Origin: Thermococcus sp.
GTDB taxonomy: Archaea; Methanobacteriota_B; Thermococci; Thermococcales; Thermococcaceae
Assembly: GCF_027052235.1 (NCBI RefSeq)
Contig: NZ_JALUFF010000062.1
Span: 1 to 64,000 of the forward strand
Length of the DNA: 64,000 bases
Direction of reading: 5' to 3'
The translations under genes were made by a program, and so were the position numbers. A model generated the notes under the pieces. That model did no database searches and was not told the DNA's origin. It was given only the letters and a program-made list of their open reading frames with translations. Each line of letters begins with the position of its first letter. Positions within the stretch are counted from its first letter, which is position 1. Shown here one piece after another: positions 1 to 64,000 of this stretch.

Positions 1-5
1 GAGGT

Positions 6-83
6 CCCGCGGTAGCCTAGCCTGGGAGTGGCGGCGGACTGTAGATCCGCAGGTCCCCGGTTCAAATCCGGGCCGCGGGACCA
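6..83 (+). tRNA. tRNA-Tyr (anticodon GTA)
   Basis: A full cloverleaf is visible. The acceptor stem is CCCGCGG (6-12) with CCGCGGG (73-79), discriminator A80 and CCA at 81-83. The anticodon stem GCGGA/TCCGC holds the loop CTGTAGA, giving GTA. The T arm is CCCGG/CCGGG around TTCAAAT. A C1:G72 pair is the archaeal tRNA-Tyr identity element and fixes the 5' end at 6. No intron is present. The leader GGT could extend pairing with the 3' ACC, and a second CCA follows directly, giving CCACCA. Confidence 0.95.
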
Positions 84-160
84 CCAGAATTCTCAGCTCT
101 TCTCCAAAACCTCAATAAAAGCAACCCTGCCGTTAAGAGAAGATTAGAAGGAAAAAAGAG

Positions 161-586
161 TCACTTCATCTTTTCGAGGATTATCGCAGGACAGACCTTG
201 AGGACGCCGTCTATCTTGCCTATCTTGTCGGAGATTATCCCTGAGAGATCCTCCCCGTCCTTGGCCCATACCTCTGCCATGATCATGTGGTCTCCGCTCG
301 TGAGGTAAACGTGCCTCACGAAGTCGAACTCCTTGAGCCTGTTGGCGACCTCGAATATCTTCTCTGGCTTCGTGTCAACCCCGGTTATGCTGACGAGGTT
401 GTAGCCGAGCTTTGCAGGATCGACAATTATCGTGTACTGCCTTATAACTCCAGCCTCCTCTAGGGCCTTTACCCTCTTCCTGACGGCCGTTTCACTTATG
501 CCCAGCACCTTCGCTATCTCGGTGAAGGGCGTGCGAGCGTCTTTTGTGAGCATTTCCAGGATTATCCTATCCCTCTCATCTAACAT
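161..586 (-). CDS. lrpA: Lrp/AsnC-family transcription regulator LrpA
   Basis: A 141-residue Lrp/AsnC-type DNA-binding regulator. The N-terminal helix-turn-helix covers about residues 15-46 ([18 protein letters not shown]), and a RAM ligand/oligomer domain follows at about 60-140, with the GDHMIM stretch near residue 99. It closely resembles Pyrococcus furiosus LrpA as I remember it, including the start MxDERDxIILE and the end PAIILEKxK. That protein is an octameric autorepressor. The ATG has a strong upstream ribosome binding site (GGTGAGGAG). A TATA-like ccTTAATAAA lies at about 623-632 on the minus strand, so transcription should begin near 600-605. It is monocistronic, and the m5U methyltransferase gene ends just upstream. 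Autoregulation is inferred from the family. Confidence 0.9.
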
Positions 587-648
587 ATCTCCTCACCCTA
601 AGTTCTAAATACGCACCCATAGTTTATTAAGGTATCGGTATTAACGGT

Positions 649-1905
649 TTAAATCTCAAACCTTTTTAGGAGTGTTATGGCCTCGACGTGGGGTGTGTGG
701 GGGAACATGTCGAGACCAAGCGCAAACTCCAGTCGGTAGTCCTTGGCGAGTTTCTCGACGTCCCGGGCAAGGGTCTTTGGGTTGCACGAGACGTAGACGA
801 TGGTCTTGGGGCCGTCTTTTAAAATTTTCTGTATCAGCTTTGGATGAAGGCCGGCACGCGGTGGGTCGACTATCACCGTATCGTAGTTCGAAAGGTTCCT
901 GATGTCCCTGTCCCTGCCAACCTTGAAGGTTGCCTCAACGTTGTTCAGGCGGGCGTTTTTCTTGGCCATCTCAACGGCGAAGGGGTTTATCTCCACCCCC
1001 TCGACTTTAAAGCCCCTCTTCGCTAGGTAAACCCCGAAGGTTCCCACCCCTGAGTACAGGTCGAGAACCCTCTCGCCGTCAACGAGTTCTGAAACTTTCC
1101 TCACGAGGTTCACCGCTTGGTAGCTGTTGGTCTGGAAGAAGCTGTTCGGGTGTATCAGGTAAACAACGTCTCCAAGTTTTTCCCTTATAAACTCCTGCCC
1201 CCAGAACCTCTCTATATCCCCGTAGGAAACGTCGCTCTCAGTTTTGTTGACGCTCCAGTAGACGGAGGTCGCGTAGGGAAAGTAATCCGGGAACTCCTCG
1301 GGGAGTTTCCCCTCCTTCGTCACGAGGTTTACCATGAGCTCGCCCGTGAACTTGCCCTCCCTGATGACGATGTATCTTAGAAAACCCTCGTTTTTCCTTA
1401 TGTCGTATCTAGAGAGATTAAAGTCCTCCATGAACTCCCTAAGCGACTTCAGGACCCTTGAGCTGGTTTCGCCGAAAACGGGGCAGGTTGCTATGTCAAC
1501 GGCATCCCACCACGTTCCATATCGTCGAAAGCCTATCCCACTTGTTGAAATGACAACATCTATCCTGTTCCTATGACCAAATATCTTAGGCGAAGGCAAA
1601 ACTTCAACGTTCTGGTTTAGGTGGCGGGAAAGCTTTTCGGTCTTCCACCGAACCTGCTCCTCGTAGGGGATGTGCTGTAAAAGACACCCCCCACAAAGAC
1701 CAAAATAGGGACAGAGAGGCTCGGTTCTCAGATTGGAGGGCCTTATGAGCTTGAACTCCGAGGCTATAACTTTCCTCTTCTTCCTCCTCGTCTTCAGGAT
1801 TTCAACCTCGTCTCCAGGGGCCGTGTGGGGGACAAGGATTTCCTTCCTTCCAGCCTTTAGAATCCCAAGCCCCTCGTCGCTCAGCCTCTCTATAACTCCC
1901 CTCAT
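649..1905 (-). CDS. TrmA/RumA-family RNA m5U methyltransferase
   Basis: SAM-dependent RNA (uracil-5-)-methyltransferase of the TrmA/RumA family. A TRAM RNA-binding domain lies at the N-terminus. An iron-sulfur cysteine motif CPYFGLCGGC follows, then the class I SAM fold (LDLYSGVGTFG), a DPPRAG motif and the catalytic YVSCNP cysteine. Thermococcales have two such proteins, one for tRNA U54 and one for 23S rRNA; I cannot tell which this is. The frame opens upstream to 1950. I prefer ATG 1905 (MRGVIERLSDEG) because a TATA box (TTTATAAG, 1927-1934) lies about 26 bases upstream, which would give an almost leaderless mRNA. A downstream zinc- or cluster-binding role for the cysteines is family knowledge, not tested here. 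Confidence 0.88.
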   Translation of the reverse strand: MRGVIERLSDEGLGILKAGRKEILVPHTAPGDEVEILKTRRKKRKVIASEFKLIRPSNLRTEPLCPYFGLCGGCLLQHIPYEEQVRWKTEKLSRHLNQNVEVLPSPKIFGHRNRIDVVISTSGIGFRRYGTWWDAVDIATCPVFGETSSRVLKSLREFMEDFNLSRYDIRKNEGFLRYIVIREGKFTGELMVNLVTKEGKLPEEFPDYFPYATSVYWSVNKTESDVSYGDIERFWGQEFIREKLGDVVYLIHPNSFFQTNSYQAVNLVRKVSELVDGERVLDLYSGVGTFGVYLAKRGFKVEGVEINPFAVEMAKKNARLNNVEATFKVGRDRDIRNLSNYDTVIVDPPRAGLHPKLIQKILKDGPKTIVYVSCNPKTLARDVEKLAKDYRLEFALGLDMFPHTPHVEAITLLKRFEI

Positions 1906-1926
1906 GCTCGCCGGTGCTCGGCCGGG

Positions 1927-1934
1927 CTTATAAA
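1927..1934 (-). promoter_or_regulatory. TATA box of the m5U methyltransferase gene
   Basis: TTTATAAG on the minus strand is centred about 26 bases upstream of ATG 1905. This is normal archaeal TATA-to-start spacing, so it supports leaderless transcription and argues against the longer start at 1950. The divergent wHTH gene has its own TATA-like TTTATTTA near 1973-1980. Confidence 0.55.
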
Positions 1935-2014
1935 CCTGTCCTTTGCCCATTCGTCAAAGTTGTCCTCGGAAGGTTTATTTAGGTGAAGGGTGTAATACAA
2001 TCGGTGCCGGGTTG

Positions 2015-2230
2015 ATGTTCGGGCGCCGTAAGGATGTTGTTTACAAGGTTCTGGCAACCAAGAAAAGGGCTGTTGCCCTTCACAAGCTCAGCGCCGAACT
2101 CGAAACCCCCACCTCAACGCTCCTGAGAACGGTTAAGGAGCTTGAGTCAGAGGGCCTCGTGGAAGTCTTCTACGGCCGGGAGAAGGCCGCGATAATGGTC
2201 AGGGCGAAGACCCTTGAGGATTTCATTTGA
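2015..2230 (+). CDS. Small winged-helix DNA-binding protein
   Basis: A 71-residue protein that is essentially one winged helix-turn-helix: helix (KDVVYKVLATKK), recognition region (TPTSTLLRTVKELESEG) and a wing (LVEVFYGREKAAIMV). It resembles stand-alone archaeal wHTH proteins such as the MarR/IclR-like N-terminal folds, but I do not recognise a named family. I chose ATG 2015 because residues upstream in the frame do not look like protein and a TATA-like TTTATTTA lies about 38-42 bases upstream. No good ribosome binding site is visible. It is divergent from the m5U methyltransferase gene. Target genes are unknown. Confidence 0.65.
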   Translation: MFGRRKDVVYKVLATKKRAVALHKLSAELETPTSTLLRTVKELESEGLVEVFYGREKAAIMVRAKTLEDFI

Positions 2231-2350
2231 TCTTTTTATTCTTGCTGGACTCCCTCCTGAAGGGCGAGGCTTTCCGGAGAAAAAGTAACCGGACATTACC
2301 TTTAACCTGAGGGGTCTATCTGTTCTATGGCTTTGTCGGGAGATGGTTTT

Positions 2351-3167
2351 ATGGTATCTGTAGTTATCACTGGGCGGGGCTGGAAAGACAACGGTTACGG
2401 CAAACCTTGGGACTTATTTTTCTTCTCTCGACATCTCAACGCTTCTGATAGATGGGGACGTTTACCTGCCCAAGCTGGCCTTCCAGTTCGGGATGGAGGA
2501 CCGCCCAGTTAGCCTTCACGACCTCCTGAGAAATCCTGAAAGGAACGTTAGAGAGGCCCTCTACCACGAACCCGAGAGTGGGCTTGACATAGTCCCCGGG
2601 AGCTCCAAAATATACGACGTCCTCGATGTCTGGCAGGGAGACCTTAAGGATATTGTTTCAAGTCTTCAAGCTGATTACCGGCTGACGGTAATAGACTCGC
2701 CTGTTGGAATTCCCTTTGACACGATTCCAACCTTTCGACTGGCCGATTACCAGCTTATAGTCGTCGAGCTGGAGCGCTCGCCGATACACTCGGTTAAAAG
2801 GATGCTCGAAAACGAGGTCGTTAAACTGAAGGAACTCGGCGAGGCCTACGGGCTGAGCGTTGGCATTGTGGTGAACAAGGTGAGAGAATCTCTGAACGAC
2901 TCAGATGTTATCGTAACGTACATAGAGGGTGAAATCGGCATCCCCGTGGTCGGCATTGTGCCCTTTGACCCGCGAGTCCCCGAGTCAGTCAACTACGGCA
3001 GGCCACTGATAGAGTGGCGTCCGGATTCACCTGCCTCCAAGGCCCTTATCGAGACGGGGGAGATACTCGACGAATGGATTTTTGGAGAAGTGAAAAAGTC
3101 ACGGTGGGAGAAGTTCAGGGATGTCTTTTATTCCCTCATCCCCCGGGGAACCCCCAAGTATCTCTGA
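2351..3167 (+). pseudogene. MinD/ParA-like P-loop ATPase, frameshifted at the Walker A motif
   Basis: A MinD/ParA-superfamily ATPase split over two frames. Translation from ATG 2351 gives MVSVVITG. After 2371-2380 the frame that encodes GAGKTTVTANLG, LLIDGDVYLP and the rest of the protein takes over and stays open to 3167. The carboxy-terminal part has the TVIDSPVG segment (Walker B-like, cf. D-x-P-x-G) and the VVNKV motif. Adding one more copy of the 5-bp unit CGGGG to the observed ggg-cgggg-ctgg restores GRGGAGKTT and yields a 273-residue protein. Slippage, or a sequencing/assembly error, is therefore a simple explanation. The last 69 bases overlap the end of convergent pyrE. A role in protein positioning is known for the family but cannot be assigned here. 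Confidence 0.8.
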
Positions 3168-3677
3168 GACCTTCAGGAGCGGGAGGAAGGTGTACTTCTC
3201 TCCAATCCTTTCGGAGGCGCCTTCTTCCCTGTCAACGACGACAGCGATGGCAACAACTCTTCCCCCTTCCCTTTCAATGACTTCTGCAGCTCTTAAGACG
3301 CTTCCTCCAGTTGTTGTGACGTCTTCCACAAGGAGAACCCTCTCACCGGGCTTTATCTCGCCTTCAATCTGACTCCCGGTGCCGTGGCCCTTCGGCCTCT
3401 TCCTGACTATTACGAGGGGCTTTCCGGTTTCGAGGGCTAAGGCTGTTGCTATAGGAACCGCCCCAAGCTCAGGTCCAGCCACCTTCTCAAAGTCCGTTCC
3501 CCTTACCATCTCTGCAATCATCCCCGCAATCAGCTTAAGGGCCCTCGGGTTGGTTGTCAGCTTCTTCACGTTGATGTAGTAGTTGCTCTCCTTTCCTGAT
3601 GTCAGGACGAAGTGGCCGAAGAGCACCGCCCCCTCGTCAAAAAACATCTTTATCAGCCTTTTCTTTGCTCCCCCCAT
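3099..3677 (-). CDS. pyrE: Orotate phosphoribosyltransferase
   Basis: Converts orotate and PRPP to OMP in de novo pyrimidine synthesis. Visible family marks are the N-terminal [20 protein letters not shown] stretch, the PELGAVPIA region, RKRPKGHG (the catalytic flexible loop) and the PRPP-binding [13 protein letters not shown] motif near residues 115-127. At 192 residues it is slightly longer than usual. The final ~20 residues (after SEILGG) overlap the 3' end of the MinD-like gene tail to tail and may be poorly conserved. ATG 3677 lies a few bases downstream of the start site predicted from a minus-strand TTTTTAAG at about 3705-3714. It is divergent from the PrsW-like gene. Confidence 0.93.
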
Positions 3678-3765
3678 GGCAACCCTACTCCAATTAAGGG
3701 GAGACCTTAAAAATCTGCCGGGGCAAGCTTTAAAAATACTACCTCAAAAAGTCATCGGTGGTAGC

Positions 3766-4515
3766 ATGCTGGAGGTAATGGGGCTAATCGGATACGTCAT
3801 TGCGGTCGTTATAGTTGGAATAAAGCTCTACTTCAAGACGGACGGCTGGATGGCGAAAGTTGACAGGGTAACTCCCTTTGTAGAGACTTCTACTGTTGTT
3901 AAATACGCCCTACTGGCGTTCATTCTGGCTCTCTTCCTCGAAGGGGCAATTCTATATCTCTTCCACTCGGAGTCACTGACTGTCACGCTCCTTGCCCTCG
4001 TGCTTGGAGTTGGCCTCATAGAGGAAGGGGCCAAGCTCCTACCCTACCTCTCCTCAAGGGGTAGCGAGCTCTACCGCTGGCATCTCACCGTAAAGGTTGC
4101 CTTAGCTTTTGCGGTAATCGAGGCCGTCCTCTACGGACTGGTGCTCTTCTTTAGCGGGAACATCTTCGGCGCCCTCATAAGGATTATAGTGGTAATGTTC
4201 CACGTGGCATTCACGACAATAGCCCTCGGAGACGCCCTAGAAGGCGACGCGGTGCTCGGCTACCTTAAGGCCTCCGCCCTTCACAGCCTCTACGATGCCC
4301 CGGTTTTACTGGCCTTTGCTGGGGCGCCGGTGCTCATCATCGCCGTGGTTTCAGTCATTGCCCTGATTTACACGTATTCAAGTGTTGACGAGGCCTTTGG
4401 AAGGGCATACGCAAAGGCAAAGCGCGAGCTGGAGGAGAGAAAGAGGAAGGCCCAGGAGTTCTGGGCGGAGAGAGGGGTTGAGGTCGCTGGTTCGGACCTC
4501 ACCTCTTCGCTTTGA
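3766..4515 (+). CDS. PrsW-family intramembrane metalloprotease-like protein
   Basis: A 249-residue polytopic membrane protein of the PrsW/CPBP glutamic-protease type. Hydrophobic segments alternate across the chain, and the family's three conserved motifs are present: EEGAK (EExxK, near residue 86), [10 protein letters not shown] (FxxxE, near 111) and HSLYDAP (near 176). These residues form the intramembrane active site in the family. A charged cytoplasmic tail ([12 protein letters not shown]) ends the protein. ATG 3766 follows GGTGGTAGC and a TATA box (CTTTAAAAAT, about 3728-3737) at suitable distance, so the longer frame to 3583 is rejected. The 3' end overlaps DNA ligase tail to tail by 17 bases. 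The substrate is unknown. Confidence 0.75.
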
Positions 4516-6187
4516 ACTTTTCTTGTAGCTTGTAGAGCTGGGCGACGCGCTCTATGGTATCGGCCTCCTCCGGGCTCTTGTCGTCTCTCAAGGCCACGAA
4601 GCGCGGGAACCTCAAGGCGAACCCGCTCTTGTACTTCGGGCTCTTCTGTATCTCCTGATAGGTTACCTCTATCACTACCTTCGGCATTATCTCAACGAAC
4701 TTCCCCTCTTCCCTGACTATAAGTGGCTTGAGCATCTTCGTGAACTCCATCAAGTCTTCGTCGGTGAACCCGCTGCCCACCTTTCCAACGGGAAGGAACT
4801 CACCGCTGTTCGGGTCGTAGGCACCGACAAGGAAGGAGCCGAGGAGGTGGGCCCTCCTCCCCTCGCCCCACTCGGCACCGATGATGACGAGGTCGAGGTT
4901 CTCCATCGTGGGCTTTATCTTGAGCCACTTCTTGCCCCTGTTACCGGGCTCGTAGACGGCATCGAGCCTCTTCGCCATAAGCCCCTCGTGGCCGAGCTCA
5001 AGGGCCTCCTTGTAGAACTTTTCCGCCTCCTCCACTTTTCTTGTAACGAGCTGAACGGCCAGTTTTATCTTCTCGTTCTCCTCGACTGCCTCCTCAAGCC
5101 TCTTCCTCCTCTCCACGAAGGGAGTATCTATGAGGCTCTCACCGTCAACGTAGAGTATATCGAAGAGGTTCAGCTCAAGCGGGATTTTCTCTATCATCTC
5201 GTCTATGTTGTACTTCCTCCTGAAGCGTCTCAGAACGTACTGGAAGGGTCTTGGCCTTCCACCTTCCCCAACGGCCACCAGTTCGCCCTCGACGATTATC
5301 TTCCCGTGCTTCAGCTGGCTCTTTACGGCTTCAACTATCTCGGGTATCGAGCGGGTGACGTTCTCAAGCCTTCTGGAATAGATTATGACCCTATCCCCGT
5401 CCCTGTGAACCTGAACTCTGGCACCGTCGTACTTTATCTCGAAGGCGGCTTCGCCACCCATCTCAAGGAGGGCATCCTTAACGCTCGCGGCGTTCTGGGC
5501 AAGCATCGGCCTTATCGGCTTGCCTATCTGTATCTGAACCTTTGCCAGACCCTCGTTGCCCTCAAGCTTCGCCACCTTTGCCACGTATCCAAAGTCGCTC
5601 GTCAGCATGTAGGCCCTCTCCACGAGCTCGGGCTTGACCCTGAAGGCCTCGGCTATTGCATCCCTTAAGATCCCCTCGGCGACGCCGGTTCTCATCGTCC
5701 CGAGAACGGTTCTCGCTATGTACTTCCCCTCCTCCGGCTGGGCATCCATAAAGAGGTTTGCGAGGTACTTCATCTTCCTGTCCTGGCTTCCCTCCCCTTG
5801 AGCCTCGGCAACCTTGACAAAGGTTTCGTAAACGCGCTTTATCGTCAGGGGCTGGCTGAAAAAGCTCTTCTGCTTCCTCTTCTTCAAAGCCAGGGCCACG
5901 CTCTCGCCGAGATCACCCGTGTCCTTTATCGAGTTCTCTATTTCCCTCTCCGGAACGCCTGTGGCCATCGCGACGGCCTTTATCAGGAGCTTTTCACCGA
6001 CACCAAGTTCCCTCTCGTCCCAGTCGGGGAAGACCTTGCCGAGGATGAGGTAGGGGATTATCTCAAGGAGCTCATCGGGCGTTTTCTTCAGGAAGTCCGC
6101 GACGAATTTCGTCTTGAGGGTCTTAAGGGTGGTCTTTTCAAGCCTCCTGTAGAGGTCAGCAAGTTCTGAGTAGCGCATGTCTCCCAT
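4499..6187 (-). CDS. lig: ATP-dependent DNA ligase
   Basis: Seals nicks in duplex DNA during replication and repair. At 562 residues it matches Thermococcus kodakarensis ligase almost residue for residue as I recall it. An N-terminal DNA-binding domain (about 1-215) precedes the adenylation domain with the nucleotidyl-lysine motif [10 protein letters not shown] (motif I). Then come SRRLENVT (III), EGELVA (IIIa), GLMAKR (IV) and KWLKIKP (V), followed by the OB-fold domain. The ORF can open at GTG 6196, but ATG 6187 ([13 protein letters not shown]) has AGGTGGTG just upstream and agrees with the known protein. Pantoate kinase lies 40 bases upstream in the same direction. Confidence 0.97.
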
Positions 6188-6226
6188 ATTCACCACCTGA
6201 GGAAATAGGGCGAGGAGGATAAAAGG

Positions 6227-7129
6227 TTAGCCCACCCACCTTCCTACCCTCGGCCTCTCCGTGTAGATATCCGCAACGTCGTAGGGAACATCCAAATCGG
6301 CCAGAAGGTTCTTGGCCCTGCCAAGTTCTTCCCCCCTGACTAAAGCAAAGAGCCCCTTCCCGAGCATTATCATCGAGCTGGGGCTAGAAATTACCCTATC
6401 GAGTTCCCTCGCAAGCTCAAGGAGTTCACCGCCCAGGAGACCGGTTTTCTCTGCGAAGTTCCTCGCGAGGAGCATCATCCTCTCGGGGCTCGGCTCCCTG
6501 AGGAGGCCCTCAAGGGCCCTCCTTCCCTCCACCTCGATTGACTTGATGGCGTCGCCGTCAAGGACTTCTCTGGTGTGCAGGGGCCCGAGGGGGACAACTA
6601 AAACCCTGTAGTCCTCGAAGAAGAGGTTGTCGGTAACGCCTATTCCGGGCCCGCCTGCTTTAACGCGAACCTCAATTCCCCCGGTCAGCTGGGCAACAAC
6701 GTCTCCGAGGCCGCCGCCGTGCATGACCTCGTACCTGTGAGCTATCCTGGCCATACCCAGCCATGTTCCACCGAAGGCGTAGCCGAGGCTCAGGGCCGTC
6801 CCGAGGGCCCCTCCCGCGCTGTTCCCAAAGCCGTAGCCGTTGGGAAAGTCGAAGTACTGCCAGATTTCAACCTCCCCGATAAAATCCTCCGGAACTATCT
6901 CTTCCGCAACGGAGTAGCTTATTATCGCCTCATTCCTCTTCACGGGTTCGCCGTTGAATGCCACGTGTATGTGCCTCTCAAGGGTTCCTGTTTCGATGCT
7001 CGCGAAGACGTTGGTGCCCTTTGAGAGGTTCACGCCGGCCCCAACTGAACCCGTCTGGAGGGGGTCTTCTTTCCTCAGGGGGGCGAAGAAAGCAGTTATG
7101 TGGGCTGGAACGAATGCCCTGATCAGCAT
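6227..7129 (-). CDS. Pantoate kinase (archaeal coenzyme A pathway)
   Basis: GHMP-family kinase that phosphorylates pantoate to 4-phosphopantoate, the first half of the archaeal replacement for bacterial PanC/PanK in coenzyme A synthesis. The 300-residue protein has the N-terminal PAHITAFF segment, the GHMP ATP-binding motif NGYGFGNSAGGALG (about 96-109) and a third GHMP motif near the C-terminus (SSMIMLGKGLFAL). It matches the T. kodakarensis pantoate kinase next to DNA ligase as I recall it, and the same adjacency is seen here. The second step, phosphopantothenate synthetase, is not in the window, but the last step (GTP-dependent dephospho-CoA kinase) is at 35747. Confidence 0.92.
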   Translation of the reverse strand: MLIRAFVPAHITAFFAPLRKEDPLQTGSVGAGVNLSKGTNVFASIETGTLERHIHVAFNGEPVKRNEAIISYSVAEEIVPEDFIGEVEIWQYFDFPNGYGFGNSAGGALGTALSLGYAFGGTWLGMARIAHRYEVMHGGGLGDVVAQLTGGIEVRVKAGGPGIGVTDNLFFEDYRVLVVPLGPLHTREVLDGDAIKSIEVEGRRALEGLLREPSPERMMLLARNFAEKTGLLGGELLELARELDRVISSPSSMIMLGKGLFALVRGEELGRAKNLLADLDVPYDVADIYTERPRVGRWVG

Positions 7130-7177
7130 TGCACCACCGGGGAAAGCTTGAGAGGGGAGTTAAAAAGGTTGGGGGAG

Positions 7178-8785
7178 TCAGTCCTCGGCCACATAAACTG
7201 GCACCCTTCCCCCTGGAATCCCGTACTTTCTCCCGTACCACTCGCTCAGGAAGTACCATGCACCGACGAGCAATACCAGACCAAGGAGGAGGAGCACCGC
7301 GAGGTTCCTCACGCCGAAGCCGAAGAGGAGGTACAGCACCAGTCCCACGCTCGAAGCCGTGAAGGCGTAGGGTACCTGCGTCCTGACGTGGTCTATGTGG
7401 TCAGAACCGCTGAACATCGAGCTCATAATCGTTGTGTCGCTTATGGGCGAGCAGTGGTCTCCGAAGATACCGCCGGCGAAGACTGCCCCAATGCTTGCGA
7501 AGACCTCCGGGCCGATTCTTCCAGTTACACCGTATGCGAGCGGTATTGCTATGGGCATCATCACGCTGAAGGTTCCCCAGCTCGTTCCAGTTGTGAAGGA
7601 TACGAACATCGCCACGAGGAACACTATCAGCGGAACCCAACCCCCGCTTACACCGGCGCTATTGGCAAGGCCAACAACGTACGACGCGGTTCCAACGGCA
7701 TCGGTGGCGCTCTTGATGCTCCATGCCAAGAGAAGGATAGTGTTCGCTATTACCATCTGCTTCATGCCCCTGATTATAGCGTCCTCAGCCTCTTCAACTG
7801 TCATCTGCCTCAGGAGCAGGACGAGGGTGAAGGCAACCACAACCATAGCGAAGCTTCCCCAGAGGAGGGCCAGTGCAGAGTCCGAGTTCCCGAGAACGGC
7901 CATCAGGCCACCTTCCGCGTAGGTTTTGCTACCCCCTCCAGTGTACCACATGCCGTAGAGGGTGACGAAGATCAGCGTCACTATGGGCCAGACGAAAACG
8001 TGGACGCTTCCCTCTTCCTTCGGCAACCCGAGGTCAACCTCCGTCGTCATCAGTGGCCTCGCACCGTCGCGGAGAACCTTTCCCGTTGTCCTCGCGCGAT
8101 ACTCTGCGTGGAGCATGGCCCCGAAATGGCGGTGGCTCAGGGCCACTATGAGGACGAGCAGGATGGCGAATATCGAGTAGAACCTGTACGGGACGCTGTG
8201 GAGCCACACCCAGTAGGCACCGTTGGTCGCGCTCAGGTCAACGCTGAGCTTGTCGAAGGCCTTGCCGATGAGCCCGACCTCGTAGCCTATCCACGTCGAG
8301 ACGAGCGCCAGTCCCGCGACGGGGGCAGCGGTTGAGTCGTCTATGTAGGCTAGCATCTCGCGCGAAACCCTCATCCTGTCGGTTATGGGCCTCATTGTGT
8401 TTCCGACGATTATGGTGTTGGTGTAGTCGTCGAAGAACACGAGAATCCCGAGGAGCCAGCCTATCAGCGATGCCCCCCTGCTCGTGCGGACTCTTCCGGC
8501 GAGTGCTCTTCCAACGGCAAAGGCCCCTCCGGATTTGTAGATGAGGCCAACTCCCGCCCCAATCAAGAAGTCGAAGAGGAGTATTTTGACGTTCCAGTCG
8601 TCGGTGGCGTTGGCAACTATCCAGTTGATTGTCTGGGTAGTTCCACTCAGTGGGTTCCATCCAGATACCATAACTCCCCCTATCCATACCCCCGTGAAGA
8701 GCGCGAGGATTACCCTCTTCGTCCATATTGCGAGTATAATGGCCACGAGTGGTGGCAACAGGGAAAGCACACCGAAGCCAGCCAT
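7178..8785 (-). CDS. nhaC: NhaC-family Na+/H+ antiporter
   Basis: A 535-residue polytopic membrane protein of the NhaC antiporter family with roughly 11-13 hydrophobic segments. Typical family stretches include the paired GGxFGDHCSPISDTTI motif (GGIFGDHCSPISDTTIMSS), FDDYTNTIIVGN and TGTSWGTFSVMMP. It should exchange cytoplasmic Na+ or a small substrate for protons at the cell membrane. ATG 8785 (MAGFGVLSLLPP) is preceded by GGAGGTGATGGT. The longer frame to 8866 lacks a signal and is rejected. Transcription probably starts near 8803 from the TATA at about 8826-8834, where an 8-bp inverted repeat overlaps the promoter. Specificity (sodium versus organic ions) cannot be judged. Confidence 0.9.
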   Translation of the reverse strand: MAGFGVLSLLPPLVAIILAIWTKRVILALFTGVWIGGVMVSGWNPLSGTTQTINWIVANATDDWNVKILLFDFLIGAGVGLIYKSGGAFAVGRALAGRVRTSRGASLIGWLLGILVFFDDYTNTIIVGNTMRPITDRMRVSREMLAYIDDSTAAPVAGLALVSTWIGYEVGLIGKAFDKLSVDLSATNGAYWVWLHSVPYRFYSIFAILLVLIVALSHRHFGAMLHAEYRARTTGKVLRDGARPLMTTEVDLGLPKEEGSVHVFVWPIVTLIFVTLYGMWYTGGGSKTYAEGGLMAVLGNSDSALALLWGSFAMVVVAFTLVLLLRQMTVEEAEDAIIRGMKQMVIANTILLLAWSIKSATDAVGTASYVVGLANSAGVSGGWVPLIVFLVAMFVSFTTGTSWGTFSVMMPIAIPLAYGVTGRIGPEVFASIGAVFAGGIFGDHCSPISDTTIMSSMFSGSDHIDHVRTQVPYAFTASSVGLVLYLLFGFGVRNLAVLLLLGLVLLVGAWYFLSEWYGRKYGIPGGRVPVYVAED

Positions 8786-8825
8786 ACCATCACCTCCCAA
8801 TGTTGCGGAAGAAACGAACCAAGAG

Positions 8826-8850
8826 GTTATAAAAATCTTTCGAGATTTTT
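8826..8850 (-). promoter_or_regulatory. nhaC promoter with overlapping inverted repeat
   Basis: On the minus strand TTTTTATAAC forms a TATA box about 20-25 bases before the predicted start site. A perfect inverted repeat AAAAATCT-TTCG-AGATTTTT occupies 8831-8850 and covers the upstream edge of the TATA box and the BRE position. Such placement suits a repressor operator. The same palindrome could also be chance in AT-rich DNA. Confidence 0.4.
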
Positions 8851-9046
8851 CCTGTATATATGGCAAATTTTAGACATTTTCAAAAATTATGGAAAAAATC
8901 GCGAAAAATTAAGTACTTCATCGAATAAACTAGGGCTTTGTGGCGCGGAGAAGTCCACCGCATCCCATGTTTTTTCGGGCTGAAAAAGGGGAAAGAACTG
9001 CAACTTTATCTTTAATACCTCAAAAACTCCCTCAGAGCTTTCCTCT

Positions 9047-9640
9047 TCAGCCAAGCTCCTTTAAAAGCTCCCCTAACTTCCTGAAGTCCCTTTCAAGCTC
9101 TTCCCTTATGGGTGGTCTGTAGAGGGCCGCAGCCGGGTGATAGGTTGGCATAATGACGATTTTGCCGAAGAGAGTATATGCCTCGAAGGTCTTTCCGTGT
9201 ATCTTGCTTATCGGCTCTGGCTCAAATCCAAACTTCTCAAGGATGTACCTCATTGAGTGCCTCCCGAGCGGGACTATGACCTTCGGCCGGATTATGTCTA
9301 TCTGCCTGTCGAGGTAGGGCGAGCAGGCCCTTATCTCCTCCTCCGTTGGGTCGCGGTTGTTCGGGGGCCGGCACTTGACGATGTTGGTTATGTAAACTTC
9401 CTCCCTCGTCAGGCCTATCCCTTCCAAAAGCTCGTCAAGCACCTTTCCAGCTCTACCGACGAAGGGAAGGCCCTTCTGGTCTTCCCAGTAGCCCGGTGCT
9501 TCCCCGACGAACATCACCTTGGCGTCGTAGCTTCCAGCACCGGGGACTGCGTTCGTCCTGAGCTCCCAGAGGGGACACTTCCGGCAGTTCCTTATCCTCT
9601 CCTCAAGCTTTCTCATCAGTTCTTCCTTCCCCATAGGCAT
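9047..9640 (-). CDS. Family-4 uracil-DNA glycosylase
   Basis: Removes uracil from DNA, starting base excision repair; important where heat deaminates cytosine. Family 4 marks are four iron-sulfur cysteines (CRKC near the N-terminus, then C in VKCRPP and RACSPY), the catalytic-pocket motif GEAPGYWEDQKGLPFVGRAG and the C-terminal YHPAA motif. At 197 residues it has the usual family length. ATG 9640 overlaps the stop of the upstream gene as TGATG, so the two are translationally coupled. The longer frame to 9688 runs through the upstream gene. A nearer ATG two codons downstream (MGKEELM) is also possible. Confidence 0.93.
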   Translation of the reverse strand: MPMGKEELMRKLEERIRNCRKCPLWELRTNAVPGAGSYDAKVMFVGEAPGYWEDQKGLPFVGRAGKVLDELLEGIGLTREEVYITNIVKCRPPNNRDPTEEEIRACSPYLDRQIDIIRPKVIVPLGRHSMRYILEKFGFEPEPISKIHGKTFEAYTLFGKIVIMPTYHPAAALYRPPIREELERDFRKLGELLKELG

Positions 9641-9990
9641 CACGCGAGGGTCTTCTGGCTGAGGTAGGCCCTTAGGAACTCCACCCAAGCGGTGTAATAG
9701 CCCTTCTCGTACTCGTCCCTGAAGTCCTGATTTACAATCCCCTCGTACCTTTCGAGGAACTCCCTGGCAAGCTCCCTGTTGTGCTCTCCCATTATCTTAA
9801 CTATGAGGGAATCTGTGTCGTTGTCCTTGAGGGCGTTGAAAATCCCCTCGACGGCCCTTGAGTAGCCCCTACCCCACTCGTTGCTCCCCGCCATCTTCTG
9901 GAGCTTCTCCATATGAGCCTTTGCCCTCGTGAAGTCCCTCCTCAGGAGGGCCCTGACGAACATCTCCATTCTCATCTCTCTAGCAGACAT
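9640..9990 (-). CDS. Conserved hypothetical helical protein
   Basis: A 116-residue, highly charged and probably all-helical soluble protein. I do not recognise a family. Visible features are the MSAREMRMEMFVRALLRRDF start, a Trp-Gly-Arg-Gly turn near residue 39 and an aromatic-rich C-terminus (YEKGYYTAWVEFL). GGTGATTGA sits just before the ATG. Its TGA overlaps the ATG of the uracil-DNA glycosylase gene (TGATG), so the two form an operon and may be functionally linked. A role in DNA repair is only guilt by association. It is divergent from the tetraether synthase gene. Confidence 0.7.
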   Translation of the reverse strand: MSAREMRMEMFVRALLRRDFTRAKAHMEKLQKMAGSNEWGRGYSRAVEGIFNALKDNDTDSLIVKIMGEHNRELAREFLERYEGIVNQDFRDEYEKGYYTAWVEFLRAYLSQKTLA

Positions 9991-10042
9991 TCAATCACCC
10001 CTCCCAGATGGTCTGGAGGGCTTTTAACGTTAGCCCACGGTT

Positions 10043-10103
10043 ACCCATTTCTGGGTCATACCTATGAAGGAAAACCTTCATATTTACGCAAAAGCTTTTA
10101 TAT
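10043..10103 (+). promoter_or_regulatory. Tetraether synthase promoter with two inverted repeats
   Basis: A TATA box (CTTTTATAT, about 10095-10103) lies 44 bases before the start codon, giving a short leader. Two inverted repeats sit upstream: ACCCA-TTTC-TGGGT (10043-10056) and the stronger ATGAAGG-AAAA-CCTTCAT (10064-10081). Their position just upstream of the core promoter suits activator or repressor binding. No function is proven. Confidence 0.45.
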
Positions 10104-10146
10104 CAGTCCGTTGGATTAGGGGGTAGCAGGGAAAAGGTGATGCTTG

Positions 10147-11913
10147 ATGGCCCAGAGTGTTGGTGAAATTCCCAGTGGAGAGAAGGAGTTCGCGGAGTCA
10201 ACCCGAAGGATTAGGGACATAGTCCAGTTCCCGGAGATAAGTGAGGAGGAGTTCGAGAGCCTCCTGAAGAAGGCCAGCCGTGCCTACGGTGGACCGCTTC
10301 CCCACAGAACTTACTCCCTCTGTCCGGAAACGAGGAGGGTCGTTCCGGCGCTGGTGTGGGAGAAAGACGGGAAGGTCTGGATAACCAAGAAATGCCCCGA
10401 GGGCATGATAACGGACCTCTACTATGAGAGCGCCGAGCAGTACTACCGCTTCCAGCGCTGGAAGTTCGATTTCAAGCTCAAGAGCACCAACGTTGAGAAC
10501 ACCGGTGTTAACTGTCCCCTCGATTGCGGTCTCTGTGCCAGGCACCGCTCGCACACCAGTTTGCTCAACATAGTACTGACAAACCGCTGCAACCTGAGCT
10601 GCTGGTACTGCTTCTTCTACGCCAAGGAGGGCCAGCCAATTTACGAGCCGACCCTTGAGCAGATAAGGCAGATGCTCCGCAACGCGAAGAAGGAGCACCC
10701 GATAGGCGCAAACGCCGTCCAGTTCACCGGCGGTGAGCCGACGCTGAGGGACGACCTTATAGAGATACTCAAGATGGCCAAGGAAGAAGGCTACGACCAC
10801 GTCCAGCTCAACACCGATGGAATAAAGCTCGCCTTTGACCCGGAGCTGGTTAAGAAGATACGCGAGGCCGGAACGAACACCCTATACCTGAGCTACGACG
10901 GAATGACTCCCCAGACCAACTGGAAGAACCACTGGGAGATACCCCTCATATTCGAGAACGTGAGGAAGGCAGGCGGACCGGGAATAGTCCTCGTCCCGAC
11001 AACCATAAGGAACGTCAACGACCACGAACTCGGTGCAATAATCAACTTCGGCCTCAACCACCTCGACATCGTTAGGGGAGTTAACTTCCAGCCGATTTCC
11101 CTCGTGGGCAGGGTTCCGAAGAAGGAGCGCCAGCGCTTCAGGATAACTATACCCGGGGCAATAAAGCGCATTGAGGAGCAGACCAACGGGACAATAGCAA
11201 TGGACGACTGGTATCCGATACCGATAGCGGGCCACATAGCGAGGTTTTTCGAGGCCTTCACGGGCAAGCACTACTACATGACCAGCCACTACTGCTGCGG
11301 AGCGGCAACCTACGTCTTCCTCGACCGCGAGAAGAAGCGCGTTGTGCCGATAAGCAGGTTCCTCGATGTTGAGGGCTTCGTTGAATACCTTGAGAGCAAG
11401 GCTGAGGAGATCGAGCAGTGGAAGACCATGGGCAAGCTCAGGAAGCTCAAGCTCGGTGCCGAGATATTCATGAAGTTCCGCTCCTTCTACGATGAGAAGT
11501 ACGCTCCAAAGGGTCTCAGCGTCCTCGAACTCATAAAGAACGCCTTCATGCACGGCAACTACGACGCCCTCGGAAAGTTCCACCAGAACGCGCTCTTCCT
11601 AGGGATGATGCACTTCATGGACGAGTACAACTACGACGTTGAGAGGGTTGAGCGCTGTGTAATCCACTACGCCATGCCCGACGGAAGGATAGTCCCGTTC
11701 TGTACCTTCAACGTGATTCCCGAGCTCTACAGGGACAAGGTGCAGGCCCAGTTCAGCTACAGCTGGGAAGAGTGGAAGGCTCTCCATCCGGACTGGGAGT
11801 ACAAGAAGGACAAGTACTTCAGAACAAAGGAGTTCGTTGAGAAGATGAGGAACAGCGATCTCTACAGGAAGACCTACATCGACATAGAGGACTACTTCGG
11901 TCTGGCAAAGTGA
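10147..11913 (+). CDS. tes: Radical SAM tetraether lipid synthase (Tes, GDGT synthase)
   Basis: Joins the phytanyl tails of two archaeol-type lipids to make macrocyclic archaeol and the membrane-spanning tetraether (GDGT) lipids that stabilise the membrane at high temperature. The 588-residue protein has the radical SAM motif CNLSCWYC (about 148-155) and the GGEPT SAM-binding motif. Upstream cysteines CPLDCGLC (about 121-128) and a further set near the C-terminus (CCGAATY, CVIHYAMPDGRIVPFC) bind the extra iron-sulfur clusters known in the Methanocaldococcus homologue. ATG 10147 follows GGTGATGCTTG; a TTG one codon earlier is less likely. It is followed after 10 bases by a small gene in the same operon. 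Confidence 0.93.
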   Translation: MAQSVGEIPSGEKEFAESTRRIRDIVQFPEISEEEFESLLKKASRAYGGPLPHRTYSLCPETRRVVPALVWEKDGKVWITKKCPEGMITDLYYESAEQYYRFQRWKFDFKLKSTNVENTGVNCPLDCGLCARHRSHTSLLNIVLTNRCNLSCWYCFFYAKEGQPIYEPTLEQIRQMLRNAKKEHPIGANAVQFTGGEPTLRDDLIEILKMAKEEGYDHVQLNTDGIKLAFDPELVKKIREAGTNTLYLSYDGMTPQTNWKNHWEIPLIFENVRKAGGPGIVLVPTTIRNVNDHELGAIINFGLNHLDIVRGVNFQPISLVGRVPKKERQRFRITIPGAIKRIEEQTNGTIAMDDWYPIPIAGHIARFFEAFTGKHYYMTSHYCCGAATYVFLDREKKRVVPISRFLDVEGFVEYLESKAEEIEQWKTMGKLRKLKLGAEIFMKFRSFYDEKYAPKGLSVLELIKNAFMHGNYDALGKFHQNALFLGMMHFMDEYNYDVERVERCVIHYAMPDGRIVPFCTFNVIPELYRDKVQAQFSYSWEEWKALHPDWEYKKDKYFRTKEFVEKMRNSDLYRKTYIDIEDYFGLAK

Positions 11914-11923
11914 GGTGATGGAG

Positions 11924-12223
11924 ATGAGCGTTAGGCCGGAAAAGAAGCTCACGAGGCTTGAGCTCAGGTTCGGTAAGGTCAACTTCGAGAGCGCAACAGT
12001 CAAGCAGTACGAGGTTCTCAACGACGTACGCGTCTGGAGGGCATTCATAAACGCTTACACCAAAAAGGGCTTCGTGGTCTTCGACGAGGAGACCCTGCCG
12101 AGGGAAGAACTCCTTGAAAAGCTCGCCGACCTTGAACCGGAGATTATCTCCGAGCGCTACGTCACCGTCGGCGAACTGATTGAGTCCAGCATGAGCTGGA
12201 ACAACATAATTGGAAAGGCCTGA
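11924..12223 (+). CDS. Small conserved protein co-transcribed with tetraether synthase
   Basis: A 99-residue soluble, charged protein (MSVRPEKKLTRLELRFGKV...) with no cysteine and no membrane segment. I do not recognise a family. It starts 10 bases after the tetraether synthase stop with the ribosome binding site GAGGTG overlapping that stop, so it is certainly co-transcribed. Two nearer ATG/GTG codons upstream (11915, 11918) are possible. The link to tetraether synthesis is inferred from the operon only. A short T-rich stretch (about 12225-12237) separates it from the convergent DUF2139-like gene. Confidence 0.75.
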   Translation: MSVRPEKKLTRLELRFGKVNFESATVKQYEVLNDVRVWRAFINAYTKKGFVVFDEETLPREELLEKLADLEPEIISERYVTVGELIESSMSWNNIIGKA

Positions 12224-12235
12224 CCTTTCCTTTTT

Positions 12236-13663
12236 TTACATTAGCTCTACCCTGAACCTTCCGCCTCCCTTTTCCACCTCAAAGGCCACAATCCCGGAAA
12301 ACTGCCTCAGGTCTATCACGTTCCTGCCCTTCTCCAGCTCAAACCTCTCGACCTCAACATCCGGCCGGAAGGAGAGCTCGTATTCGTAAACCCTGAGCCC
12401 GGCCTTTTTCTCCATGTAGAAGATAGCTCTTGCACTCCTATAGCCGTCCAGCGGTATTCCGCCGAAAATTCGGTCAGGTAAGGTTCCGCTGAAAGCTGTC
12501 GCAGGCGGTTTCTCCTCGATGACCTTTTCATCTAGAACCACGATGTCCCTGCTTCCGGTATCGAAGGGCGTCGCCTCCTTGGCCCCCGTATTGGGCGTGC
12601 TGTTGGTGGCTATGAAGAGCTTCCCTCCAACCTTTTCGATGCTCGTCACCCTTGCACCGAGGGCACTTACAATCTTAACCATAGGCGGTGCTATGTAGAG
12701 CAGAACGCTGGGGCCTGAAACCGTGTTGCCCATCAGCCACTCCATGTGCTCACCCTCCCAGGGCAGGTAAAGGGCATCGTGGTGGGCATTATAGGCAGTT
12801 AAAATCCCCCCGCCGAGGTTGATCGCGTTCACCCTGAAGGGGGCGTAGAAGGAGTTGAAGTCGAAGAGCCGGTAAAATCTAAACCCTTCGCCCATCAGAG
12901 GGTTTCCGGCAAAGATTCCACCGCGGACGAATGCAAAGGCGCGGTTGTAGGCTGAGGCCATTGCCCCGAGAACCGGCCTCAGGTAGGGCTTCCCGTCAAC
13001 ACTCCTCCCCGGCTCGAAGACTCCCCACTTCCCCGTTATAAGGTCAAGGACCCTGAACTCCGTAACTCCCCAGTCGAAGTTTTTGCCGACGCCGAAGAAG
13101 ACCGAGTCGTGAACCCTCGTCCCCTTCAGGGCGGGCTTTTCCATTAGCCTCTCGGCTTTCTCTCCCCTTCTGTCAAGGGAGTAAACGCCGAGGTTTGCAT
13201 GCCCGTCCTCCCTCGCGAGTAAAAGCCTATCTCCGTAGGGGTCGTAGATTATCTCGCTAACCTCACCCGCCCACTCGCTTTCGTTGTGGATGGAGTCCTT
13301 CCAGAGGAGCTTTACGCTCCCTTCGTCAGTGTTGTAGGCGTGGACGTGGGAGTACTTGTTCGTGAAGAGTATCCTTCCCTCTTCCCTGTAAAGAGCGGGA
13401 GCGTGAACCCAGCCACCGAAGTAGATGAACTCATCAACGGTCTCGACGGCGTTGTAGGTGTCGCCGCCGCTCGTCGGGGCCTTTCCAACGAGACTAAAAT
13501 CGTAGGTTTTCTCCTCTTCCGAGTTCATGTCGATGAAGTGGGCCTCCCCCTCGAAGGCGAGGGTAAAGTAGAGCGTCCCGTTGTGGTACCTCAGCCCAAA
13601 TATTCCCCCGCTCCCCCACTCCGGGCCGTATCTACCGGGAAAGCGGTAGTTCCTGAGGAGCAT
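12236..13663 (-). CDS. DUF2139-like beta-propeller protein
   Basis: A 475-residue protein without signal peptide or membrane segments, rich in short beta-strand repeats (for example LLLAREDGHANLGVYSLD and KLFIATNSTPNTG). It looks like a WD40/YVTN-type propeller. I recall such archaeal proteins as DUF2139; the assignment is by resemblance only. It ends convergently 12 bases from the tetraether synthase operon. The ATG 13663 has GGTGGTAAC just upstream. The function is unknown. Substrate or ligand binding is a guess from the fold. Confidence 0.6.
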   Translation of the reverse strand: MLLRNYRFPGRYGPEWGSGGIFGLRYHNGTLYFTLAFEGEAHFIDMNSEEEKTYDFSLVGKAPTSGGDTYNAVETVDEFIYFGGWVHAPALYREEGRILFTNKYSHVHAYNTDEGSVKLLWKDSIHNESEWAGEVSEIIYDPYGDRLLLAREDGHANLGVYSLDRRGEKAERLMEKPALKGTRVHDSVFFGVGKNFDWGVTEFRVLDLITGKWGVFEPGRSVDGKPYLRPVLGAMASAYNRAFAFVRGGIFAGNPLMGEGFRFYRLFDFNSFYAPFRVNAINLGGGILTAYNAHHDALYLPWEGEHMEWLMGNTVSGPSVLLYIAPPMVKIVSALGARVTSIEKVGGKLFIATNSTPNTGAKEATPFDTGSRDIVVLDEKVIEEKPPATAFSGTLPDRIFGGIPLDGYRSARAIFYMEKKAGLRVYEYELSFRPDVEVERFELEKGRNVIDLRQFSGIVAFEVEKGGGRFRVELM

Positions 13664-13721
13664 GTTACCACCGCATCCCCTACTCGTGTGCCCTTATTGG
13701 GTTTTCGGGAAGGGGTTTGGC

Positions 13722-14186
13722 TTAGAGGGACTTGTCCTTTTTCTTGGTCTTCTTCATATCCTCAATTCCCTCAAGCAGGCACTCACTGACGCGGAGCCTG
13801 TCGTTGGCATCCAGAAAGAGCGTGAAGTCCCTCTTGGCGAGCCTCTCCTCGACGGGCGCGTGCTCCACGAGGAAGGCTATTATCTCGGCGGTGCTGTAGG
13901 GCACTTTAACCCCGACCTCGTCGGCCCTCTGGAAGAGCCTCTCGGGCACAGTAAAGATGTCCTCTCCACGCCTGACCTCGACTGAGACCTTCGAGTTTAT
14001 CTGCTCCCAGATGAGGAGCGTGTTCCTTGCCTTCTCAATCTTTTCGAGGGCCCTCCGTTCCAGTATGCTGATGTTGGCCCGGCTCGTTCCGAGAAGCTCG
14101 GCTATCTCACTCTGCTTAAGCCCCCTCGCCCTCAGTTTGAGTATCTTAATCTGCTGTTCCGTGAGGAAGCTCTTCACTTTAAACAC
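13722..14186 (-). CDS. Tfx-family DNA-binding protein
   Basis: A 154-residue protein with a basic N-terminal helix-turn-helix (LTEQQIKILKLRARGLKQSEIAELLGTSRANISILE, in parts about 8-42) characteristic of the archaeal Tfx family, followed by a C-terminal domain. The Methanothermobacter Tfx activates the molybdenum formylmethanofuran dehydrogenase promoter; Thermococcales lack that pathway, so the target here differs. The start is GTG 14186, close to the start site predicted from a minus-strand TTTTAATAAC near 14203-14213. It is divergent from the tubulin-like operon and shares its 188-bp intergenic region, which makes that operon a plausible target. Confidence 0.8.
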   Translation of the reverse strand: MFKVKSFLTEQQIKILKLRARGLKQSEIAELLGTSRANISILERRALEKIEKARNTLLIWEQINSKVSVEVRRGEDIFTVPERLFQRADEVGVKVPYSTAEIIAFLVEHAPVEERLAKRDFTLFLDANDRLRVSECLLEGIEDMKKTKKKDKSL

Positions 14187-14299
14187 CTGAGTTTAACAAA
14201 GCGGTAGTTATTAAAAGTTTTATGGGTGCGGTGACTATTCTTGGATGTTATAACCTGGGAACCAATCGATAAGTACTGCCTAAATACTGGTTCAATAAC

Positions 14300-14313
14300 A
14301 CTTAAATATACTA
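14300..14313 (+). promoter_or_regulatory. TATA box of the tubulin/GTPase operon
   Basis: CACTTAAATATACT gives a good archaeal TATA box, predicting a start near 14336 and a leader of about 40 bases before ATG 14375, which has GGAGGGGA. A second TATA-like GCATATAAG lies at about 14339-14347. The region is shared with the divergent Tfx-type gene. Confidence 0.5.
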
Positions 14314-14374
14314 TTAACAAGAATTAGCGTTAGCTGGTGCATATAAGGAATAACATTGACTGGAGGGGAGTGTA

Positions 14375-15463
14375 ATGAAAAGAAGACTGGTTGCAATTGT
14401 GGTCTTTTTTGTGGCCCTTGGACTTCTTTTAAGCCCCGTCAGTGCCCTTACAACCTCGACAAACCCAGAGCTCCCAAGCCAGATTGAGGAGAAGAAGGTT
14501 GTTGACTTTACCCTAGTTATCACGGACATACACGGGACAAAGCTCACCATAATTACAGACCTCAAGCAGGACGGTGCAACTCCAATCTTCGACACCAGCA
14601 ACCTCGGGAACTTCGACGTTAAACTCCAGGGAAACAAGATTGAGATAAGCCCCAAGAGTGGTTCTTTTCCCTCGGTCGTTGAGGTTCACATACACGGCGT
14701 CGTGCCTGAGGGCATAACAACCAAGGTTGTCCAGACCCCAACCAACCAGAGATTATCTCTCAAGTTCTTTGACCTCGGGGAGCACATCTACTACCGCGTA
14801 ACCGACGGCTATGACAGCGAGTCCAAGAACTTCGTCATAATCCACCCCCAGCTTGAGAAGGTCAACTCCATTATAGAGAACAACGTCACCGACCCCAAGG
14901 CTAAGGCGATAGCCAAGGAATACATAGACCTCGGCCTGATTGACTTCGTTGAGAACGACCTCCTCCCTCTCTTCGTCAAGTACGACCCCCAGACAATTGA
15001 AAACCTCCAGAACAAGATAAGCGAGCTCCAGGCGTTGGTTGAACAGCTCAACAGCACCCTCAAGGAGAAGGACAAGAAGATAAGCAACCTCCAGGAACAG
15101 GTAAAGAGCCTGAGCGATGAGAACGGCAAGCTGAAGAGCGAGAACGAGAACCTCAACCAGAGGGTTTCCGACCTGGAGAAGAAGGTCAAAGACCTCCAAG
15201 CACAGCTTGAAGAGGCCAACAGGCTCAAGGCCAGCGCCCAGAAGTCAGCCAAGAACTACCTTATTGCAACGGTAGTTCTCGTGATTCTCGTTGGAGTGGT
15301 TGGTTTTGCCGGTTACCGCTCAGGAAAGTCCACCGGTGTCAGGGAAGCAAAGAGCAAGTGGTACAAGAAGGGTTACGACGAGGGCTACCGCAGGGGAGAG
15401 GAGCATGGCTACGAGCGGTGTATGAGAGAGCGCTCGCGCTCATTGATTGATGAAGGAGAATGA
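14375..15463 (+). CDS. Membrane-anchored coiled-coil envelope protein
   Basis: First gene of the tubulin/GTPase operon; 362 residues, no family recognised. A signal peptide (about 1-25, ending VSALT) is followed by a beta-rich extracellular domain (about 26-170) and a long coiled coil (about 205-290, heptads such as NLQNKISELQALVEQLN). One membrane helix (about 293-313, IATVVLVILVGVVGFAG) leads to a short cytoplasmic tail with repeated aromatic-glycine pairs (KGYDEGY, HGYERC). The layout suggests a stalk that projects outside and a tail able to contact a cytoplasmic partner, for which the tubulin-like protein 11 bases downstream is the obvious candidate. That contact is inferred. Confidence 0.8.
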   Translation: MKRRLVAIVVFFVALGLLLSPVSALTTSTNPELPSQIEEKKVVDFTLVITDIHGTKLTIITDLKQDGATPIFDTSNLGNFDVKLQGNKIEISPKSGSFPSVVEVHIHGVVPEGITTKVVQTPTNQRLSLKFFDLGEHIYYRVTDGYDSESKNFVIIHPQLEKVNSIIENNVTDPKAKAIAKEYIDLGLIDFVENDLLPLFVKYDPQTIENLQNKISELQALVEQLNSTLKEKDKKISNLQEQVKSLSDENGKLKSENENLNQRVSDLEKKVKDLQAQLEEANRLKASAQKSAKNYLIATVVLVILVGVVGFAGYRSGKSTGVREAKSKWYKKGYDEGYRRGEEHGYERCMRERSRSLIDEGE

Positions 15464-15474
15464 GGTGATTTGGG

Positions 15475-18400
15475 ATGGTCGAGCTTCGGGTCTTCCCCGA
15501 TGTTATTATGGGAATTGGTGGCGCTGGCAAAAACTTGGTCTTCCAGATGCTCCGCACTGAGTGGCTCGTCAGGGCCCTGCTGGAGAACTCGGAGAAGAAG
15601 TACACCTTCATAATCCTCGACACAGCCGTCGGGGAGATGAAGGACGACCTCGCCCACAAGGAGGAGATAGACGCCTTCATTGAAAAAATCGCCGAGGAGA
15701 TGAACAAGCCGAAAAACATAGACGTTGAGGTCAGGAACATCATTCAGGACCTCCACATCGACACCCCGAGGGTGCTCTACACCAAGAACCTCATAGACGA
15801 GCTCCACAGGAAGAAACTCGTTAAGGTCTGGTGGATACTCGACAAGAAGCACGGAGTTGACAACACAGAGGCCCTCCAGAAGTACGGAAGCTCGGGCTTC
15901 TCGAAGGGAACCATCAGGAGAAGGGGCGTTACCAAGGCAATGTTCTACAAGGCCCTCGTCGAGGGCAGGGTGGACGAGATATTCAGCATAAAGCCCGGCG
16001 CCCAGGAGATTGCAATGGTCGTCGGACTCGGCGGTGGCACCGGTTCGGGAATATTCATAGACCTTGCCCAGAGGATAAGGGACTCCAATCCGGGTGTTAC
16101 TATAACTCTCTTCGGAATCCTCCCGTCCCTTGAGGAGGGCGAGGAGAAGGCAAACGCCTACATAGCCCTTTCGGAGCTTGAGTATCTGAGACTCACCCAG
16201 GGGAAGTTCGGGGAAGTCCTCTTCAATCACGTGGTGCTCTCAACAATTCAGCCGACCCGCTTTAGGGGCTCGGACGATGCGTACGCCAAGAACATTGCCC
16301 TTCAGGAGTTCTCCGAGGCCTTCGTTTACACCTTCGTGAACTTCTACGACGCCAAGAGCGGAAACCAATCCGATGAAATCGAGCCGAACCACTACGGAAG
16401 GTTCACCCTCATGACCTCTGGCATTGTCAGGTACGAGGTCGAGAGCACGGTCTCCAACAAGAAAGACCTTGATGAGGCCGTTACAGCCTTCACAAAGGCC
16501 CTGAAGGTCGAGGAGGACATAAGGGAGAAGGACATAGAGGGAATAATAGGTCTCCTGAAGGAGGCGGAGATGATAGAGCCGAGCGGTGGAGATGGAAGCT
16601 TCTACAGCAGGTATCTCGACTATATAAAGAACACCCGCCTCATTCAGGAATTCTATGGTTTCCTGACGAACCCAGTTTTGATGGCCTTCAACTACAACTC
16701 TCCCAAGGCAGTTATGGACGAGATAAACACCCGCATTCTGATGGGCGACCAGAAATTCTCGGACGTCGTCAACGGACTTAAGACCCCCGAGGAGATACTG
16801 GACTTCATAAACCAGCTCAAGACAGCCATAGAGAGCGCCAAGACGGACTTCAGGGATGACGTTGACAAGAAGATATACGAGACCTTTGTGAAGATACTCG
16901 ATAACATCCACCTTTCGATAGAACAGCTGGCGGTTCTCCACAGGTTCAGGTTCCCGGAGAACCTTAAGAAGAGCTATGAACCCTACGAGACCGAAATAGG
17001 AACAGCCCTCCGTGACCTTGCGACCTTCGAGGCGAAGCCCGTTGTCCTCAACAGGATAGACGACCTGAGGAGGGCCGTTGGCAACGACATAGCATCAAGG
17101 GAACGTAGGCTTAGCGAAATCGAGGAGGAGCTCAAAGCCCTCGAAAAGGAGAAGGCCAAGATAGAGAACGACGTCGAGGAGATAATAGAAATCAACACAA
17201 AGCTCCTCAGGAACTACTATCGCTTCATCAAGGACCTTCCCGAGATAGAGGGCCTGATCAGGGAAGCTTCAAGGAAAATACAGCGCGTCCTCGATGACCT
17301 TAAGACCCACGCCCTCGGGGACATCGACAAGAACCTTGAGCCGGAGATGTTAGCCCGCCAAGTTTCGGAGGATATGGAGTCTGCCCTTGAGGGTCTGAAG
17401 AACCTCGTTACAAAGCTTGAGGCCATCTTCCCGGGCAACCCGGAGGTTCTCACCCTGAAAGACCTTATCGATTACATAGACCTCATCAAGGAGACTCTGC
17501 TCAACTACTACGGATACAGGTATTACGAATGGAGACAGGAGAACAGGTCGCTTGGGGAGAGGCTCAGGGGTAAGGATTACAGCGTCGAGATGGAGGACTA
17601 CCTCGACAGATACGAGAAGGCCTACAGCAGGGTCTCCCGCAGAAAGGAGCTCTCCAGCTTCATAAGGATAAGGCCCGGTGCCGAGCCGAACACGATTTCC
17701 AACGTTGAGATAAACAGGCTCGATGAGAGCATCTGGATTATCATCAAAAAGCTTAGGGATTCAATACAGGACAGCATAACCGCCAAGATTGGAAAGCGCC
17801 TCAACGTTGACCTCAAGGATATTCAGCTAGACAAGGTGGCCAGTGAGAGTAAATCGCAGCAGGAGTTCATAAGCAAGGCGAAGAACGCCATATACGAGGC
17901 CATTCTGGCAAAGACCGGAGTTGGTTCCAAGCTCAATGAGCTCATTGAGGAGAAAAAGAAGCTTGAGGCTGAGATTGAAGAGCTCTCGAAGTTCCAGGGA
18001 CTTCTTGGTACCCTAAGGGAGAGGATAGTTGACGTTAGGTCGAGGCTCCAGAAGGAGTGGAAGGAGTACAAGAACAGGTACGACGAGACCATGAAGAAGC
18101 TCAAGAAATACCTGGAAAAGACCAGCTCAAGGAGAAACGAGAAGGGGACGTTCATCTACAAGGTTCAGCCCTCCCCGGAGGCCCTTGGCCTGCTGATGGA
18201 TGCCTCGGAGGGCAGTCTGGCGAAGATACTCCAGAATCCAAGCCTGAACACAATCTCCCAGAACGAGTTCAACAAGATACTCAACACCTTCCGCGAGCTC
18301 CTCCAGACCCTCATAATTCCGGAGTACTCAGGTGTTGACAAGTACAGGCGCATAGTGGAAGGCGAGGACGGTATCCCAATCGAATGGAAGCTCAAGAGCG

Positions 18401-18855
18401 TTCTCAGCTACATAAACTCGCCGGTGAACGAGAACACGGGTGAGGTCACGGAGAAGCTCAGGGAGGTCGTCATGGAAACCCTGGAGCGCACGGTCAAGCC
18501 CAGAAAGGTAGTTCCGACCGGCATGCCCGCGAGGGGCTCTCCATGGGACATCGCCATAACCATAATCTTCCCGAAGGTCTTCCTTGAGGACATCTACGGC
18601 CTCTACCAGAAGAACAACAGCTATTACGACGAGTACTACTCCCTCAATCAGTCAGGCAAGAAGAGGGAAATCTTCCACCACGTTTACAAACTTGAGGATG
18701 GCTGGTACATCGCGAGGGAACCGATGGACTTTGACGAGGCGATCATCCTTGCCTCAGACGAGCAGTACAACAACAGGGACGTCAGCGAGGAGATTCTCAA
18801 TAAGTACTACATAAAACACAACGTGGCCAACAAGGGGCCGGAGGGGAGTGAATGA
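15475..18855 (+). CDS. Giant tubulin-like GTPase domain protein (Tubulin_2 type)
   Basis: A 1126-residue cytoplasmic protein. The N-terminal region has a nucleotide-binding GIGGAGKN near residue 13 and the tubulin/FtsZ signature GGGTGSG at about 186-192 (preceded by VVGLG), so it belongs to the tubulin superfamily and resembles Pfam Tubulin_2. From about residue 480 the chain turns into long helices and coiled coil (for example RRLSEIEEELKALEKEK, ELIEEKKKLEAEIEELSK), ending in a mixed region (about 980-1126). This is more than twice the size of FtsZ, CetZ or tubulin. It lies between an envelope coiled-coil gene and a membrane GTPase gene, and its stop overlaps the next ATG (ATGA). Filament formation is inferred from the fold. 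It has no signal peptide or membrane helix. Confidence 0.85.
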   Translation: MVELRVFPDVIMGIGGAGKNLVFQMLRTEWLVRALLENSEKKYTFIILDTAVGEMKDDLAHKEEIDAFIEKIAEEMNKPKNIDVEVRNIIQDLHIDTPRVLYTKNLIDELHRKKLVKVWWILDKKHGVDNTEALQKYGSSGFSKGTIRRRGVTKAMFYKALVEGRVDEIFSIKPGAQEIAMVVGLGGGTGSGIFIDLAQRIRDSNPGVTITLFGILPSLEEGEEKANAYIALSELEYLRLTQGKFGEVLFNHVVLSTIQPTRFRGSDDAYAKNIALQEFSEAFVYTFVNFYDAKSGNQSDEIEPNHYGRFTLMTSGIVRYEVESTVSNKKDLDEAVTAFTKALKVEEDIREKDIEGIIGLLKEAEMIEPSGGDGSFYSRYLDYIKNTRLIQEFYGFLTNPVLMAFNYNSPKAVMDEINTRILMGDQKFSDVVNGLKTPEEILDFINQLKTAIESAKTDFRDDVDKKIYETFVKILDNIHLSIEQLAVLHRFRFPENLKKSYEPYETEIGTALRDLATFEAKPVVLNRIDDLRRAVGNDIASRERRLSEIEEELKALEKEKAKIENDVEEIIEINTKLLRNYYRFIKDLPEIEGLIREASRKIQRVLDDLKTHALGDIDKNLEPEMLARQVSEDMESALEGLKNLVTKLEAIFPGNPEVLTLKDLIDYIDLIKETLLNYYGYRYYEWRQENRSLGERLRGKDYSVEMEDYLDRYEKAYSRVSRRKELSSFIRIRPGAEPNTISNVEINRLDESIWIIIKKLRDSIQDSITAKIGKRLNVDLKDIQLDKVASESKSQQEFISKAKNAIYEAILAKTGVGSKLNELIEEKKKLEAEIEELSKFQGLLGTLRERIVDVRSRLQKEWKEYKNRYDETMKKLKKYLEKTSSRRNEKGTFIYKVQPSPEALGLLMDASEGSLAKILQNPSLNTISQNEFNKILNTFRELLQTLIIPEYSGVDKYRRIVEGEDGIPIEWKLKSVLSYINSPVNENTGEVTEKLREVVMETLERTVKPRKVVPTGMPARGSPWDIAITIIFPKVFLEDIYGLYQKNNSYYDEYYSLNQSGKKREIFHHVYKLEDGWYIAREPMDFDEAIILASDEQYNNRDVSEEILNKYYIKHNVANKGPEGSE

Positions 18856-20633
18856 GGCTCCCGAGGTCCCTTGAGTCCTTTGGCCTACTGCCCTTTCTCT
18901 TTTACACCCTTCTCGGTTTTGTGTTCTATTTGCTCATAAAATACACCGCCACCTCAACGAACCTGTTGAACGACCTCAACGTCATAACCGGGAGCTGGCT
19001 CTTCCTCTCACTTGCCGGCCTCAGCTTCGGCATAGTCACTGTAACCGCGTTGACAAGGTTCACGCCCTACTCAAGAAAGACGTGGGGGCTTCTCATTGGG
19101 GGTCTCGTCCCACTGATTGATGCCCACTGGGGGGAGGTTCCCCTTCTCGCACCTCTGGTGCTGGGCCTCCTCCTCGGCCTAGCGTTCATAACCCGACAGG
19201 AAAGACAGCTCAAGTGGGCCAAGGCCTTCGCCCCGCTCCCTCTCTTCGTGCTTCTTATCCCGCCGACCTCAGAGGCCGTCCTTGAGTTTCAAAAGGGGAC
19301 GTATACCCAGCACTTTGGAAAGATTCTTGGCTACCTTGGCATAATCATCCTCGTTCTGGTTGAGGCATACTTCATTCATGCGACGGCCAGGCACGCCCTC
19401 CGGGACGAGGACACCTCCGAGGAGGTCACGATATTCCTCGGTCCGAGGCAAAGCGGAAAGACGATACTCTCCCTCGGGTTTTACTACACCCTGGTCACCA
19501 AGAGGAAGGGAACCCACGAGGACTCCTTCGTGATAAGCGAGGAGGGGACCCCACTTGACCTCGCCGAGCTGTACAGCATCTTCAGGCGCATGGGCTTTCA
19601 AGGGGTTAAGGGCACCCAGAAGGGCTGGCTCACGATACACACCTTCAGAATAAAGAGGGGTGGAGGTAAGAAGTTCCTTCATGGCCTAAAGGACGTGGAG
19701 CTTGAGATAACGGACTACGCCGGTGAGATTCTGTGGGATCTTGAGGAGATAGTCAGAGACACCAAGAAGTACGACGACCTCGTAAAGGCTGTGGAACAGG
19801 ACATAGAGGCCGACATGGAGCGGTTTAAGGAGGCGATAAGATACAGGAAGAACGTTCCCGATGAGAAGAAGGACGCCATAGCCGAGGAGATAAAGAGAAA
19901 GATAATCCACGACTTGGAAAGGATGCGCTTCGACTTCAGGAACTACAGGAGGGAAATCTACTGGGAAAAGGTTCCCGAAAGCATTAGGGACAAGCTGGCC
20001 GTTGCCCACACCCTCAGCAGTCTGATGAGGGCCGATAAGGTAGTTCCACTCCTGGACGGAGAGGGAATACTCTACGAGCTCTATCAGCGCGACAGGGAAG
20101 CTAGGGAGGCCCTCAACGACATGAAGAACTACAACCCAACCCTCTACGAGGTCATAATGAACGCAATCAGAAAGTTCGAAAGAGCAAACCAGGCCCTTGA
20201 GTCATCCCTCCAAGCGAGGAGGGCCACACTTGAGGCCCAGCTCAGGGCCTACGATGCCATCCTTTCAAGGTTCAAGAAACGCAACAGGCGCGGTGACTTT
20301 GCCTTCCTGGTCACAAAGGCCGACCTCATAGGGGCAATCTTCATGCCATTCCTCCTGAACATCAGCCTCTCGGGAGTTAAGAAGAGGATAATAAACCTCC
20401 TCAAGAGCACCACTGCCTTCCTAAACCTCCTTCAGAAACTCGTCCCCGAAAAGGAACTGAAGAAGAGGATAATACTGTCCATAATCCTCTCGCCAGCAGA
20501 CCTCAAGCACCTCGATCCCGAGTCGGCAGAAGACCTCAGGGAGGAAGTCCTGGTCAGGGGACTCGATGAGCTCGTTGAGTGGCTGAGGACAACGCCCATT
20601 ATCAGGGTTCTGAAGGAGGTGCTGCTCCCGTGA
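18852..20633 (+). CDS. Membrane-anchored P-loop GTPase-like protein
   Basis: A 593-residue protein with about five or six N-terminal membrane helices (residues 10-180) and a cytoplasmic nucleotide-binding domain. Visible motifs are a Walker A GPRQSGKT (about 197-204), a switch-like DYAGE (about 288-292, position of GTPase DxxG) and TKAD (about 487-490, position of the guanine-specificity NKxD). A long helical insert (about 300-470) separates the last two. The set points to a TRAFAC/double-GTPase-like fold rather than an ATPase, but this is by eye. The ATG overlaps the stop of the tubulin-like gene, and its TGA overlaps the GTG of the next gene, so the three are translationally coupled. Confidence 0.75.
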   Translation: MRLPRSLESFGLLPFLFYTLLGFVFYLLIKYTATSTNLLNDLNVITGSWLFLSLAGLSFGIVTVTALTRFTPYSRKTWGLLIGGLVPLIDAHWGEVPLLAPLVLGLLLGLAFITRQERQLKWAKAFAPLPLFVLLIPPTSEAVLEFQKGTYTQHFGKILGYLGIIILVLVEAYFIHATARHALRDEDTSEEVTIFLGPRQSGKTILSLGFYYTLVTKRKGTHEDSFVISEEGTPLDLAELYSIFRRMGFQGVKGTQKGWLTIHTFRIKRGGGKKFLHGLKDVELEITDYAGEILWDLEEIVRDTKKYDDLVKAVEQDIEADMERFKEAIRYRKNVPDEKKDAIAEEIKRKIIHDLERMRFDFRNYRREIYWEKVPESIRDKLAVAHTLSSLMRADKVVPLLDGEGILYELYQRDREAREALNDMKNYNPTLYEVIMNAIRKFERANQALESSLQARRATLEAQLRAYDAILSRFKKRNRRGDFAFLVTKADLIGAIFMPFLLNISLSGVKKRIINLLKSTTAFLNLLQKLVPEKELKKRIILSIILSPADLKHLDPESAEDLREEVLVRGLDELVEWLRTTPIIRVLKEVLLP

Positions 20634-21325
20634 TAGGGCTTGGAATCTACACCACCGAGGGCGTTCCCCTCTACCTCCATGGAAACCAGCCACTGGCATC
20701 TTCCCTCGTCCCCTTCATCGACAAGTACGGTCTCTGGGTCGCTTACTTTCCGGCAATTGAGAGGGGGGAGCTTCTCTGCTACATCGGGGCCAGGTTTGAC
20801 AACGTGAAGGAGAGCCCAATAGGTCGATTGAACAGGGAGGTACTGCTCCTAAGCTTCTCCGGCCAAGAGAAAGGAGATTTCGAAACTGCACTGAGGGTCT
20901 TCATGCCCGAGAACCTTCAAAAGATATTCAGGGAGGCTGGCCTCTACTTCGAGCAGGAACCCGTCGGGGAGCCGAATGTTTCCCAGGATTCTATAGTGAG
21001 GGTCTATAGGGAGGTAAGGAGCTATCTCAGGGAGCTCTCTTCGGAAGTGCCTTCCTCGATATCCAAAATCCCCTACAGAAAAGTCACAGTTCCGGGTATT
21101 ACGGATACTCCCTATCCATCACTTTACCAGCGTTACCTCTTCTTGGGGACGGTATTGGAGGCAATTAAGGGGCTCTCAACGAAGTCCTGCATTCCACACT
21201 TTATAGAAAACGCCCTTCGTAGCGATTATTCCCGAGGGGGGGACTTTGGATACCCCTTTGTGGTTTACTCAAAGGGGACCGTGCCCTCTCTCGGTGGCCT
21301 GTGGTTCCCAACCGGAGGGATGTAA
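20630..21325 (+). CDS. Soluble operon protein, paralogous to the N-terminus of the next gene
   Basis: A 231-residue protein without signal or membrane segment; family not recognised. I start it at GTG 20630 because that codon overlaps the preceding stop (GTGA) and has GGAGGTG upstream. Residues before it belong to the previous gene. Its opening IGLGIYTTEGVPLY and its ending VYSKGTVPSLGGLWF match the pattern of the next protein (VAIYDTQGILV and VFSKGSSAKYPGLWM). Both therefore seem to carry the same roughly 200-residue domain, possibly a longin/roadblock-like regulator of the neighbouring GTPase. The fold guess is inference. Confidence 0.7.
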   Translation: MIGLGIYTTEGVPLYLHGNQPLASSLVPFIDKYGLWVAYFPAIERGELLCYIGARFDNVKESPIGRLNREVLLLSFSGQEKGDFETALRVFMPENLQKIFREAGLYFEQEPVGEPNVSQDSIVRVYREVRSYLRELSSEVPSSISKIPYRKVTVPGITDTPYPSLYQRYLFLGTVLEAIKGLSTKSCIPHFIENALRSDYSRGGDFGYPFVVYSKGTVPSLGGLWFPTGGM

Positions 21326-23344
21326 ATGGGTGAGATTCCCGTTGCCATATACGATACCCAGGGCATACTCGTCTCGGGGGGAGGAGTGAACTTTGAGGAA
21401 CTAGGGATAAGCTACGGTGATATGGACTCCCTTGGCGTCTGGCTTGCCCTGAGAAGGGGTGAAGATTTCGTCGTTGGGATGCGCATCGACCATCTTTACG
21501 AGAACAGGGGGCTTGGACGGGATAACCGTTATCTAGTCCTCATTAAGTTCCCCGCGGAGAAGTTCCCCTCCTTCGTCGAGAGGTTCCAGGATCTAATGAA
21601 AAAACTCATAGCGGACTTCGAGGAAAGCAACAACGTCGCCTATAAGGGCGAATTCGGCGAAAAGCCCTATTTGAATCCTGCTGTTGCAGAGAAGATAGCA
21701 ACGCTCGTTGAAAAGCTCCCGAAATACGATGAGGAGACCCTCAGAAAGTACGGGCTCGCGAAGGACAGGCTCAGGGTTCGGGTTGAGGGTCTGAACTACG
21801 ATGACCCGAGTATTGGAGACCGCGCAGCGGCTCTGGAGCTGATTCAGAGGATACTTTACACTGCCCCGGAGAGCCCGATAACCGAACTCCTTGTTTTCTC
21901 CAAGGGGAGCTCGGCCAAGTATCCCGGCCTGTGGATGGAGAAGGATGCCAAGCCCCCAGAGGAGATTCTCTCTGCCCTTGAAGGCGAGTTTGAAAGGCTT
22001 AAAGAGCTCTATGAAGAGTGCGACAGGGAGCGTCTCAGATACCAAAGAGACCTCGAAAAATGCAGGGATGACCTTGAGAGCTCGAAGGCCGAGGCTAGAC
22101 GGTACAGGAGACTCTACGAGAGTAGCTCCAAGGGAATAGCGCGTCCAATAGTGGCGGGAATCTCAATAATCCTCCTCCTCGCGGGGCTCTTTGCGGGTGC
22201 CTACCTCCACTCCTCAGGGGTGATGCCCCTTCTCCCGAAACCGGCCAAGGTTATTCCTCCAGCGGACAATGGATATCTCAAGGCGAACTCCGGTCTTAAG
22301 GGCGAACCGGCGAAGGTCATTGGTGGCTACATAAAGTTCATCAAGGAAGCGAAGAACGGACGGGTTGACCTGGCGTATCTCTCTTCCCTAGTGGTCAACG
22401 ACAGCAAACTTCACCGTGAGTGCCTGGCAAATCAGAGCAAGCTTAAGGATGAAACCAAAAAGCTCACCGCCCGGGTCAATACTCTGGAGAATGAACTGAA
22501 GAAGGCGAACAGCACAATCTTAGCCTTAAGGGAAGAGAAGAATAAGCTGAAGTCCCAACTCGATGGGTTCAGCAAGGACACAAAGTGCTTCTCGACCCTA
22601 GTTGGCCCTAACGTGACCCTCACAGAGGACGACCTCCAGACACTCAGTAAAGAACCCGGAATCGGTGGCTGGGAGAAAGTAATGACCGGCCACTGCAGAG
22701 CCAAGCTCAACGAGATGCGTGAAAACCTTCACAGCGAGTCAGTCCACTTCCAGAACGTATTAAATGACTCCCTCAATGACCTCAGACAGGCCCAGAAAGT
22801 CTCTATGAAAATACTGCTCAACCCCATCAGCGAGCCGGTAAAGGGCTACATGATAAACTTTACCAGGGCAATTAACGCCAGCATTGAGGAGACCATGCTC
22901 ATTGAAAGGATAACCCAAAATCACACCGAGAAGCTCAAGAGTTTCAACGTCTCCTCCGTCAAATCCTGTTCGGGGGCCTGTAAGGTAATGGGAGAATGGA
23001 CGGCGGAGCAGGGAAGAATAAAACGTGCCCTTGAGAAGAACTTCACAAAAATCCCGGCGGTCGTCGTTATGGAAGACCTCCAAGAGCTTTACAACACCAA
23101 CAAGACCATCAGCGACCCCGGGAAGCTCAATACCCTCAACGTCTCGGCGTACACCAAGGGGCTTTTGGGCTACGTCCTAAACCTCCCTGCGAACGTGGCC
23201 CTAACCCCCAAGGACTTCTGGAGGGAAGTTGGCAACCTGACCGGTGACCTCAGCGGAGTAGGGAAGCCCGAGGATGTCCGTCTCTATCTGGAAAGGCTCC
23301 TGAAACTCCTTGAGTTCATAGACAGCAAGGTGGAGGCGAGCTGA
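21326..23344 (+). CDS. Bitopic protein linking a cytoplasmic domain to an extracellular coiled coil
   Basis: A 672-residue protein of unknown family. The N-terminal domain (about 1-215) is related to the preceding protein. A short coiled coil follows (about 215-265), then one membrane helix (about 272-292, PIVAGISIILLLAGLFAGAYL). A large outer part (about 300-672) contains another coiled coil (VNTLENELKKANSTILALREEKNKLK in parts) and many N-glycosylation sequons (NDS, NST, NVT, NHT, NKT). There is no cleavable signal; the topology is inferred as inside N-terminus and outside C-terminus. It begins one base after the previous stop, and the next gene begins one base after its own stop. It may couple the cytoplasmic machinery to the surface. 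Confidence 0.78.
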   Translation: MGEIPVAIYDTQGILVSGGGVNFEELGISYGDMDSLGVWLALRRGEDFVVGMRIDHLYENRGLGRDNRYLVLIKFPAEKFPSFVERFQDLMKKLIADFEESNNVAYKGEFGEKPYLNPAVAEKIATLVEKLPKYDEETLRKYGLAKDRLRVRVEGLNYDDPSIGDRAAALELIQRILYTAPESPITELLVFSKGSSAKYPGLWMEKDAKPPEEILSALEGEFERLKELYEECDRERLRYQRDLEKCRDDLESSKAEARRYRRLYESSSKGIARPIVAGISIILLLAGLFAGAYLHSSGVMPLLPKPAKVIPPADNGYLKANSGLKGEPAKVIGGYIKFIKEAKNGRVDLAYLSSLVVNDSKLHRECLANQSKLKDETKKLTARVNTLENELKKANSTILALREEKNKLKSQLDGFSKDTKCFSTLVGPNVTLTEDDLQTLSKEPGIGGWEKVMTGHCRAKLNEMRENLHSESVHFQNVLNDSLNDLRQAQKVSMKILLNPISEPVKGYMINFTRAINASIEETMLIERITQNHTEKLKSFNVSSVKSCSGACKVMGEWTAEQGRIKRALEKNFTKIPAVVVMEDLQELYNTNKTISDPGKLNTLNVSAYTKGLLGYVLNLPANVALTPKDFWREVGNLTGDLSGVGKPEDVRLYLERLLKLLEFIDSKVEAS

Positions 23345-25435
23345 ATGAGGAAGGTATGGGCCCTGCTCATTATCGCCTTCCTCGGGTTTGAACTGTGGGC
23401 AGGGATTAGCGTTCCCTGGGTTTCGGCCAGTAGCCTGCGCTCCGCGACCCTGAACCTCGTTGTCGGCGAGACCTACGAGTACAACTACTTCAACCTGACC
23501 CTCGTTGATATGAACCCGGTGAGCGGAACGGTGCTCGTCAACGTCTCGGGGATTCAGGGGAGCGAGCTGGTCACCGCTGAGGACGCCTTCACTGACGTCT
23601 TTGGCGACGGGACGATACAGATAAGGGCCGTTGCGGTCTATGTGAGCAACAAGCAGGCAACCGTTGAGGTTCGGGTTGACGTCGAAGCCCTGGCCAACGT
23701 CGCCTGTTCGCTACTTGAGTCCCTCATCTCGGAGGCAGAAGCCAACGGCACCCTGCCGGAGTCGGTGTTAAACCAGTCGAGACAGAGCCTGACGCTGGCA
23801 CAGCAGTACAGGGATTCCGGCTGGTACGACGATGCAATCCAGACCGCATGGAGGGCCCTTGACAACCTCAGGAGCACGATAAAGATAGCTACAGAGGCCA
23901 GGAAGGCCATAATAGACGCCAAAAAGGCCGTAACCGACCCCTCCACCTGCGTCTCAGGATGCAAGGAGTGTCCCCTTTCCATAACGGTGAAGGTGAAGAA
24001 GCTCATAAGCGAGGCCGAGGATTACTACCAGCAGGGGAACTTTGAGGATGCCCTCCAGACGGCCAACAGTGCAATCAACATGATAAAGGACTGCTGTAAC
24101 TCGTGTAAGGTCTTTCCCGAGAGGAAAAAAGAACTGGAGGATTACCTGGCCGAGAAGGAGAAGACAATACCCTCGGAGCTCTTCAAAGCTGTAAGGGACA
24201 AAATAGACACCGCCCAAAAGTACTACGACAACGGTGACTGCGTTGACGCCATAAGTTACCTCGACGATGCCAAGGAAGTTGCGGAGACTATAGTCGAGAA
24301 GTGGGATGAGACTATGACCTGCAGGGCAAGCCTCCTCTCAAACATAACCCGGGCAGGGAAGAGGTATTACACGATTTTCAACAGCACCGTGATAAGGATA
24401 AAGGTTGACGACCTTGAGAAGAGCGCCAGAGAAGACCTCTACAAGCTCATAACCTCGGGCTACTTCCAGACTGCACTCTCGAAGTGCAGCAAACTCGCGG
24501 ACGACCTGAAAGCTAGGGAGGAAAAGTTCAACGAGACCAAAGCCGTTCTCGGCGATGTTTGGGAGCATATAACGGGGGTTAAGGCCGAGGGCTACGTCGT
24601 GAACCCGGCCGTCTCCATTTTCGTTGAGGGGCTCAATCTCATGGAGCAGGGCAACTACGAGGGGGCCAAGGCAAAGTTCCTTGAGGCCAATCAGACCGCC
24701 AACGAAATCGTGCTCAAGGCCATTGAGGCGAAGAAGGCCAAGAACGAAACGCTCAGTTGCCTGACCAAGCTGAAGGCCGAGGGTATAGACACCCAGAGCG
24801 TCTTCGGAGAGGACATGTCCCGTGCTGAGGAACTCTATAAGAAAGGAGACTACGAGGGGGCAAAACTCCAGTGGGAGAGCATCAAGGAGAAGTGCAACGA
24901 CCCAGAACTGGAGACCGTGATAGAGACGAGGAACGAAGCCCATTCCCTCTACGACAAGACCAGAGCCGAGGGGATAAAGATACCCGGAGATGTGGACAAC
25001 CTAATAGAGCAGGCGGACAGGAGCTTCCGGGACGGGGACTTCACCCTTGCCAAGGAGGAATACAACGGGGTAATCAAGAAGCTTAATGAGCTAAAGGACA
25101 TTGAAGAGGATTATCAGAAAACCTCCGAACAAGCCGAGAAGTTCTATGAACAGAGCTCAAAGTGGGGCAAAACCATTGCCAAGTGGTTTGGAATTCCCGT
25201 GGTCGAGGAAAGGTTTGAGAAAATCAAGGAACTCCGTGAGAAAATCCAGAAAGACCAGGAGAGCGGAAATTACACGGCCCTGAAGAAAGACCTGGCGGAG
25301 TTAAAGGGCTTGATGAATGACATAGACGGAGACAACTCCAAGAACTGGGACGACCCGCTTCCCTACGTTCCGAACTACTACTTGATAGGCCTCCTGTTTT
25401 CAATCCTGATGATGTTCTTCAACCTCGTCAGGTGA
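23345..25435 (+). CDS. Secreted TPR-like repeat protein with C-terminal membrane anchor
   Basis: Last gene of the operon; 696 residues. A signal peptide (about 1-29, ending VSASS) is followed by a beta domain and then a long helical region with repeated TPR-like units (for example AEDYYQQGNFEDALQTANSA, AQKYYDNGDCVDAISYLDDA). Cysteine pairs (CVSGCKEC, CCNSCK) could form disulfides outside the cell. A C-terminal membrane helix (YYLIGLLFSILMMFFNLV) ends the protein, so it is anchored with the repeats outside. The family is not recognised. A T-rich stretch (about 25436-25452) right after the stop probably ends the operon's transcript. Confidence 0.78.
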   Translation: MRKVWALLIIAFLGFELWAGISVPWVSASSLRSATLNLVVGETYEYNYFNLTLVDMNPVSGTVLVNVSGIQGSELVTAEDAFTDVFGDGTIQIRAVAVYVSNKQATVEVRVDVEALANVACSLLESLISEAEANGTLPESVLNQSRQSLTLAQQYRDSGWYDDAIQTAWRALDNLRSTIKIATEARKAIIDAKKAVTDPSTCVSGCKECPLSITVKVKKLISEAEDYYQQGNFEDALQTANSAINMIKDCCNSCKVFPERKKELEDYLAEKEKTIPSELFKAVRDKIDTAQKYYDNGDCVDAISYLDDAKEVAETIVEKWDETMTCRASLLSNITRAGKRYYTIFNSTVIRIKVDDLEKSAREDLYKLITSGYFQTALSKCSKLADDLKAREEKFNETKAVLGDVWEHITGVKAEGYVVNPAVSIFVEGLNLMEQGNYEGAKAKFLEANQTANEIVLKAIEAKKAKNETLSCLTKLKAEGIDTQSVFGEDMSRAEELYKKGDYEGAKLQWESIKEKCNDPELETVIETRNEAHSLYDKTRAEGIKIPGDVDNLIEQADRSFRDGDFTLAKEEYNGVIKKLNELKDIEEDYQKTSEQAEKFYEQSSKWGKTIAKWFGIPVVEERFEKIKELREKIQKDQESGNYTALKKDLAELKGLMNDIDGDNSKNWDDPLPYVPNYYLIGLLFSILMMFFNLVR

Positions 25436-25456
25436 TTCTTTTAACTTTTTTAATGA
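25436..25456 (+). terminator. T-rich terminator of the tubulin/GTPase operon
   Basis: TTCTTTTAACTTTTTTAATG follows the stop of the last operon gene. Archaeal transcription commonly ends at such T runs. The next 160 bases to the tRNA-His gene hold no gene I can support. Confidence 0.5.
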
Positions 25457-25619
25457 TTTGAAAGTCAGCGTCTTCCGAACGTTTTAACCTGCCGTGAGAT
25501 GCGGGCTTAAGGGGTAATGAACGAGCACCTTATGTGATCCAACATTACTTGAGAATGAGTCAACAGATGGCAACATTTGGAGGGTCTTTAAAAGGATTCA
25601 ACCCTTGATGGAACTTCTC

Positions 25620-25697
25620 TGGGGCCGGGGCCGGGATTTGAACCCGGGCTAGGGGATCCACAGTCCCCTGTGCTGACCAGGCTACACCACCCCGGCC
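25620..25697 (-). tRNA. tRNA-His (anticodon GTG)
   Basis: On the minus strand the acceptor stem is GCCGGGG/CCCCGGC with an encoded extra G at position -1 (25697) opposite discriminator C73 and CCA at the 3' end. These are the identity features of tRNA-His. The anticodon stem GGGGA/TCCCC carries the loop CTGTGGA, giving GTG. The T arm is CCGGG/CCCGG around TTCAAAT. Its promoter TATA lies at about 25725-25732. Confidence 0.95.
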
Positions 25698-25724
25698 ACG
25701 TCCAGCTTAAGCTTTTGGGTTAGC

Positions 25725-25734
25725 TTTATAAAGT
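25725..25734. promoter_or_regulatory. Palindromic TATA box between tRNA-His and taw3
   Basis: CTTTATAAAG reads the same on both strands. It lies about 30 bases from the 5' end of tRNA-His on the minus strand and about 25 bases before the predicted taw3 start site on the plus strand, so one symmetric box may serve two divergent transcripts, one of them a tRNA gene for the wyosine family and its modification pathway neighbour. Confidence 0.4.
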
Positions 25735-25838
25735 TTTCGCCAGAAATCCAGAAAAACGCCCCGATAAGTGGTTATGTGGCGGGAGGAGATATCATAATTG
25801 AAATCTGGCCCAAAAACCCGGTGGCGAGGTGTTTTGAA

Positions 25839-26456
25839 ATGAAGGCGAAGCGCGAGGCCCTTAAAAGCCTGTTCACTGCGATGAAGGAGGGAAAGGTTGA
25901 CGAGGACATAATAGACATCCTCCTGCTGATAAACTCCATCAGTGGAATCTACACTACCAGCTCCTGCTCCGGGAGAATAGGAATCATCGAGGAGCCGGCG
26001 TTAGGGGCCAAGCCCCTCTCCCGGTGGCTGATAAAGGTCCACAGGCCGATAACCTTCGAGGAGGCGAGAGAAGGCCTGAAAAAAGCGAGAGAGGGGCTGA
26101 TATTCCTCAAGAGCCAGCCACCGATTTTCCACGTTGTTGCCGAAGACCTCCAGAGGGCGAAGAGGCTCCACGAGCTCGGACTAGCGAGCGGTTTCAAGTA
26201 CACGACCTTCAAGGCGATATCAAAGAGGTACCTTGTCGAGATAAACGCCACGGAGTACCTGACGGCGCCGCTCGGAAGGGACGGAAGGGTTCTTGTTGGC
26301 AACGAGTACCTCCAGTTCGCAGTTGAAGTGGGTAACTCAATGCTCGGGCGCTCCAAGGGGAGGCTTCCACGCCTGAAGGAGAACTTCAAAAAGCTGAGGG
26401 AAGAACTAGGCGAAGACGAGCTCTTCTACGAGCTCGCGGAGGAGTTCGGGATATAG
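25839..26456 (+). CDS. taw3: tRNA-Phe wyosine methyltransferase Taw3
   Basis: SAM-dependent N4-methyltransferase of the wyosine pathway that modifies G37 of tRNA-Phe, stabilising the anticodon loop. The 205-residue protein has the TYW3-type IYTTSSCSGRIG motif (near residue 40), the ISKRYLVEINATEYLTAP segment and the C-terminal RLPRLKENF helix. I choose ATG 25839 (MKAKREALKSLF) because it fits known homologues and has GAGGTG 9 bases upstream; the frame opens further to GTG 25776. taw1, which makes the earlier intermediate, is at 40701. Other pathway genes are not in the window. Confidence 0.92.
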   Translation: MKAKREALKSLFTAMKEGKVDEDIIDILLLINSISGIYTTSSCSGRIGIIEEPALGAKPLSRWLIKVHRPITFEEAREGLKKAREGLIFLKSQPPIFHVVAEDLQRAKRLHELGLASGFKYTTFKAISKRYLVEINATEYLTAPLGRDGRVLVGNEYLQFAVEVGNSMLGRSKGRLPRLKENFKKLREELGEDELFYELAEEFGI

Positions 26457-26467
26457 GGAAAATGGAG

Positions 26468-27217
26468 CTAACGCATCTCGTTCCATTCTCTGTTTCCGTA
26501 TCGCTCCTCTATCAGCTTTTCAGCCAGCCCAAGCTCGTAGTCTGTTAGAGCGCCCTCCTCAAGGCCAAAGGCCCTTGCAAAGCTCTCCTTAAGGAGCTCA
26601 TAGGCCTCCCAGCGATTCAGTTTTATTCCCTCACGCTCCAGAGTCGTTACCCGCTCCCATATGCTTGAGACGCCCTTATCCCTGAGCTTCTCCTTTGAGA
26701 CCCTTAGGACCTTTGAAAGGACGTCGAGCCTCGTGGAGTACATGAATGTGCCGTGCTGTAAGATGATCCCCCTCCTCCGCGTCTGGGCCGAGCCACTTAT
26801 CTTCTTCCCGTTCGCCACGATGTCGTTCAGACCGGAAAAGCCCGCCTTAATGCCGAGCTCCTCCAGTGCATCAACGATAGGGCCCCCAAGATAGCGGTAG
26901 CTCGTCTCGACGTTTTTGAGTGCCGGATGAAAGTCCTCGCCGATGACGACCGAGTAGGTTATCTCCCCGAACTCGTCGTGAAAGACCGCGCCCCCGCCGG
27001 TGATTCTTCTCACGACTGGAATCCTGAGCCTTCTGGCTTCCTCAAGGTTCACGTCGTGCCTCACGCTCTGGAAGCGTCCTATTGTAACCGAACTCGGTGA
27101 GAAGGCATACAGACGAACCGTGTCGGGAACTTTGCCCTCTATTCTAGCGAGCATTATCGCCTCGTCTATTGCCATCTGAACCTCCGGCCGGGCAACTATG
27201 AGCGGGATGAACCTCAT
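26468..27217 (-). CDS. Lipoate-protein ligase A-like protein (catalytic domain)
   Basis: A 249-residue BPL/LplA-type enzyme. The lipoate-binding RRITGGGAVFHD motif (about 72-83) and the conserved lysine segment NGKKISGSAQ (about 137-146) are present. It should attach lipoate to lysine of a carrier protein, via a lipoyl-AMP. The protein has no cysteine, which argues against a LipM-type octanoyltransferase. It lacks the C-terminal accessory domain, as in bipartite archaeal LplA/LplB; no LplB is seen nearby. I start it at ATG 27217 (MRFIPLIVARPEV) with GGTGGTCTGG upstream, not 27310. Its carrier (for example GcvH or an E2 domain) is not in the window. Confidence 0.85.
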   Translation of the reverse strand: MRFIPLIVARPEVQMAIDEAIMLARIEGKVPDTVRLYAFSPSSVTIGRFQSVRHDVNLEEARRLRIPVVRRITGGGAVFHDEFGEITYSVVIGEDFHPALKNVETSYRYLGGPIVDALEELGIKAGFSGLNDIVANGKKISGSAQTRRRGIILQHGTFMYSTRLDVLSKVLRVSKEKLRDKGVSSIWERVTTLEREGIKLNRWEAYELLKESFARAFGLEEGALTDYELGLAEKLIEERYGNREWNEMR

Positions 27218-27396
27218 CCAGACCACCACCGTTAAAAACCCGGGGGTGTTTTTAAGTCCAGCGATGATGACGCCCAAGCCCTCCTGATGGGTGATGAGAG
27301 CGGTCACCACTGAGCGGCTGCACCTCTTGTAAGAACTCAGAATTCACACCCGAAACGCCTTCCGGGAGCACTCACAGACCTGCGGGAAGTCTGCTA

Positions 27397-27472
27397 TGGC
27401 GGGCCGGGCGGGATTCGAACCCGCGACCTTCGGCTCCGGAGGCCGACGCCCTATCCACTAGGCCACCGGCCC
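27397..27472 (-). tRNA. tRNA-Arg (anticodon CCG)
   Basis: On the minus strand the acceptor stem is GGGCCGG/CCGGCCC with discriminator G and encoded CCA. The anticodon stem TCGGC/GCCGA carries the loop CTCCGGA, giving CCG. The T arm is GCGGG/CCCGC around TTCGAAT. A TATA-like TTTTTAAA lies about 30 bases upstream (about 27498-27505). Confidence 0.95.
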
Positions 27473-27564
27473 ACCCAGAAATCCTCCGGTTCTCCATTTA
27501 AAAACCTAACCGCCTCCGAGGGATAAACTTTATAAACTTCTCGCGGGGATTTACGAACGGGCAC

Positions 27565-27640
27565 AGCCCCGTGGTGTAGCGGCCAAGCATGCGGGACTCT
27601 GGATCCCGCGACCGGGGTTCGAATCCCCGCGGGGCTACCA
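27565..27640 (+). tRNA. tRNA-Gln (anticodon CTG)
   Basis: Acceptor stem AGCCCCG (27565-27571) pairs with CGGGGCT (27630-27636), with discriminator A and CCA at 27638-27640. The anticodon stem GCGGGA/TCCCGC carries CTCTGGA, giving CTG. The T arm is CGGGG/CCCCG around TTCGAAT. The promoter TATA is TTTATAAA at about 27529-27536. It is divergent from tRNA-Arg. Confidence 0.95.
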
Positions 27641-27720
27641 TCATTGAGGGCTCCAGAACCCCGAACCCCCTCTCAACTTCCTTTCTCGAACCATAACTCC
27701 TTTGCCAGTTATGACCTTCT

Positions 27721-27860
27721 CCCCGCCCTAAAGGACGGGGTTTCCGTCGGGGAAACCCCTCGCTAATGGCGGGGAGGTTTGAGGGGTAATCCTCACCACT
27801 CCCATTGAAGGGGGTTCGGAGAACCCCTCTGGCCGGGCCTCCGGCCAGTTACCCCCACCT
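27721..27860 (-). ncRNA. Probable TnpB omega-RNA / right-end hairpins
   Basis: The end of tnpB carries tandem hairpins typical of an IS605-family right end: CCCCGCCC-TAAA-GGACGGGG (27721-27740; one G-U pair in the minus-strand RNA) and TTTCC-GTCGG-GGAAA (27741-27755). In TnpB systems the 3' end of the gene overlaps a guide scaffold whose target-matching guide lies just beyond the right end, here below 27721. The inner boundary near 27860 is approximate. Confidence 0.5.
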
Positions 27861-29068
27861 GCCGACAAACCCGGCAGGCTCAGGGTTATCTTTTCCACAA
27901 CCTTCCTCAAAATGTTGAAAGCACCAACCACGTCGGCATTCATAACAACGCCCTCTCTACGGCACTTAAACAAACCCCTAAAGATTCTCCCATCAGCGTG
28001 GCGTTGGCCGCAGAGAGGGCAAAACTGAGAAGTGAAAGCCTCATTCACGACTTCAACCTCGATACCATACTCTTCAGAGACTTCCTTTAAGCGTTTAATG
28101 ACAGTATTGAACCGCCAGACGTGAGAGAGGAGGAAATTCTGCTTTTTACCCCTGTCAGAGTTTCTGGCGATTCCTTTCGGGTAACCAACGAGGATCCTCG
28201 AAACTCCGAGATGGTAAAGCTTTTCGACAGTCTGCCTTACTGCCGTGTTGATGTAGTGTTTGGCTTGGAGCTTGGCTTTTTCGTGCATTCTTTTGAGTTT
28301 CCTGCTTGTTTTGACTCCACTCCTGTTGAGTTTTGACTGATAATCCGCAATTCGTTTTTGCCAGTAAAAATCAATGCTCTTTAAGGGTCTCCCATTGACT
28401 AAGAAACTCTCGCCGTTCTCAACGTAAACGGCCATTAAATTGTTCACTCCTAAATCAATTCCAGCTGAAAGGTTTCCTTTTGGTGTTCTTGGGAGTTTAA
28501 CCCACTCGCCCTTCTCCATCTTCTCCTCAACTTTGGAGAAGCTGATGCAAACATACCACTTGCGTTTAACATCATCGTAGATTATCTCTAACCGCCCTTG
28601 CTTGCCCTTGAGGTAGATCCGCCCCTTGAATTGAATCCTCAATCTCCCAAACTTTCCAAGTCTTCGCAGTTCGATAACATTCCCGTCAATCTTGTATTGG
28701 TCATTTCGGAGTGGGATAATGAACAGTTTCTTTCCGTTCTCCTCCCTGACAAAGCCGGGCGGTTTTGGCCTGAACCATTCTGGAAGTTCTCCATTCTTTT
28801 TCTTCCTGTTGAGGGCGAAGAATGAACGCCAGCTTTCGGCGTTCTTTCTCGCCAACTGCTGGACTGTTGAACCACCAATCCAGTTTTTGAACTCGTGGTA
28901 AGCTTCCTTTTCTGTTCCGTTAAAATCAATCCTGCCGAATTCTTTGAATTGTCTCAAGCGTTGGTAATTGAGTTTGTTCCAGATTACTGCGGTGGCTTGG
29001 GCTAACTCGGAGAGTGCTTTTTCCTGCTCCTTGCTCGGCTGGAGTTTGATGGTTACTGAGCGCTTCAT
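27728..29068 (-). CDS. tnpB: TnpB (IS200/IS605-type RNA-guided nuclease)
   Basis: A 446-residue TnpB/OrfB protein, a reprogrammable omega-RNA-guided DNA endonuclease in the family. The RuvC-like triad is visible as GIDLGVNN (Asp), VNEAFTSQFCPLCG (Glu) and MNADVVGAFNI (Asp). The zinc-finger region keeps CPLC but the second pair is altered: the order is FKCRREGVVMNAD, so one cysteine of the usual CxxC appears to be missing. No tnpA transposase accompanies it, as in IS1341-like elements. The long C-terminus (from about 395) runs into the structured right end. GGTGATG-like signals are weak before ATG 29068. Confidence 0.93.
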   Translation of the reverse strand: MKRSVTIKLQPSKEQEKALSELAQATAVIWNKLNYQRLRQFKEFGRIDFNGTEKEAYHEFKNWIGGSTVQQLARKNAESWRSFFALNRKKKNGELPEWFRPKPPGFVREENGKKLFIIPLRNDQYKIDGNVIELRRLGKFGRLRIQFKGRIYLKGKQGRLEIIYDDVKRKWYVCISFSKVEEKMEKGEWVKLPRTPKGNLSAGIDLGVNNLMAVYVENGESFLVNGRPLKSIDFYWQKRIADYQSKLNRSGVKTSRKLKRMHEKAKLQAKHYINTAVRQTVEKLYHLGVSRILVGYPKGIARNSDRGKKQNFLLSHVWRFNTVIKRLKEVSEEYGIEVEVVNEAFTSQFCPLCGQRHADGRIFRGLFKCRREGVVMNADVVGAFNILRKVVEKITLSLPGLSAGGGNWPEARPEGFSEPPSMGVVRITPQTSPPLARGFPDGNPVL

Positions 29069-29446
29069 TTCAAAGCATGGTATGACTCTTAGGCTTTAAA
29101 AGAGTGTTGCTTTCCCTCTTAAGGGCCAGCTGGGTGGTTGTCACGTTCCTTCTCGGTTGATTATCCAGATGGGTATTTTCCAAGGCGCATTTTTAACAAT
29201 GAGAATTTAATTGTTTTTATGCCAATGAGTTCTCCATTTGTCATTTTACATGTTAACATCGAGATTATTTTTGCCGGGCTTGTGAGTTTCAGATTCTTTT
29301 TTACAAGCTTTCAGGGCTTTGTTTTCCCTCAGGCAGTTCTCACGGTATTTTTAGCGTGAATACGAACTTGGAACTTTTCAGGCACCTTTAAATAGTTTGC
29401 CAGTATAAGTTACTTAACCATTAACTCTGTCGCCGGAGTTATTATT
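29069..29446. other. Gene-free stretch: left flank of tnpB and promoter region
   Basis: No gene is supported in these 378 bases. The part next to tnpB presumably holds the left end of the mobile element; its boundary cannot be fixed by eye. The centre (about 29170-29320) is AT-rich with no clear feature. A TATA box (CTTTAAATAG, about 29384-29393) precedes the DUF7344-like gene with a leader of about 30 bases. Confidence 0.5.
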
Positions 29447-29938
29447 ATGGTGAGAGAATGGAATGCTGAATCGTCGCATTCCAGGGGAGAGAGAAAAGTG
29501 ATCGGAACAGGAGCTTCATCGAGCATACTCGGCAACAGCCGGAGGATGCTCATGATAGAGTACCTCAGGGGTAGTGATGGAAGGGCCGAGCTGAGGGATG
29601 TTGTTGACTACATCGCGGAGAAGGAAGGCGACACTAACAGAAAGCACAGGAAGAGCGTTTACGTCAGCCTTATCCAGACGCACATTCCCAAACTTGAGAG
29701 GGAAGGAGTAATAACCTTCAACAGGGGAATCGTGACGCTCGTGAAAGTTCCGGAGGACGTAACCGTTTACATGGAGACCGTCAACAAGAACGACATAAGC
29801 TGGAGCTCCTTCTACATCGGGCTTTCACTTATCTTTCTGACGGTCGCCGTTTACCTCGGCAACATCCACCTCGCTCTGGCCTCGATTGTGTACACCCTCG
29901 TCGGCGTCATCCACCGCCGTAAGATGAAACCCCTCTAA
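29447..29938 (+). CDS. DUF7344-like winged-helix protein with two membrane helices
   Basis: A 163-residue protein combining a DNA-binding-like winged helix (about 30-105, with MIEYLRGSDGRAELRDVVDYIA and SLIQTHIPKLEREGVI) and two C-terminal membrane helices (about 122-155). It resembles the archaeal DUF7344 group of wHTH proteins; the identification is by pattern. A membrane-bound regulator seems likely. It stands directly upstream of the secreted fibre locus, in the same direction, with a T-rich stretch and a separate TATA box in between, so it is a candidate regulator of that locus (inference). Confidence 0.7.
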   Translation: MVREWNAESSHSRGERKVIGTGASSSILGNSRRMLMIEYLRGSDGRAELRDVVDYIAEKEGDTNRKHRKSVYVSLIQTHIPKLEREGVITFNRGIVTLVKVPEDVTVYMETVNKNDISWSSFYIGLSLIFLTVAVYLGNIHLALASIVYTLVGVIHRRKMKPL

Positions 29939-29985
29939 CTTTTCTCCGGGTAAGCCCGGGTTACCTTGAGTTAAGTCACAATTTC

Positions 29986-29995
29986 CTATATATTG
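29986..29995 (+). promoter_or_regulatory. TATA box of the secreted fibre locus
   Basis: CTATATATTG lies about 25 bases before the first folded element of the leader, predicting a transcript start close to 30014-30018 and a leader of about 105 bases before the TTG start codon. Long leaders are uncommon in this window. Confidence 0.5.
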
Positions 29996-30013
29996 CGGAG
30001 ACTACTGGTTATT

Positions 30014-30120
30014 GAGCAACCGTGTGGTTGCTTTGACAGGCACTGCGTTTTGCACCACCGGGGCGAAACACTCGCCCGCTTCCATTTCCACAGTGCCTCC
30101 CAGTTAAGGAGGCGAAAAAG
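30014..30120 (+). promoter_or_regulatory. Structured 5' leader with alternative hairpins over the ribosome binding site
   Basis: Four stems can be written. P1 is AGCAACC-GTGT-GGTTGCT (30015-30032). P2 closes AGGCACTG (30038-30045) with CAGTGCCT (30091-30098). P3, inside P2, is GGGCGA-AACAC-TCGCCC (30061-30077). P4 pairs GCCTCC (30095-30100) with GGAGGC (30108-30113), hiding the ribosome binding site of the following gene. P2 and P4 share bases 30095-30098, so they exclude each other. This is the layout of an RNA switch or of a translational attenuator. No known riboswitch class is recognised. Confidence 0.6.
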
Positions 30121-30714
30121 TTGAGAAAGAATATTGCCTTGGGAATTTTTGGTCTGCTGGTGGCCTTTGGGCTCGTTCTTGGGGCCGGAGCCAACTTCAG
30201 GGACTACAACGCGGACAGGAGCGTACATTGGGAGGTAGTTACCGATGACACCGAGCTCATCGACCTGACCCCAATCCAGCCCTACGCGTACATTAACGAC
30301 GGCGGTGTCCTCGTGGTGGACATCAGCCCTGAGAACCCGAACTGGCCGGGCTATGGAAACGGCCTCAGCCCGAACTCAGAGTACAACTTCGACGAGGTGT
30401 TTGAGGTTAGCAACGACCTCTGGGAGGAGAACATGAGCATAGTCGTGAGGATTACAAGCGACAATCCTGTGATTCAGTTCTACGGGGCTGACCACGACAT
30501 CCACGACAGCGCTACAGGGGCTGTTGTGTACGCGAGCGACATGGCCAAGAACGACGTCTGCTTTGTCGTGAACAACGGCGACGCGGTTAAGGTCGGCATG
30601 GACTTCACCGTCGGCAACGACGCGCCCAACACGACCCAGAGTGCGTCAGTTCACATAGAGGCCTACAGGCTCGGCACGGAGCCGGCAGACCTGAGCGGAA
30701 AGTGCGGTCAGTGA
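30121..30714 (+). CDS. TasA/DUF1102-like secreted fibre subunit 1
   Basis: A 197-residue secreted beta-rich protein. Signal peptide about 1-24 (ending LGAGA), then a mature start NFRDYNADRSVHWEVV. This resembles DUF1102/TasA-like proteins that form bundling pili in archaea, in which the N-terminal strand of one subunit completes the sheet of the next. The start codon is TTG 30121, with AAGGAGGCG upstream; the unusual start and the hairpin over the ribosome binding site both suggest controlled translation. Two cysteines (near 140 and 195) could form a disulfide. A near-identical motif set begins the next gene. Fibre formation is inferred from the family. Confidence 0.68.
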   Translation: MRKNIALGIFGLLVAFGLVLGAGANFRDYNADRSVHWEVVTDDTELIDLTPIQPYAYINDGGVLVVDISPENPNWPGYGNGLSPNSEYNFDEVFEVSNDLWEENMSIVVRITSDNPVIQFYGADHDIHDSATGAVVYASDMAKNDVCFVVNNGDAVKVGMDFTVGNDAPNTTQSASVHIEAYRLGTEPADLSGKCGQ

Positions 30715-30728
30715 AGGGGGCGTGAAGG

Positions 30729-31265
30729 ATGAACAAACTATTCGGATTGGCAATACTCATGATTGGAATGCTCCTGGCAGTCGGGGCGGGCGCGAACTTC
30801 CGCTACTACTCCGCGGACAGGACTGCGAGCTTCGATGTCGTGTCTGACGACAACGAGCTGATTGATTTGACCGCCCTGCAACCCTACGTCACCTACGACG
30901 CCGGAAAACTCTACGTGGACATAAGCCAGTACAACCCCAACCATCCCAACTGGGGAGGGAACGGCATGAGCCCTAACACCACCTACGTCTTCGAGGAGAT
31001 GTTCGAAGTCAGCAACGAGCTCTGGGAGAACAATGCAACCGACTACCCGATATGTGTGACCATAAAGAGCCAGCACAACGGTGTACTACTCTTCGCAGGC
31101 AACTACACCAGCCCAATAGCCGGCCCGGCCAACAACCTGCAGTTCACCGTCTACAACGGGAACCCGATTCCGGTTGGCATGATCTTCAACAACACCAACT
31201 CGACCCTTGGCAGCTACCAGTTCCAGATGAGCTTTGAGGCAGTGGCCGGAACCTGCGGGCCGTGA
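30729..31265 (+). CDS. TasA/DUF1102-like secreted fibre subunit 2
   Basis: A 178-residue paralogue of the preceding protein: signal peptide ending AVGAGA, then NFRYYSADRTASFDVVSDDNELIDLT. It shares the pattern ELIDLT-x-LQPY, the YNPNHPNW block and VSNELWE with subunit 1, and ends in a cysteine-containing tail (AGTCGP). N-glycosylation sequons (NAT, NYT, NNT, NST) are frequent. It starts 14 bases after subunit 1 with GGGGGCGTGAAGG upstream, so the pair is co-transcribed. Duplicate subunits suggest major and minor components of one fibre, or a heteropolymer (inference). Confidence 0.68.
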   Translation: MNKLFGLAILMIGMLLAVGAGANFRYYSADRTASFDVVSDDNELIDLTALQPYVTYDAGKLYVDISQYNPNHPNWGGNGMSPNTTYVFEEMFEVSNELWENNATDYPICVTIKSQHNGVLLFAGNYTSPIAGPANNLQFTVYNGNPIPVGMIFNNTNSTLGSYQFQMSFEAVAGTCGP

Positions 31266-31309
31266 TTTCCTTTCGGGGCCTTTGCCCCAAAATTTGAGAG
31301 GGTTTGCCG

Positions 31310-32371
31310 ATGAGAAAACTGCTTGAAAACATCGTGGTTGTAGTAGCGACCGTTTTTCTGCTCGCCTCAGTGACGGGTTTCCTCCTCGGCAGGCCTGTTC
31401 TTCTCTCTTACGCTTACTCAGAGAGCATGACCCCTACGATAAACAAGGGCGACATGTTCTTCATCAATCCCCTCTCTAAGGGAGGGAAAATCGGGGACAT
31501 AATAGTCTTTCACAGGGGAGACGGCTGGACCGTTCACAGGGTATTCGCCATCACAGAGAAGGGCTACGTGACCAAGGGAGACAACAACGTCGCCACAGAC
31601 CAGCAGAACGGTGAAAATCCCCTGGTTAGGAGGGAAGACGTTATAGGGAAGGTGGTTGAGCTCGGGGGCAGGCCACTCATCATAAGGGGTGGAGGGGCCT
31701 TCATCGAGTCGCTCCGTGCGAGGCTGACCAGCTTCTACGCCGTTGTCATCTTCCTCCTCGCGGGCGCTTTTCTGACGTTCTCGGGTGGAGATAAAAGGGA
31801 CAGGGGCAGGAGGAAGTACCTCAAAGTCCGCGCCAAGACCCTATACGCGGTCGTCTCGATAGTGATAATAGCGGGCTTTCTCTTCGTAACCGTTGCCTCA
31901 TGGGGGACGCTGACGTTCACGTACTCATCCACCCTGGCCGGCGGTCAGAGGGAGGGCTGGTATCTCCCGGGAAGCACGTTCGAGAGAAACGTCACCGTCA
32001 AAAACAGTGCCCTCTACCCCTTCCACTACTTCATAACCGTCAGCGGAGGAAGGGTTGAGCTGCTCAACGGCGACACCTTTGAAATCCCGGGGAGGGGAAC
32101 CCATGAAATAAGCCTCAGAATCTCTGTTCCGAAGGAGACGAGGATATACAAGGAGGAGATCACCGTTCACTCATATCCCTCCATCCTCCCCGGATGGCTC
32201 GTCGCCTCCCTTTACAACATCAGCCCCTACCTCCCACTGCTTCCCTACGCCATGGAGCTGGCTGGAGTTCTGGTGGTCTTCTACTACCTCGCCGACGTGG
32301 GAAGAGGTGACATCCTGAGAATCAGGGTCAGGAGGAGAAGTCTTCTGGCCAAAATTATGGGAGATGGTTGA
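31310..32371 (+). CDS. Signal peptidase I (SipW/ER type) with extracellular C-terminal domain
   Basis: Cleaves signal peptides of exported proteins. The catalytic serine is in SESMTPT (Ser39), the general-base histidine in TVHRV (His76) and the conserved aspartate in TKGDNN (Asp91), the archaeal/ER arrangement without the bacterial lysine. Beyond the catalytic domain (about 1-130), two more membrane helices (about 138-155 and 175-195) frame an additional beta domain (about 205-290) and a final membrane helix. It is larger than housekeeping signal peptidases. Its place among TasA-like genes parallels bacterial SipW next to TasA, so a dedicated role is likely. The start is ATG 31310. Confidence 0.85.
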   Translation: MRKLLENIVVVVATVFLLASVTGFLLGRPVLLSYAYSESMTPTINKGDMFFINPLSKGGKIGDIIVFHRGDGWTVHRVFAITEKGYVTKGDNNVATDQQNGENPLVRREDVIGKVVELGGRPLIIRGGGAFIESLRARLTSFYAVVIFLLAGAFLTFSGGDKRDRGRRKYLKVRAKTLYAVVSIVIIAGFLFVTVASWGTLTFTYSSTLAGGQREGWYLPGSTFERNVTVKNSALYPFHYFITVSGGRVELLNGDTFEIPGRGTHEISLRISVPKETRIYKEEITVHSYPSILPGWLVASLYNISPYLPLLPYAMELAGVLVVFYYLADVGRGDILRIRVRRRSLLAKIMGDG

Positions 32372-32372
32372 T

Positions 32373-33296
32373 ATGAAAAGCGCGTTCTTTGTTCTGGCGT
32401 TCCTCGTGGGGTCACTCCTCGTGGTTGGCTCAAGCGGTAATTTCAGGGGCTATGCGTCCACCAGGGACGTGTCCTTTCAGGTCGTTCCCCACAGCGAAGA
32501 GTACATGGGTTTCGAGTGTGAGAACGGCTACTCCGCGGTTGTCACACTAAGGCAAAACTCCGAGGCCGATTTTGGGGTCATTAACATCACAAACTCCCTG
32601 CCCGAGGGGAAGATCGTTGCCATCGCTCTCGGGCCGAACTACACGGAACTTCCCTCCGGGCTTGAGGTCTCTATAGAGACCGACGATGGAAACCCCGTGA
32701 GCCTCGACGCAGGTGAAAGGTACACCTTCACCGGACACGCCTCGACCGGAAACGTCCGAGCCGGGGAGTACATAGTTCCCATCGAGCTCTACGCCACCTG
32801 GGAAGGCGGGGGTGCCTCGGTTTCAACATGCCCACTGAAGCTGATAGTGGAGGAAGGGCCAAGAATAGAGAAGATTCTCCTTTCGGGGAACACGAGCGGT
32901 ATACCACTAAAAACCTACCAGGAGTGGGTCTTTCAGGTGGTCGTAACGAACCCGGGGAGCGAGGACATTGAAATAACCGTTGCAGACACCGTTCCGGCCG
33001 AGTTCACGGTCAACCTCTCGGGAACAGGAGCAAGCGCCGGGAGCTATGCCTTCTGGTCAGCGAGCAACGGGAACTCTCACTCCGCAACCAAAATGGAGTG
33101 GAACGTGACCGTGCCAGCGGGCGGGAGCGAGCACATTAACGTCACGGTGTTCACAAGGCTCAACCACGGCAACCAGCAGGAGTTCACATCCTGCGGTGAT
33201 TATGCACTGAACAACGGTGCGAGGATACTCGACTACGACATCGTGAGCAACGGCATATGGGTCTCCACAGCCTGCGGTGGAGGCGAGGAACCGTGA
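32373..33296 (+). CDS. Secreted protein with a TasA/DUF1102-like N-terminus
   Basis: A 307-residue secreted protein. The signal peptide ends VVGSSG, and the mature start GNFRGYASTRDVSFQVV repeats the NFRxY-x(5)-VxFxVV pattern of the two subunits upstream. The chain adds a second beta-sandwich region (about 175-290, VVTNPGSEDIEITVADTVP) like DUF11-type adhesion domains, ending in cysteines. It has no membrane anchor. The ATG follows the signal peptidase stop by one base, with GGAGATGG upstream. It is probably a minor or tip component of the same fibre, or its assembly partner (inference). Confidence 0.65.
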   Translation: MKSAFFVLAFLVGSLLVVGSSGNFRGYASTRDVSFQVVPHSEEYMGFECENGYSAVVTLRQNSEADFGVINITNSLPEGKIVAIALGPNYTELPSGLEVSIETDDGNPVSLDAGERYTFTGHASTGNVRAGEYIVPIELYATWEGGGASVSTCPLKLIVEEGPRIEKILLSGNTSGIPLKTYQEWVFQVVVTNPGSEDIEITVADTVPAEFTVNLSGTGASAGSYAFWSASNGNSHSATKMEWNVTVPAGGSEHINVTVFTRLNHGNQQEFTSCGDYALNNGARILDYDIVSNGIWVSTACGGGEEP

Positions 33297-33326
33297 CCGT
33301 TTTTCCTCTGGAGGAGAGTGCCCGCC

Positions 33327-34292
33327 ATGAGACGAATTGAAAGGGAAACCATGCTAAAGCTCACCCTCGCGGCATGCATTTCAGCAACCATTATCTTCGG
33401 GGCCTATTCACTGGTCGCCTACTCGAAGGCCCCCTCAACGACCAGCGTTTCCTACGAGACAGTCTACGTCGAGAAAGGCTCAATAACCCACAGCGGGCTT
33501 TTCTCCAACGAGACCGTCTATAAAAACGGGAGCTCACTCGACCACTACCCCGAGAGGATAACCCGCTTCATAAACGTGACCTACAGCTACGAGACGGAGC
33601 CTTCGGCCGAAGGGAGCTACCGGGCGGTCCTCAGAACGGACTACTACGTCGTCTCAAACAAGAAGAGGGTTTACATAAAGAACGTCAGCAGGGAAACGTG
33701 GAGCGGGGGCTTCAGCGGTTCCTTTTCCATCCCAGTTCCCCTCAACGTTTCAAGGTTTGACTCCGACCTGAAGAAAATCAGGGACGGTACAGGCCTCTTC
33801 AGGGCCAGCGGAGAAACCTACCTGCTTGTCCGGGTAAAGATAGAGGGAAGAAAACCCTTCGTCCAGCGGATAGGGGTCTCAAGAGATACCTCGGGGATGC
33901 TCAGCCTTTTCGGAGGGGATAAAGACTACAAAGAAGTTCGGAGGCACAGTAAAACGACCGAGAAGAGGATGAACTTTCTCTGGTCGAGAGTTTCCGTGTC
34001 AACTGGAAGGAAGGCTTTCCCGGCTCTCTCGGCCTTTTTCGCCATTCCCCCGCTCGGCTTTATCTACTCCAGGAGGGGGAAAAAGCTGGAGGACGAGCTT
34101 AAGGGCCTCAGAAAGTTCGTAGTTGAGGGCAGGCCAGATGACAGGGCCAAGTCCGTCCTGCTGGAGTCGGCGGGGGATCTTGAGAGGGTCTTCAATATCG
34201 TTGACAAACCGATAGTCCATCACCTCTGGGAGGGGAGGGATGTCTATTCCATAACAGATGGAGAAACAACCTATGAGTACATAGTCGAATGA
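33327..34292 (+). CDS. DUF5305-like membrane protein
   Basis: A 321-residue protein with an N-terminal membrane helix (about 10-32), an outer beta domain (about 35-190) with several N-glycosylation sequons, a second membrane helix near 235-252 (FPALSAFFAIPPLGFIY) and a cytoplasmic C-terminus. The arrangement matches archaeal DUF5305 proteins as I recall them, often linked to signal peptidase and secreted beta proteins. Start ATG 33327 has GGAGGAGAG. It is the last gene of the fibre locus; the next 120 bases carry a TATA box for the pyrophosphatase gene. Confidence 0.65.
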   Translation: MRRIERETMLKLTLAACISATIIFGAYSLVAYSKAPSTTSVSYETVYVEKGSITHSGLFSNETVYKNGSSLDHYPERITRFINVTYSYETEPSAEGSYRAVLRTDYYVVSNKKRVYIKNVSRETWSGGFSGSFSIPVPLNVSRFDSDLKKIRDGTGLFRASGETYLLVRVKIEGRKPFVQRIGVSRDTSGMLSLFGGDKDYKEVRRHSKTTEKRMNFLWSRVSVSTGRKAFPALSAFFAIPPLGFIYSRRGKKLEDELKGLRKFVVEGRPDDRAKSVLLESAGDLERVFNIVDKPIVHHLWEGRDVYSITDGETTYEYIVE

Positions 34293-34413
34293 TATCGGAA
34301 AGAGCTCCCACATTCCCGTCCTCTTCTGGTTCCTTTCCATTCACCAACAACTTTAAAAACAAAACTCAAAACCAACCTTAGAGGTTCTGCAAAAAGGTTA
34401 GAGGTGGTTAGAG

Positions 34414-34947
34414 ATGAACCCGTTCCACGAGCTTGAGCCCGGACCGGAAGTCCCGGAGGTCGTCTACGCACTCATAGAGATACCGAAGGGCAGCAGGAAC
34501 AAGTACGAGCTCGACAAGAAAACCGGCCTGCTGAAGCTCGATAGAGTGCTCTACAGCCCGTTCTTCTACCCGGTTGACTACGGGATAATACCCCAGACCT
34601 GGTATGACGACGGCGATCCTTTCGACATAATGGTCATAATGCGCGAGCCAGTCTATCCACTCACTATCATAGAGGCCAGGCCCATAGGCATAATGAAGAT
34701 GGAGGACAGCGGTGACAAGGACTGGAAGGTCTTAGCAGTTCCCGTTGAGGATCCCTACTTCAAGGACTGGAAGGACATCGATGACGTTCCAAAGGCATTC
34801 TTAGATGAGATAGCCCACTTCTTCCAGCGCTACAAGGAGCTCCAGGGCAAGGTAACCAAGGTCGAGGGCTGGGGCAACGCCGAGGAAGCTAAGAGGGAAA
34901 TACTCCGTGCCGTAGAGCTCTACAAGGAGAAGTTTGGAAAGAAGTGA
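34414..34947 (+). CDS. ppa: Inorganic pyrophosphatase
   Basis: Soluble family I pyrophosphatase; hydrolyses the pyrophosphate released by biosynthesis, pulling those reactions forward. The 177-residue protein contains the metal-binding signature [11 protein letters not shown] (about 67-77), the [15 protein letters not shown] region and [13 protein letters not shown]. The length is normal for the hexameric archaeal enzyme. A TATA box (ACTTTAAAAA, about 34350) and a purine-rich site precede ATG 34414. It is the first gene of a run of housekeeping genes in the same direction. Confidence 0.96.
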
Positions 34948-34978
34948 TCTCTTTTCAACTCTTTTTGGAGGTCAGGCC

Positions 34979-35539
34979 ATGTACAGGCTCCTGAAGGTTA
35001 AGGACGTCGTGAGGATACCCCCGAGGATGTTCACAATGGATCCAAAGGAGGCCGCAAAGCTGGTTCTCCGCGAGACATACGAGGGCATCTACGACAGGGA
35101 TGAGGGCGTTGTACTCTCGGTAATCGACGTTGAGGAGATTGGAGAGGGCGTTATAGTGCCCGGCGACGGGGCAACCTACCACGAGGTTGTTTTCACGGTT
35201 CTCATGTGGACGCCCAGACACCACGAGGTCGTTGAAGGGGAAGTGGTTGACGTCGCTCCCTACGGGGCCTTCATCAGAATCGGCCCGATGGACGGCCTCG
35301 TGCACATAAGCCAGCTGATGGACGACTACGTTGTCTTCGACGAGAAGAACAGGCAGTTCATAGGGAAGGAAACCAAGAGAATCCTGAAGCTCGGAGACCC
35401 CGTGAGGGCGAGGATTATTGCGGTCAGCGTTAAGAGCAGGGTCATCAGGGAGAACAAGATAGGCCTGACTATGCGCCAGCCCGGTCTCGGAAAGTTCGAC
35501 TGGATAGAGAAAGAGAAGAGAAAGGCCAAGGAGGAGTGA
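34979..35539 (+). CDS. rpo7: DNA-directed RNA polymerase subunit Rpo7 (RpoE')
   Basis: The 186-residue stalk subunit of archaeal RNA polymerase, which with Rpo4 binds emerging RNA. The N-terminal RNP-like domain (about 1-80) is followed by an S1/OB domain (about 82-160, VVDVAPYGAFIRIGPMDGLVHISQL). ATG 34979 has a GGAGGTCAGGCC site and is 31 bases after ppa. The TGA is followed 2 bases later by ATG of spt4. Rpo4 is not in the window. The order rpo7-spt4-kinase-S24e-S27ae is the usual one in Euryarchaeota. Confidence 0.95.
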   Translation: MYRLLKVKDVVRIPPRMFTMDPKEAAKLVLRETYEGIYDRDEGVVLSVIDVEEIGEGVIVPGDGATYHEVVFTVLMWTPRHHEVVEGEVVDVAPYGAFIRIGPMDGLVHISQLMDDYVVFDEKNRQFIGKETKRILKLGDPVRARIIAVSVKSRVIRENKIGLTMRQPGLGKFDWIEKEKRKAKEE

Positions 35540-35541
35540 GC

Positions 35542-35745
35542 ATGGCGAAGGAGAGGGCCTGCAGGCACTGCCATTACATAACCACCGAGGATCGCTGTCC
35601 CGTCTGCGGGAGCAGGGATTTAAGCGACGAGTGGTTCGACCTGGTAATCATCATAGACACGGAGAGCAGAATAGCCAAGAAGCTCCGCGAGAGTATACCC
35701 GAAGCTGCCAAGGTGCCGGGCAAGTACGCCATAAGGGTCAGGTAA
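35542..35745 (+). CDS. spt4: Transcription elongation factor Spt4 (RpoE'')
   Basis: A 67-residue zinc-ribbon protein that forms the Spt4/5 elongation factor with Spt5. Two CxxC pairs (CRHC near 7 and CPVC near 20) bind zinc. It starts two bases after rpo7 and is followed one base later by the dephospho-CoA kinase gene. Start ATG 35542 is preferred over GTG 35536. The partner Spt5 is not in the window. Confidence 0.94.
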   Translation: MAKERACRHCHYITTEDRCPVCGSRDLSDEWFDLVIIIDTESRIAKKLRESIPEAAKVPGKYAIRVR

Positions 35746-35746
35746 A

Positions 35747-36274
35747 ATGTACTTCCGTCTAACCCCCGAACTCAGGGCCCTCCTCAAGAGGCCCTTGGGA
35801 ATGTTAATCCGCGGGCCGATTCCCGAGCCATACCTGAGGATAAGGGACGAGCTCGACGGCAGGTTCGTGGTTACTGTGGGGGACGTCGTCACCGAGAACC
35901 TGCTCCGGCTCGGCATCACGCCAAACATAGCCCTCTACGATCTAAAAACGAAGAGGAAGGAGTACTCCCCGGATATCGAGGCGGAAGCGGTCTTCATGAC
36001 CGTGAAGAACCCTCCGGGGACGATAACGAAAGCTTTATTAGACGCCGTCAGGAAGGCCGTCCGTCTCGCCGGAAGGGGACGGCCGGTGCACATACTCGTC
36101 AACGGCGAGGAGGATTTGGCGGCCATCCCCGCAGTGCTCTACGCTCCCCTCAACTCGGTCGTCCTCTACGGCCAGCCCGACGAGGGAGTAGTGCTTATAA
36201 AGGTAACACCCGAATGCAAGCGCAGGTGTGCGGAGATACTTTCCAAGATGGAGGTGGTTCGTGATGGAGATTAA
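35747..36274 (+). CDS. GTP-dependent dephospho-CoA kinase
   Basis: The archaeal enzyme (DUF359) that phosphorylates dephospho-CoA using GTP, the last step of coenzyme A synthesis. It is unrelated to bacterial CoaE. The 175-residue protein shows the conserved [15 protein letters not shown] start, the GDVVTENLL segment (about 45-53), [11 protein letters not shown] and the [11 protein letters not shown] block (about 118-128). This agrees with the T. kodakarensis enzyme. It sits between spt4 and the S24e gene and overlaps the latter by 11 bases. The pathway's pantoate kinase is at 6227. Confidence 0.92.
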
Positions 36275-36560
36275 GGTGACCGAGATTAAGGAGAACAAGC
36301 TCCTCGGGAGGAAGGAGATATACTTTGACGTAATCCACGAGGGCGAGCCTACCCCGAGCAGGGAAGCGGTGAAGGGTAAGCTCGTCGCCATGCTCGACCT
36401 CGACCCGAACACTACAGTCCTCCAGTACATCAGGAGCTACTTCGGAAGCCACGTTTCCAAGGGCTACGCCAAGGTCTACGAGACGAGGGAGAGGATGCTC
36501 TACATAGAGCCCGAGTACATACTCGTTAGAGACGGCCTGATCCAGAAGAAGGAGGAGTGA
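36264..36560 (+). CDS. Small ribosomal subunit protein S24e
   Basis: A 98-residue ribosomal protein of archaea and eukaryotes in the small subunit. The start [19 protein letters not shown], the [14 protein letters not shown] region and the [12 protein letters not shown] stretch identify it. ATG 36264 lies inside the last codons of the kinase gene, with GGAGGTGG upstream; the upstream extension to 36228 is not used. S27ae follows 10 bases later. Confidence 0.96.
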
Positions 36561-36570
36561 GGTGGTGTAG

Positions 36571-36741
36571 ATGGCCAAGAAGAAAAAGACCAGCCAGAAG
36601 TGGAAGCTCTACGAGGTCAAGGGCGGAAAGGTCGTCAGGAAGAACAAGTTCTGCCCGCGCTGTGGGCCGGGCGTTTTCATGGCCAACCACAAGGACCGCT
36701 GGTCCTGCGGCAGGTGTGGCTACACCGAGTGGAAGAAGTGA
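36571..36741 (+). CDS. Small ribosomal subunit protein S27ae
   Basis: A 56-residue zinc-ribbon ribosomal protein. The basic start [16 protein letters not shown] is followed by the zinc-binding pairs CPRC and CGRC, ending GYTEWKK. GAGGTGGTG sits just before ATG. It closes the conserved cluster from rpo7. The stop is followed by a T-rich stretch (TTTCCTTTCTTTC) that probably ends transcription, and then by the convergent archaeosortase gene. Confidence 0.96.
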
Positions 36742-36790
36742 TTTCCTTTCTTTCACTCCCGCTTTTCTACGTAATTCGATATTCAATAAC

Positions 36791-37261
36791 TCAGACTTTG
36801 CTATTAAGTCCCACAATTATCAAAAACGCAAGTAGGTACAGGACGTATTCACTAATCTGATGGGCATCTAGGAACGAGAACCCCTGATTAACTAGGAGCA
36901 CTATCAGGGGAATCCTCAACGCATTAATTATAAACAGTAAGATAGAGCCCAGAAGAAGTGTTATTATGCTCTTCTTCCCCTTCCAGTCCAAAGAGATGTA
37001 ACCTAGGAGAAGCGCCCAGAATACTACGGGCGTACATGCTTCTTCTATAATTACGGCAACGTTTCCAATCAATATTGTATTTCCGTGGGATTCCACGTGC
37101 CCAAAAATAAGCGACGAAATTATTAAGCTTGTTTTCACTGTGGGTTTTACAAGTGTCTTCTCAAAGGGCAGCATAAAGACGTAAAAGAGGAACGTTAGTC
37201 CCATTAACGAAGCGAACCTTGATGATAGGTTTTTTATGAACCCTCTTCGGGTGCCCTCCAT
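36791..37261 (-). CDS. Archaeosortase/exosortase-family transpeptidase
   Basis: A 156-residue polytopic membrane protein of the archaeosortase/exosortase family, which cuts a C-terminal tripartite signal and joins the protein to a membrane lipid or similar anchor. The catalytic triad is visible: Cys76 in EEACTPVVFW, Arg116 in NALRIPLI and His134 in DAHQIS. Hydrophobic segments span residues about 15-35, 44-56, 62-90, 98-125 and 138-156. It faces a secreted protein with a C-terminal anchor segment across a 69-bp shared promoter region, so the pair is probably dedicated. I cannot assign a known Art subtype. Conserved catalysis is family knowledge. Confidence 0.82.
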   Translation of the reverse strand: MEGTRRGFIKNLSSRFASLMGLTFLFYVFMLPFEKTLVKPTVKTSLIISSLIFGHVESHGNTILIGNVAVIIEEACTPVVFWALLLGYISLDWKGKKSIITLLLGSILLFIINALRIPLIVLLVNQGFSFLDAHQISEYVLYLLAFLIIVGLNSKV

Positions 37262-37330
37262 AACGTTTCATATTTCAAACGGAAATTTTAAATAATTTTG
37301 GATTTTTTATATAGAAATTGTGATGGTACA

Positions 37331-37876
37331 ATGAGGAAGGTACTGTCCTTGGCTATCATGCTGATAATGATAACCATGGTCAGTAACTCCTACGTGCAGG
37401 GAGAGACCACAAAGACAAAGATCATAGTGCTGGTAAATCGGACAGTTGTCCTAAACGATGACAATCCGATTACTGTGTATTCGGGCTCTCCAACTTTCAT
37501 TGTAACAGGAAAGATTCTTGATATGGTTCTTAGAGTTAAGAGTTCATGTGTATGTCAGAAATGTGTATATTACAGAGGGCACGACGATAACAATAACAGG
37601 GTTAGCATGAATTTATGCTCCGGAGGGTCTGGTTACTATTACCTTGGGGGATATAATTCCCAGCATTACTACTTAGATTACCTGAACATAACCGTGAGAA
37701 AAACTGATCCCAACTGCACCTCACCCCGCGTGGAAGCCTGGATTCAAGTGGATTATACTGGAGACTGGGTTTCGCCCAGTGGAGGTACCACGAGTGGCTC
37801 CGCTCCCCTCTCATGGCAGGGAGTTGTTTTCGTAGCGTTGCTACTGGCCCTGATAGGTTCAATGAGTAAGCGCTGA
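37331..37876 (+). CDS. Probable archaeosortase substrate with C-terminal sorting helix
   Basis: A 181-residue secreted protein of unknown family. Signal peptide about 1-24 ([16 protein letters not shown]...VQG), then a beta-rich domain with a cysteine pair CVCQKC and a Ser/Thr/Gly linker ([12 protein letters not shown]). The end [22 protein letters not shown] has the three parts of a sorting signal: short motif, membrane helix and basic tail. It is the only such protein near the divergent archaeosortase gene. Start ATG 37331 is about 20 bases after TTTTATATAG; no good ribosome binding site, so leaderless or short-leader translation is likely. The linker suggests O-glycosylation outside (inference). 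Confidence 0.72.
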
Positions 37877-37890
37877 AAGAGGATTACTGT

Positions 37891-38469
37891 ATGCCCACCT
37901 ACTACGGTCTAAAGATAAAGCTACATCCGCAGGTGTACGAGCCGGCAGAGGACACCTTTCTCCTAGCCGAGAACCTTGAGGTTAAACCCGGGGAGAGGGC
38001 TCTGGATATCGGCACGGGAACGGGACTTATAGCCCTTCTGATGGCCAGAAAGGCAGACTTCGCCCTCGGCGTTGACATCAACCCCATAGCCGTAGAATTG
38101 GCCAGGGAAAACGCCCGGCTGAACGGTATTAACAACGTTGAATTCCGCCTTAGCGACCTCTTCGAAAACGTCGAGGGAAAGTTCGATGTTGTAACCTTCA
38201 ACGCCCCCTACCTGCCCGGTGAACCGGAGGAGCCAATTGATCTGGCCCTTCTCGGAGGCGAAACCGGAAGGGAAGTCATAGACCGCTTCATCGAGGAGGT
38301 TGGCGAGCACATATCTTCGGGAGGAAGGGTTTACCTCGTTCAGAGCTCCATAACTGGAATTGATGAGACCCTGAGAAAGTTCGAGAGAGCCGGCCTGAAG
38401 GCCAGAGTAATTGCGAGAAAGCACCTGTTCTTCGAGGACATAGTTCTGATATGTGCCTTTATATCCTAA
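37891..38469 (+). CDS. HemK2/Mtq2-like protein glutamine methyltransferase
   Basis: A 192-residue class I SAM methyltransferase. The SAM motif [12 protein letters not shown] (about 37-48) and FNAPYLP (about 105-111) are visible; the latter corresponds to the NPPY motif that holds the target amide in HemK proteins, here NAPY. The archaeal relatives methylate the glutamine of the aRF1 release factor, with Trm112 as partner in eukaryotes. The substrate is therefore likely aRF1, by family. The alanine in place of proline is worth noting, though the motif varies. It lies 14 bases after the archaeosortase substrate gene in the same direction. Confidence 0.85.
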
Positions 38470-38578
38470 CGGATTTCCTACTATACGGGGTCAGTTAAGT
38501 TTCTCGGGAAAATGTTTAAATATTCTAGTACTAAACTAACGTATGCTAACTCCATCCATATCGATGGTGGTGGTCGAT

Positions 38579-38875
38579 ATGGTATTGGTCGATTCGATGT
38601 CGGGAACTAGCAACGAAGCCCTTCTTTATAGCAGAATAATGAAACTCTGGAATGAGCTGGAAGAACTAAAGGGGTTCGGTTTTCCCCACCTTGTTGGAAG
38701 TTTAAGGATAGAGGGAGGCAGAATTGTTGACTTCGATGCTGAGATTATACTGATGAGGGGTTTGAGAGAGTCAATAGTTGAGGACGCGGGAGTTATAGAG
38801 TTCATGATTCCCGTTGAGAAGAACGCCGGTCCGGACGCCCTTGTTAAGAAGATCTTAAACATTCTGGGTGTTTGA
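38579..38875 (+). CDS. Conserved hypothetical small protein
   Basis: About 98 residues, soluble alpha/beta, family not recognised (SLRIEGGRIVDFDAEIIL, DALVKKILNILGV). The start is uncertain. ATGs at 38543, 38564, 38579 and 38597 are all in frame. A TATA box (GTTTAAATATT, about 38514-38524) predicts a start near 38543, allowing leaderless translation there, whereas GGTGGTGGTC precedes 38579. The N-terminal DNA carries imperfect repeats of the unit GGTCGAT. The next gene begins right after its stop, so they form an operon. Confidence 0.6.
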   Translation: MVLVDSMSGTSNEALLYSRIMKLWNELEELKGFGFPHLVGSLRIEGGRIVDFDAEIILMRGLRESIVEDAGVIEFMIPVEKNAGPDALVKKILNILGV

Positions 38876-38876
38876 A

Positions 38877-39644
38877 ATGCCAACGGCGGTGGAAAGGGTT
38901 AAGGTGTCCGATCCCGAGAACCTTGAACGGGTTCTGCTTAACCCAGAACTCTTCATCAGGGCTATTCCCAACTCCACCGTTGTCAGTGAGGGAGGCGAAC
39001 TTCGGCTCAGGATCGGTTTCAAGCTCTTCGTTTTCTCCGCGAAGGATGACTATACGGTAACTTTTTATACCGAGCGAAATGGATATGTCTATGAGTTCAA
39101 GGGGAGAAAGAGTGCCCTTACTTTTAAACTGAGGCCTGAAAAGAACGAGCTCGTCGTTGAGGCAATCTACGATGGCAGGCTTAAGAGGCTGATCGGGCTG
39201 GAATTTAGAAAGTTCGCAGAGCAACTCGCCGAAAATCTGGAGGCACTTTTCATGGAGATTCCGCCGGCATTCCGGAGAAGGGTTGAGGAAGGAACGTTTG
39301 AAGTTGATTTCGAGAATCCCCAAGACTTTAAGAGAAAGCTCTATGGTTTCCTCTTGGAAAAAACAGAGGAAGTCTTGATATCTGAGGGCACCCTTCTCCA
39401 GGTGGCAAAACATCTGATTGGAGACTTCAAGGGTGTGTATTACCTTTCAGGAACCTCAACTGATGGAAAAAGGCGGTTCCAACTTGTTCTCCAAGATGGA
39501 AAACCAACTAGCGTTAGGTACGTAGACGATGGAAAGTCCCGGATAGCTAGGCTCTCGCTCAACCCATCGGAAATTGAGCGTATAATAAAAGATGTTGCCG
39601 GGGATTTCGTTATTAACATCTGGAGAAAGGTCGGGAGGGTTTGA
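38877..39644 (+). CDS. Uncharacterised protein, START/SRPBCC-like N-terminus
   Basis: A 255-residue soluble protein. The opening (about 1-130) with VKVSDPENLERVLLNPELFIRAIP resembles the CoxG/START-like domains that enclose lipids or other hydrophobic ligands; this is by pattern only. The C-terminal half (about 140-255) carries an ISEGTLLQVAKHLIGDFKG block and ends in a basic tail. No signal or membrane helix is present. The start ATG 38877 follows the stop of the previous gene by one base, and the next gene starts one base after its own stop, so three genes form an operon. The function is unknown. Confidence 0.6.
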   Translation: MPTAVERVKVSDPENLERVLLNPELFIRAIPNSTVVSEGGELRLRIGFKLFVFSAKDDYTVTFYTERNGYVYEFKGRKSALTFKLRPEKNELVVEAIYDGRLKRLIGLEFRKFAEQLAENLEALFMEIPPAFRRRVEEGTFEVDFENPQDFKRKLYGFLLEKTEEVLISEGTLLQVAKHLIGDFKGVYYLSGTSTDGKRRFQLVLQDGKPTSVRYVDDGKSRIARLSLNPSEIERIIKDVAGDFVINIWRKVGRV

Positions 39645-39645
39645 G

Positions 39646-40434
39646 ATGCCGATTAAGAAGATATACACGGAAGCATATCCCCTTTATGACGACGGGGTGC
39701 ACAAGGTCTTCTGGCTCGGTATAGAGGAAGCCGATGAGGAGAAGGGCATCCTTACAAACCAGTACATGATAGTTGACGGCAGCGAGGCTGCAATTCTCGA
39801 TCCGGGAGGGTACTTTATATTCGATAGGGTCGCCAGAAACGTCATTTCGAAGATTGACCCCATGAACGTTAAGTACATATTCTTCTCCCACCAGGACCCG
39901 GACGTCCTTGGAACGATAAACCTCTGGTATGAAGAAACCCCAAACGCAAAGCTGGCAATATCCTCACTGTGGGTCAGGTTCGTCCCCCACTTGGCGGTTA
40001 CCGGAACGTCGAGGATAATTGAGATACCCGACGAAGGGACGAGGTTCAAGCTCGGCAACTCCTCAATCTACGCCCTGCCCGCCCATTACCTCCACAGCCC
40101 GGGCAACTTCAGCTTCTATGACGAGAAGAGCGGTATCTTTTTCAGCGGGGACATAGGCGCTGCGGCTTTTCCGGAGGGGGAGTGGTACCTCTTCGTGGAC
40201 AATTTCGATGAGCACGTCAAGTACATGGAGGGCTTCCACAGGAGGTACATGAGCTCCACAAAGGCCCTGAGGGCATGGGTCAAAATGGTGAGAGAGGTTT
40301 CCCCTAAAGTGATAGCACCACAGCACGGGGCTATCTTTGAGGGTGAGAACGTCGGCAAGTTCCTAGACTGGCTTGAAAGCCTTGAGGTGGGAATAGACGT
40401 CTATGAGCATCTGTTCAGGTTCAGGAAGCTTTAG
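39646..40434 (+). CDS. Metallo-beta-lactamase-fold diiron protein (ODP-like)
   Basis: A 262-residue metallo-beta-lactamase-fold protein without a flavodoxin domain, like the oxygen-binding diiron proteins (ODP) and the N-terminal part of flavodiiron proteins. The metal site motif HQDPDVLG (about 85-92), the later ALPAHYLHSPGN histidines and FSGDIGAAAF (Asp) are visible, then PQHG near 224. Known relatives bind or sense O2 or reduce it. For an anaerobe this suggests oxygen sensing or protection. The start is ATG 39646 (MPIKKIYTEAYPL). It is downstream of the START-like gene in one operon; the link between them is unknown. Confidence 0.78.
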   Translation: MPIKKIYTEAYPLYDDGVHKVFWLGIEEADEEKGILTNQYMIVDGSEAAILDPGGYFIFDRVARNVISKIDPMNVKYIFFSHQDPDVLGTINLWYEETPNAKLAISSLWVRFVPHLAVTGTSRIIEIPDEGTRFKLGNSSIYALPAHYLHSPGNFSFYDEKSGIFFSGDIGAAAFPEGEWYLFVDNFDEHVKYMEGFHRRYMSSTKALRAWVKMVREVSPKVIAPQHGAIFEGENVGKFLDWLESLEVGIDVYEHLFRFRKL

Positions 40435-40700
40435 GCACTCCTGTACCTTTTTATTTCGTGAAGGAGCCTAACCCTGGGTCTTGATTCAATTGTTACGGCC
40501 TCAAAGCTTATTTCCCTGGCCTTTGGCTGGGGTTTGATGTTAGTCCAGCGCCTCATGCTCTCCACTTCGGCGGGTCATTTTTAAGCCTTTTCATTGATCA
40601 CCGAGAGACCCTTCGACCCTTGCCTTGCACAACTATGACCAATCACCTTTTTAAAACCCGCCCGCCACAACCCAACAGAGATGGAAGTTAGGTGAGACTA
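40435..40700. other. Intergenic stretch before taw1
   Basis: No gene is supported here. A T-rich stretch (CCTTTTTATTTCG, about 40445-40457) probably ends the upstream transcript. A TATA-like CTTTTTAAAA at about 40648-40657 lies about 45-50 bases before taw1, giving a short leader. Confidence 0.45.
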
Positions 40701-41702
40701 ATGGCGATAGTCGTGAGATCCAACCCGAACATGCCGGAGGAAATCGCTCTCCTCTTCAGGAAACAGCACTACGAGATCGTTGGGAGGCACAGCGGGGTAA
40801 AGCTCTGCCACTGGCTCAAGGAGAGCCTCACCAAGGGGAGATTCTGCTACAAGCAGAAGTTCTACGGCATAGCGAGCCACAGATGCCTTCAGATGACTCC
40901 AGTTTTGGCCTGGTGCACCCACAACTGCATCTTCTGCTGGCGCCCGATGGAGAGCTTTCTGGGAACGGAACTCCCACAACCGTGGGATGATCCGGCTTTC
41001 ATCGTTGAGGAGAGCATAAAGGCCCAGAGAAAGCTCTTGGTGGGCTACAAGGGCAACCCGAAGGTTCCGAAGGAGAAGTTCGAGGAAGCGTGGAATCCGA
41101 GGCACGCAGCGATAAGCCTCTCTGGAGAGCCCATGCTCTACCCCTACATGGGCGACCTCGTTGAGGAGTTCCACAGGAGGGGCTTTACCACTTTCATAGT
41201 CACCAACGGAACCGTTCCGGAAAGGCTTGAGGAGATGATAAGGGAGGACAAGCTTCCGACCCAGCTATACGTCTCCCTCACCGCTCCAGATATTGAGACA
41301 TACAACAGGGTAAACGTCCCGATGATACCCGACGGCTGGGACAGGATAAAGGAAACTCTCAAGCTGATGAAGGACGCGCAGACGAGAACGGTGATAAGGC
41401 TGACCCTCGTTAAAGGCGAGAACATGCACAATCCAGAAGGCTACGCCGAGCTGATAAAGCTCGCTAACCCAATGTTCGTTGAGGCTAAAGCCTACATGTT
41501 CGTGGGCTTCTCAAGGAACAGGCTGACCATCAACAACATGCCAAGGCACGAGGAAATCAAGGCCTTTGCCGAGGAGCTGGTAAGGCATCTTCCGGGGTAT
41601 CACATCGAAGACGAATACGAGCCCAGCAGGGTCGTCCTCATAATGCGCGACGACGTTGACCCAAAGGGAAGGGGACTGGAAGGAAGGTTTATCCGCGAGT
41701 GA
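40701..41702 (+). CDS. taw1: 4-demethylwyosine synthase Taw1 (TYW1-like)
   Basis: Radical SAM enzyme that makes the tricyclic 4-demethylwyosine on G37 of tRNA-Phe from pyruvate and N1-methylguanosine, the second step of the wyosine pathway. The 333-residue protein has the radical SAM motif CTHNCIFC (about 70-77) and a further N-terminal set of cysteines (C in KLCHWL and GRFCYKQ, HRCLQM) that bind a second cluster. AISLSGEPML (about 136-145) corresponds to the GGE motif. ATG 40701 follows AGGTGAGAC. Taw3, acting later, is at 25839; the genes are not clustered. Confidence 0.94.
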   Translation: MAIVVRSNPNMPEEIALLFRKQHYEIVGRHSGVKLCHWLKESLTKGRFCYKQKFYGIASHRCLQMTPVLAWCTHNCIFCWRPMESFLGTELPQPWDDPAFIVEESIKAQRKLLVGYKGNPKVPKEKFEEAWNPRHAAISLSGEPMLYPYMGDLVEEFHRRGFTTFIVTNGTVPERLEEMIREDKLPTQLYVSLTAPDIETYNRVNVPMIPDGWDRIKETLKLMKDAQTRTVIRLTLVKGENMHNPEGYAELIKLANPMFVEAKAYMFVGFSRNRLTINNMPRHEEIKAFAEELVRHLPGYHIEDEYEPSRVVLIMRDDVDPKGRGLEGRFIRE

Positions 41703-41753
41703 GAAAGGTTTATTTATTCTCACCCTCTACCCTTTCCTAAGGGGTGCGGGAAT

Positions 41754-43961
41754 ATGAGGAAATTGCTGACAGGACTATTGATTATTCTCATGGTCGTCCC
41801 CCTCGCTAGGGCCGGCACCATCGGAGGCTCAGCGGCTTTTCTGGTCTCCATGGCCGACAAGACCACCGATGTCCAGAAGCTAAGCCTCACCCTTCTGGCA
41901 CTCAGCTACGCCTCAAAGCCCCTCGGGGGGAGCGTTAACGATGAAATAAACTCGCTCGCGCTTGAGCTGATCAACGCCCAGAACCCGGACGGTGGCTGGG
42001 GTTATCGTATCGGTCAGGCAAGTGATGTTTTAGATACCGGCTATGCTGTCGTCGCACTGGTAAATGCCCTCCAATATGTTGAAGCCGACAAGATTAAGAC
42101 GATCAGGAACGGAATCGATAGGGCCGTTTCATACCTCCTATCGGCCGAGGGGGAGGATGGATGGGGCTACGTTCCGGACACGGAACCCTCGTTCTATCCG
42201 ACCGCGATAGCCCTCTGGGCCCTCGGTGAGTATGGCTACTCCTACGTTTATCCCTTCATCAAGGGAGCGGTTCTCTTCCTCAACTACTCCAAGCCTGAAA
42301 TCCCCGAGAACGAGGCCTTAGCTCTAAAGGTCATAGCCTATCATGCAGTCGATTACACAGTTCCTGAGGGGCTCGTCGAGAGGATTATTGGGCTTCTCTA
42401 CACAGGAGACCTCACAATGAAGGAGCGCGCCATGCTGACCTACGCCCTCGAACTCGTAAGGCCCTTCGACTTCAACACCGCTCGGCTAGTTACCGAACTT
42501 GAGGGCCTCGGCAAAGGCGGTGCCAACTACACCTACTGGTTTACGAGGCCGTCTTTCTACCTGGTTCCGTCCCGGACGATTGAGACGACTGCATACGCGC
42601 TGATGGCGATATCAATCCCGGCGATGCACATCGGGGCGATTTCACCCCCAGAAAACCCATACTGGCTCCCCTGCGATGCCCTCCTCAAGTTACAGAACCC
42701 CGATGGAGGGTGGCCGATAAAGAAGGGCGAGCCCTCCCAGGAGATGGCCACATACTACGCCCTAAAGGTCATCGACAAGTGCTACCACTCCAACGAGACC
42801 GTTCAGAAGGCAATCAACTGGACGGAGAGTGCATACGGAAGGGATATGAACGGAACCTTCAGCACCAAGTACTTCTACGCCCTTGAGACCCTTCTGAGCC
42901 TCGGCCTCCTGAACGAGAGCGAGAGGAGGGATGCGATAGAGTACATCTTCAACTCCACGCTGAGGGGCTACGACTACATCTGGGGCAACTCCCTTGGCCC
43001 TCAGCCCTATGAGACTGCCCTAGCCGTTAAGGCCCTTCTAGACCTTGGAGTCCCTGAAACAGACTGGAGGATAACGAAGGCTATCAGCTGGATTCTCAGC
43101 GTTGGGAACGGCAGGGGATGGGGAATAATAGTCAGAACCCGCTACTACACCTACACCCTCGGACCGAACGTTCCGATGACGATAGAGATACTTGACATCC
43201 TCAAAGGCCTCGTTCCGGCAGGAGAGCTGAAGTCCTATGCCGACTGGCTTGTTTCCCAGCGCATCAACGGTGGATGGGCGCCCTTCAAGGCCTACTACGA
43301 TTCCTTCGCCGGCAGGTGGGTCTACGGCAGGCCGACCGTTTACCTGACCGTCAGGGCCACAGACCTGCTCTCAAACTTCGGCTATAACTTCACGAACGAG
43401 ACCCTCTCCTTCGTGCTGAAGGCTAGGGACGAGGGAAGGATAAACGACTGGTCGCTCGACACTGCGATGGCCATCGACTACCTCTGCAGGTTCAAGTTCA
43501 TACCGCCGGTGACCCTATACGAGATAGAGAACGCCTTCTTAACCGGGGAGAACTTCACCGTCATAGGGGTCGGGATCAACGCAACCGAGATAGTCCTTGC
43601 GCTCCGGAAGTTCTTCGGAGATCACTTTAAGCCTTCAAACGGGACGTCACTTGGAAGTGGCTACTACGTCGTAGTTGCCCCCTACGGAGCCTACAACATC
43701 TCAAACTACAATCCGTACGTTGGCTTCAGGCTCTCGGATGGTGGTGTGATACTGGGCAACTATACGGCGCCCATGGTGGACTCAATAGCGGTCGTTCCGG
43801 GTTCAACCGCCAAGGGCATGGTTCTCTTCGTCCTCTACGGCGACAATTCCCGGTGGATGGCTGAGGAGCTCTTCACAACGGGCTTTGTCAAGTACCTCAG
43901 GGGCAACGCGATGCTGATAGTCAACGAGAACGGCAGAATAAGGCAACTCGTGGTGGGGTGA
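41754..43961 (+). CDS. Secreted squalene-cyclase-like (QW-repeat) toroid protein
   Basis: A 735-residue exported protein. A signal peptide (about 1-20, ending ARA) is followed by alpha/alpha-toroid repeats with QW-type motifs: QNPDGGWGY, EDGWGYVPD, LQNPDGGWPI and RINGGWAPF. These occur in prenyltransferases, triterpene cyclases and the complement/alpha-2-macroglobulin thioester fold. The DxDD-type catalytic motif of cyclases is not seen and the protein is secreted, so a binding or structural role is more likely than lipid cyclisation. C-terminal beta domain about 640-735. It stands 6 bases upstream of cetZ in the same operon; why a surface protein is paired with a cytoskeletal gene is unexplained. 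Confidence 0.75.
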   Translation: MRKLLTGLLIILMVVPLARAGTIGGSAAFLVSMADKTTDVQKLSLTLLALSYASKPLGGSVNDEINSLALELINAQNPDGGWGYRIGQASDVLDTGYAVVALVNALQYVEADKIKTIRNGIDRAVSYLLSAEGEDGWGYVPDTEPSFYPTAIALWALGEYGYSYVYPFIKGAVLFLNYSKPEIPENEALALKVIAYHAVDYTVPEGLVERIIGLLYTGDLTMKERAMLTYALELVRPFDFNTARLVTELEGLGKGGANYTYWFTRPSFYLVPSRTIETTAYALMAISIPAMHIGAISPPENPYWLPCDALLKLQNPDGGWPIKKGEPSQEMATYYALKVIDKCYHSNETVQKAINWTESAYGRDMNGTFSTKYFYALETLLSLGLLNESERRDAIEYIFNSTLRGYDYIWGNSLGPQPYETALAVKALLDLGVPETDWRITKAISWILSVGNGRGWGIIVRTRYYTYTLGPNVPMTIEILDILKGLVPAGELKSYADWLVSQRINGGWAPFKAYYDSFAGRWVYGRPTVYLTVRATDLLSNFGYNFTNETLSFVLKARDEGRINDWSLDTAMAIDYLCRFKFIPPVTLYEIENAFLTGENFTVIGVGINATEIVLALRKFFGDHFKPSNGTSLGSGYYVVVAPYGAYNISNYNPYVGFRLSDGGVILGNYTAPMVDSIAVVPGSTAKGMVLFVLYGDNSRWMAEELFTTGFVKYLRGNAMLIVNENGRIRQLVVG

Positions 43962-43967
43962 GAGTCT

Positions 43968-45122
43968 TTGAGGGCTCTAATCATAGGGGTCGGCCAGTGC
44001 GGAACCAAAATCGCCGACCTCTTCTCTTTAGTTGATTTTGAGGCGCTCGCCATAAACACATCCAAGGGCGACCTCGACTACCTCCGCTACATCCCCCCGG
44101 AGAGGAGAATACTGATAGGGGAGTCACTCACCGGGGGAAAGGGGGTCAACGCGAACCCAATCCTCGGAAGGGAGGCCATGAAGCGCGACCTACCAATGGT
44201 GATGAAGAAGATAAACTCAGTCGTTGGTTATGAGGACGTTGACATATTCTTCCTCACCTTCGGCTTTGGCGGTGGAACAGGAGCGGGAGGAACGCCCGTT
44301 CTCGCGGAGGCCTTGAAGGAGGAATACCCGGACTCGCTGGTGGTGGCTATAGGGGCGCTACCGCTCAGGGAGGAAGGAATAAGGCCCACCATAAACGCGG
44401 CCATAACGATAGACAAGCTCTCCAAGATAGCGGACTCAATCATAGCGATAGACAACAACAAGCTCAAAGAGGGAAACGACGACATCAGCAGAGCCTACGA
44501 GCGCATCAACTACACGATAGTCGAGAGAATAGCATCGCTCCTTGCTCTGGTTGACGTTCCGGGAGAACAGACACTCGATGCGAGCGACTTGAAGTTCGTC
44601 CTCAAGGCCTTCGGGAGCTTCGCTACAGTTGGCTACGCCAAGGCCGACGCCGGGAAGGTCAGGAGCCTGTCGAGACTCATAATAAAGTCCTTCGAGAGCG
44701 AGGGGCTCTACCTTGAGGCCAACATAGAGTCGGCCCTCTACGGACTCGTTGCCATCCACGGCCCGCCGGAGGTTCTCAAGGCGAACGAAATATTCGAGGC
44801 CCTGGATTACCTGACGGGGAAGATAAGGGGCAAGCAGATATTCCGCGGTTTCTACCCAGATCCAAAGGAGAGGGAGGTTGAAGTTGTCACTCTCCTCAGC
44901 GGAATCTACGAGAGTAAGAGCATAGAGGAAATCGTGCGCACAGCAAAGGCCTACGCGCGCTCATTCATGAGGGCAAAGGAAGAAGCAGAGACGAAAAAGA
45001 AAGAACTCCTGAGCGGTTTGCCCGACTTCGACGACGTTTATCCCGGGCAAACTGAACTCTACGACGGTCCATTTCCTGACGTCGGGGGAAAGGCAGAGAA
45101 AATGGGGAGGCGAGAGGAATGA
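43968..45122 (+). CDS. cetZ: CetZ-type tubulin-superfamily GTPase
   Basis: A 384-residue cytoplasmic protein of the archaeal CetZ group. The N-terminal GVGQCGTKIADLF binds the nucleotide, and the tubulin signature GGGTGAG (about 101-107) is followed by GTP-pocket residues. The C-terminal half (about 210-340) is the activation domain. The tail (345-384) is acidic and Pro/Gly rich. CetZ proteins shape cells in haloarchaea; in cocci their job is unclear. The start codon is TTG 43968, six bases after the toroid gene, and its last bases overlap the next ATG (ATGA). This is the second tubulin-superfamily gene in the window after the giant one at 15475. Confidence 0.9.
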   Translation: MRALIIGVGQCGTKIADLFSLVDFEALAINTSKGDLDYLRYIPPERRILIGESLTGGKGVNANPILGREAMKRDLPMVMKKINSVVGYEDVDIFFLTFGFGGGTGAGGTPVLAEALKEEYPDSLVVAIGALPLREEGIRPTINAAITIDKLSKIADSIIAIDNNKLKEGNDDISRAYERINYTIVERIASLLALVDVPGEQTLDASDLKFVLKAFGSFATVGYAKADAGKVRSLSRLIIKSFESEGLYLEANIESALYGLVAIHGPPEVLKANEIFEALDYLTGKIRGKQIFRGFYPDPKEREVEVVTLLSGIYESKSIEEIVRTAKAYARSFMRAKEEAETKKKELLSGLPDFDDVYPGQTELYDGPFPDVGGKAEKMGRREE

Positions 45123-45739
45123 CCGAGCCCATTAGGGACTCCGTCGAGGTGGCCCTTGAGCTGGACGAGAGTTCAGTTTACTCCCACATAGCTCACGAGA
45201 GTGCGGAGGACATAATCAGGATAATCTCGTCCATAGATGCCGAGAGGGCAAAGCTGAGGGGAGAGGTCATCTACTATCAAGATGACTGGGACCTACTCAT
45301 AAGGGAGAGAATAGCCAAGGGAAAGCGCCACACGGCCTTCGATTTCTACAATCCGGCCCTCTTGGATATCTGGGAGGAGAAGGTGAGGGAGAGTAAGGGG
45401 CTAAGGAGGAACTACCGGGCCTTCCTAGTTGCCCTCGGGGGAATCATTGGGGCAACGGGCGTTCTCTCCGCGGTTACTCTCCAACCTTGGATACTTTTGG
45501 GTCTTTCGGTACTTCCCCTGGCCCTCTGGTTCAGGGACTGGACGAAGGCCAAGCTGGATCTAATCTACTACGAGCTCACCCAGTTCTTTATAGATGAGCT
45601 GGCAAGTATCATCAAGAAGCATTCTCTTGACCCGGAGAGATACCGCTTCAAGCTGTTCAGTGCTGACTACTTCGATGTTGAAACCAGAAAACTCCCATCC
45701 GGCAATTTTGCAGTCGTTTCCTTCAAACCTAGGGAGTAA
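45119..45739 (+). CDS. Membrane hairpin protein co-transcribed with cetZ
   Basis: A 206-residue protein of unknown family. An N-terminal helical region (about 1-95), two adjacent membrane helices (about 102-118 and 121-140), and a cytoplasmic C-terminal region with aromatic residues (YYELTQFFIDEL). No signal peptide; both termini should be on the same side, probably inside. It overlaps cetZ by 4 bases (ATGA), so translation is coupled. A membrane anchor for the CetZ filament is a reasonable inference. A TATA box (GTTAAATAAG) downstream starts the pilin-like cluster. Confidence 0.7.
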   Translation: MTEPIRDSVEVALELDESSVYSHIAHESAEDIIRIISSIDAERAKLRGEVIYYQDDWDLLIRERIAKGKRHTAFDFYNPALLDIWEEKVRESKGLRRNYRAFLVALGGIIGATGVLSAVTLQPWILLGLSVLPLALWFRDWTKAKLDLIYYELTQFFIDELASIIKKHSLDPERYRFKLFSADYFDVETRKLPSGNFAVVSFKPRE

Positions 45740-45781
45740 CCGTTAAATAAGTTTGAGGCCTTCTTAGTATTAGGTGGGAGA
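45740..45781 (+). promoter_or_regulatory. Promoter of the class III signal cluster
   Basis: GTTAAATAAG at about 45742-45751 gives a TATA box about 30 bases before the start codon, followed by GGTGGGAG as ribosome binding site. It separates the seven-gene pilin-like cluster from the cetZ operon. Confidence 0.45.
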
Positions 45782-46393
45782 ATGAGACTTTTAAGGAAGC
45801 GCGGTCAGATATCGCTGGAGTTCCTCTTGGTGTTTGGGATACTCCTTATTATGCTCCTCTATTCAGCCCGTTCAATGACCTTCAATAACACCTCGTCCAG
45901 AGAGGCTCTTTTGATGCAGGTGGCAGTTGAGGAGAAAAGCACGGCAAATATCATAGCTAGTGCTATTGATCAAGTTTATGCCCAGGGTCCTGGATCCAAG
46001 GTGACTGTTTACGCCCATTTCACTCTTCTTAGAAACGGGGACTACCTGAAGAAGGCTTTTAATCTGACCTCTCCTGTTATTAATATAATCCTTGCGGGGG
46101 AAAACGATCCACTGTTCCCCGCTGGGGCCAGCAATTCTATAGTGGCTGTGGCTGTTTCCAATCAGGGTAATGAGCCGATTATATCAGGTTCGAACAGAAC
46201 CGGTGTATGGGTCCAGACCTTTCTGAAGTACAATGCAACGTCACATACTCGATTTGAGGTAAACTTCACGCCTTCCACCCTTCCTCCGGTGATGAAAGTT
46301 GTTGTGGAATGGAACCCCGCCCAGCCCATCTCCTTGGTTTATAACTCAACGAGTTCCACCTTACATATCAACATCAGGGTGAAGGGATCATGA
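45782..46393 (+). CDS. Class III signal (pilin-like) protein 1
   Basis: A 203-residue protein with a class III prepilin signal: basic start MRLLRKRG, cleavage site before Q, then QISLEFLLVFGILL, which fits the QxSxExxxL consensus of archaeal pilins cut by EppA-type peptidase. The rest is a beta-rich outer domain with several N-glycosylation sequons (NNT, NAT, NFT, NST). Membrane retention of the hydrophobic helix allows assembly into a pilus-like core. It is first in the seven-gene cluster and overlaps the next gene by 4 bases. Confidence 0.78.
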   Translation: MRLLRKRGQISLEFLLVFGILLIMLLYSARSMTFNNTSSREALLMQVAVEEKSTANIIASAIDQVYAQGPGSKVTVYAHFTLLRNGDYLKKAFNLTSPVINIILAGENDPLFPAGASNSIVAVAVSNQGNEPIISGSNRTGVWVQTFLKYNATSHTRFEVNFTPSTLPPVMKVVVEWNPAQPISLVYNSTSSTLHINIRVKGS

Positions 46394-46827
46394 GAAGGGG
46401 TCAGATTAGTATGGATCTCCTCTTTGCCGTTACAATCATCTCTTTAACAGTTGTTAGTTTGATGAACGTTGCGCTTAGTGAAAAAATCGAAGTTGAAAAC
46501 TTTGGAAGAACTGCCCAGCTCAAGCTTTTTGCAATAGATGTTAGGGATACTATTGCTAGAGTTTACTCCGCTGGCTCGGGGATGATGGTCGTTAAATCTT
46601 CCCCGCTCATTTTGGAGGAGGGAGAATGGATAAACATCACGGCATTTAAGAATGGTACTCTGAAGGTTTTAGCGAGTATTGGGGGGAGAGAGTACATTGT
46701 AGTAGAGAGGCTTCAAATTTCGCCGGGAAATACGAGCTCAGTACTTTTGACCGCCGATTCCCCGAACTTTAGGATTGAAACTAGGGAAATTCCGGGTGGT
46801 GGGATTGAAGTCATACTCGCGAAGTAA
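46390..46827 (+). CDS. Class III signal (pilin-like) protein 2
   Basis: A 145-residue protein with the same design: MRRGQISMDLLFAVTIISLTVV, where cleavage would again leave Q at the mature N-terminus, with Asp in place of the usual Glu. A short beta domain follows. It overlaps gene 1 by 4 bases and the following gene by about 23 bases. It could be a minor pilin. The cleavage and assembly are inferred from the family. Confidence 0.75.
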   Translation: MRRGQISMDLLFAVTIISLTVVSLMNVALSEKIEVENFGRTAQLKLFAIDVRDTIARVYSAGSGMMVVKSSPLILEEGEWINITAFKNGTLKVLASIGGREYIVVERLQISPGNTSSVLLTADSPNFRIETREIPGGGIEVILAK

Positions 46828-47269
46828 GGGGCAGACCGCTTTGGAAATGCTCCTGCTACTTGGAGTGATTCTTACCGGGTTAGTTGTGGTTATCTCATCC
46901 TCTCTTCCCACACAGGAAGGAGTCACTCTTTCCTTTGAGGTTCGAAATGCAGCTTCGGATGCCTGTACATATCTCCAGATGGCTGTCGTTGTCAACGACA
47001 GCATCTATGCTCCCTTGAACAATATTATTAAATCCTTCAACTATACTCCTATTCAGTGCAGGTTATCTTCATACTCTACGGATCTCTCTGATGACAGCGT
47101 CAACATCTTTGTGGTATTCGCCTATGAGGGTCCCAACAACAATTCCGTTCAGTTGGCGCTTGAGAGGTACCTATTCCTAAAACTCTCAACGTACAGGGGT
47201 TTTTCCGTGGTCAATGGGAGTCTTTATTATGGGGGGAAGCCTGTTGAATTAGAGGTGAGGACTGGATGA
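46805..47269 (+). CDS. Class III signal (pilin-like) protein 3
   Basis: About 154 residues with SKGQTALEMLLLLGVILTG, a class III signal with Q at the cleavage site and Glu at +5. The start is uncertain: TTG 46805 has GGTGGTG just upstream; GTG 46799 or 46796 and a further TTG at 46775 are in frame. The gene overlaps its predecessor. The beta domain contains cysteines (near residue 50 and 75). The end overlaps the next ATG by 4 bases (ATGA). Confidence 0.68.
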   Translation: MKSYSRSKGQTALEMLLLLGVILTGLVVVISSSLPTQEGVTLSFEVRNAASDACTYLQMAVVVNDSIYAPLNNIIKSFNYTPIQCRLSSYSTDLSDDSVNIFVVFAYEGPNNNSVQLALERYLFLKLSTYRGFSVVNGSLYYGGKPVELEVRTG

Positions 47270-49350
47270 GGAGGGCTCAATTGTTAAGCGTTGATGCACT
47301 CATGGCAACTGTTATGGTAATACTCCTCATTAGTATGGTTAGTGCAAGCTCTGAAAACCTGAAGAGCGGGATAACGGGTTTGATAGAATGGTATGAGAGG
47401 AGCAATGCTCCTGACACCATGCTTGATGTTCTCCTCAAGAGTCCGGGAGTTCCGCCAAACTGGGATGAAAACGTGTCAATTATGATAACTCCGGGACTTA
47501 GATCAAATTATGGTAACTATCTGGATTATAAAAAATTGGACGAGTTTCTGAGCTTGGCCCAGAGAGGAGATAGACGTCTAGTCAGCTTCCTTAGGAACCT
47601 TAGTCTTGGCAGGAATTTCAAATTGGAGATACTTCTCAATGAGGAACAGGTCAACTTTACGCTTAATTATCTTCCTCAGCATGTCAACTGGAGCGCTCTT
47701 TGCAATGTTAAGGACATAGTTAACCAGTATGGTAATCCCGCTGATCAGCCCCTGTATCTCTACTGCTCTTCGGGAAGTGTCAGATTTACACACTCCGGAG
47801 TTAACTACAATACTTTTACTGATGAAAGCCATATATGTGTCAATGCTTCTATGTATGTTGGCAATAACTTCAAAGTTATCGCTGGTGAATATGTGGGTGT
47901 CTCCGATGATTTAACAATAAAGTCCAAAGGGGGTCTTAACGCCTCTGAAATTTACGTTGGGGGTGATGGAACCATTGAGAGTAACGCCCATGTTTACTCT
48001 AGTGGTGATCTCACGATTGGAGGCGCTCTCTATGCCAAGGCTGATGCTCACCTAGCGGTTGGGGGTTCTGCATACCTCAATGATACCGTTAACATCGGAA
48101 ACAGTGCCTATATGAATATCGTTGGGGACTTTTACGCTAGGGGACCCCTTTTAATCCACAGCAATGGACATTTAACGGTGGGTGGAACAGCTTATGTTGA
48201 TGACTATGCATCCGTTGAGAGCCGTGGTTACGTTACTGTCGGAGAGGATTTTTCGATAAACGGTGACTTGAGGACGGATTACAATGCATATATATCTGTT
48301 GGCGGCGCCCTGCGCGTTAATGGAGACTCCACTGTAAAGGGATCAGTGAATGCAACCGAGATGTACGTTAACGGCTCCTTAACGATTGACTCTGGAAGTT
48401 ACGTAATCGTTCACAGGGATCTTTATGTGAATGGAGACCTCTCAGTTTCTGGACATCTTATTGTGGACGGAAATCTATACGTTAACGGAAACGTAGGGGT
48501 TGAATCCCAGGGAAGTGTGGACGTGGGTGGAAAACTCTACCTAACCGGGGAAATTGTGGGGGATGAGACTAACGTTCACGCGGACGGGGGTATTTATGAG
48601 GTACAGCATCTGCCTTGGGATGAATCAAAGTTCAAAATAAACGTATCCTTCCCCAGCATTGGAGAATCCCCGTGTATCCGAGCCTCCGAGGGAGCTCTTT
48701 TGGTTAATATTCAAAACGTTACCTTCATACACAACTATACTGCTAATTGGTTTCTTCCGGGATGGAATGGGTTTTCGTTTGTAGATGGGAAAATAATTCA
48801 AAACATGAACCTCTCTGTTGTTCGCTCAATTAAAAGCTCTGAATGGGTCACGTATTCAGAACGGAAAGCAGTAGTTAGAAAACTTGTATATACCTCAAAC
48901 TATACGATATCGGGGAGTGTGAGCAAGTTACTCTTGTACTCTGGTAAACTAAGCACGGAACTTTCAGGGTATCCTCTGCTCTTTGTGTATCTCCCCAACG
49001 AAACCGGGAACTTTTCCCTAGTTTCAACGTTTAAAAATGAGACCTCTTGGGGTTATGGAATAGTGGCGGTATCCCGGACTCAAAGTGCAACACTTTACTT
49101 TGCCCAAAGAGTGATTCATACGGGCTCCGGGGAAAGTATTAATAGCTGTGAAATTTCAATTAATGAGAACAGGGTTGTTATTCCATGGGAGTGCCTGTTC
49201 CCCCTAACTGGGAAAGTTTCTTTCTCAGTATGGGCATATAATGTTAACTTCGACGGAAACATTAGAATAGTCGATGATGGGAACATCGGAGCTTATTTAG
49301 AACCGATTCCGGAAGTTGCCATAATAAAACTATGGGTGTGGGGAATATGA
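47266..49350 (+). CDS. Class III signal protein with bactofilin-like beta-solenoid
   Basis: A 694-residue protein. The N-terminus MRRAQLLSVDALMATVMVILLISMV is a pilin-like membrane segment. A helical region follows. From about residue 205 to 445 short turns repeat with GG/NG at each corner (for example HLTVGGTAYVDDYASVESRGYVTVGEDF, in parts), as in bactofilins and other polymer-forming right-handed beta-solenoids. A C-terminal beta-sandwich (about 450-694) follows. I know of no established family joining a pilin helix to such a solenoid, though databases were not consulted. Many sequons suggest glycosylation. It overlaps its neighbours on both sides. Confidence 0.75.
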   Translation: MRRAQLLSVDALMATVMVILLISMVSASSENLKSGITGLIEWYERSNAPDTMLDVLLKSPGVPPNWDENVSIMITPGLRSNYGNYLDYKKLDEFLSLAQRGDRRLVSFLRNLSLGRNFKLEILLNEEQVNFTLNYLPQHVNWSALCNVKDIVNQYGNPADQPLYLYCSSGSVRFTHSGVNYNTFTDESHICVNASMYVGNNFKVIAGEYVGVSDDLTIKSKGGLNASEIYVGGDGTIESNAHVYSSGDLTIGGALYAKADAHLAVGGSAYLNDTVNIGNSAYMNIVGDFYARGPLLIHSNGHLTVGGTAYVDDYASVESRGYVTVGEDFSINGDLRTDYNAYISVGGALRVNGDSTVKGSVNATEMYVNGSLTIDSGSYVIVHRDLYVNGDLSVSGHLIVDGNLYVNGNVGVESQGSVDVGGKLYLTGEIVGDETNVHADGGIYEVQHLPWDESKFKINVSFPSIGESPCIRASEGALLVNIQNVTFIHNYTANWFLPGWNGFSFVDGKIIQNMNLSVVRSIKSSEWVTYSERKAVVRKLVYTSNYTISGSVSKLLLYSGKLSTELSGYPLLFVYLPNETGNFSLVSTFKNETSWGYGIVAVSRTQSATLYFAQRVIHTGSGESINSCEISINENRVVIPWECLFPLTGKVSFSVWAYNVNFDGNIRIVDDGNIGAYLEPIPEVAIIKLWVWGI

Positions 49351-51428
49351 GGAGGGCGGGATTTGTATTTACATTGGACGCACTCCTTTCCCTGATCATC
49401 GTTTTCGTAGTTGTCACCTCGGTTCTCTCAGTAGAGGAGAATACGTTTCAAGTTTACTCCTCCGTAATGAGAATGAAAACGGTATATACCGCGGAAGACA
49501 TGATAACGATTCTGAGCACGGTCCCTCTCGAATCCTTGGTAAATGATAGTGTTATCGAAAACTGGACTGAAACCGGTGTTCTCAACACGTCACTGTTTAT
49601 AAGTCCAGAGATGCCGCCGTTAAAAATAGCCCTTACCTACTGGGCACTTTCAAACATTTCAAAGTATCATAGCCTTAACCTTACCAGTAAGGCGGGCAAA
49701 ATACTCAAATATGTCATAACCCACAACTTTCAGGGATATGGTTTTGAACTTGATGTTAACTCGACGAAATTGGTGAGTTTTGGGAATCCCTCTTCAGCTA
49801 GGGATGTTACGGTAGCGACAACAGTGATGAGTGGTTTCAAGAGAGGCAGAAAACCCCTTGGTTATGTGAGTAGGGCGTATCTTACATATGCGCAGCATAC
49901 GTATTCTCAGCTAATTGGCATTCAGAGGATCGTTGCTGCTGGCTGGGATAATACGATTCAAGTTGACATACCAGTGGATTTACCCGAGGATGCTGGTGAT
50001 ATAACTGCGGAGGGGGCATTCTACGCAAGAATAGTTCCCAACAATGATATTACACTAACTGTTGTTAGTTCGGCCGGGCAAGTCACGGAGAACCTTAACT
50101 CCGGTGGAACCGTTGACCTTAGTGATTATCTTAAGCCGGGTCATAACGTTCTGAAGTTCTCAATAGATAGCGGTAACGCCGATGAAGTTGGTTTTGGGAG
50201 CGGTAGTGTTCTCCTTGTATCCTACCACACGAATACAACGTCCCATGGCAGTCCCGATAAGATTAATCTTTACGATGTAACAAGTTATTATGGCTTTGTT
50301 CAGTTCTTGACGATTGTTCCCACCGGGAACGTTACAGGTATAAACATATATCTTAAGGCCTCAGGTGTCTCTACTGTTCACGTTTATTACAGCAATGGGA
50401 CAAGTATATGTGATACTGGATTATCCAAAGGATTCGTTGATAATATCACTTACTTCTCTTCAAGTGAAGTTGAAAATGGTCTTGAGGAGTGTGGAGTGAG
50501 CTACTCTGATCTGAACAAGAAGTCCTTCACCCTTGTCCTCGGCTTTGACGCTACGTGGCCTAGTGGAAGCTCTAACCCCGATTATGACTGGACGTACAGG
50601 GAGAGACACCTCTACGGGGATGGTCAATCGTTTGTCCAGGTTGAGGTGAACTCAAAAGTGAACTCAGTTCAATACGCAATACCTCTAGCCGAGCCCCTTT
50701 ATCCCGACAATTTCACTTATAGTGGGTATCTCTTCAGTTCCCGTGATGACAGAATTTATGACACAATGAGCGTTTCCTACCCCCTGCCTCCTAAGGCCAT
50801 TCCTTGGTACTCTGACTACTGGGTTGCAATAATGTACAGGGGAAACCCCACAGGCACCCTTCAGTTTAAGGAGAATGGAATAACCATAAGAGAAGGCCCC
50901 CTCGACTATTACCTCTACAGGTTTGGATATTCAAAGTACTACCGTGGAATCATGGTAAATGGTACGACAAACACTCTAGTTGCGAGCAGTTCCTCTTCGG
51001 CCTACGGTTTCAGAAAAGGCAAGTCTTGGGGAGCGATTTATTATTTCCTACAGGCATACGCTCCCTATGGGAGGATGTTCCCCGAGTTAATTCAGGGATA
51101 CCCAACGTATAAGGGCTACAATCTGACTTATTATGCAAAGTTGTATGGAACAAACATGCATCCAAAGAAAATGAGCATCCTTGTTGGTAAAGAACCCTAC
51201 ATGACAATTGACGTTACTGAGCTCAATCCAGAAAGGTATGCGGTTGATGATGCAATACTGCGTCTGTTCAAAAAGCTGGCAGTGGATGACTCTGGAATTC
51301 CAGGAAGTGCGGACAATCCCCTTGGGGTCCTGCTACCCCCATATGTTAATATGGAGTTCTCAGCGATGAAGGCCCCCAGTCTCTTCGTTCCTGTGAGTGT
51401 TAGCTTAAAGGTTTGGAGGTTGGGATGA
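49347..51428 (+). CDS. Large class III signal protein (693 residues)
   Basis: The N-terminus MRRAGFVFTLDALLSLIIVFVV is a pilin-like helix with Asp at the usual Glu position. The outer part (about 30-693) is beta-rich with numerous N-glycosylation sequons; no known domain is recognised. I start at ATG 49347, which overlaps the previous stop (ATGA). The protein ends at 51428 where the next gene begins in overlap. Size and gene order suggest a minor component at the tip or base of the pilus-like complex (inference). Confidence 0.72.
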   Translation: MRRAGFVFTLDALLSLIIVFVVVTSVLSVEENTFQVYSSVMRMKTVYTAEDMITILSTVPLESLVNDSVIENWTETGVLNTSLFISPEMPPLKIALTYWALSNISKYHSLNLTSKAGKILKYVITHNFQGYGFELDVNSTKLVSFGNPSSARDVTVATTVMSGFKRGRKPLGYVSRAYLTYAQHTYSQLIGIQRIVAAGWDNTIQVDIPVDLPEDAGDITAEGAFYARIVPNNDITLTVVSSAGQVTENLNSGGTVDLSDYLKPGHNVLKFSIDSGNADEVGFGSGSVLLVSYHTNTTSHGSPDKINLYDVTSYYGFVQFLTIVPTGNVTGINIYLKASGVSTVHVYYSNGTSICDTGLSKGFVDNITYFSSSEVENGLEECGVSYSDLNKKSFTLVLGFDATWPSGSSNPDYDWTYRERHLYGDGQSFVQVEVNSKVNSVQYAIPLAEPLYPDNFTYSGYLFSSRDDRIYDTMSVSYPLPPKAIPWYSDYWVAIMYRGNPTGTLQFKENGITIREGPLDYYLYRFGYSKYYRGIMVNGTTNTLVASSSSSAYGFRKGKSWGAIYYFLQAYAPYGRMFPELIQGYPTYKGYNLTYYAKLYGTNMHPKKMSILVGKEPYMTIDVTELNPERYAVDDAILRLFKKLAVDDSGIPGSADNPLGVLLPPYVNMEFSAMKAPSLFVPVSVSLKVWRLG

Positions 51429-54400
51429 TGAGGAGGAGGGGCTTTATAGTTAACTCAACGGTTCTCATCCTTTTGATCCCCCTGCTTTTGCTTAGTGCCA
51501 CGTACTCTCAGGTGCACTATCAGATTGTTAAGGCCCAGGGCGAGAAGATGGAGTTGGAAAAGCTTCAGTGGGCTCTGTCCTACTTGGATACAGACTTTAA
51601 AAATACCCTCAAAATATCGGGTAAAAGGGCTATTTTGGCAATGGTAAATTACACGATAACACACCGCCGTTACCTTTCGAATAAAGCCAATGAAACAATG
51701 AAGGAGCTTATGCTGACGGGAAAAATAGGGGGAACTACCTCTGCACTAATGGGAAATCAGACACTGGGGTACTGGTTAAACTCCGTTTCAAATTCATTGC
51801 TGGAGAGAGGATTAGTGCTCATTCCACCATCTCAGATCGATAGGGCTGTTGATATGAAGATAGTCCCCCTCACATCGTTCAAAGTGGCAATAATGGCCCG
51901 TATAGAGAACGTGACAATAAAGGATATTAATGGAAAGGTTGTGTATAATGGGAATCTTCCTTCAAGGGGTTTTGCCTATGCGATAGTTGATCTCAGTGGT
52001 ATTGAGGATCCCGTTTATGCCATTGCAACAAATGGGCAGTACAACAGAATAATTAATCCTTGTGTCTTCTCTTACCCGGAAATGGGAACGAGGCCGATTA
52101 AGTTGATTAGTGGTCTTGGAAACTCAAGCGTTACTCGCCTTGTGGGAACTTACGGCGAAGATATCTTCTTTAATTCGACCACGATATGGTCGGTCTCCCC
52201 CTCTGCTAAGCTTTTCAACCTGTCTCGGAGTCCCCTTGGTTTCTTCCATGAGGAGGATCGGGGATACCTATACTTCAGTAATGTTAGTGTTCCGGGTACT
52301 GGGGACTGGGTGGGGGGTTCAGCGTATAAATACAGGGTTCTGTTTACGCTTACCAACTCTTCTGTTCGGCAGGGTGATCTAGTTCTTCTTGTGATAGATA
52401 CAAGAACTATAGCCATTAATGGACAAACAATGAACGAATGGGTTGCACATACATCAAATAAAGCCTCGATAATTGTGTATGACGGCAACAACAATCCAGT
52501 TCAATTCTGGATAGAATACTGGGACAGTGGAGGAAAACTTTGGCTCTGGATTAAGGCGACAACTTCACGTGATTACTACATGTATCTCTCCGACGATCCT
52601 TCTTTGGAGACCAGAGGTAATCCCGGCGATATGTTTTACCTACTTGATGATTTTGTCTTCAAGGACGAATCTAAGTGGCATTTTCTTACTGGCAATGTGG
52701 GCGATGGATGGTATACCTTTAACGCAGTGACAACGGGGCTGGATGCGGCAATATCTAACCTAACGCTAGCTCCACCTTTCTTCGTGCGCTGGGGCATGAA
52801 CACGACGGCGGATGACACAGGGGTGGGACTTTACACACTCTCCACGGGAGGAGAGCAGAACTATCTCGATGTTAAAATAAAATACGGGCCCATTAACCCA
52901 AGTGAAGAGGATGTTTCAGATATTGTTTCAGACAATGTTGTACAATGGCCTTACAGTATTCTTACCGATACAGCAACTCTCAATAACTTGTCGGATATGG
53001 CAAACAAGCTAAGGAACCCATTGTATGATTCGACTGAGTGGATACGCTCTAGCACGGATGCTGAAGTTGCTGAAGAGTGGTTGGATTCAGAATTGGCAAA
53101 AATAAACGGCAGTGTTGTGTACGAAGATTATCAAGTCCCGGTTTATCTGAATGCCACGGCAATCAGGGACATAGAGGCGAGAGGGGGAAAGGCATCGATT
53201 AGAATCGTCGATGGTAGAGGAAACCCCCTGCCTTTCTGGATTGAGTATTGGAACGACAGTGGAGCACTAATATGGGTCAGGGTAAACTTAACGGAGAGGT
53301 ATTACACGGAGCTCAATCGGCTTACCACAAGAAGGCGTGGATACACGCTGAGATCAGTCTCCAATAATAATGGTGTCCTTTCATACACCGTAAGATCTAG
53401 AAGAGCGCGTCATTATTACGTTGTTCTCTACACCTATGCAGAGGCGGATATTAAAATTTATTATAACACCGGACACCTGAGTAGGGGGAGCGGAGAGAAA
53501 GTCTTTGAGTTTTTTGATGACTTCAACGAAAGCCTTCAGCAACTTAAACAGAAATGGATAGTAGATCCCTTTAATCAGGGGGCCAGTGTGTCAATAGACA
53601 GTTCCGGGAATGGAACGTTGACCATCTCTGGGGGAGACAGCATGTTTGTAATGGTTAACAAAAATCCCCTTAACCTCACGGGTGATTTCGCTGTGGACTT
53701 CAGGATGAAACCTAACTTTAACTATGTCGGTGATTGGGACGCGGGAGTCGGGCTGTGGGATGGCAGAAGGAGATACTATGACTGGGACTTCTGGTATGAT
53801 TACTACCTTCTCCAGCAGCTGTTTACGGATGATATTACCTATGGTGGAGATCCCCTAGCAGTACACTGGGCCGAATGGAGGACCGAGGATGGCAGTACCT
53901 ATGAACTGTACTCCTTCTGGGCAGAGGAGGATAGTGACTCTGACATAACAACGAATAGAAACTATGCTTTTCACAAATACGAGATTATAGAGCTCCTCAG
54001 CGATGGCATAACATACTTCAAGGATCTCTCTAGAAATGAAACTAACACCTACGATAGCGATTACACTACCCTTCACTCGCTCAAATACGTTTATCTCGTG
54101 ATAGACAGTGAATATCCTGATCGGGGTGCAACCTTTGACTGGTTATTTGTGAGAAAGTACCTTAACCCGGACTACCTGAACGAGAAAGTTAGCAAGCACG
54201 AGGGAGAAACTACGTCCATAGAATACGAGGCAACGGGAAGTTCAATTCAGCTGGCTGTATGGAAGGAGTGGAGCAAACTAACCTCAATAGCGGACTCGGT
54301 TCCATCAATGTCTTTCCAGCGCTATGAGCTTAATGTTACCTCAAGTTTGAGTTTTGGAAGGGTTTCCGGACCGAGGCTTGGCTATGATGCTGGCCTTTCA

Positions 54401-55066
54401 GGTTCTTGGAATGTTTCCATAGTTAGTAAAGGGGCGGGAACTCAATACTTTGACTGGATAATCATTGGACCCCCTTACGCTCTCAGTGGCATAAACGTCC
54501 TCAGGATTGAGGAGGGTGGCGAGGTTAATTGGAATGCCTACGCCTCAGTGGCCTTTGACCTTCAGCCCTTCCTATCCTGTCTGGTAGACGATCGTTACTT
54601 TGGTCTATATTCCGCACCTAGCTTCTTTGAGAGGCTTGAAGGGAAGCTAGATCCAGATAAAACCGGAATGAATGGAGAATACTGGGAGGCCTCCAAGGAG
54701 ATGCAGGATAAGCTTGGCATAGCTAAGAGTGGTCAATACTATCCAATTGGATTAGTGAGCTTCATATACTATCCGGCGGATAGCAACCTTGTGGATATTC
54801 TGCCAGTTGTGGGACAAAACAGTAGGGATCCTAATGATGCTTTGACAAACGCGATCCCGTTTGCTGATTACTATTGGCTTCCATACTATTTCACCGGTTT
54901 TTCGGAGGTACCTGCCGCATTTCCCAATGCGTATCGGGTCTGGGGTATATCCATGGGAACAGGGGACTACTCGTATCTCTCGGGAGTAGGCTTCCTCCTA
55001 GATAATGAAACGGCAGTTCACATCCTGGGTGAATCGGCTTGGAAATATCTGCGTCACGAGAGGTGA
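51425..55066 (+). CDS. Very large class III signal protein with DUF2341-like domains
   Basis: A 1213-residue protein, one of the two longest in the window. The N-terminus MMRRRGFIVNSTVLILLIPLLLL is a pilin-like membrane helix, without the Glu. Two DUF2341-like beta domains (about 298-405 and 565-685, each with an FWIEYW... stretch) are followed by concanavalin-like regions (about 695-1000). DUF2341 occurs in surface adhesins. A tip adhesin of the complex is the natural guess. Two ATGs (51425, 51428) are both possible; the first overlaps the previous stop and follows GGAGG. The downstream gene begins six bases later. Confidence 0.74.
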   Translation: MMRRRGFIVNSTVLILLIPLLLLSATYSQVHYQIVKAQGEKMELEKLQWALSYLDTDFKNTLKISGKRAILAMVNYTITHRRYLSNKANETMKELMLTGKIGGTTSALMGNQTLGYWLNSVSNSLLERGLVLIPPSQIDRAVDMKIVPLTSFKVAIMARIENVTIKDINGKVVYNGNLPSRGFAYAIVDLSGIEDPVYAIATNGQYNRIINPCVFSYPEMGTRPIKLISGLGNSSVTRLVGTYGEDIFFNSTTIWSVSPSAKLFNLSRSPLGFFHEEDRGYLYFSNVSVPGTGDWVGGSAYKYRVLFTLTNSSVRQGDLVLLVIDTRTIAINGQTMNEWVAHTSNKASIIVYDGNNNPVQFWIEYWDSGGKLWLWIKATTSRDYYMYLSDDPSLETRGNPGDMFYLLDDFVFKDESKWHFLTGNVGDGWYTFNAVTTGLDAAISNLTLAPPFFVRWGMNTTADDTGVGLYTLSTGGEQNYLDVKIKYGPINPSEEDVSDIVSDNVVQWPYSILTDTATLNNLSDMANKLRNPLYDSTEWIRSSTDAEVAEEWLDSELAKINGSVVYEDYQVPVYLNATAIRDIEARGGKASIRIVDGRGNPLPFWIEYWNDSGALIWVRVNLTERYYTELNRLTTRRRGYTLRSVSNNNGVLSYTVRSRRARHYYVVLYTYAEADIKIYYNTGHLSRGSGEKVFEFFDDFNESLQQLKQKWIVDPFNQGASVSIDSSGNGTLTISGGDSMFVMVNKNPLNLTGDFAVDFRMKPNFNYVGDWDAGVGLWDGRRRYYDWDFWYDYYLLQQLFTDDITYGGDPLAVHWAEWRTEDGSTYELYSFWAEEDSDSDITTNRNYAFHKYEIIELLSDGITYFKDLSRNETNTYDSDYTTLHSLKYVYLVIDSEYPDRGATFDWLFVRKYLNPDYLNEKVSKHEGETTSIEYEATGSSIQLAVWKEWSKLTSIADSVPSMSFQRYELNVTSSLSFGRVSGPRLGYDAGLSGSWNVSIVSKGAGTQYFDWIIIGPPYALSGINVLRIEEGGEVNWNAYASVAFDLQPFLSCLVDDRYFGLYSAPSFFERLEGKLDPDKTGMNGEYWEASKEMQDKLGIAKSGQYYPIGLVSFIYYPADSNLVDILPVVGQNSRDPNDALTNAIPFADYYWLPYYFTGFSEVPAAFPNAYRVWGISMGTGDYSYLSGVGFLLDNETAVHILGESAWKYLRHER

Positions 55067-55071
55067 GTACA

Positions 55072-55830
55072 TTGAACTTGGGAGAGCTCTTATACAGACT
55101 CGGTGAAAAAAGTGAGCGCCTCTTTTCAGCCCTTCTGTCTATAATCCGATCAATAATTACCCCTAAGGCAATTCAGAGGGTTCCAAACTTTCCGCTCTCG
55201 ACGCGGCTTGTAATGAAAAAGGGTTATACCATTCACGAGGTTATTAGTCTTCATCTCCAGCTTAGTTTTCTGGCATATCTCGGTGTTAATGCCGTTGCTA
55301 TCTTCCTCCCCAATTCATTTTTCACTGTCTTAGTTTTAGGCCTTATTTATCTTCTCTACCTCCGCTGGATTTTTGGCAGTTATGGCCATTATCTCGTTGA
55401 TCCCAAGCAGTACGTCTTTTTTTATGGGGGTGTCTCTACCCTCGCCTTTTTATCGTTTCTAGGATTTGTTTTTCTGCGGGAGCGGAAAGCTGAACTGCGT
55501 TATTATTACATCTACGTCTCCATAATTACAATAATCATCCTGCTGTTTAGATGGTATTTTAAGCATGCTTTCGGAAGGGACTACACCTACGGAGTCGTGG
55601 AGGAAGTCAAAAAGGATCTCCTTAGAGTATTTGTTCATGATGATATTGGAGCCAACGTTAAACCGGGTTATTACTGGGTTCCTGCCGTTCCGGATGCTGA
55701 ACCCGGAAGGATAGTTAAGCTCCTCGTTGAGGAGAGGTTCATGAGAAGCTCCGTTCCGGTGAGGGTTTTGGAAGTCTATCTTGATCAGTCCTCCCAGACC
55801 GATACTGAGCCGAAGGCGGAAGCAGAGTAG
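55072..55830 (+). CDS. Polytopic membrane protein, DUF2101-like
   Basis: A 252-residue protein with four or so membrane helices (about 60-80, 85-105, 118-135 and 148-165) and a soluble C-terminus (about 170-252) with VVPVLDE-like beta structure. It resembles DUF2101-type predicted membrane proteins of Thermococcales as far as I recall. I use TTG 55072 because AGAGGTGAG lies just upstream and residues before it belong to the preceding gene. It closes the class III cluster and could be its membrane platform. The pilus ATPase and usual PilC-like protein are absent from this window. Confidence 0.6.
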   Translation: MNLGELLYRLGEKSERLFSALLSIIRSIITPKAIQRVPNFPLSTRLVMKKGYTIHEVISLHLQLSFLAYLGVNAVAIFLPNSFFTVLVLGLIYLLYLRWIFGSYGHYLVDPKQYVFFYGGVSTLAFLSFLGFVFLRERKAELRYYYIYVSIITIIILLFRWYFKHAFGRDYTYGVVEEVKKDLLRVFVHDDIGANVKPGYYWVPAVPDAEPGRIVKLLVEERFMRSSVPVRVLEVYLDQSSQTDTEPKAEAE

Positions 55831-56060
55831 AGAATCAGGAGATATATTGAGTGACAGGGCTCAATGAGATTCGTTTTTACAAAGCCACTTCCCCTTTTCT
55901 TAAGGAGTAGGGGCTCGACTGAAATACAGGCTGGGAATATCCTTATTTCATCAAGTTTGCTCTCAAACTCCCAGCCAAGGCCAAAACAAACTCGCTCTAT
56001 CAACATTCTGAAATCCTTCCATTCTTCAACGTCCATTAGGTAATATATTGTGTGGCCCAA
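55785..56060 (-). CDS. Hypothetical small protein
   Basis: A 91-residue protein on the minus strand, overlapping the end of the membrane protein gene by 46 bases tail to tail. It has the look of a folded domain (ERVCFGLGWEFESKLDEIRIFPACISVEPLLL) rather than random frame. A TATA-like CTTTTTAAAG at about 56092-56101 and GGTGAT just before TTG 56060 support expression. No family is recognised. An ATG further inside (MDVEEWK) is also possible. Confidence 0.5.
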   Translation of the reverse strand: MGHTIYYLMDVEEWKDFRMLIERVCFGLGWEFESKLDEIRIFPACISVEPLLLKKRGSGFVKTNLIEPCHSIYLLILYSASAFGSVSVWED

Positions 56061-56149
56061 GATATCACCCTATATAGTAAGTAAGAAACTTTAAAAAGTT
56101 TTTGAATTTAAAACTTTTATTTGTAACCAGTAGTAGGCTGGAACCGGAG

Positions 56150-56716
56150 CTAAATCTCTCCACAGAGTCTTGCGAAGTTCCTGTAGACATCCACCCCGCG
56201 CTCGGTATGTGCAACCTCCGGATGGAACTGGACGCCGTAGATTGGAAGGCTTTCGTGCTTCATGGCCTCGACCGGACAGGTCTCGCTCCTAGCGAGCAGT
56301 CGGAAGCTAGGGGGGAGCTCCTTTACCTCGTCCATGTGGCTCTCCCAGACCTTTAGCTTTCTTGGAAGGCCCTTGAAAATATCGTTCTCCTCAAGGATTT
56401 CAATCTCAACTAAACTGTACTCCGCCTTATCTCCCCTTCCGACCTTTCCACCGAAGTGCCTCGCTATAAGCTGGTGACCGAGGCAGATGCCGAGGATGGG
56501 CACGTTGAACTCGTCGTAGTGCTCCAGAATTGCCCCGCAGTTACCCGTTTTCTCTATGTCAGGACCGCCTGAGAAGATTATGCCCTTTGGATTCAGCGCC
56601 TTTATCTCCTCAAGCGGCGTCGTGTTGGGGATTATCTTCGCTTCTACTCCCAAATAGCGGAGAGTCCTCCAGATCCTGTGGACGTACTGCCCGCCGTTGT
56701 CCATAATCACTATCAT
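56150..56716 (-). CDS. guaAA: GMP synthetase glutaminase subunit
   Basis: Class I glutamine amidotransferase that supplies ammonia to the ATP-pyrophosphatase subunit for converting XMP to GMP. The nucleophile is in GICLGHQ (Cys near residue 77), with the His/Glu pair in GVQFHPE (near 165). Archaea often encode GMP synthetase as two proteins, and the partner is at 57409. The 188-residue length is normal. ATG 56716 overlaps the stop of the upstream VapC-like gene by 4 bases, so translation is coupled to that toxin gene. Confidence 0.95.
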
Positions 56717-57159
56717 GAACTCACCCCCAGGAGTCTGAAAAACTCGTCGGATTCTTCAACTAGGTAGAATGTCTTTAAACCGAAGGATTTGGCCAAGTCG
56801 GCCATTTTTCTGTCATTGGTTATTAGAACGGCGTCTAGATGGATGGCTGTTGCGATGAAGTAGATATCAGACGCCTTATGGTGGGTTTGAAACGCCACCT
56901 CCTTCAAATCCTCGATTATTAACTCCTCTGGAATCCACGTGAGTATGGCGCTATACAAGTCAAGGGCTCTTTTAACCCTTTCACGGTCGAAATATCTCGA
57001 CAAAACAGCCACGAACTCAACCTCCCCAAGGCGAGGAGCGTAAGGTTCTATATCGCCCAGCTGGGCGAGTTCAATAATCTTTTCTGCAACCGCGGTTCGT
57101 TCAGGATAAAAGCTAGAAAACAGGTGAAACACAACGGAAGTGTCTATGACAACTCTCAT
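56713..57159 (-). CDS. PIN-domain ribonuclease toxin (VapC-like)
   Basis: A 148-residue PIN-domain protein. The conserved acidic residues are visible: Asp6 in VVIDTS, Glu in GEVEFVA, Asp in ASDIYF and Asp in ITNDRK. VapC toxins of this fold cleave RNA and are silenced by an adjacent antitoxin. The stop overlaps the ATG of guaAA, and its own ATG overlaps the stop of the antitoxin gene (ATGA). The pair thus sits between the two GMP synthetase genes. Actual toxicity is not shown. Confidence 0.85.
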
Positions 57160-57365
57160 GTCTCCTCCTCCCTGAGGCTCAGAAGGTAGTCGGTTGGATC
57201 CTCCTCAAAGCGCTCCTTTGTGACCTCTTTTCTCATCTCCCTGGCCAGTTCGAGGAAATCTCCCGGGTAAATCCTCACCGTGAGTTTCTGCCCCTCCTTC
57301 AGTTTCAGCGGCTTCAAAGGCTTCAGCACGCCGTTTTCGTAGACCACCTCGATTATCTCGCCCAT
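57156..57365 (-). CDS. AF2212/PG0164-like antitoxin (VapB-type)
   Basis: A 69-residue protein with the beta-hairpin start IIEVVYENGVLKPLKPLKL typical of AF2212-like (UPF0165) antitoxins, followed by a helical tail that should wrap the toxin. It precedes the PIN-domain gene with an ATGA overlap. A TATA-like TTTATTTATT on the minus strand at about 57391-57402 predicts a start near 57370, so the pair has its own promoter inside the gua cluster. Confidence 0.82.
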   Translation of the reverse strand: MGEIIEVVYENGVLKPLKPLKLKEGQKLTVRIYPGDFLELAREMRKEVTKERFEEDPTDYLLSLREEET

Positions 57366-57408
57366 ACTCCCACCGTCTCAGTTTTCACTCAAAAATAAAT
57401 AAAGGTTC

Positions 57409-58332
57409 TCACTCGAACTCTATCGTTGCGGGGGGCTTGTTGGTGATATCGTAGAGCACCCTCCCGACCTCTGGAATCTCACTCGTTATCCTAAAGGCTA
57501 TCCTCTGGAGCACCTCGAAGGGGACGTTCATCGCGTTTGCCGTCATTCCATCAAGGCTCTCGACGACGCGAACCGCTACGGTTTCCTTATAGGCCCTTAT
57601 GTCACCCTGGACTCCAACCGTTTTAACTCCCAGAAGAACCGCGAAGGCCTGCCAAGGCTTCAGTCCAGCTTTCTCGATCTCCTCCTCGACTATGGCGTTC
57701 GCTTCCCTCACTATGGCGACCTTCTCAGGCGTTACCTCCCCGAGAACCCTAACCGCCAAGCCCGGCCCGGGGAAGGGCATGCGGTTGTATATCTTCTCGG
57801 GAAGACCGAGCTCCTTGGCGAGCTCCCTCACTTCATCCTTGTAGAGGTCGCGGAGCGGTTCAATAAGCTTCAGGTTGAGCCTCTCTGGAAGGCCGCCGAC
57901 GTTGTGGTGGCTCTTGATTTTCCCCTTGCTCTCTATCCAGTCCGGGGCGATGGTTCCCTGAATGAGGAATTGAGCATCTATCTCCTTCGCGACCTCCTCA
58001 AAAACCTCGATGAATACCCTTCCTATTATCTTTCTCTTCTCCTCCGGGTCGGTAACGCCTTTCAACACCTCAAAAAAGCGCTCGCTTGCATCGATGTAGT
58101 GCAGGTTAAGGCCGAACTCGTCCCTGAAGGTCTTCACCACGAACTCCGGTTCGTTCTTCCTCATGAAGCCTGTGTTGACGAAGACCGCGTGGAGTCTATT
58201 GCCTATAGCTTTATGGGCAAGTATCGCGGCGGTCGAGCTGTCCACACCACCGGAGAGCGCTATTATCGCCCTTCCATCCCCGACGATCTTCCTTATCTCC
58301 TCAACCTTCTCCTCGATAAACTTCTCCCACAT
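57409..58332 (-). CDS. guaAB: GMP synthetase ATP-pyrophosphatase subunit
   Basis: The synthetase subunit of two-part archaeal GMP synthetase; activates XMP with ATP and uses ammonia from the glutaminase. The PP-loop SGGVDSS lies near residue 30, with HNVGGLP and FPGPGLAVR further on. The C-terminal dimerisation domain ends PPATIEFE. The start is ATG 58332 ([10 protein letters not shown]) with GGTGGTGCCC upstream. It is followed, after the VapBC-like pair, by guaAA, so the two subunits are split by a toxin-antitoxin module. Confidence 0.95.
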
Positions 58333-58399
58333 GGGCACCACCTTTTTGCGAGCATTTGAGAGTCAATATATAAACCTATCCTCGTGGGTTTTAACTGGT

Positions 58400-61530
<3,131 letters not shown>

Positions 61531-61617
61531 CGTGAACCCTCCAGTTATTGACGGATTAATGTAAAAATACTTATTTTTAAGGTTTATTTTAGCATAAAAA
61601 TGTTAAAGCAAGTGCCA

Positions 61618-63253
61618 TCAAACCCGGAAGAGCAGGGTCGGAATGTCCCCCACCCTTTCGTCCGTGTAGTTGATGAACGCCTTGAGAAGGCGGTAGATTT
61701 CAAAGAGCCTCTTCTCTTTTTCGCTCTTCGGTTCCTCTCCCGGTCAGCACGGGAAAAGACATCCACGACATTAAACTGTCTTGAAAGAATCCTTGAAGTT
61801 TCCTCCTCCATAAGCTCGTTTATGAAGTAGAGTAGACGTTGAAAGCCTTCTCCCTATCGGTGGAATAGAACCTCCTAACAAGTGAAAACGCCTTCAGAAT
61901 GATCCTTTCAAGTTCCTCTGGCGAGAGCTCTTCCAGTGCCCTCATGTACTCCTCCCTGAGCTCCATTGTAATCTCATCTTCCACATAGCTTGATTTCCAA
62001 AGCTCAACCCTCTTCAGAACCTTTCTTGGGTTCCTAACGTAAACGACCCCAGCGTTCCCATCAACGATTACCTCGTCTCCGTCCCGTATTGCCTCAATGT
62101 CAACACCCACAACACACGGGATTCCGAGTTCCCTCGCGATTATCGCCGGATGAGAGAGCACACTGTTCACTTTCGTCACTATTCCGGAGGCCTTTGCGAA
62201 GATGCTGTAATGCTCCGCGTGGAGGACATAGGTCACCAAAATAGCCCCTTCTGGAAAAAGCTTTTCCACTTCCTCAGGTGGCTGGTCGTCAAGTACAAAG
62301 TAGGCCCTTCCCTTCGCCTTTCCTGGACTAGCGGGAATTCCTTTGAGTCCATGCCATCCCTGCGGCGCTTTGGCTTCCTCGCGCTTTTGCGCCAGTACTG
62401 TTACATCCCTCGACTGGAGGAGCCAGAGGGTTTCGTCGTAGGCCCACTCGATATCCTGGAGTTTACCGAAGAGTTCCTCAACTTCAAGGCCAATCTCCAT
62501 GAGTTCCCTCATTAGAGGATCTTTGACTTTAGATGGGTCGCGCGGGAGAAGGATGCGCTCGCCGCTTGCTTCTCCACTCACGAGTTTCTCAGGGGCCCCT
62601 TGGCGAACTCCACAAGGGCGTTTTGAGGGTCGTTTGGGAGGGGGTGAAGAGCACCCGGGGAGTTTTGGGCTTATCTGTCTCTGGACTATGACCGCCATCT
62701 TCACGCCTCTTCTAATCCCAAGACGTTTCATGTACTCCATCGCGCGCCTCGACTGGGCGCTTCTAAAAACCCCCGCTCAATCGCTTTGATTAATTCATCG
62801 AATGAGTTCACATTGGTTACGCTTTCAAAAACACCAGCAAAACTTGCCCTGGAACTGTCCTCAGCGGTGGCAGAGCTTCTCACAACTACTGGAAACCTGC
62901 CTTCAAGGATGTAGGGAGATTGGAAGTATTTCCTGATTTCCTCAATAACTTCCTCTGGCAGGCTTCCGGTTTCTTTCCAGAGCTCATATGCTCTTGTAGT
63001 AACCACAAAACCCCCGGAACGTTGAAGTACCTCGTTAGGAGCGAGAGGTGGTGTGCTTTGCCTCCGATTTCTTCGATTGAGCCTCCCGCGGAGATTGTGC
63101 GGACGAACATTTCTAGCACCTCGAAAAGTGTGCTTATCCGAAAGCGACTGCCCGCTTAAGACTCCTCAGGTAGATGAAGTAATGATAGTTCAGCAGGCTT
63201 TCGTCACCGCTTTTAGAGGGCTTTCTTTTGAACACGTCCGGAGTTCCCGCCAT
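61618..63253 (-). pseudogene. PEP-synthase-like phosphotransferase gene with eight frameshifts
   Basis: Adding eight bases in short homopolymers restores one reading frame of 547 residues from ATG 63253 to TGA 61618, of length 1636+8 = 1644 bases. Visible family features are an N-terminal GGKAHHLSLL, the nucleotide-binding RSSATAEDSSRASFAGVFESV, and a mobile phosphohistidine domain SHPAIIARELGIPCVVG. The C-terminal PEP-binding barrel is absent. This suggests a short PEP/pyruvate-utilising enzyme rather than full PEP synthase. Break sites are near 63141, 63011, 62765-62774, 62654, 62633, 62596, 61839-61844 and 61740. The ATG overlaps the stop of the upstream peptidase gene (TAATG). Either a degenerate gene or undercalled homopolymers. 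Confidence 0.72.
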
Positions 63254-64000
63254 TAGAAGGACAAACCCTCCCCCTCCGGATTCCTAAGGGCTTCAACGAG
63301 GAAAACTCCCTTTGAATACTCAACCCCATCGAGAACGATGGAATTGTTCCTTATCTCCACGTACCTGTTGAGCTTCCGGACGATTGGGGAGTTTAACGGC
63401 ACGATTACAATAAGGTTGCCGCTTTCGAGTCTGTTCGTGAAGTTTACTTTAAAACCCGCCTTTCTGAGGGTCTCAAGGTAACTTCTCACATACGTACTCT
63501 CTGAGAGGTTCGAGGAATATATCTCAACACCCTTCGTTTTAAACGCCATGAAGGCCATCTTGATTGTTGGCTCCGATGAAACGTTCCTCCAGAAGCCCTC
63601 CTTATACCAGTTTCCCATTAGCCTTGCAAGTTCGGGCATGAAGCTCTCGAAAGTGGGGTATTTCTCTCGGTTAGGCAGGTAGTCAGTTATGTAAGCCCTG
63701 TAAATCCTTCCAACAAGGTAAAACCCAAGAGCTTCTTGGCTCTTTATGAACCTCTCAGCGCTCTGGTTTCCCTGCGTTTCAAATATATAATACGCTTCAA
63801 ACGCCCTCACAAGGGTCTCGTCAAGGTAAGTCTTCCAGCTCGAGTATCCCATGGAAGTCATGATATTCCTTACGGGCGAGAACATTTTCCTGTACCCTTT
63901 AAACTCCCTGTAGTGCCTGTCCACCGCTGGATTAACAAAGCTGTGGGCGAGCTCGTGGGCGGAGGCACCGCAGTATGATGGAGTTCCATTGAACGTTGAG
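63253..64000 (-). CDS. DUF4932-like zinc metallopeptidase, partial
   Basis: The 3' part of a gene that continues beyond the window. The open frame from 64000 reads TFNGTPSYCGASAHELAHSFVNPAVDRHYREF; HELAH is an HExxH zinc motif, followed by SFVNP, the pattern I recall for DUF4932 metallopeptidases. The last 200 residues have no recognised domain. Its TAA overlaps the ATG of the downstream PEP-synthase-like gene, so the two are one operon. The true start is not visible. Confidence 0.6.
   Translation of the reverse strand, partial: STFNGTPSYCGASAHELAHSFVNPAVDRHYREFKGYRKMFSPVRNIMTSMGYSSWKTYLDETLVRAFEAYYIFETQGNQSAERFIKSQEALGFYLVGRIYRAYITDYLPNREKYPTFESFMPELARLMGNWYKEGFWRNVSSEPTIKMAFMAFKTKGVEIYSSNLSESTYVRSYLETLRKAGFKVNFTNRLESGNLIVIVPLNSPIVRKLNRYVEIRNNSIVLDGVEYSKGVFLVEALRNPEGEGLSF

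What the first reader, a model, noticed from the sequence alone, without database searches (positions are those of the whole stretch)
14375..25435. Six-gene operon: giant tubulin-like protein, membrane GTPase-like protein and envelope coiled-coil proteins
The genes are packed with ATGA/GTGA or one-base junctions and read as one transcript. A 1126-residue tubulin-superfamily protein (GGGTGSG at about 186-192) is encoded between an anchored coiled-coil protein and a membrane protein with GTPase motifs. Three further proteins extend the set, two of them with large outer domains. Tubulin_2-type proteins and membrane or double GTPases are reported in some bacterial gene neighbourhoods, but I know no described archaeal machine of this make-up. 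The layout suggests a transmembrane device in which a filament in the cytoplasm is coupled to surface stalks.
Basis: partly seen in the sequence, partly recalled or inferred. Interest (0 to 1): 0.92.

Follow-up and report, generated by a model that had tools for sequence, protein, structure and literature searches.

The report
Archaeal tubulin-like membrane GTPase operon
A hyperthermophilic archaeon carries a rare six-gene operon that pairs a giant tubulin-like protein with a membrane GTPase and surface-exposed helical proteins; it belongs to a family predicted from genomes in 2010 whose function has, as far as I could find, never been tested.

Summary
Six tightly packed + strand genes at 14375-25435 encode: a membrane-anchored coiled-coil protein, a 1126-residue tubulin-superfamily protein (Pfam Tubulin_2 and Tubulin above cut-off), a polytopic GTPase (GPRQSGKT, TDYAGE, TKAD), a small cytoplasmic protein, a one-TM protein carrying a related cytoplasmic module plus a sequon-rich outer domain, and a secreted C-anchored helical-repeat protein. 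The order recurs in only 3 other Thermococcaceae genomes (4 of 94), at several different sites, so this is an accessory module. One carrier is almost certainly Pyrococcus abyssi GE5. Plasmids of haloarchaea and Methanohalobium carry the core tubulin - membrane GTPase - partner. This is the FtsZl1 family of Makarova & Koonin (2010), which already includes P. abyssi and a membrane GTPase in archaea, so the claim that no such archaeal machine is described is wrong. New here: the thermococcal gene set and topology, the paired partner modules of genes 4 and 5, the archaeal plasmid core, and placement in a tRNA-His locus that holds restriction-modification genes in related genomes. Best reading: a transmembrane, GTPase-switched polymer device. 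Whether it serves conflict/defence or membrane remodelling is undecided.

The parts
14375..15463 (+). Gene 1: 362 aa, signal peptide/N-terminal hydrophobic segment (5-23), outer domain, coiled coil (about 205-293), TM 295-313, basic cytoplasmic tail
   Evidence: same layout in G038, G063 and G004
15475..18855 (+). Gene 2: 1126 aa FtsZl1/Tubulin_2 protein: N-terminal tubulin-like domain (GGGTGSG 186-192), coiled-coil stretches (about 530-620, 810-890), C-terminal domain with the conserved motif FHHVYKLEDGWYI
18852..20633 (+). Gene 3: 593 aa polytopic membrane GTPase; N-terminal TM bundle (about residues 1-175), G1 GPRQSGKT, G3 TDYAGE, G4 TKAD
   Evidence: motif residues invariant or nearly so in 10 archaeal homologues
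20630..21325 (+). Gene 4: 231 aa soluble protein, no TM; partner module paralogous to the N-terminus of gene 5
21326..23344 (+). Gene 5: 672 aa; cytoplasmic module (1-235), TM 275-293, outer coiled-coil domain with 13 N-x-S/T sequons
23345..25435 (+). Gene 6: 696 aa; signal peptide, helical/TPR-like repeats (FIMAH, TPR_2 hits), C-terminal TM anchor 677-695
14295..14372 (+). Probable promoter (TTAAATATA-like TATA box near 14302) and Shine-Dalgarno GGAGGGG (about 14363)
   Evidence: sequence read directly; inference
25436..25456 (+). Oligo-T tract after the last stop, probable archaeal terminator
   Evidence: inference
25620..25696 (-). tRNA-His bordering the module; the operon side of this tRNA is variable between genomes and holds restriction-modification genes in relatives

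Best explanation
This is an accessory (sporadically present, relocating) operon of the FtsZl1 / Tubulin_2 family. Its six products most likely form one membrane-spanning device. Shown by sequence: gene 2 is a tubulin-superfamily protein without TM segments; gene 3 is a polytopic membrane protein with GTPase motifs; gene 4 and the gene 5 N-terminus are related modules predicted to be cytoplasmic; genes 1, 5 and 6 are predicted to place large coiled-coil or helical domains outside the membrane. Inferred mechanism: the outer domains engage the S-layer or an incoming ligand; gene 5 carries that state across the membrane to its cytoplasmic module; that module and its paralogue gene 4 set the nucleotide state of the GTPase (as roadblock or longin partners do for small GTPases); the GTPase recruits gene 2 and controls its GTP-dependent assembly on the inner face of the membrane. 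The output is probably a conditional local change in the membrane or cell surface, not routine division, because most relatives lack the operon and the genome keeps its normal FtsZ genes and CetZ.
For: Six-gene order conserved in four genomes; tubulin-GTPase-partner core conserved on plasmids of Methanohalobium, Halorubrum and Natrialbaceae, and in Haloplanus with a second, degenerate GTPase between. Pfam Tubulin_2/Tubulin hits; profile match to archaeal FtsZ over T4-T5 (E about 1e-6); Foldseek top 50 hits of the N-terminal model all TubZ, FtsZ, CetZ or tubulin. G1, G3 and G4 motifs kept in 10 GTPases. In gene 5 all 13 sequons lie beyond the TM (p=0.001), a bias repeated in G038, G004 and Halorubrum. 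Genes 4 and 5 related. Presence in 4 of 94 genomes, different sites. The genome also has other FtsZ genes and a CetZ.
Against: No biochemical or genetic data. Polymerisation not shown and the T7 region is not conserved. The AlphaFold model of gene 4 failed (pLDDT 36), so the partner-module fold is unknown and its GTPase-regulator role rests on gene position. Homology of the haloarchaeal third gene to genes 4/5 is weak (hhalign E=0.066). Direct interaction of the six products is assumed from gene order.
Confidence: 0.55

Rival explanations
1. Conflict/defence system: the operon is an archaeal relative of the DO-GTPase-GAP1-tubulin systems (Kaur et al. 2020). Outer or cytoplasmic domains sense an invader, the GTPase is the threshold switch, and tubulin assembly at the membrane is the effector.
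For: Sporadic presence and relocation. The same DUF2139-Tfx / tRNA-His locus holds DNA methyltransferases in G013, and the tRNA-His side holds a Type IIG RM gene, a KwaB-like gene and an EVE gene in G032. Operon proteins are only 23-63% identical to those of the G063 carrier, while the neighbouring Tyw3 and lipoate-ligase-like genes are about 79% identical. The Methanohalobium homologue of gene 3 has DO-GTPase2 as its only Pfam hit (E=0.026). Haloplanus and Halorubrum copies lie near Hsp70, GrpE and vWA genes.
Against: No PADLOC match beyond coiled coils. DO-GTPase2 cut-off not met by the members tested and no GAP1 or FNIII domain found. A shared insertion hot spot is weak evidence. Horizontal transfer between distant lineages would give the same divergence.
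Confidence: 0.35
2. Membrane-remodelling or vesicle device: GTP-dependent tubulin assembly, anchored by the membrane GTPase and outer coiled coils, bends the membrane (the original FtsZl1 prediction).
For: Predicted for FtsZl1 by Makarova & Koonin, who cite DNA-containing vesicles in some Thermococci; TM and outer components in the loci examined.
Against: By established knowledge vesicles are common in Thermococcales, yet only 4 of 94 genomes carry the operon. FtsZl1 lacks a recognisable T7 region.
Confidence: 0.35
3. Surface-organelle base: genes 1, 5 and 6 form stalks organised by a cytoplasmic tubulin scaffold, acting in adhesion or transport.
For: Coiled-coil and helical outer domains; a pilin-like gene lies upstream of the Methanohalobium tubulin.
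Against: No subunit in the operon resembles a pilin or other polymerising surface protein. Coiled-coil length in gene 1 is not conserved (287 aa in G004 against 362 here).
Confidence: 0.15

Closest known systems
FtsZl1 family and its operons (Makarova & Koonin 2010, PMC2875224)
   Same: N-terminal FtsZ-like domain with GGGTGSG, alignable only to about H5; central coiled coil; long C-terminal domain; adjacent diverged GTPase, membrane-associated in archaea; many membrane or secreted partners; Pyrococcus abyssi GE5 among the species listed
   Different: No vWA, kinase or OmpA gene in the thermococcal operons; two paralogous partner modules (genes 4 and 5). Whether their Additional Files list these exact genes could not be read here
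DO-GTPase / GAP1-N2 / tubulin conflict systems (Kaur et al. 2020, PMC7159879)
   Same: GTPase with a glutamate in the Walker B region (DYAGE), TM segments in some members, third 'partner' protein encoded next to the GTPase, tubulin with C-terminal helical or coiled-coil part
   Different: GTPase and partner do not reach the DO-GTPase2 or GAP1 models; no FNIII protein; a text search of the paper for Thermococci, euryarchaea and haloarchaea found nothing
CetZ / FtsZ / TubZ
   Same: Tubulin-superfamily NTP domain
   Different: 1126 aa with a different C-terminal part; no FtsZ_C or CetZ_C hit; canonical FtsZ genes and CetZ exist separately in this genome
SRP receptor beta subunit (Ras-like membrane GTPase)
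   Same: Best PDB sequence hit of the thermococcal gene 3 profile (E=0.019, not significant); membrane GTPase
   Different: Only the P-loop region matches; the analogy with a longin-domain partner is a lead, not a test

Membership tests
FtsZl1 (Tubulin_2, PF13809) | N-terminal tubulin/FtsZ-like NTP-binding domain with GGGTG(S/T)G | tested here: met
   PF13809 49 bits (cut-off 27), PF00091 35.7 bits (cut-off 33); GGGTGSG invariant in 9 archaeal homologues; Foldseek hits to TubZ/FtsZ/CetZ from a low-confidence model
FtsZl1 (Tubulin_2, PF13809) | Homology to FtsZ alignable only to about helix H5; T6-H7 not recognisable | tested here: met
   hhalign with 13 FtsZ proteins stops at residue about 236; T7-like motif not conserved
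FtsZl1 (Tubulin_2, PF13809) | Extended coiled coil followed by a mostly helical C-terminal domain | tested here: inconclusive
   Coiled-coil-type Pfam hits at about 530-620 and 810-890; secondary structure of the C-terminal domain not computed
FtsZl1 (Tubulin_2, PF13809) | Adjacent diverged P-loop GTPase, membrane-associated in archaea | tested here: met
   Gene 3: TM bundle, GPRQSGKT/TDYAGE/TKAD, conserved in 10 homologues
FtsZl1 (Tubulin_2, PF13809) | vWA-domain gene in the operon (in the majority, not all) | tested here: not met
   No vWA hit in the six proteins. A frequent feature in the paper, not a defining one; vWA genes lie near the Haloplanus and Halorubrum copies
DO-GTPase / GAP1 conflict system | GTPase reaching the DO-GTPase2 model cut-off | tested here: not met
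   No hit for gene 3 at E<=1; Methanohalobium homologue 14.6 bits against a cut-off of 27; no match over the cut-off in 115 genomes of the phylum
DO-GTPase / GAP1 conflict system | Glutamate in the Walker B motif | tested here: met
   DYAGE/DYPGE, glutamate nearly invariant; a shared residue, not proof of membership
DO-GTPase / GAP1 conflict system | GAP1 protein next to the GTPase | tested here: not met
   Genes 4/5 and plasmid counterparts have no GAP1 hit, although they occupy the same gene position
DO-GTPase / GAP1 conflict system | Anti-invader activity | not testable with these tools
   needs an infection or plasmid-transfer assay
CetZ / FtsZ | FtsZ_C or CetZ_C domain and conserved T7 catalytic loop | tested here: not met
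   Only NTP-domain Pfam hits; T7 not conserved

The most novel reading that the evidence does not exclude
A mobile archaeal immunity or envelope-surveillance machine in which a transmembrane sensor with a new GTPase-regulating module (genes 4 and 5) switches a membrane GTPase that triggers assembly of a giant tubulin at the site of attack: a tubulin cytoskeleton used as a defence effector.
Probability: 0.2. Interest if true: 0.9.

Novelty: new member of a known kind. Interest (0 to 1): 0.45.

Why it matters
Tubulin_2/FtsZl1 proteins occur in many bacteria and archaea, and I found no experimental study of their function in the papers searched. This thermococcal operon is compact (six genes, no shared partner pathway) and from a hyperthermophile whose proteins should purify well, so it offers a minimal set for reconstitution. 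Whether these systems remodel membranes (the 2010 prediction) or defend the cell (the 2020 prediction for related bacterial sets) could be settled with it or with the haloarchaeal plasmid copies.

Tried and rejected
AlphaFold of gene 4 with a two-sequence alignment gave pLDDT 36 and was not used. The tubulin N-terminal model had mean pLDDT 46, so its Foldseek hits are supportive only; TM-scores are low (0.22-0.45). A PDB sequence search with the gene 4/5 module found nothing. The RecA hits of the broad GTPase profile are P-loop repeats with no single stretch passing the limit, and were ignored. Viral contigs hold no relatives by the patterns used; the genome-contig scan found only the G063 MAG. 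DO-GTPase2 matches in all 115 genomes at E<=1 are generic P-loop noise, none over the cut-off. PADLOC and NCBIfam hits are coiled-coil noise. No direct or inverted repeats bound the operon, so an att-bounded integrated element was rejected. Sigma-70 and terminator scans are near chance level and not apt for archaea.

Full report
Observation. The six ORFs are real and packed as stated. Gene 4 starts at GTG 20630, giving a GTGA overlap with gene 3. Genes 2/3 overlap by ATGA, and genes 4/5 and 5/6 abut. The gene before the operon (13722-14186, a TFX-type DNA-binding protein) and the tRNA-His after it (25620-25696) are on the other strand, and an oligo-T tract follows the last stop. One transcript is therefore likely, but not shown.

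Proteins. Gene 2 matches Pfam Tubulin_2 (49 bits, cut-off 27) and Tubulin (35.7 bits, cut-off 33). Its profile aligns with 13 FtsZ proteins from this genome and its relatives over T4-T5 (E about 1e-6) and no further. An AlphaFold model of residues 1-466 is poor overall (mean pLDDT 46), yet its 50 best PDB matches are all TubZ, FtsZ, CetZ or tubulin, E from 2e-4. Gene 3 has an N-terminal TM bundle, then G1 GPRQSGKT, G3 TDYAGE and G4 TKAD; these residues are invariant or nearly so in ten archaeal homologues. Genes 4 and 5 share a module of about 230 residues (28% identity; BLAST of gene 4 to the G038 gene 5, E=1.6e-5). Gene 5 adds one TM and an outer domain: all 13 N-x-S/T sequons lie beyond the TM (Fisher p=0.001), and the bias recurs in G038 (p=0.01), G004 (p=7e-5) and Halorubrum (p=0.003), though not significantly in G063 or Methanohalobium. 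Genes 1 and 6 have N-terminal signal-like segments and C-terminal TM segments in all four genomes.

Distribution. Only 4 of 94 genomes of the family carry the tubulin, and no further genome among the 115 of the phylum gives more than short low-scoring matches. All four carry the six genes in the same order (in G063 they are split over two contigs; in G004 genes 4 and 5 are recognised by weak or positional similarity). In this genome and G063 the operon sits next to tRNA-His/Tyw3; in G038 it lies by tRNA-Ala; in G004 elsewhere. The tRNA-His/Tyw3 side is constant in the relatives read, but beyond it the content varies. In G013, between the same DUF2139-Tfx pair and tRNA-His, there are two DNA methyltransferases; in G032 a Type IIG restriction enzyme, a KwaB-like protein and an EVE-domain protein. 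G004's main contig is 1,765,118 bases, which from memory is the length of the Pyrococcus abyssi GE5 chromosome.

Wider relatives. Plasmids of Methanohalobium, Haloplanus, Halorubrum and a Natrialbaceae archaeon carry a tubulin of this kind, followed by a membrane GTPase and then a protein that starts with a short module resembling the N-terminus of genes 4/5 and, in most, continues into a TM and outer or other domains. In Haloplanus a second membrane protein without a recognisable P-loop lies between tubulin and GTPase. In Halomicrobium and Halobaculum the GTPase and following gene occur without an adjacent tubulin. The module similarity across these lineages is weak by profile (E=0.066); position carries most of the argument. 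The Methanohalobium GTPase has a single Pfam hit, DO-GTPase2, below its cut-off.

Known systems. Makarova & Koonin (PMC2875224) described FtsZl1: FtsZ-like N-terminus alignable to H5 only, coiled coil, helical C-terminus, and operons with a diverged GTPase that is membrane-associated in archaea; P. abyssi GE5 is among the species listed. They predicted membrane remodelling, and a referee preferred transport or signalling. Kaur et al. (PMC7159879) described bacterial DO-GTPase-GAP1 systems, about half of the GAP1-N2 type with tubulins, as conflict systems. The window operon meets the FtsZl1 criteria tested (except the non-universal vWA gene; helicity of the C-terminal domain was not computed). 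It does not meet the DO-GTPase2 or GAP1 models, though its plan is alike: tubulin, GTPase, partner protein beside the GTPase. So it is filed under FtsZl1 and said only to resemble the conflict systems.

Mechanism. Shown: sequence motifs, predicted topology, conserved order, sporadic presence. Inferred: the outer domains sense or hold something at the surface; gene 5 transmits across the membrane; the two cytoplasmic modules set the GTPase state; the GTPase controls gene 2 assembly. The strand-helix order of the module as I read it by eye (strand-strand-helix-three strands-helix) would suit a longin-like fold, but the structure prediction failed and a PDB search found nothing, so this is only a lead. 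A housekeeping division role is unlikely, since the genome has canonical FtsZ genes and a CetZ and most relatives lack the operon. Defence and remodelling are rated about equally. The defence-type neighbourhood, mobility and fast divergence (23-63% in the operon against about 79% in two flanking genes of the same pair of genomes) favour conflict but are also what horizontal spread would give.

Verdict. A real, conserved, rare operon; a new member of an already predicted family. It is interesting as a compact test case, not as an unknown kind of system.

Noticed in passing
window 43968-45122 (+): A CetZ gene (PF00091 107 bits, CetZ_C 59 bits) lies 18 kb downstream of the operon, so this window holds two tubulin-superfamily genes of different branches.
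   Followed up: partly
window 45782-55830 (+): Run of genes starting with class-III-signal-like (pilin-type) N-termini, several very large (694, 698 and 1217 aa), ending in a DUF2101 membrane protein; G+C drops to 0.45 here against about 0.54 around it. One gives a weak Bactofilin hit and one DUF2341. Looks like a surface/pilus island.
   Followed up: no
window 30121-33296 (+): Two DUF1102 secreted proteins, a signal-peptidase-like gene and a further secreted protein in one run; from memory this resembles camelysin/TasA-type surface fibre loci.
   Followed up: no
window 27728-29068 (-): IS605-family TnpB-like gene (OrfB_IS605, Cas12f1-like TNB) next to tRNA-Gln (27565-27640), without an adjacent TnpA among the ORFs read.
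   Followed up: no
L065 4840-7397; L066 1196-7370; L069 3074-3496: The tRNA-His/Tyw3 locus is a defence-type hot spot in Thermococcaceae: DNA methyltransferases, a Type IIG enzyme, a KwaB-like gene and EVE-domain genes in genomes without the operon.
   Followed up: partly
L031 8947-11769 and L033 8587-11365: Haloarchaeal plasmids carry the membrane GTPase and its partner without an adjacent tubulin, near M48 metalloproteases and an ATP-binding protein on both plasmids; possibly a related system with another effector.
   Followed up: partly
L028 17356-18831: Haloplanus has a second polytopic protein between tubulin and GTPase that looks like a degenerate GTPase without a P-loop, echoing the paired GTPases of DO-GTPase systems.
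   Followed up: partly
L030 13926-17299: The tubulin gene of the Natrialbaceae CCL63 plasmid is broken into two ORFs (13926-15209 and 15767-17299).
   Followed up: no

Follow-up and report, generated by a model that had tools for sequence, protein, structure and literature searches.

FtsZ, CetZ and TubZ are proteins of 350-450 aa with an identifiable T7 loop and a tubulin-type C-terminal domain, and we know of none that is encoded in an operon with a membrane GTPase. The FtsZ-like-1 (FtsZl1) proteins, found across bacteria and archaea, are one of the branches of the tubulin/FtsZ superfamily that have diverged most. In 2010, Makarova and Koonin published the family together with its architecture and its archaeal linkage to a membrane GTPase (PMC2875224); they described an FtsZ-like head, a coiled coil and a mostly helical C-terminal domain, included a Pyrococcus abyssi member in their alignment and could not align the structural elements past H5. 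Membrane remodelling was proposed for the family in that work, and a reviewer remarked that this was hard to decide from gene context (PMC2875224). Later, the proteins with the Pfam domain Tubulin_2 were treated as a separate and scattered branch (PMC9871819). No experimental work on any member of the family was found in the literature. In addition, systems combining a DO-GTPase and GAP1 with a tubulin-coiled-coil protein were listed for bacterial phyla and predicted to act in biological conflicts (Kaur et al., 2020; PMC7159879).

In this study, we report the analysis of a six-gene operon (genes A-F) in a window of 64,000 nucleotides, the whole stretch examined, from Thermococcus sp. (GCF_027052235.1, NZ_JALUFF010000062.1:1-64000). 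Gene B, the second of the operon, was found exactly where it had been predicted from the sequence alone. Its features, in window coordinates, are the following.

15475-18855, plus strand: gene B, FtsZl1/Tubulin_2 protein of 1126 aa with an ATG start, Pfam matches, orthologues in three genomes (G069, G016 and G049) and plasmid homologues
15475-16449, plus strand: tubulin/FtsZ-like GTPase head, aa 1-325, from Pfam, profile comparison with solved structures and a CetZ/FtsZ/tubulin fold match
15511-15534, plus strand: T1 loop GIGGAGKN, aa 13-20, with GGAG invariant in the homologue alignment
15907-15924, plus strand: probable T3-loop equivalent GTIRRR, aa 145-150, from profile alignment with the RepX T3 loop, G145 and R150 being invariant
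16024-16050, plus strand: T4 signature GLGGGTGSG, aa 184-192, within the Pfam match and conserved in relatives
16372-16374, plus strand: D300, candidate acid of a degenerate T7 (NxSD...YGxF), invariant in four Thermococcaceae heads
16450-18144, plus strand: helical arm, aa 326-890, with long helices at 522-613 and 816-881 in a weak model; the least conserved part
18145-18852, plus strand: conserved C-terminal domain, aa 891-1126 (PWDIA..., FHHVYKLEDGWYI), seen in seven archaeal homologues

Judged on its sequence, gene B is a member of the FtsZl1/Tubulin_2 family. It matched Pfam Tubulin_2 (PF13809; E = 6.9e-13, 49 bits against a cut-off of 27, and 42.2 bits in the genome scan) and Pfam Tubulin (PF00091; 1.4e-8, 35.7 bits, cut-off 33), in both cases over residues ~176-245, and its relatives carry the NCBI label "tubulin-like". 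When gene B alone was compared with solved structures, only weak similarity to BtubB and AtubA was obtained (E ~0.01-0.02); a profile built from eight archaeal heads matched solved FtsZ (best E 2.4e-5), RepX/TubZ, CetZ and an Asgard tubulin. The tubulin-like match of the head is thus not due to chance, and the head that the original prediction had recognized is upheld by the Pfam matches, the head profile and the fold match described below. The family plan is likewise present, with an FtsZ-like head, a GGGTG(S/T)G loop, a long coiled coil and a C-terminal domain (PMC2875224), the helices at 522-613 and 816-881 being followed by the domain at 891-1126 in a total of 1126 aa. The tubulin-like head extended by a long helical part is therefore real, as predicted, although the surprise attached to it is not warranted, given that this architecture has defined FtsZl1/Tubulin_2 since 2010 (PMC2875224).

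The profile of gene B was significantly similar to Thermococcus FtsZ1 and CetZ only at residues ~177-237 (E 1e-7). No significant FtsZ or CetZ profile alignment was obtained past T4-S5, and neither T7 nor a tubulin C-terminal domain could be identified there, which agrees with the 2010 description of nothing alignable beyond H5 (PMC2875224). As these two elements are not identifiable, filament formation is not assured. A comparison of the nucleotide pocket with those of TubZ, CetZ and Tubulin_2 had been suggested along with the original prediction. T1 and T4 were found to be present and are conserved among relatives with 31-65% identity, and the segment GTIRRRxVTKA (residues 145-155) aligned with the T3 loop of RepX in the profile alignment. 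A T5 segment, LPxxxEG...NA, was located at 216-228, and T1, T4 and T5 are kept in the relatives with small departures in single members. Equivalents of H7 and T6 may be guessed at in EFxEAF...Y and TIxPT, respectively, and T7 appears to be replaced by a short loop, GNxSD...YGxF. The candidate acid D300 of this loop is not strictly aligned in the methanogen and haloarchaeal homologues.

The head (residues 1-329) was modelled from a two-sequence alignment with low confidence (pLDDT 53, pTM 0.59). In a Foldseek search of this model FtsZ and tubulin chains came first, and in a second structural alignment the best match was CetZ (Z 13.0 over 188 residues, 3.4 A). It must be considered that generic Rossmann enzymes reached up to Z 11.4 in the same alignment; therefore, the assignment of a tubulin fold needs sequence and structure jointly. 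Gene B has in common with CetZ, FtsZ and TubZ the GTPase fold and the T1-T5 loops, CetZ being the best structural match to its head, but it differs from CetZ in its length of 1126 aa, as opposed to about 350-400 aa, and in its other C-terminal part. Structure prediction, also suggested at the outset, gave a low-confidence head model that fits the CetZ/FtsZ/tubulin fold and a poor full-length model (pLDDT 47), likewise obtained from two sequences.

In this full-length model, helices extended from ~329 to ~881, the longest being 522-573, 575-613 and 816-881 (pLDDT mostly 75-85), with a heptad-like signal at 524-588, and residues ~891-1126 formed a separate domain of mixed helix and strand, at low confidence. 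The original prediction of about 650 residues of coiled coil was overstated, the region at ~330-890 being helical with two long helices, and it missed the conserved domain at ~891-1126. Identities to G069/G049 were 64.5/49.4% in the head, 48.2/24.2% at 326-520, 36.8/16.8% at 521-615, 42.5/21.1% at 616-790, 35.0/28.3% at 791-890, 46.0/27.3% at 891-1015 and 57.3/49.5% at 1016-1126. The last ~110 residues are thus far more conserved than the arm, and the motif PWDIAxT...GVFLENIYG...FHHxYKLEDGWYIxR is recognizable even in the methanogen and haloarchaeal homologues. Given this conservation of head and C-terminus and the divergence between them, gene B consists of two conserved ends linked by a fast-evolving helical arm, and the conserved C-terminal domain speaks for reading the helical part as an arm between two functional ends. 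The profile of this domain gave no similarity to the C-terminal domain of FtsZ/CetZ (probability 0.3), and its best match among solved structures, a neuronal calcium sensor (E 0.036), was judged to be due to chance. Weak coiled-coil matches to ZorA, JetC, SMC and LmuB were rejected as background of this kind of sequence.

The six genes are co-directional and almost gapless, with start/stop overlaps or zero gaps. The other genes of the operon and its neighboring tRNA are the following.

14375-15463, plus strand: gene A, with a signal peptide, an ectodomain, a coiled coil at 206-299, a transmembrane segment at 295-313 and a basic C-terminal tail
18852-20633, plus strand: gene C, multi-span membrane P-loop GTPase with G1 GPRQSGKT, G3 DYAGE and G4 TKAD
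19440-19463, plus strand: Walker A/G1 motif GPRQSGKT of gene C
19713-19727, plus strand: G3 motif DYAGE of gene C
20313-20324, plus strand: G4 motif TKAD of gene C
20630-21325, plus strand: gene D, cytosolic, with homology to the N-terminal part of E
21326-23344, plus strand: gene E, with a D-like cytosolic domain, a transmembrane segment at 275-293 and a sequon-rich ectodomain
23345-25435, plus strand: gene F, with a signal peptide, FIMAH/TPR-like helical repeats and a C-terminal transmembrane segment
25620-25696, minus strand: tRNA-His, 3' end toward the operon; conserved synteny begins exactly here

The start of gene C overlaps the stop of gene B (ATGA), and gene D likely starts at a GTG at 20630, which overlaps the stop of gene C (GTGA). 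Gene C is the adjacent multi-span P-loop GTPase expected from the FtsZl1 linkage, with GPRQSGKT and TKAD (TxKD in the family), and its GTPase motifs constitute an invariant core in seven archaeal loci. The operon resembles the published FtsZl1 arrangement also in the membrane GTPase partner found in archaea and in the co-occurrence with canonical FtsZ (PMC2875224). It departs from it in that vWA, OmpA and kinase genes are missing from A-F, in that the partners A, D, E and F are Thermococcales-specific, and in that the C-terminal domain of gene B looks mixed helix/strand, and not purely helical, in its low-confidence model. No VWA match was obtained in genes A and C-F, a domain that is frequent in the family without defining it, and no known remodelling protein of the ESCRT, vWA or OmpA type was found in the operon.

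From sequence comparison, gene E is a membrane-anchored paralogue of gene D. Its N-X-S/T sequons number 13 outside, against 3.6 expected, and none in the cytosolic part; this asymmetry repeats in G069 and G049 and is weaker in G016. Given the signal peptides, the positions of the transmembrane segments and the sequon asymmetry, the operon products most likely form a system across the membrane. Its inner side would comprise B and D together with the GTPase domain of C and E's D-like part, and A, E and F would contribute their ectodomains to the outer side. For D and E, a longin/roadblock-like fold was guessed from the order of strands and helices, but it found no backing in the profile search. 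Upstream, a TFX-family regulator (13722-14186), followed by DUF2139, is transcribed divergently from the operon; in the relatives read, the operon adjoins neither of them.

With respect to distribution, PF13809 was found in 4 genomes of the 115 of the class (that of the window, G069, G016 and G049) and was absent from 111. Three other PF00091 genes are present in the genome of the window, as in all 12 sampled congeners. Given this scattered presence beside three canonical PF00091 proteins in every sampled congener, the operon is an accessory system and not division machinery. The order A-F is the same in the four Thermococcaceae genomes, at different chromosomal positions (in G016, a MAG, the operon lies on two contigs); in G049, D and E have diverged too far to be matched directly to those of the window, but they occupy the corresponding places, with related starts and layout. 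Identity between the window and G016 was 41-63% for A, B and C and 23-33% for D, E and F, as compared with 79% for the flanking Taw3-like protein. In both, the operon ends beside the 3' end of tRNA-His, and the synteny with operon-free relatives starts exactly there. The G016 operon lies between the gene of a 318-aa protein, which we read as EVE-like, and tRNA-His, and the same site is empty in G012 (L029). The G069 operon occupies a different locus, where 60 bp separate its end from the 3' end of a tRNA-Ala. The surroundings of the G049 operon contained no tRNA, and a search for an attachment site in the form of a directly repeated tRNA-His 3' end gave nothing convincing. From the tRNA-linked loci and the empty site (window 25620-25696; L029; L014/L015; L013:2426-2564), the operon looks like a tRNA-linked island without an integrase of its own.

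Outside the class, gene B homologues were found on plasmids of Methanohalobium, Haloplanus, Halorubrum and a Natrialbaceae archaeon. The multi-span GTPase lies directly downstream of the tubulin gene in three of these four plasmids and, altogether, in 7 of the 8 archaeal loci read, including the Methanohalobium, Halorubrum and Natrialbaceae plasmids. The third haloarchaeal gene has no detectable homology to D/E and shows the same layout (cytosolic domain, transmembrane segment, ectodomain). The tubulin-like gene of the Natrialbaceae plasmid (L038:10926-14299) is divided between two frames, at 10926-12209 and 12767-14299, which may reflect a broken gene or a sequencing error.

The explanation that we favor, and to which we give an even chance of being right, is that gene B is the cytosolic FtsZl1 core of a six-gene, GTP-controlled, membrane-anchored trans-envelope system acting on the envelope. 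Its head would bind GTP and, on the cytosolic side of the membrane, associate end to end with itself; the arm and the C-terminal domain would connect this assembly to the membrane GTPase C and to the cytosolic domains of D and E. Gene C would switch the assembly on and off, and A, E and F would relay the state of the assembly outward, to the S-layer. A local remodelling of the envelope, such as a vesicle, a protrusion or an anchoring patch, would be the output, in line with the role put forward for the family in 2010 (PMC2875224). Vesicle formation by Thermococcus is still unsettled (PMC10927574). The role of stalk, spacer or tether that had been predicted for the extension of gene B would fit an operon with a membrane GTPase and anchored ectodomain proteins, and tying filaments to partners fits the proposed mechanism better than a motor stalk does.

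Alternatively, the operon might be a defence or interbacterial conflict system, the archaeal counterpart of DO-GTPase/GAP1-N2, in which the tubulin-coiled-coil protein would be a multimerizing effector switched by the GTPase after a signal from outside; we consider this unlikely, although it deserves to be kept in view. GTPase systems with a tubulin bearing a C-terminal coiled coil and with vWA and HSP70 partners have been described (Kaur et al., 2020; PMC7159879), and the operon shares with DO-GTPase/GAP1-N2 a GTPase with the G3 glutamate, a tubulin-coiled-coil protein and surface proteins (PMC7159879). The G3 of gene C reads DYAGE or DYPGE, with the D and the GE invariant in seven homologues, and the operon is an accessory, fast-evolving, tRNA-adjacent island. 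Hsp70 and vWA genes lie near the tubulin-like gene of the Halorubrum plasmid p117 (L037:14-3101), a gene set that recalls, by analogy, the bacterial GTPase-tubulin-HSP70 conflict systems. However, the DO-GTPase2 profile remained below its cut-off of 27 in two gene C homologues (14.6 and 13.0 bits) and gave no match at E<1 to gene C of the window. Additionally, neither an FNIII protein nor an effector enzyme was found in the operon, a profile search for GAP1 matched none of the genes A, D, E and F, and PADLOC returned no meaningful match. Given that gene C stays under the DO-GTPase cut-off and that GAP1 was not found, the operon was filed as FtsZl1 and the conflict reading was retained as its rival.

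It is rather improbable that gene B works as an SMC-like machine instead of a filament, its long helices folding back to place the C-terminal domain on the head and GTP-dependent pairing of heads moving the arm. Both ends of the protein are well conserved relative to the arm (35-48/17-28% against G069/G049), and in the weak model a helical middle lies between two long helical segments of comparable length (522-613 and 795-881). Nevertheless, the full-length model is too poor for its weak Foldseek matches (Rad50, condensin and MukB) to be given any weight, and the C-terminal domain has no profile similarity to that of FtsZ/CetZ. We hold it to be equally improbable that gene B is an SMC/Rad50-like tubulin GTPase driven by a second, membrane GTPase, its two conserved ends being joined through the folding back of the helical arm, with a GTP-driven movement across the envelope that would replace filaments or be additional to them.

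A filament for partition of a plasmid or element, as in TubZ, is very improbable: homologues are carried by archaeal plasmids, the site is tRNA-adjacent and RepX and TubZ are among the profile matches, but within the operon, which encodes membrane and surface proteins, there is neither a TubR-like partner nor an integrase gene, and no relatives of gene B were found in phage records or IMG/VR contigs (two scans of genome contigs gave nothing and one MAG contig). Least probable of all is a division or cell-shape tubulin like FtsZ or CetZ, which the common GTPase fold and CetZ as the nearest solved fold would suggest, yet which does not agree with the absence from 111 of 115 genomes and the three other PF00091 proteins of every sampled congener.

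Gene B thus exists at the stated position and lends itself well to experiments, within a family that was already known. Given that the Thermococcales operon is compact and its order is kept in four genomes, it is a practical system for the questions raised by FtsZl1, and it could settle whether polymerization occurs without a recognizable T7 and C-terminal domain, what the arm is for and whether the family acts on membranes.

Other genes of the window must also be noted. A TnpB/OrfB-like gene (27728-29068) adjoins LplA and tRNA genes, and a similar ORF is present in L029 (14602-15909). At 25 kb downstream there is a CetZ-like gene (43968-45122), preceded by the gene of a 735-aa secreted-looking protein (41754-43961). 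Finally, the region 45782-55830 is a low-GC (44-47%) run of genes that encode very long surface proteins and products whose starts resemble class III signal peptides (GQISLEFLL, GQISMDLL), and it looks like a pilus-type or surface cluster.
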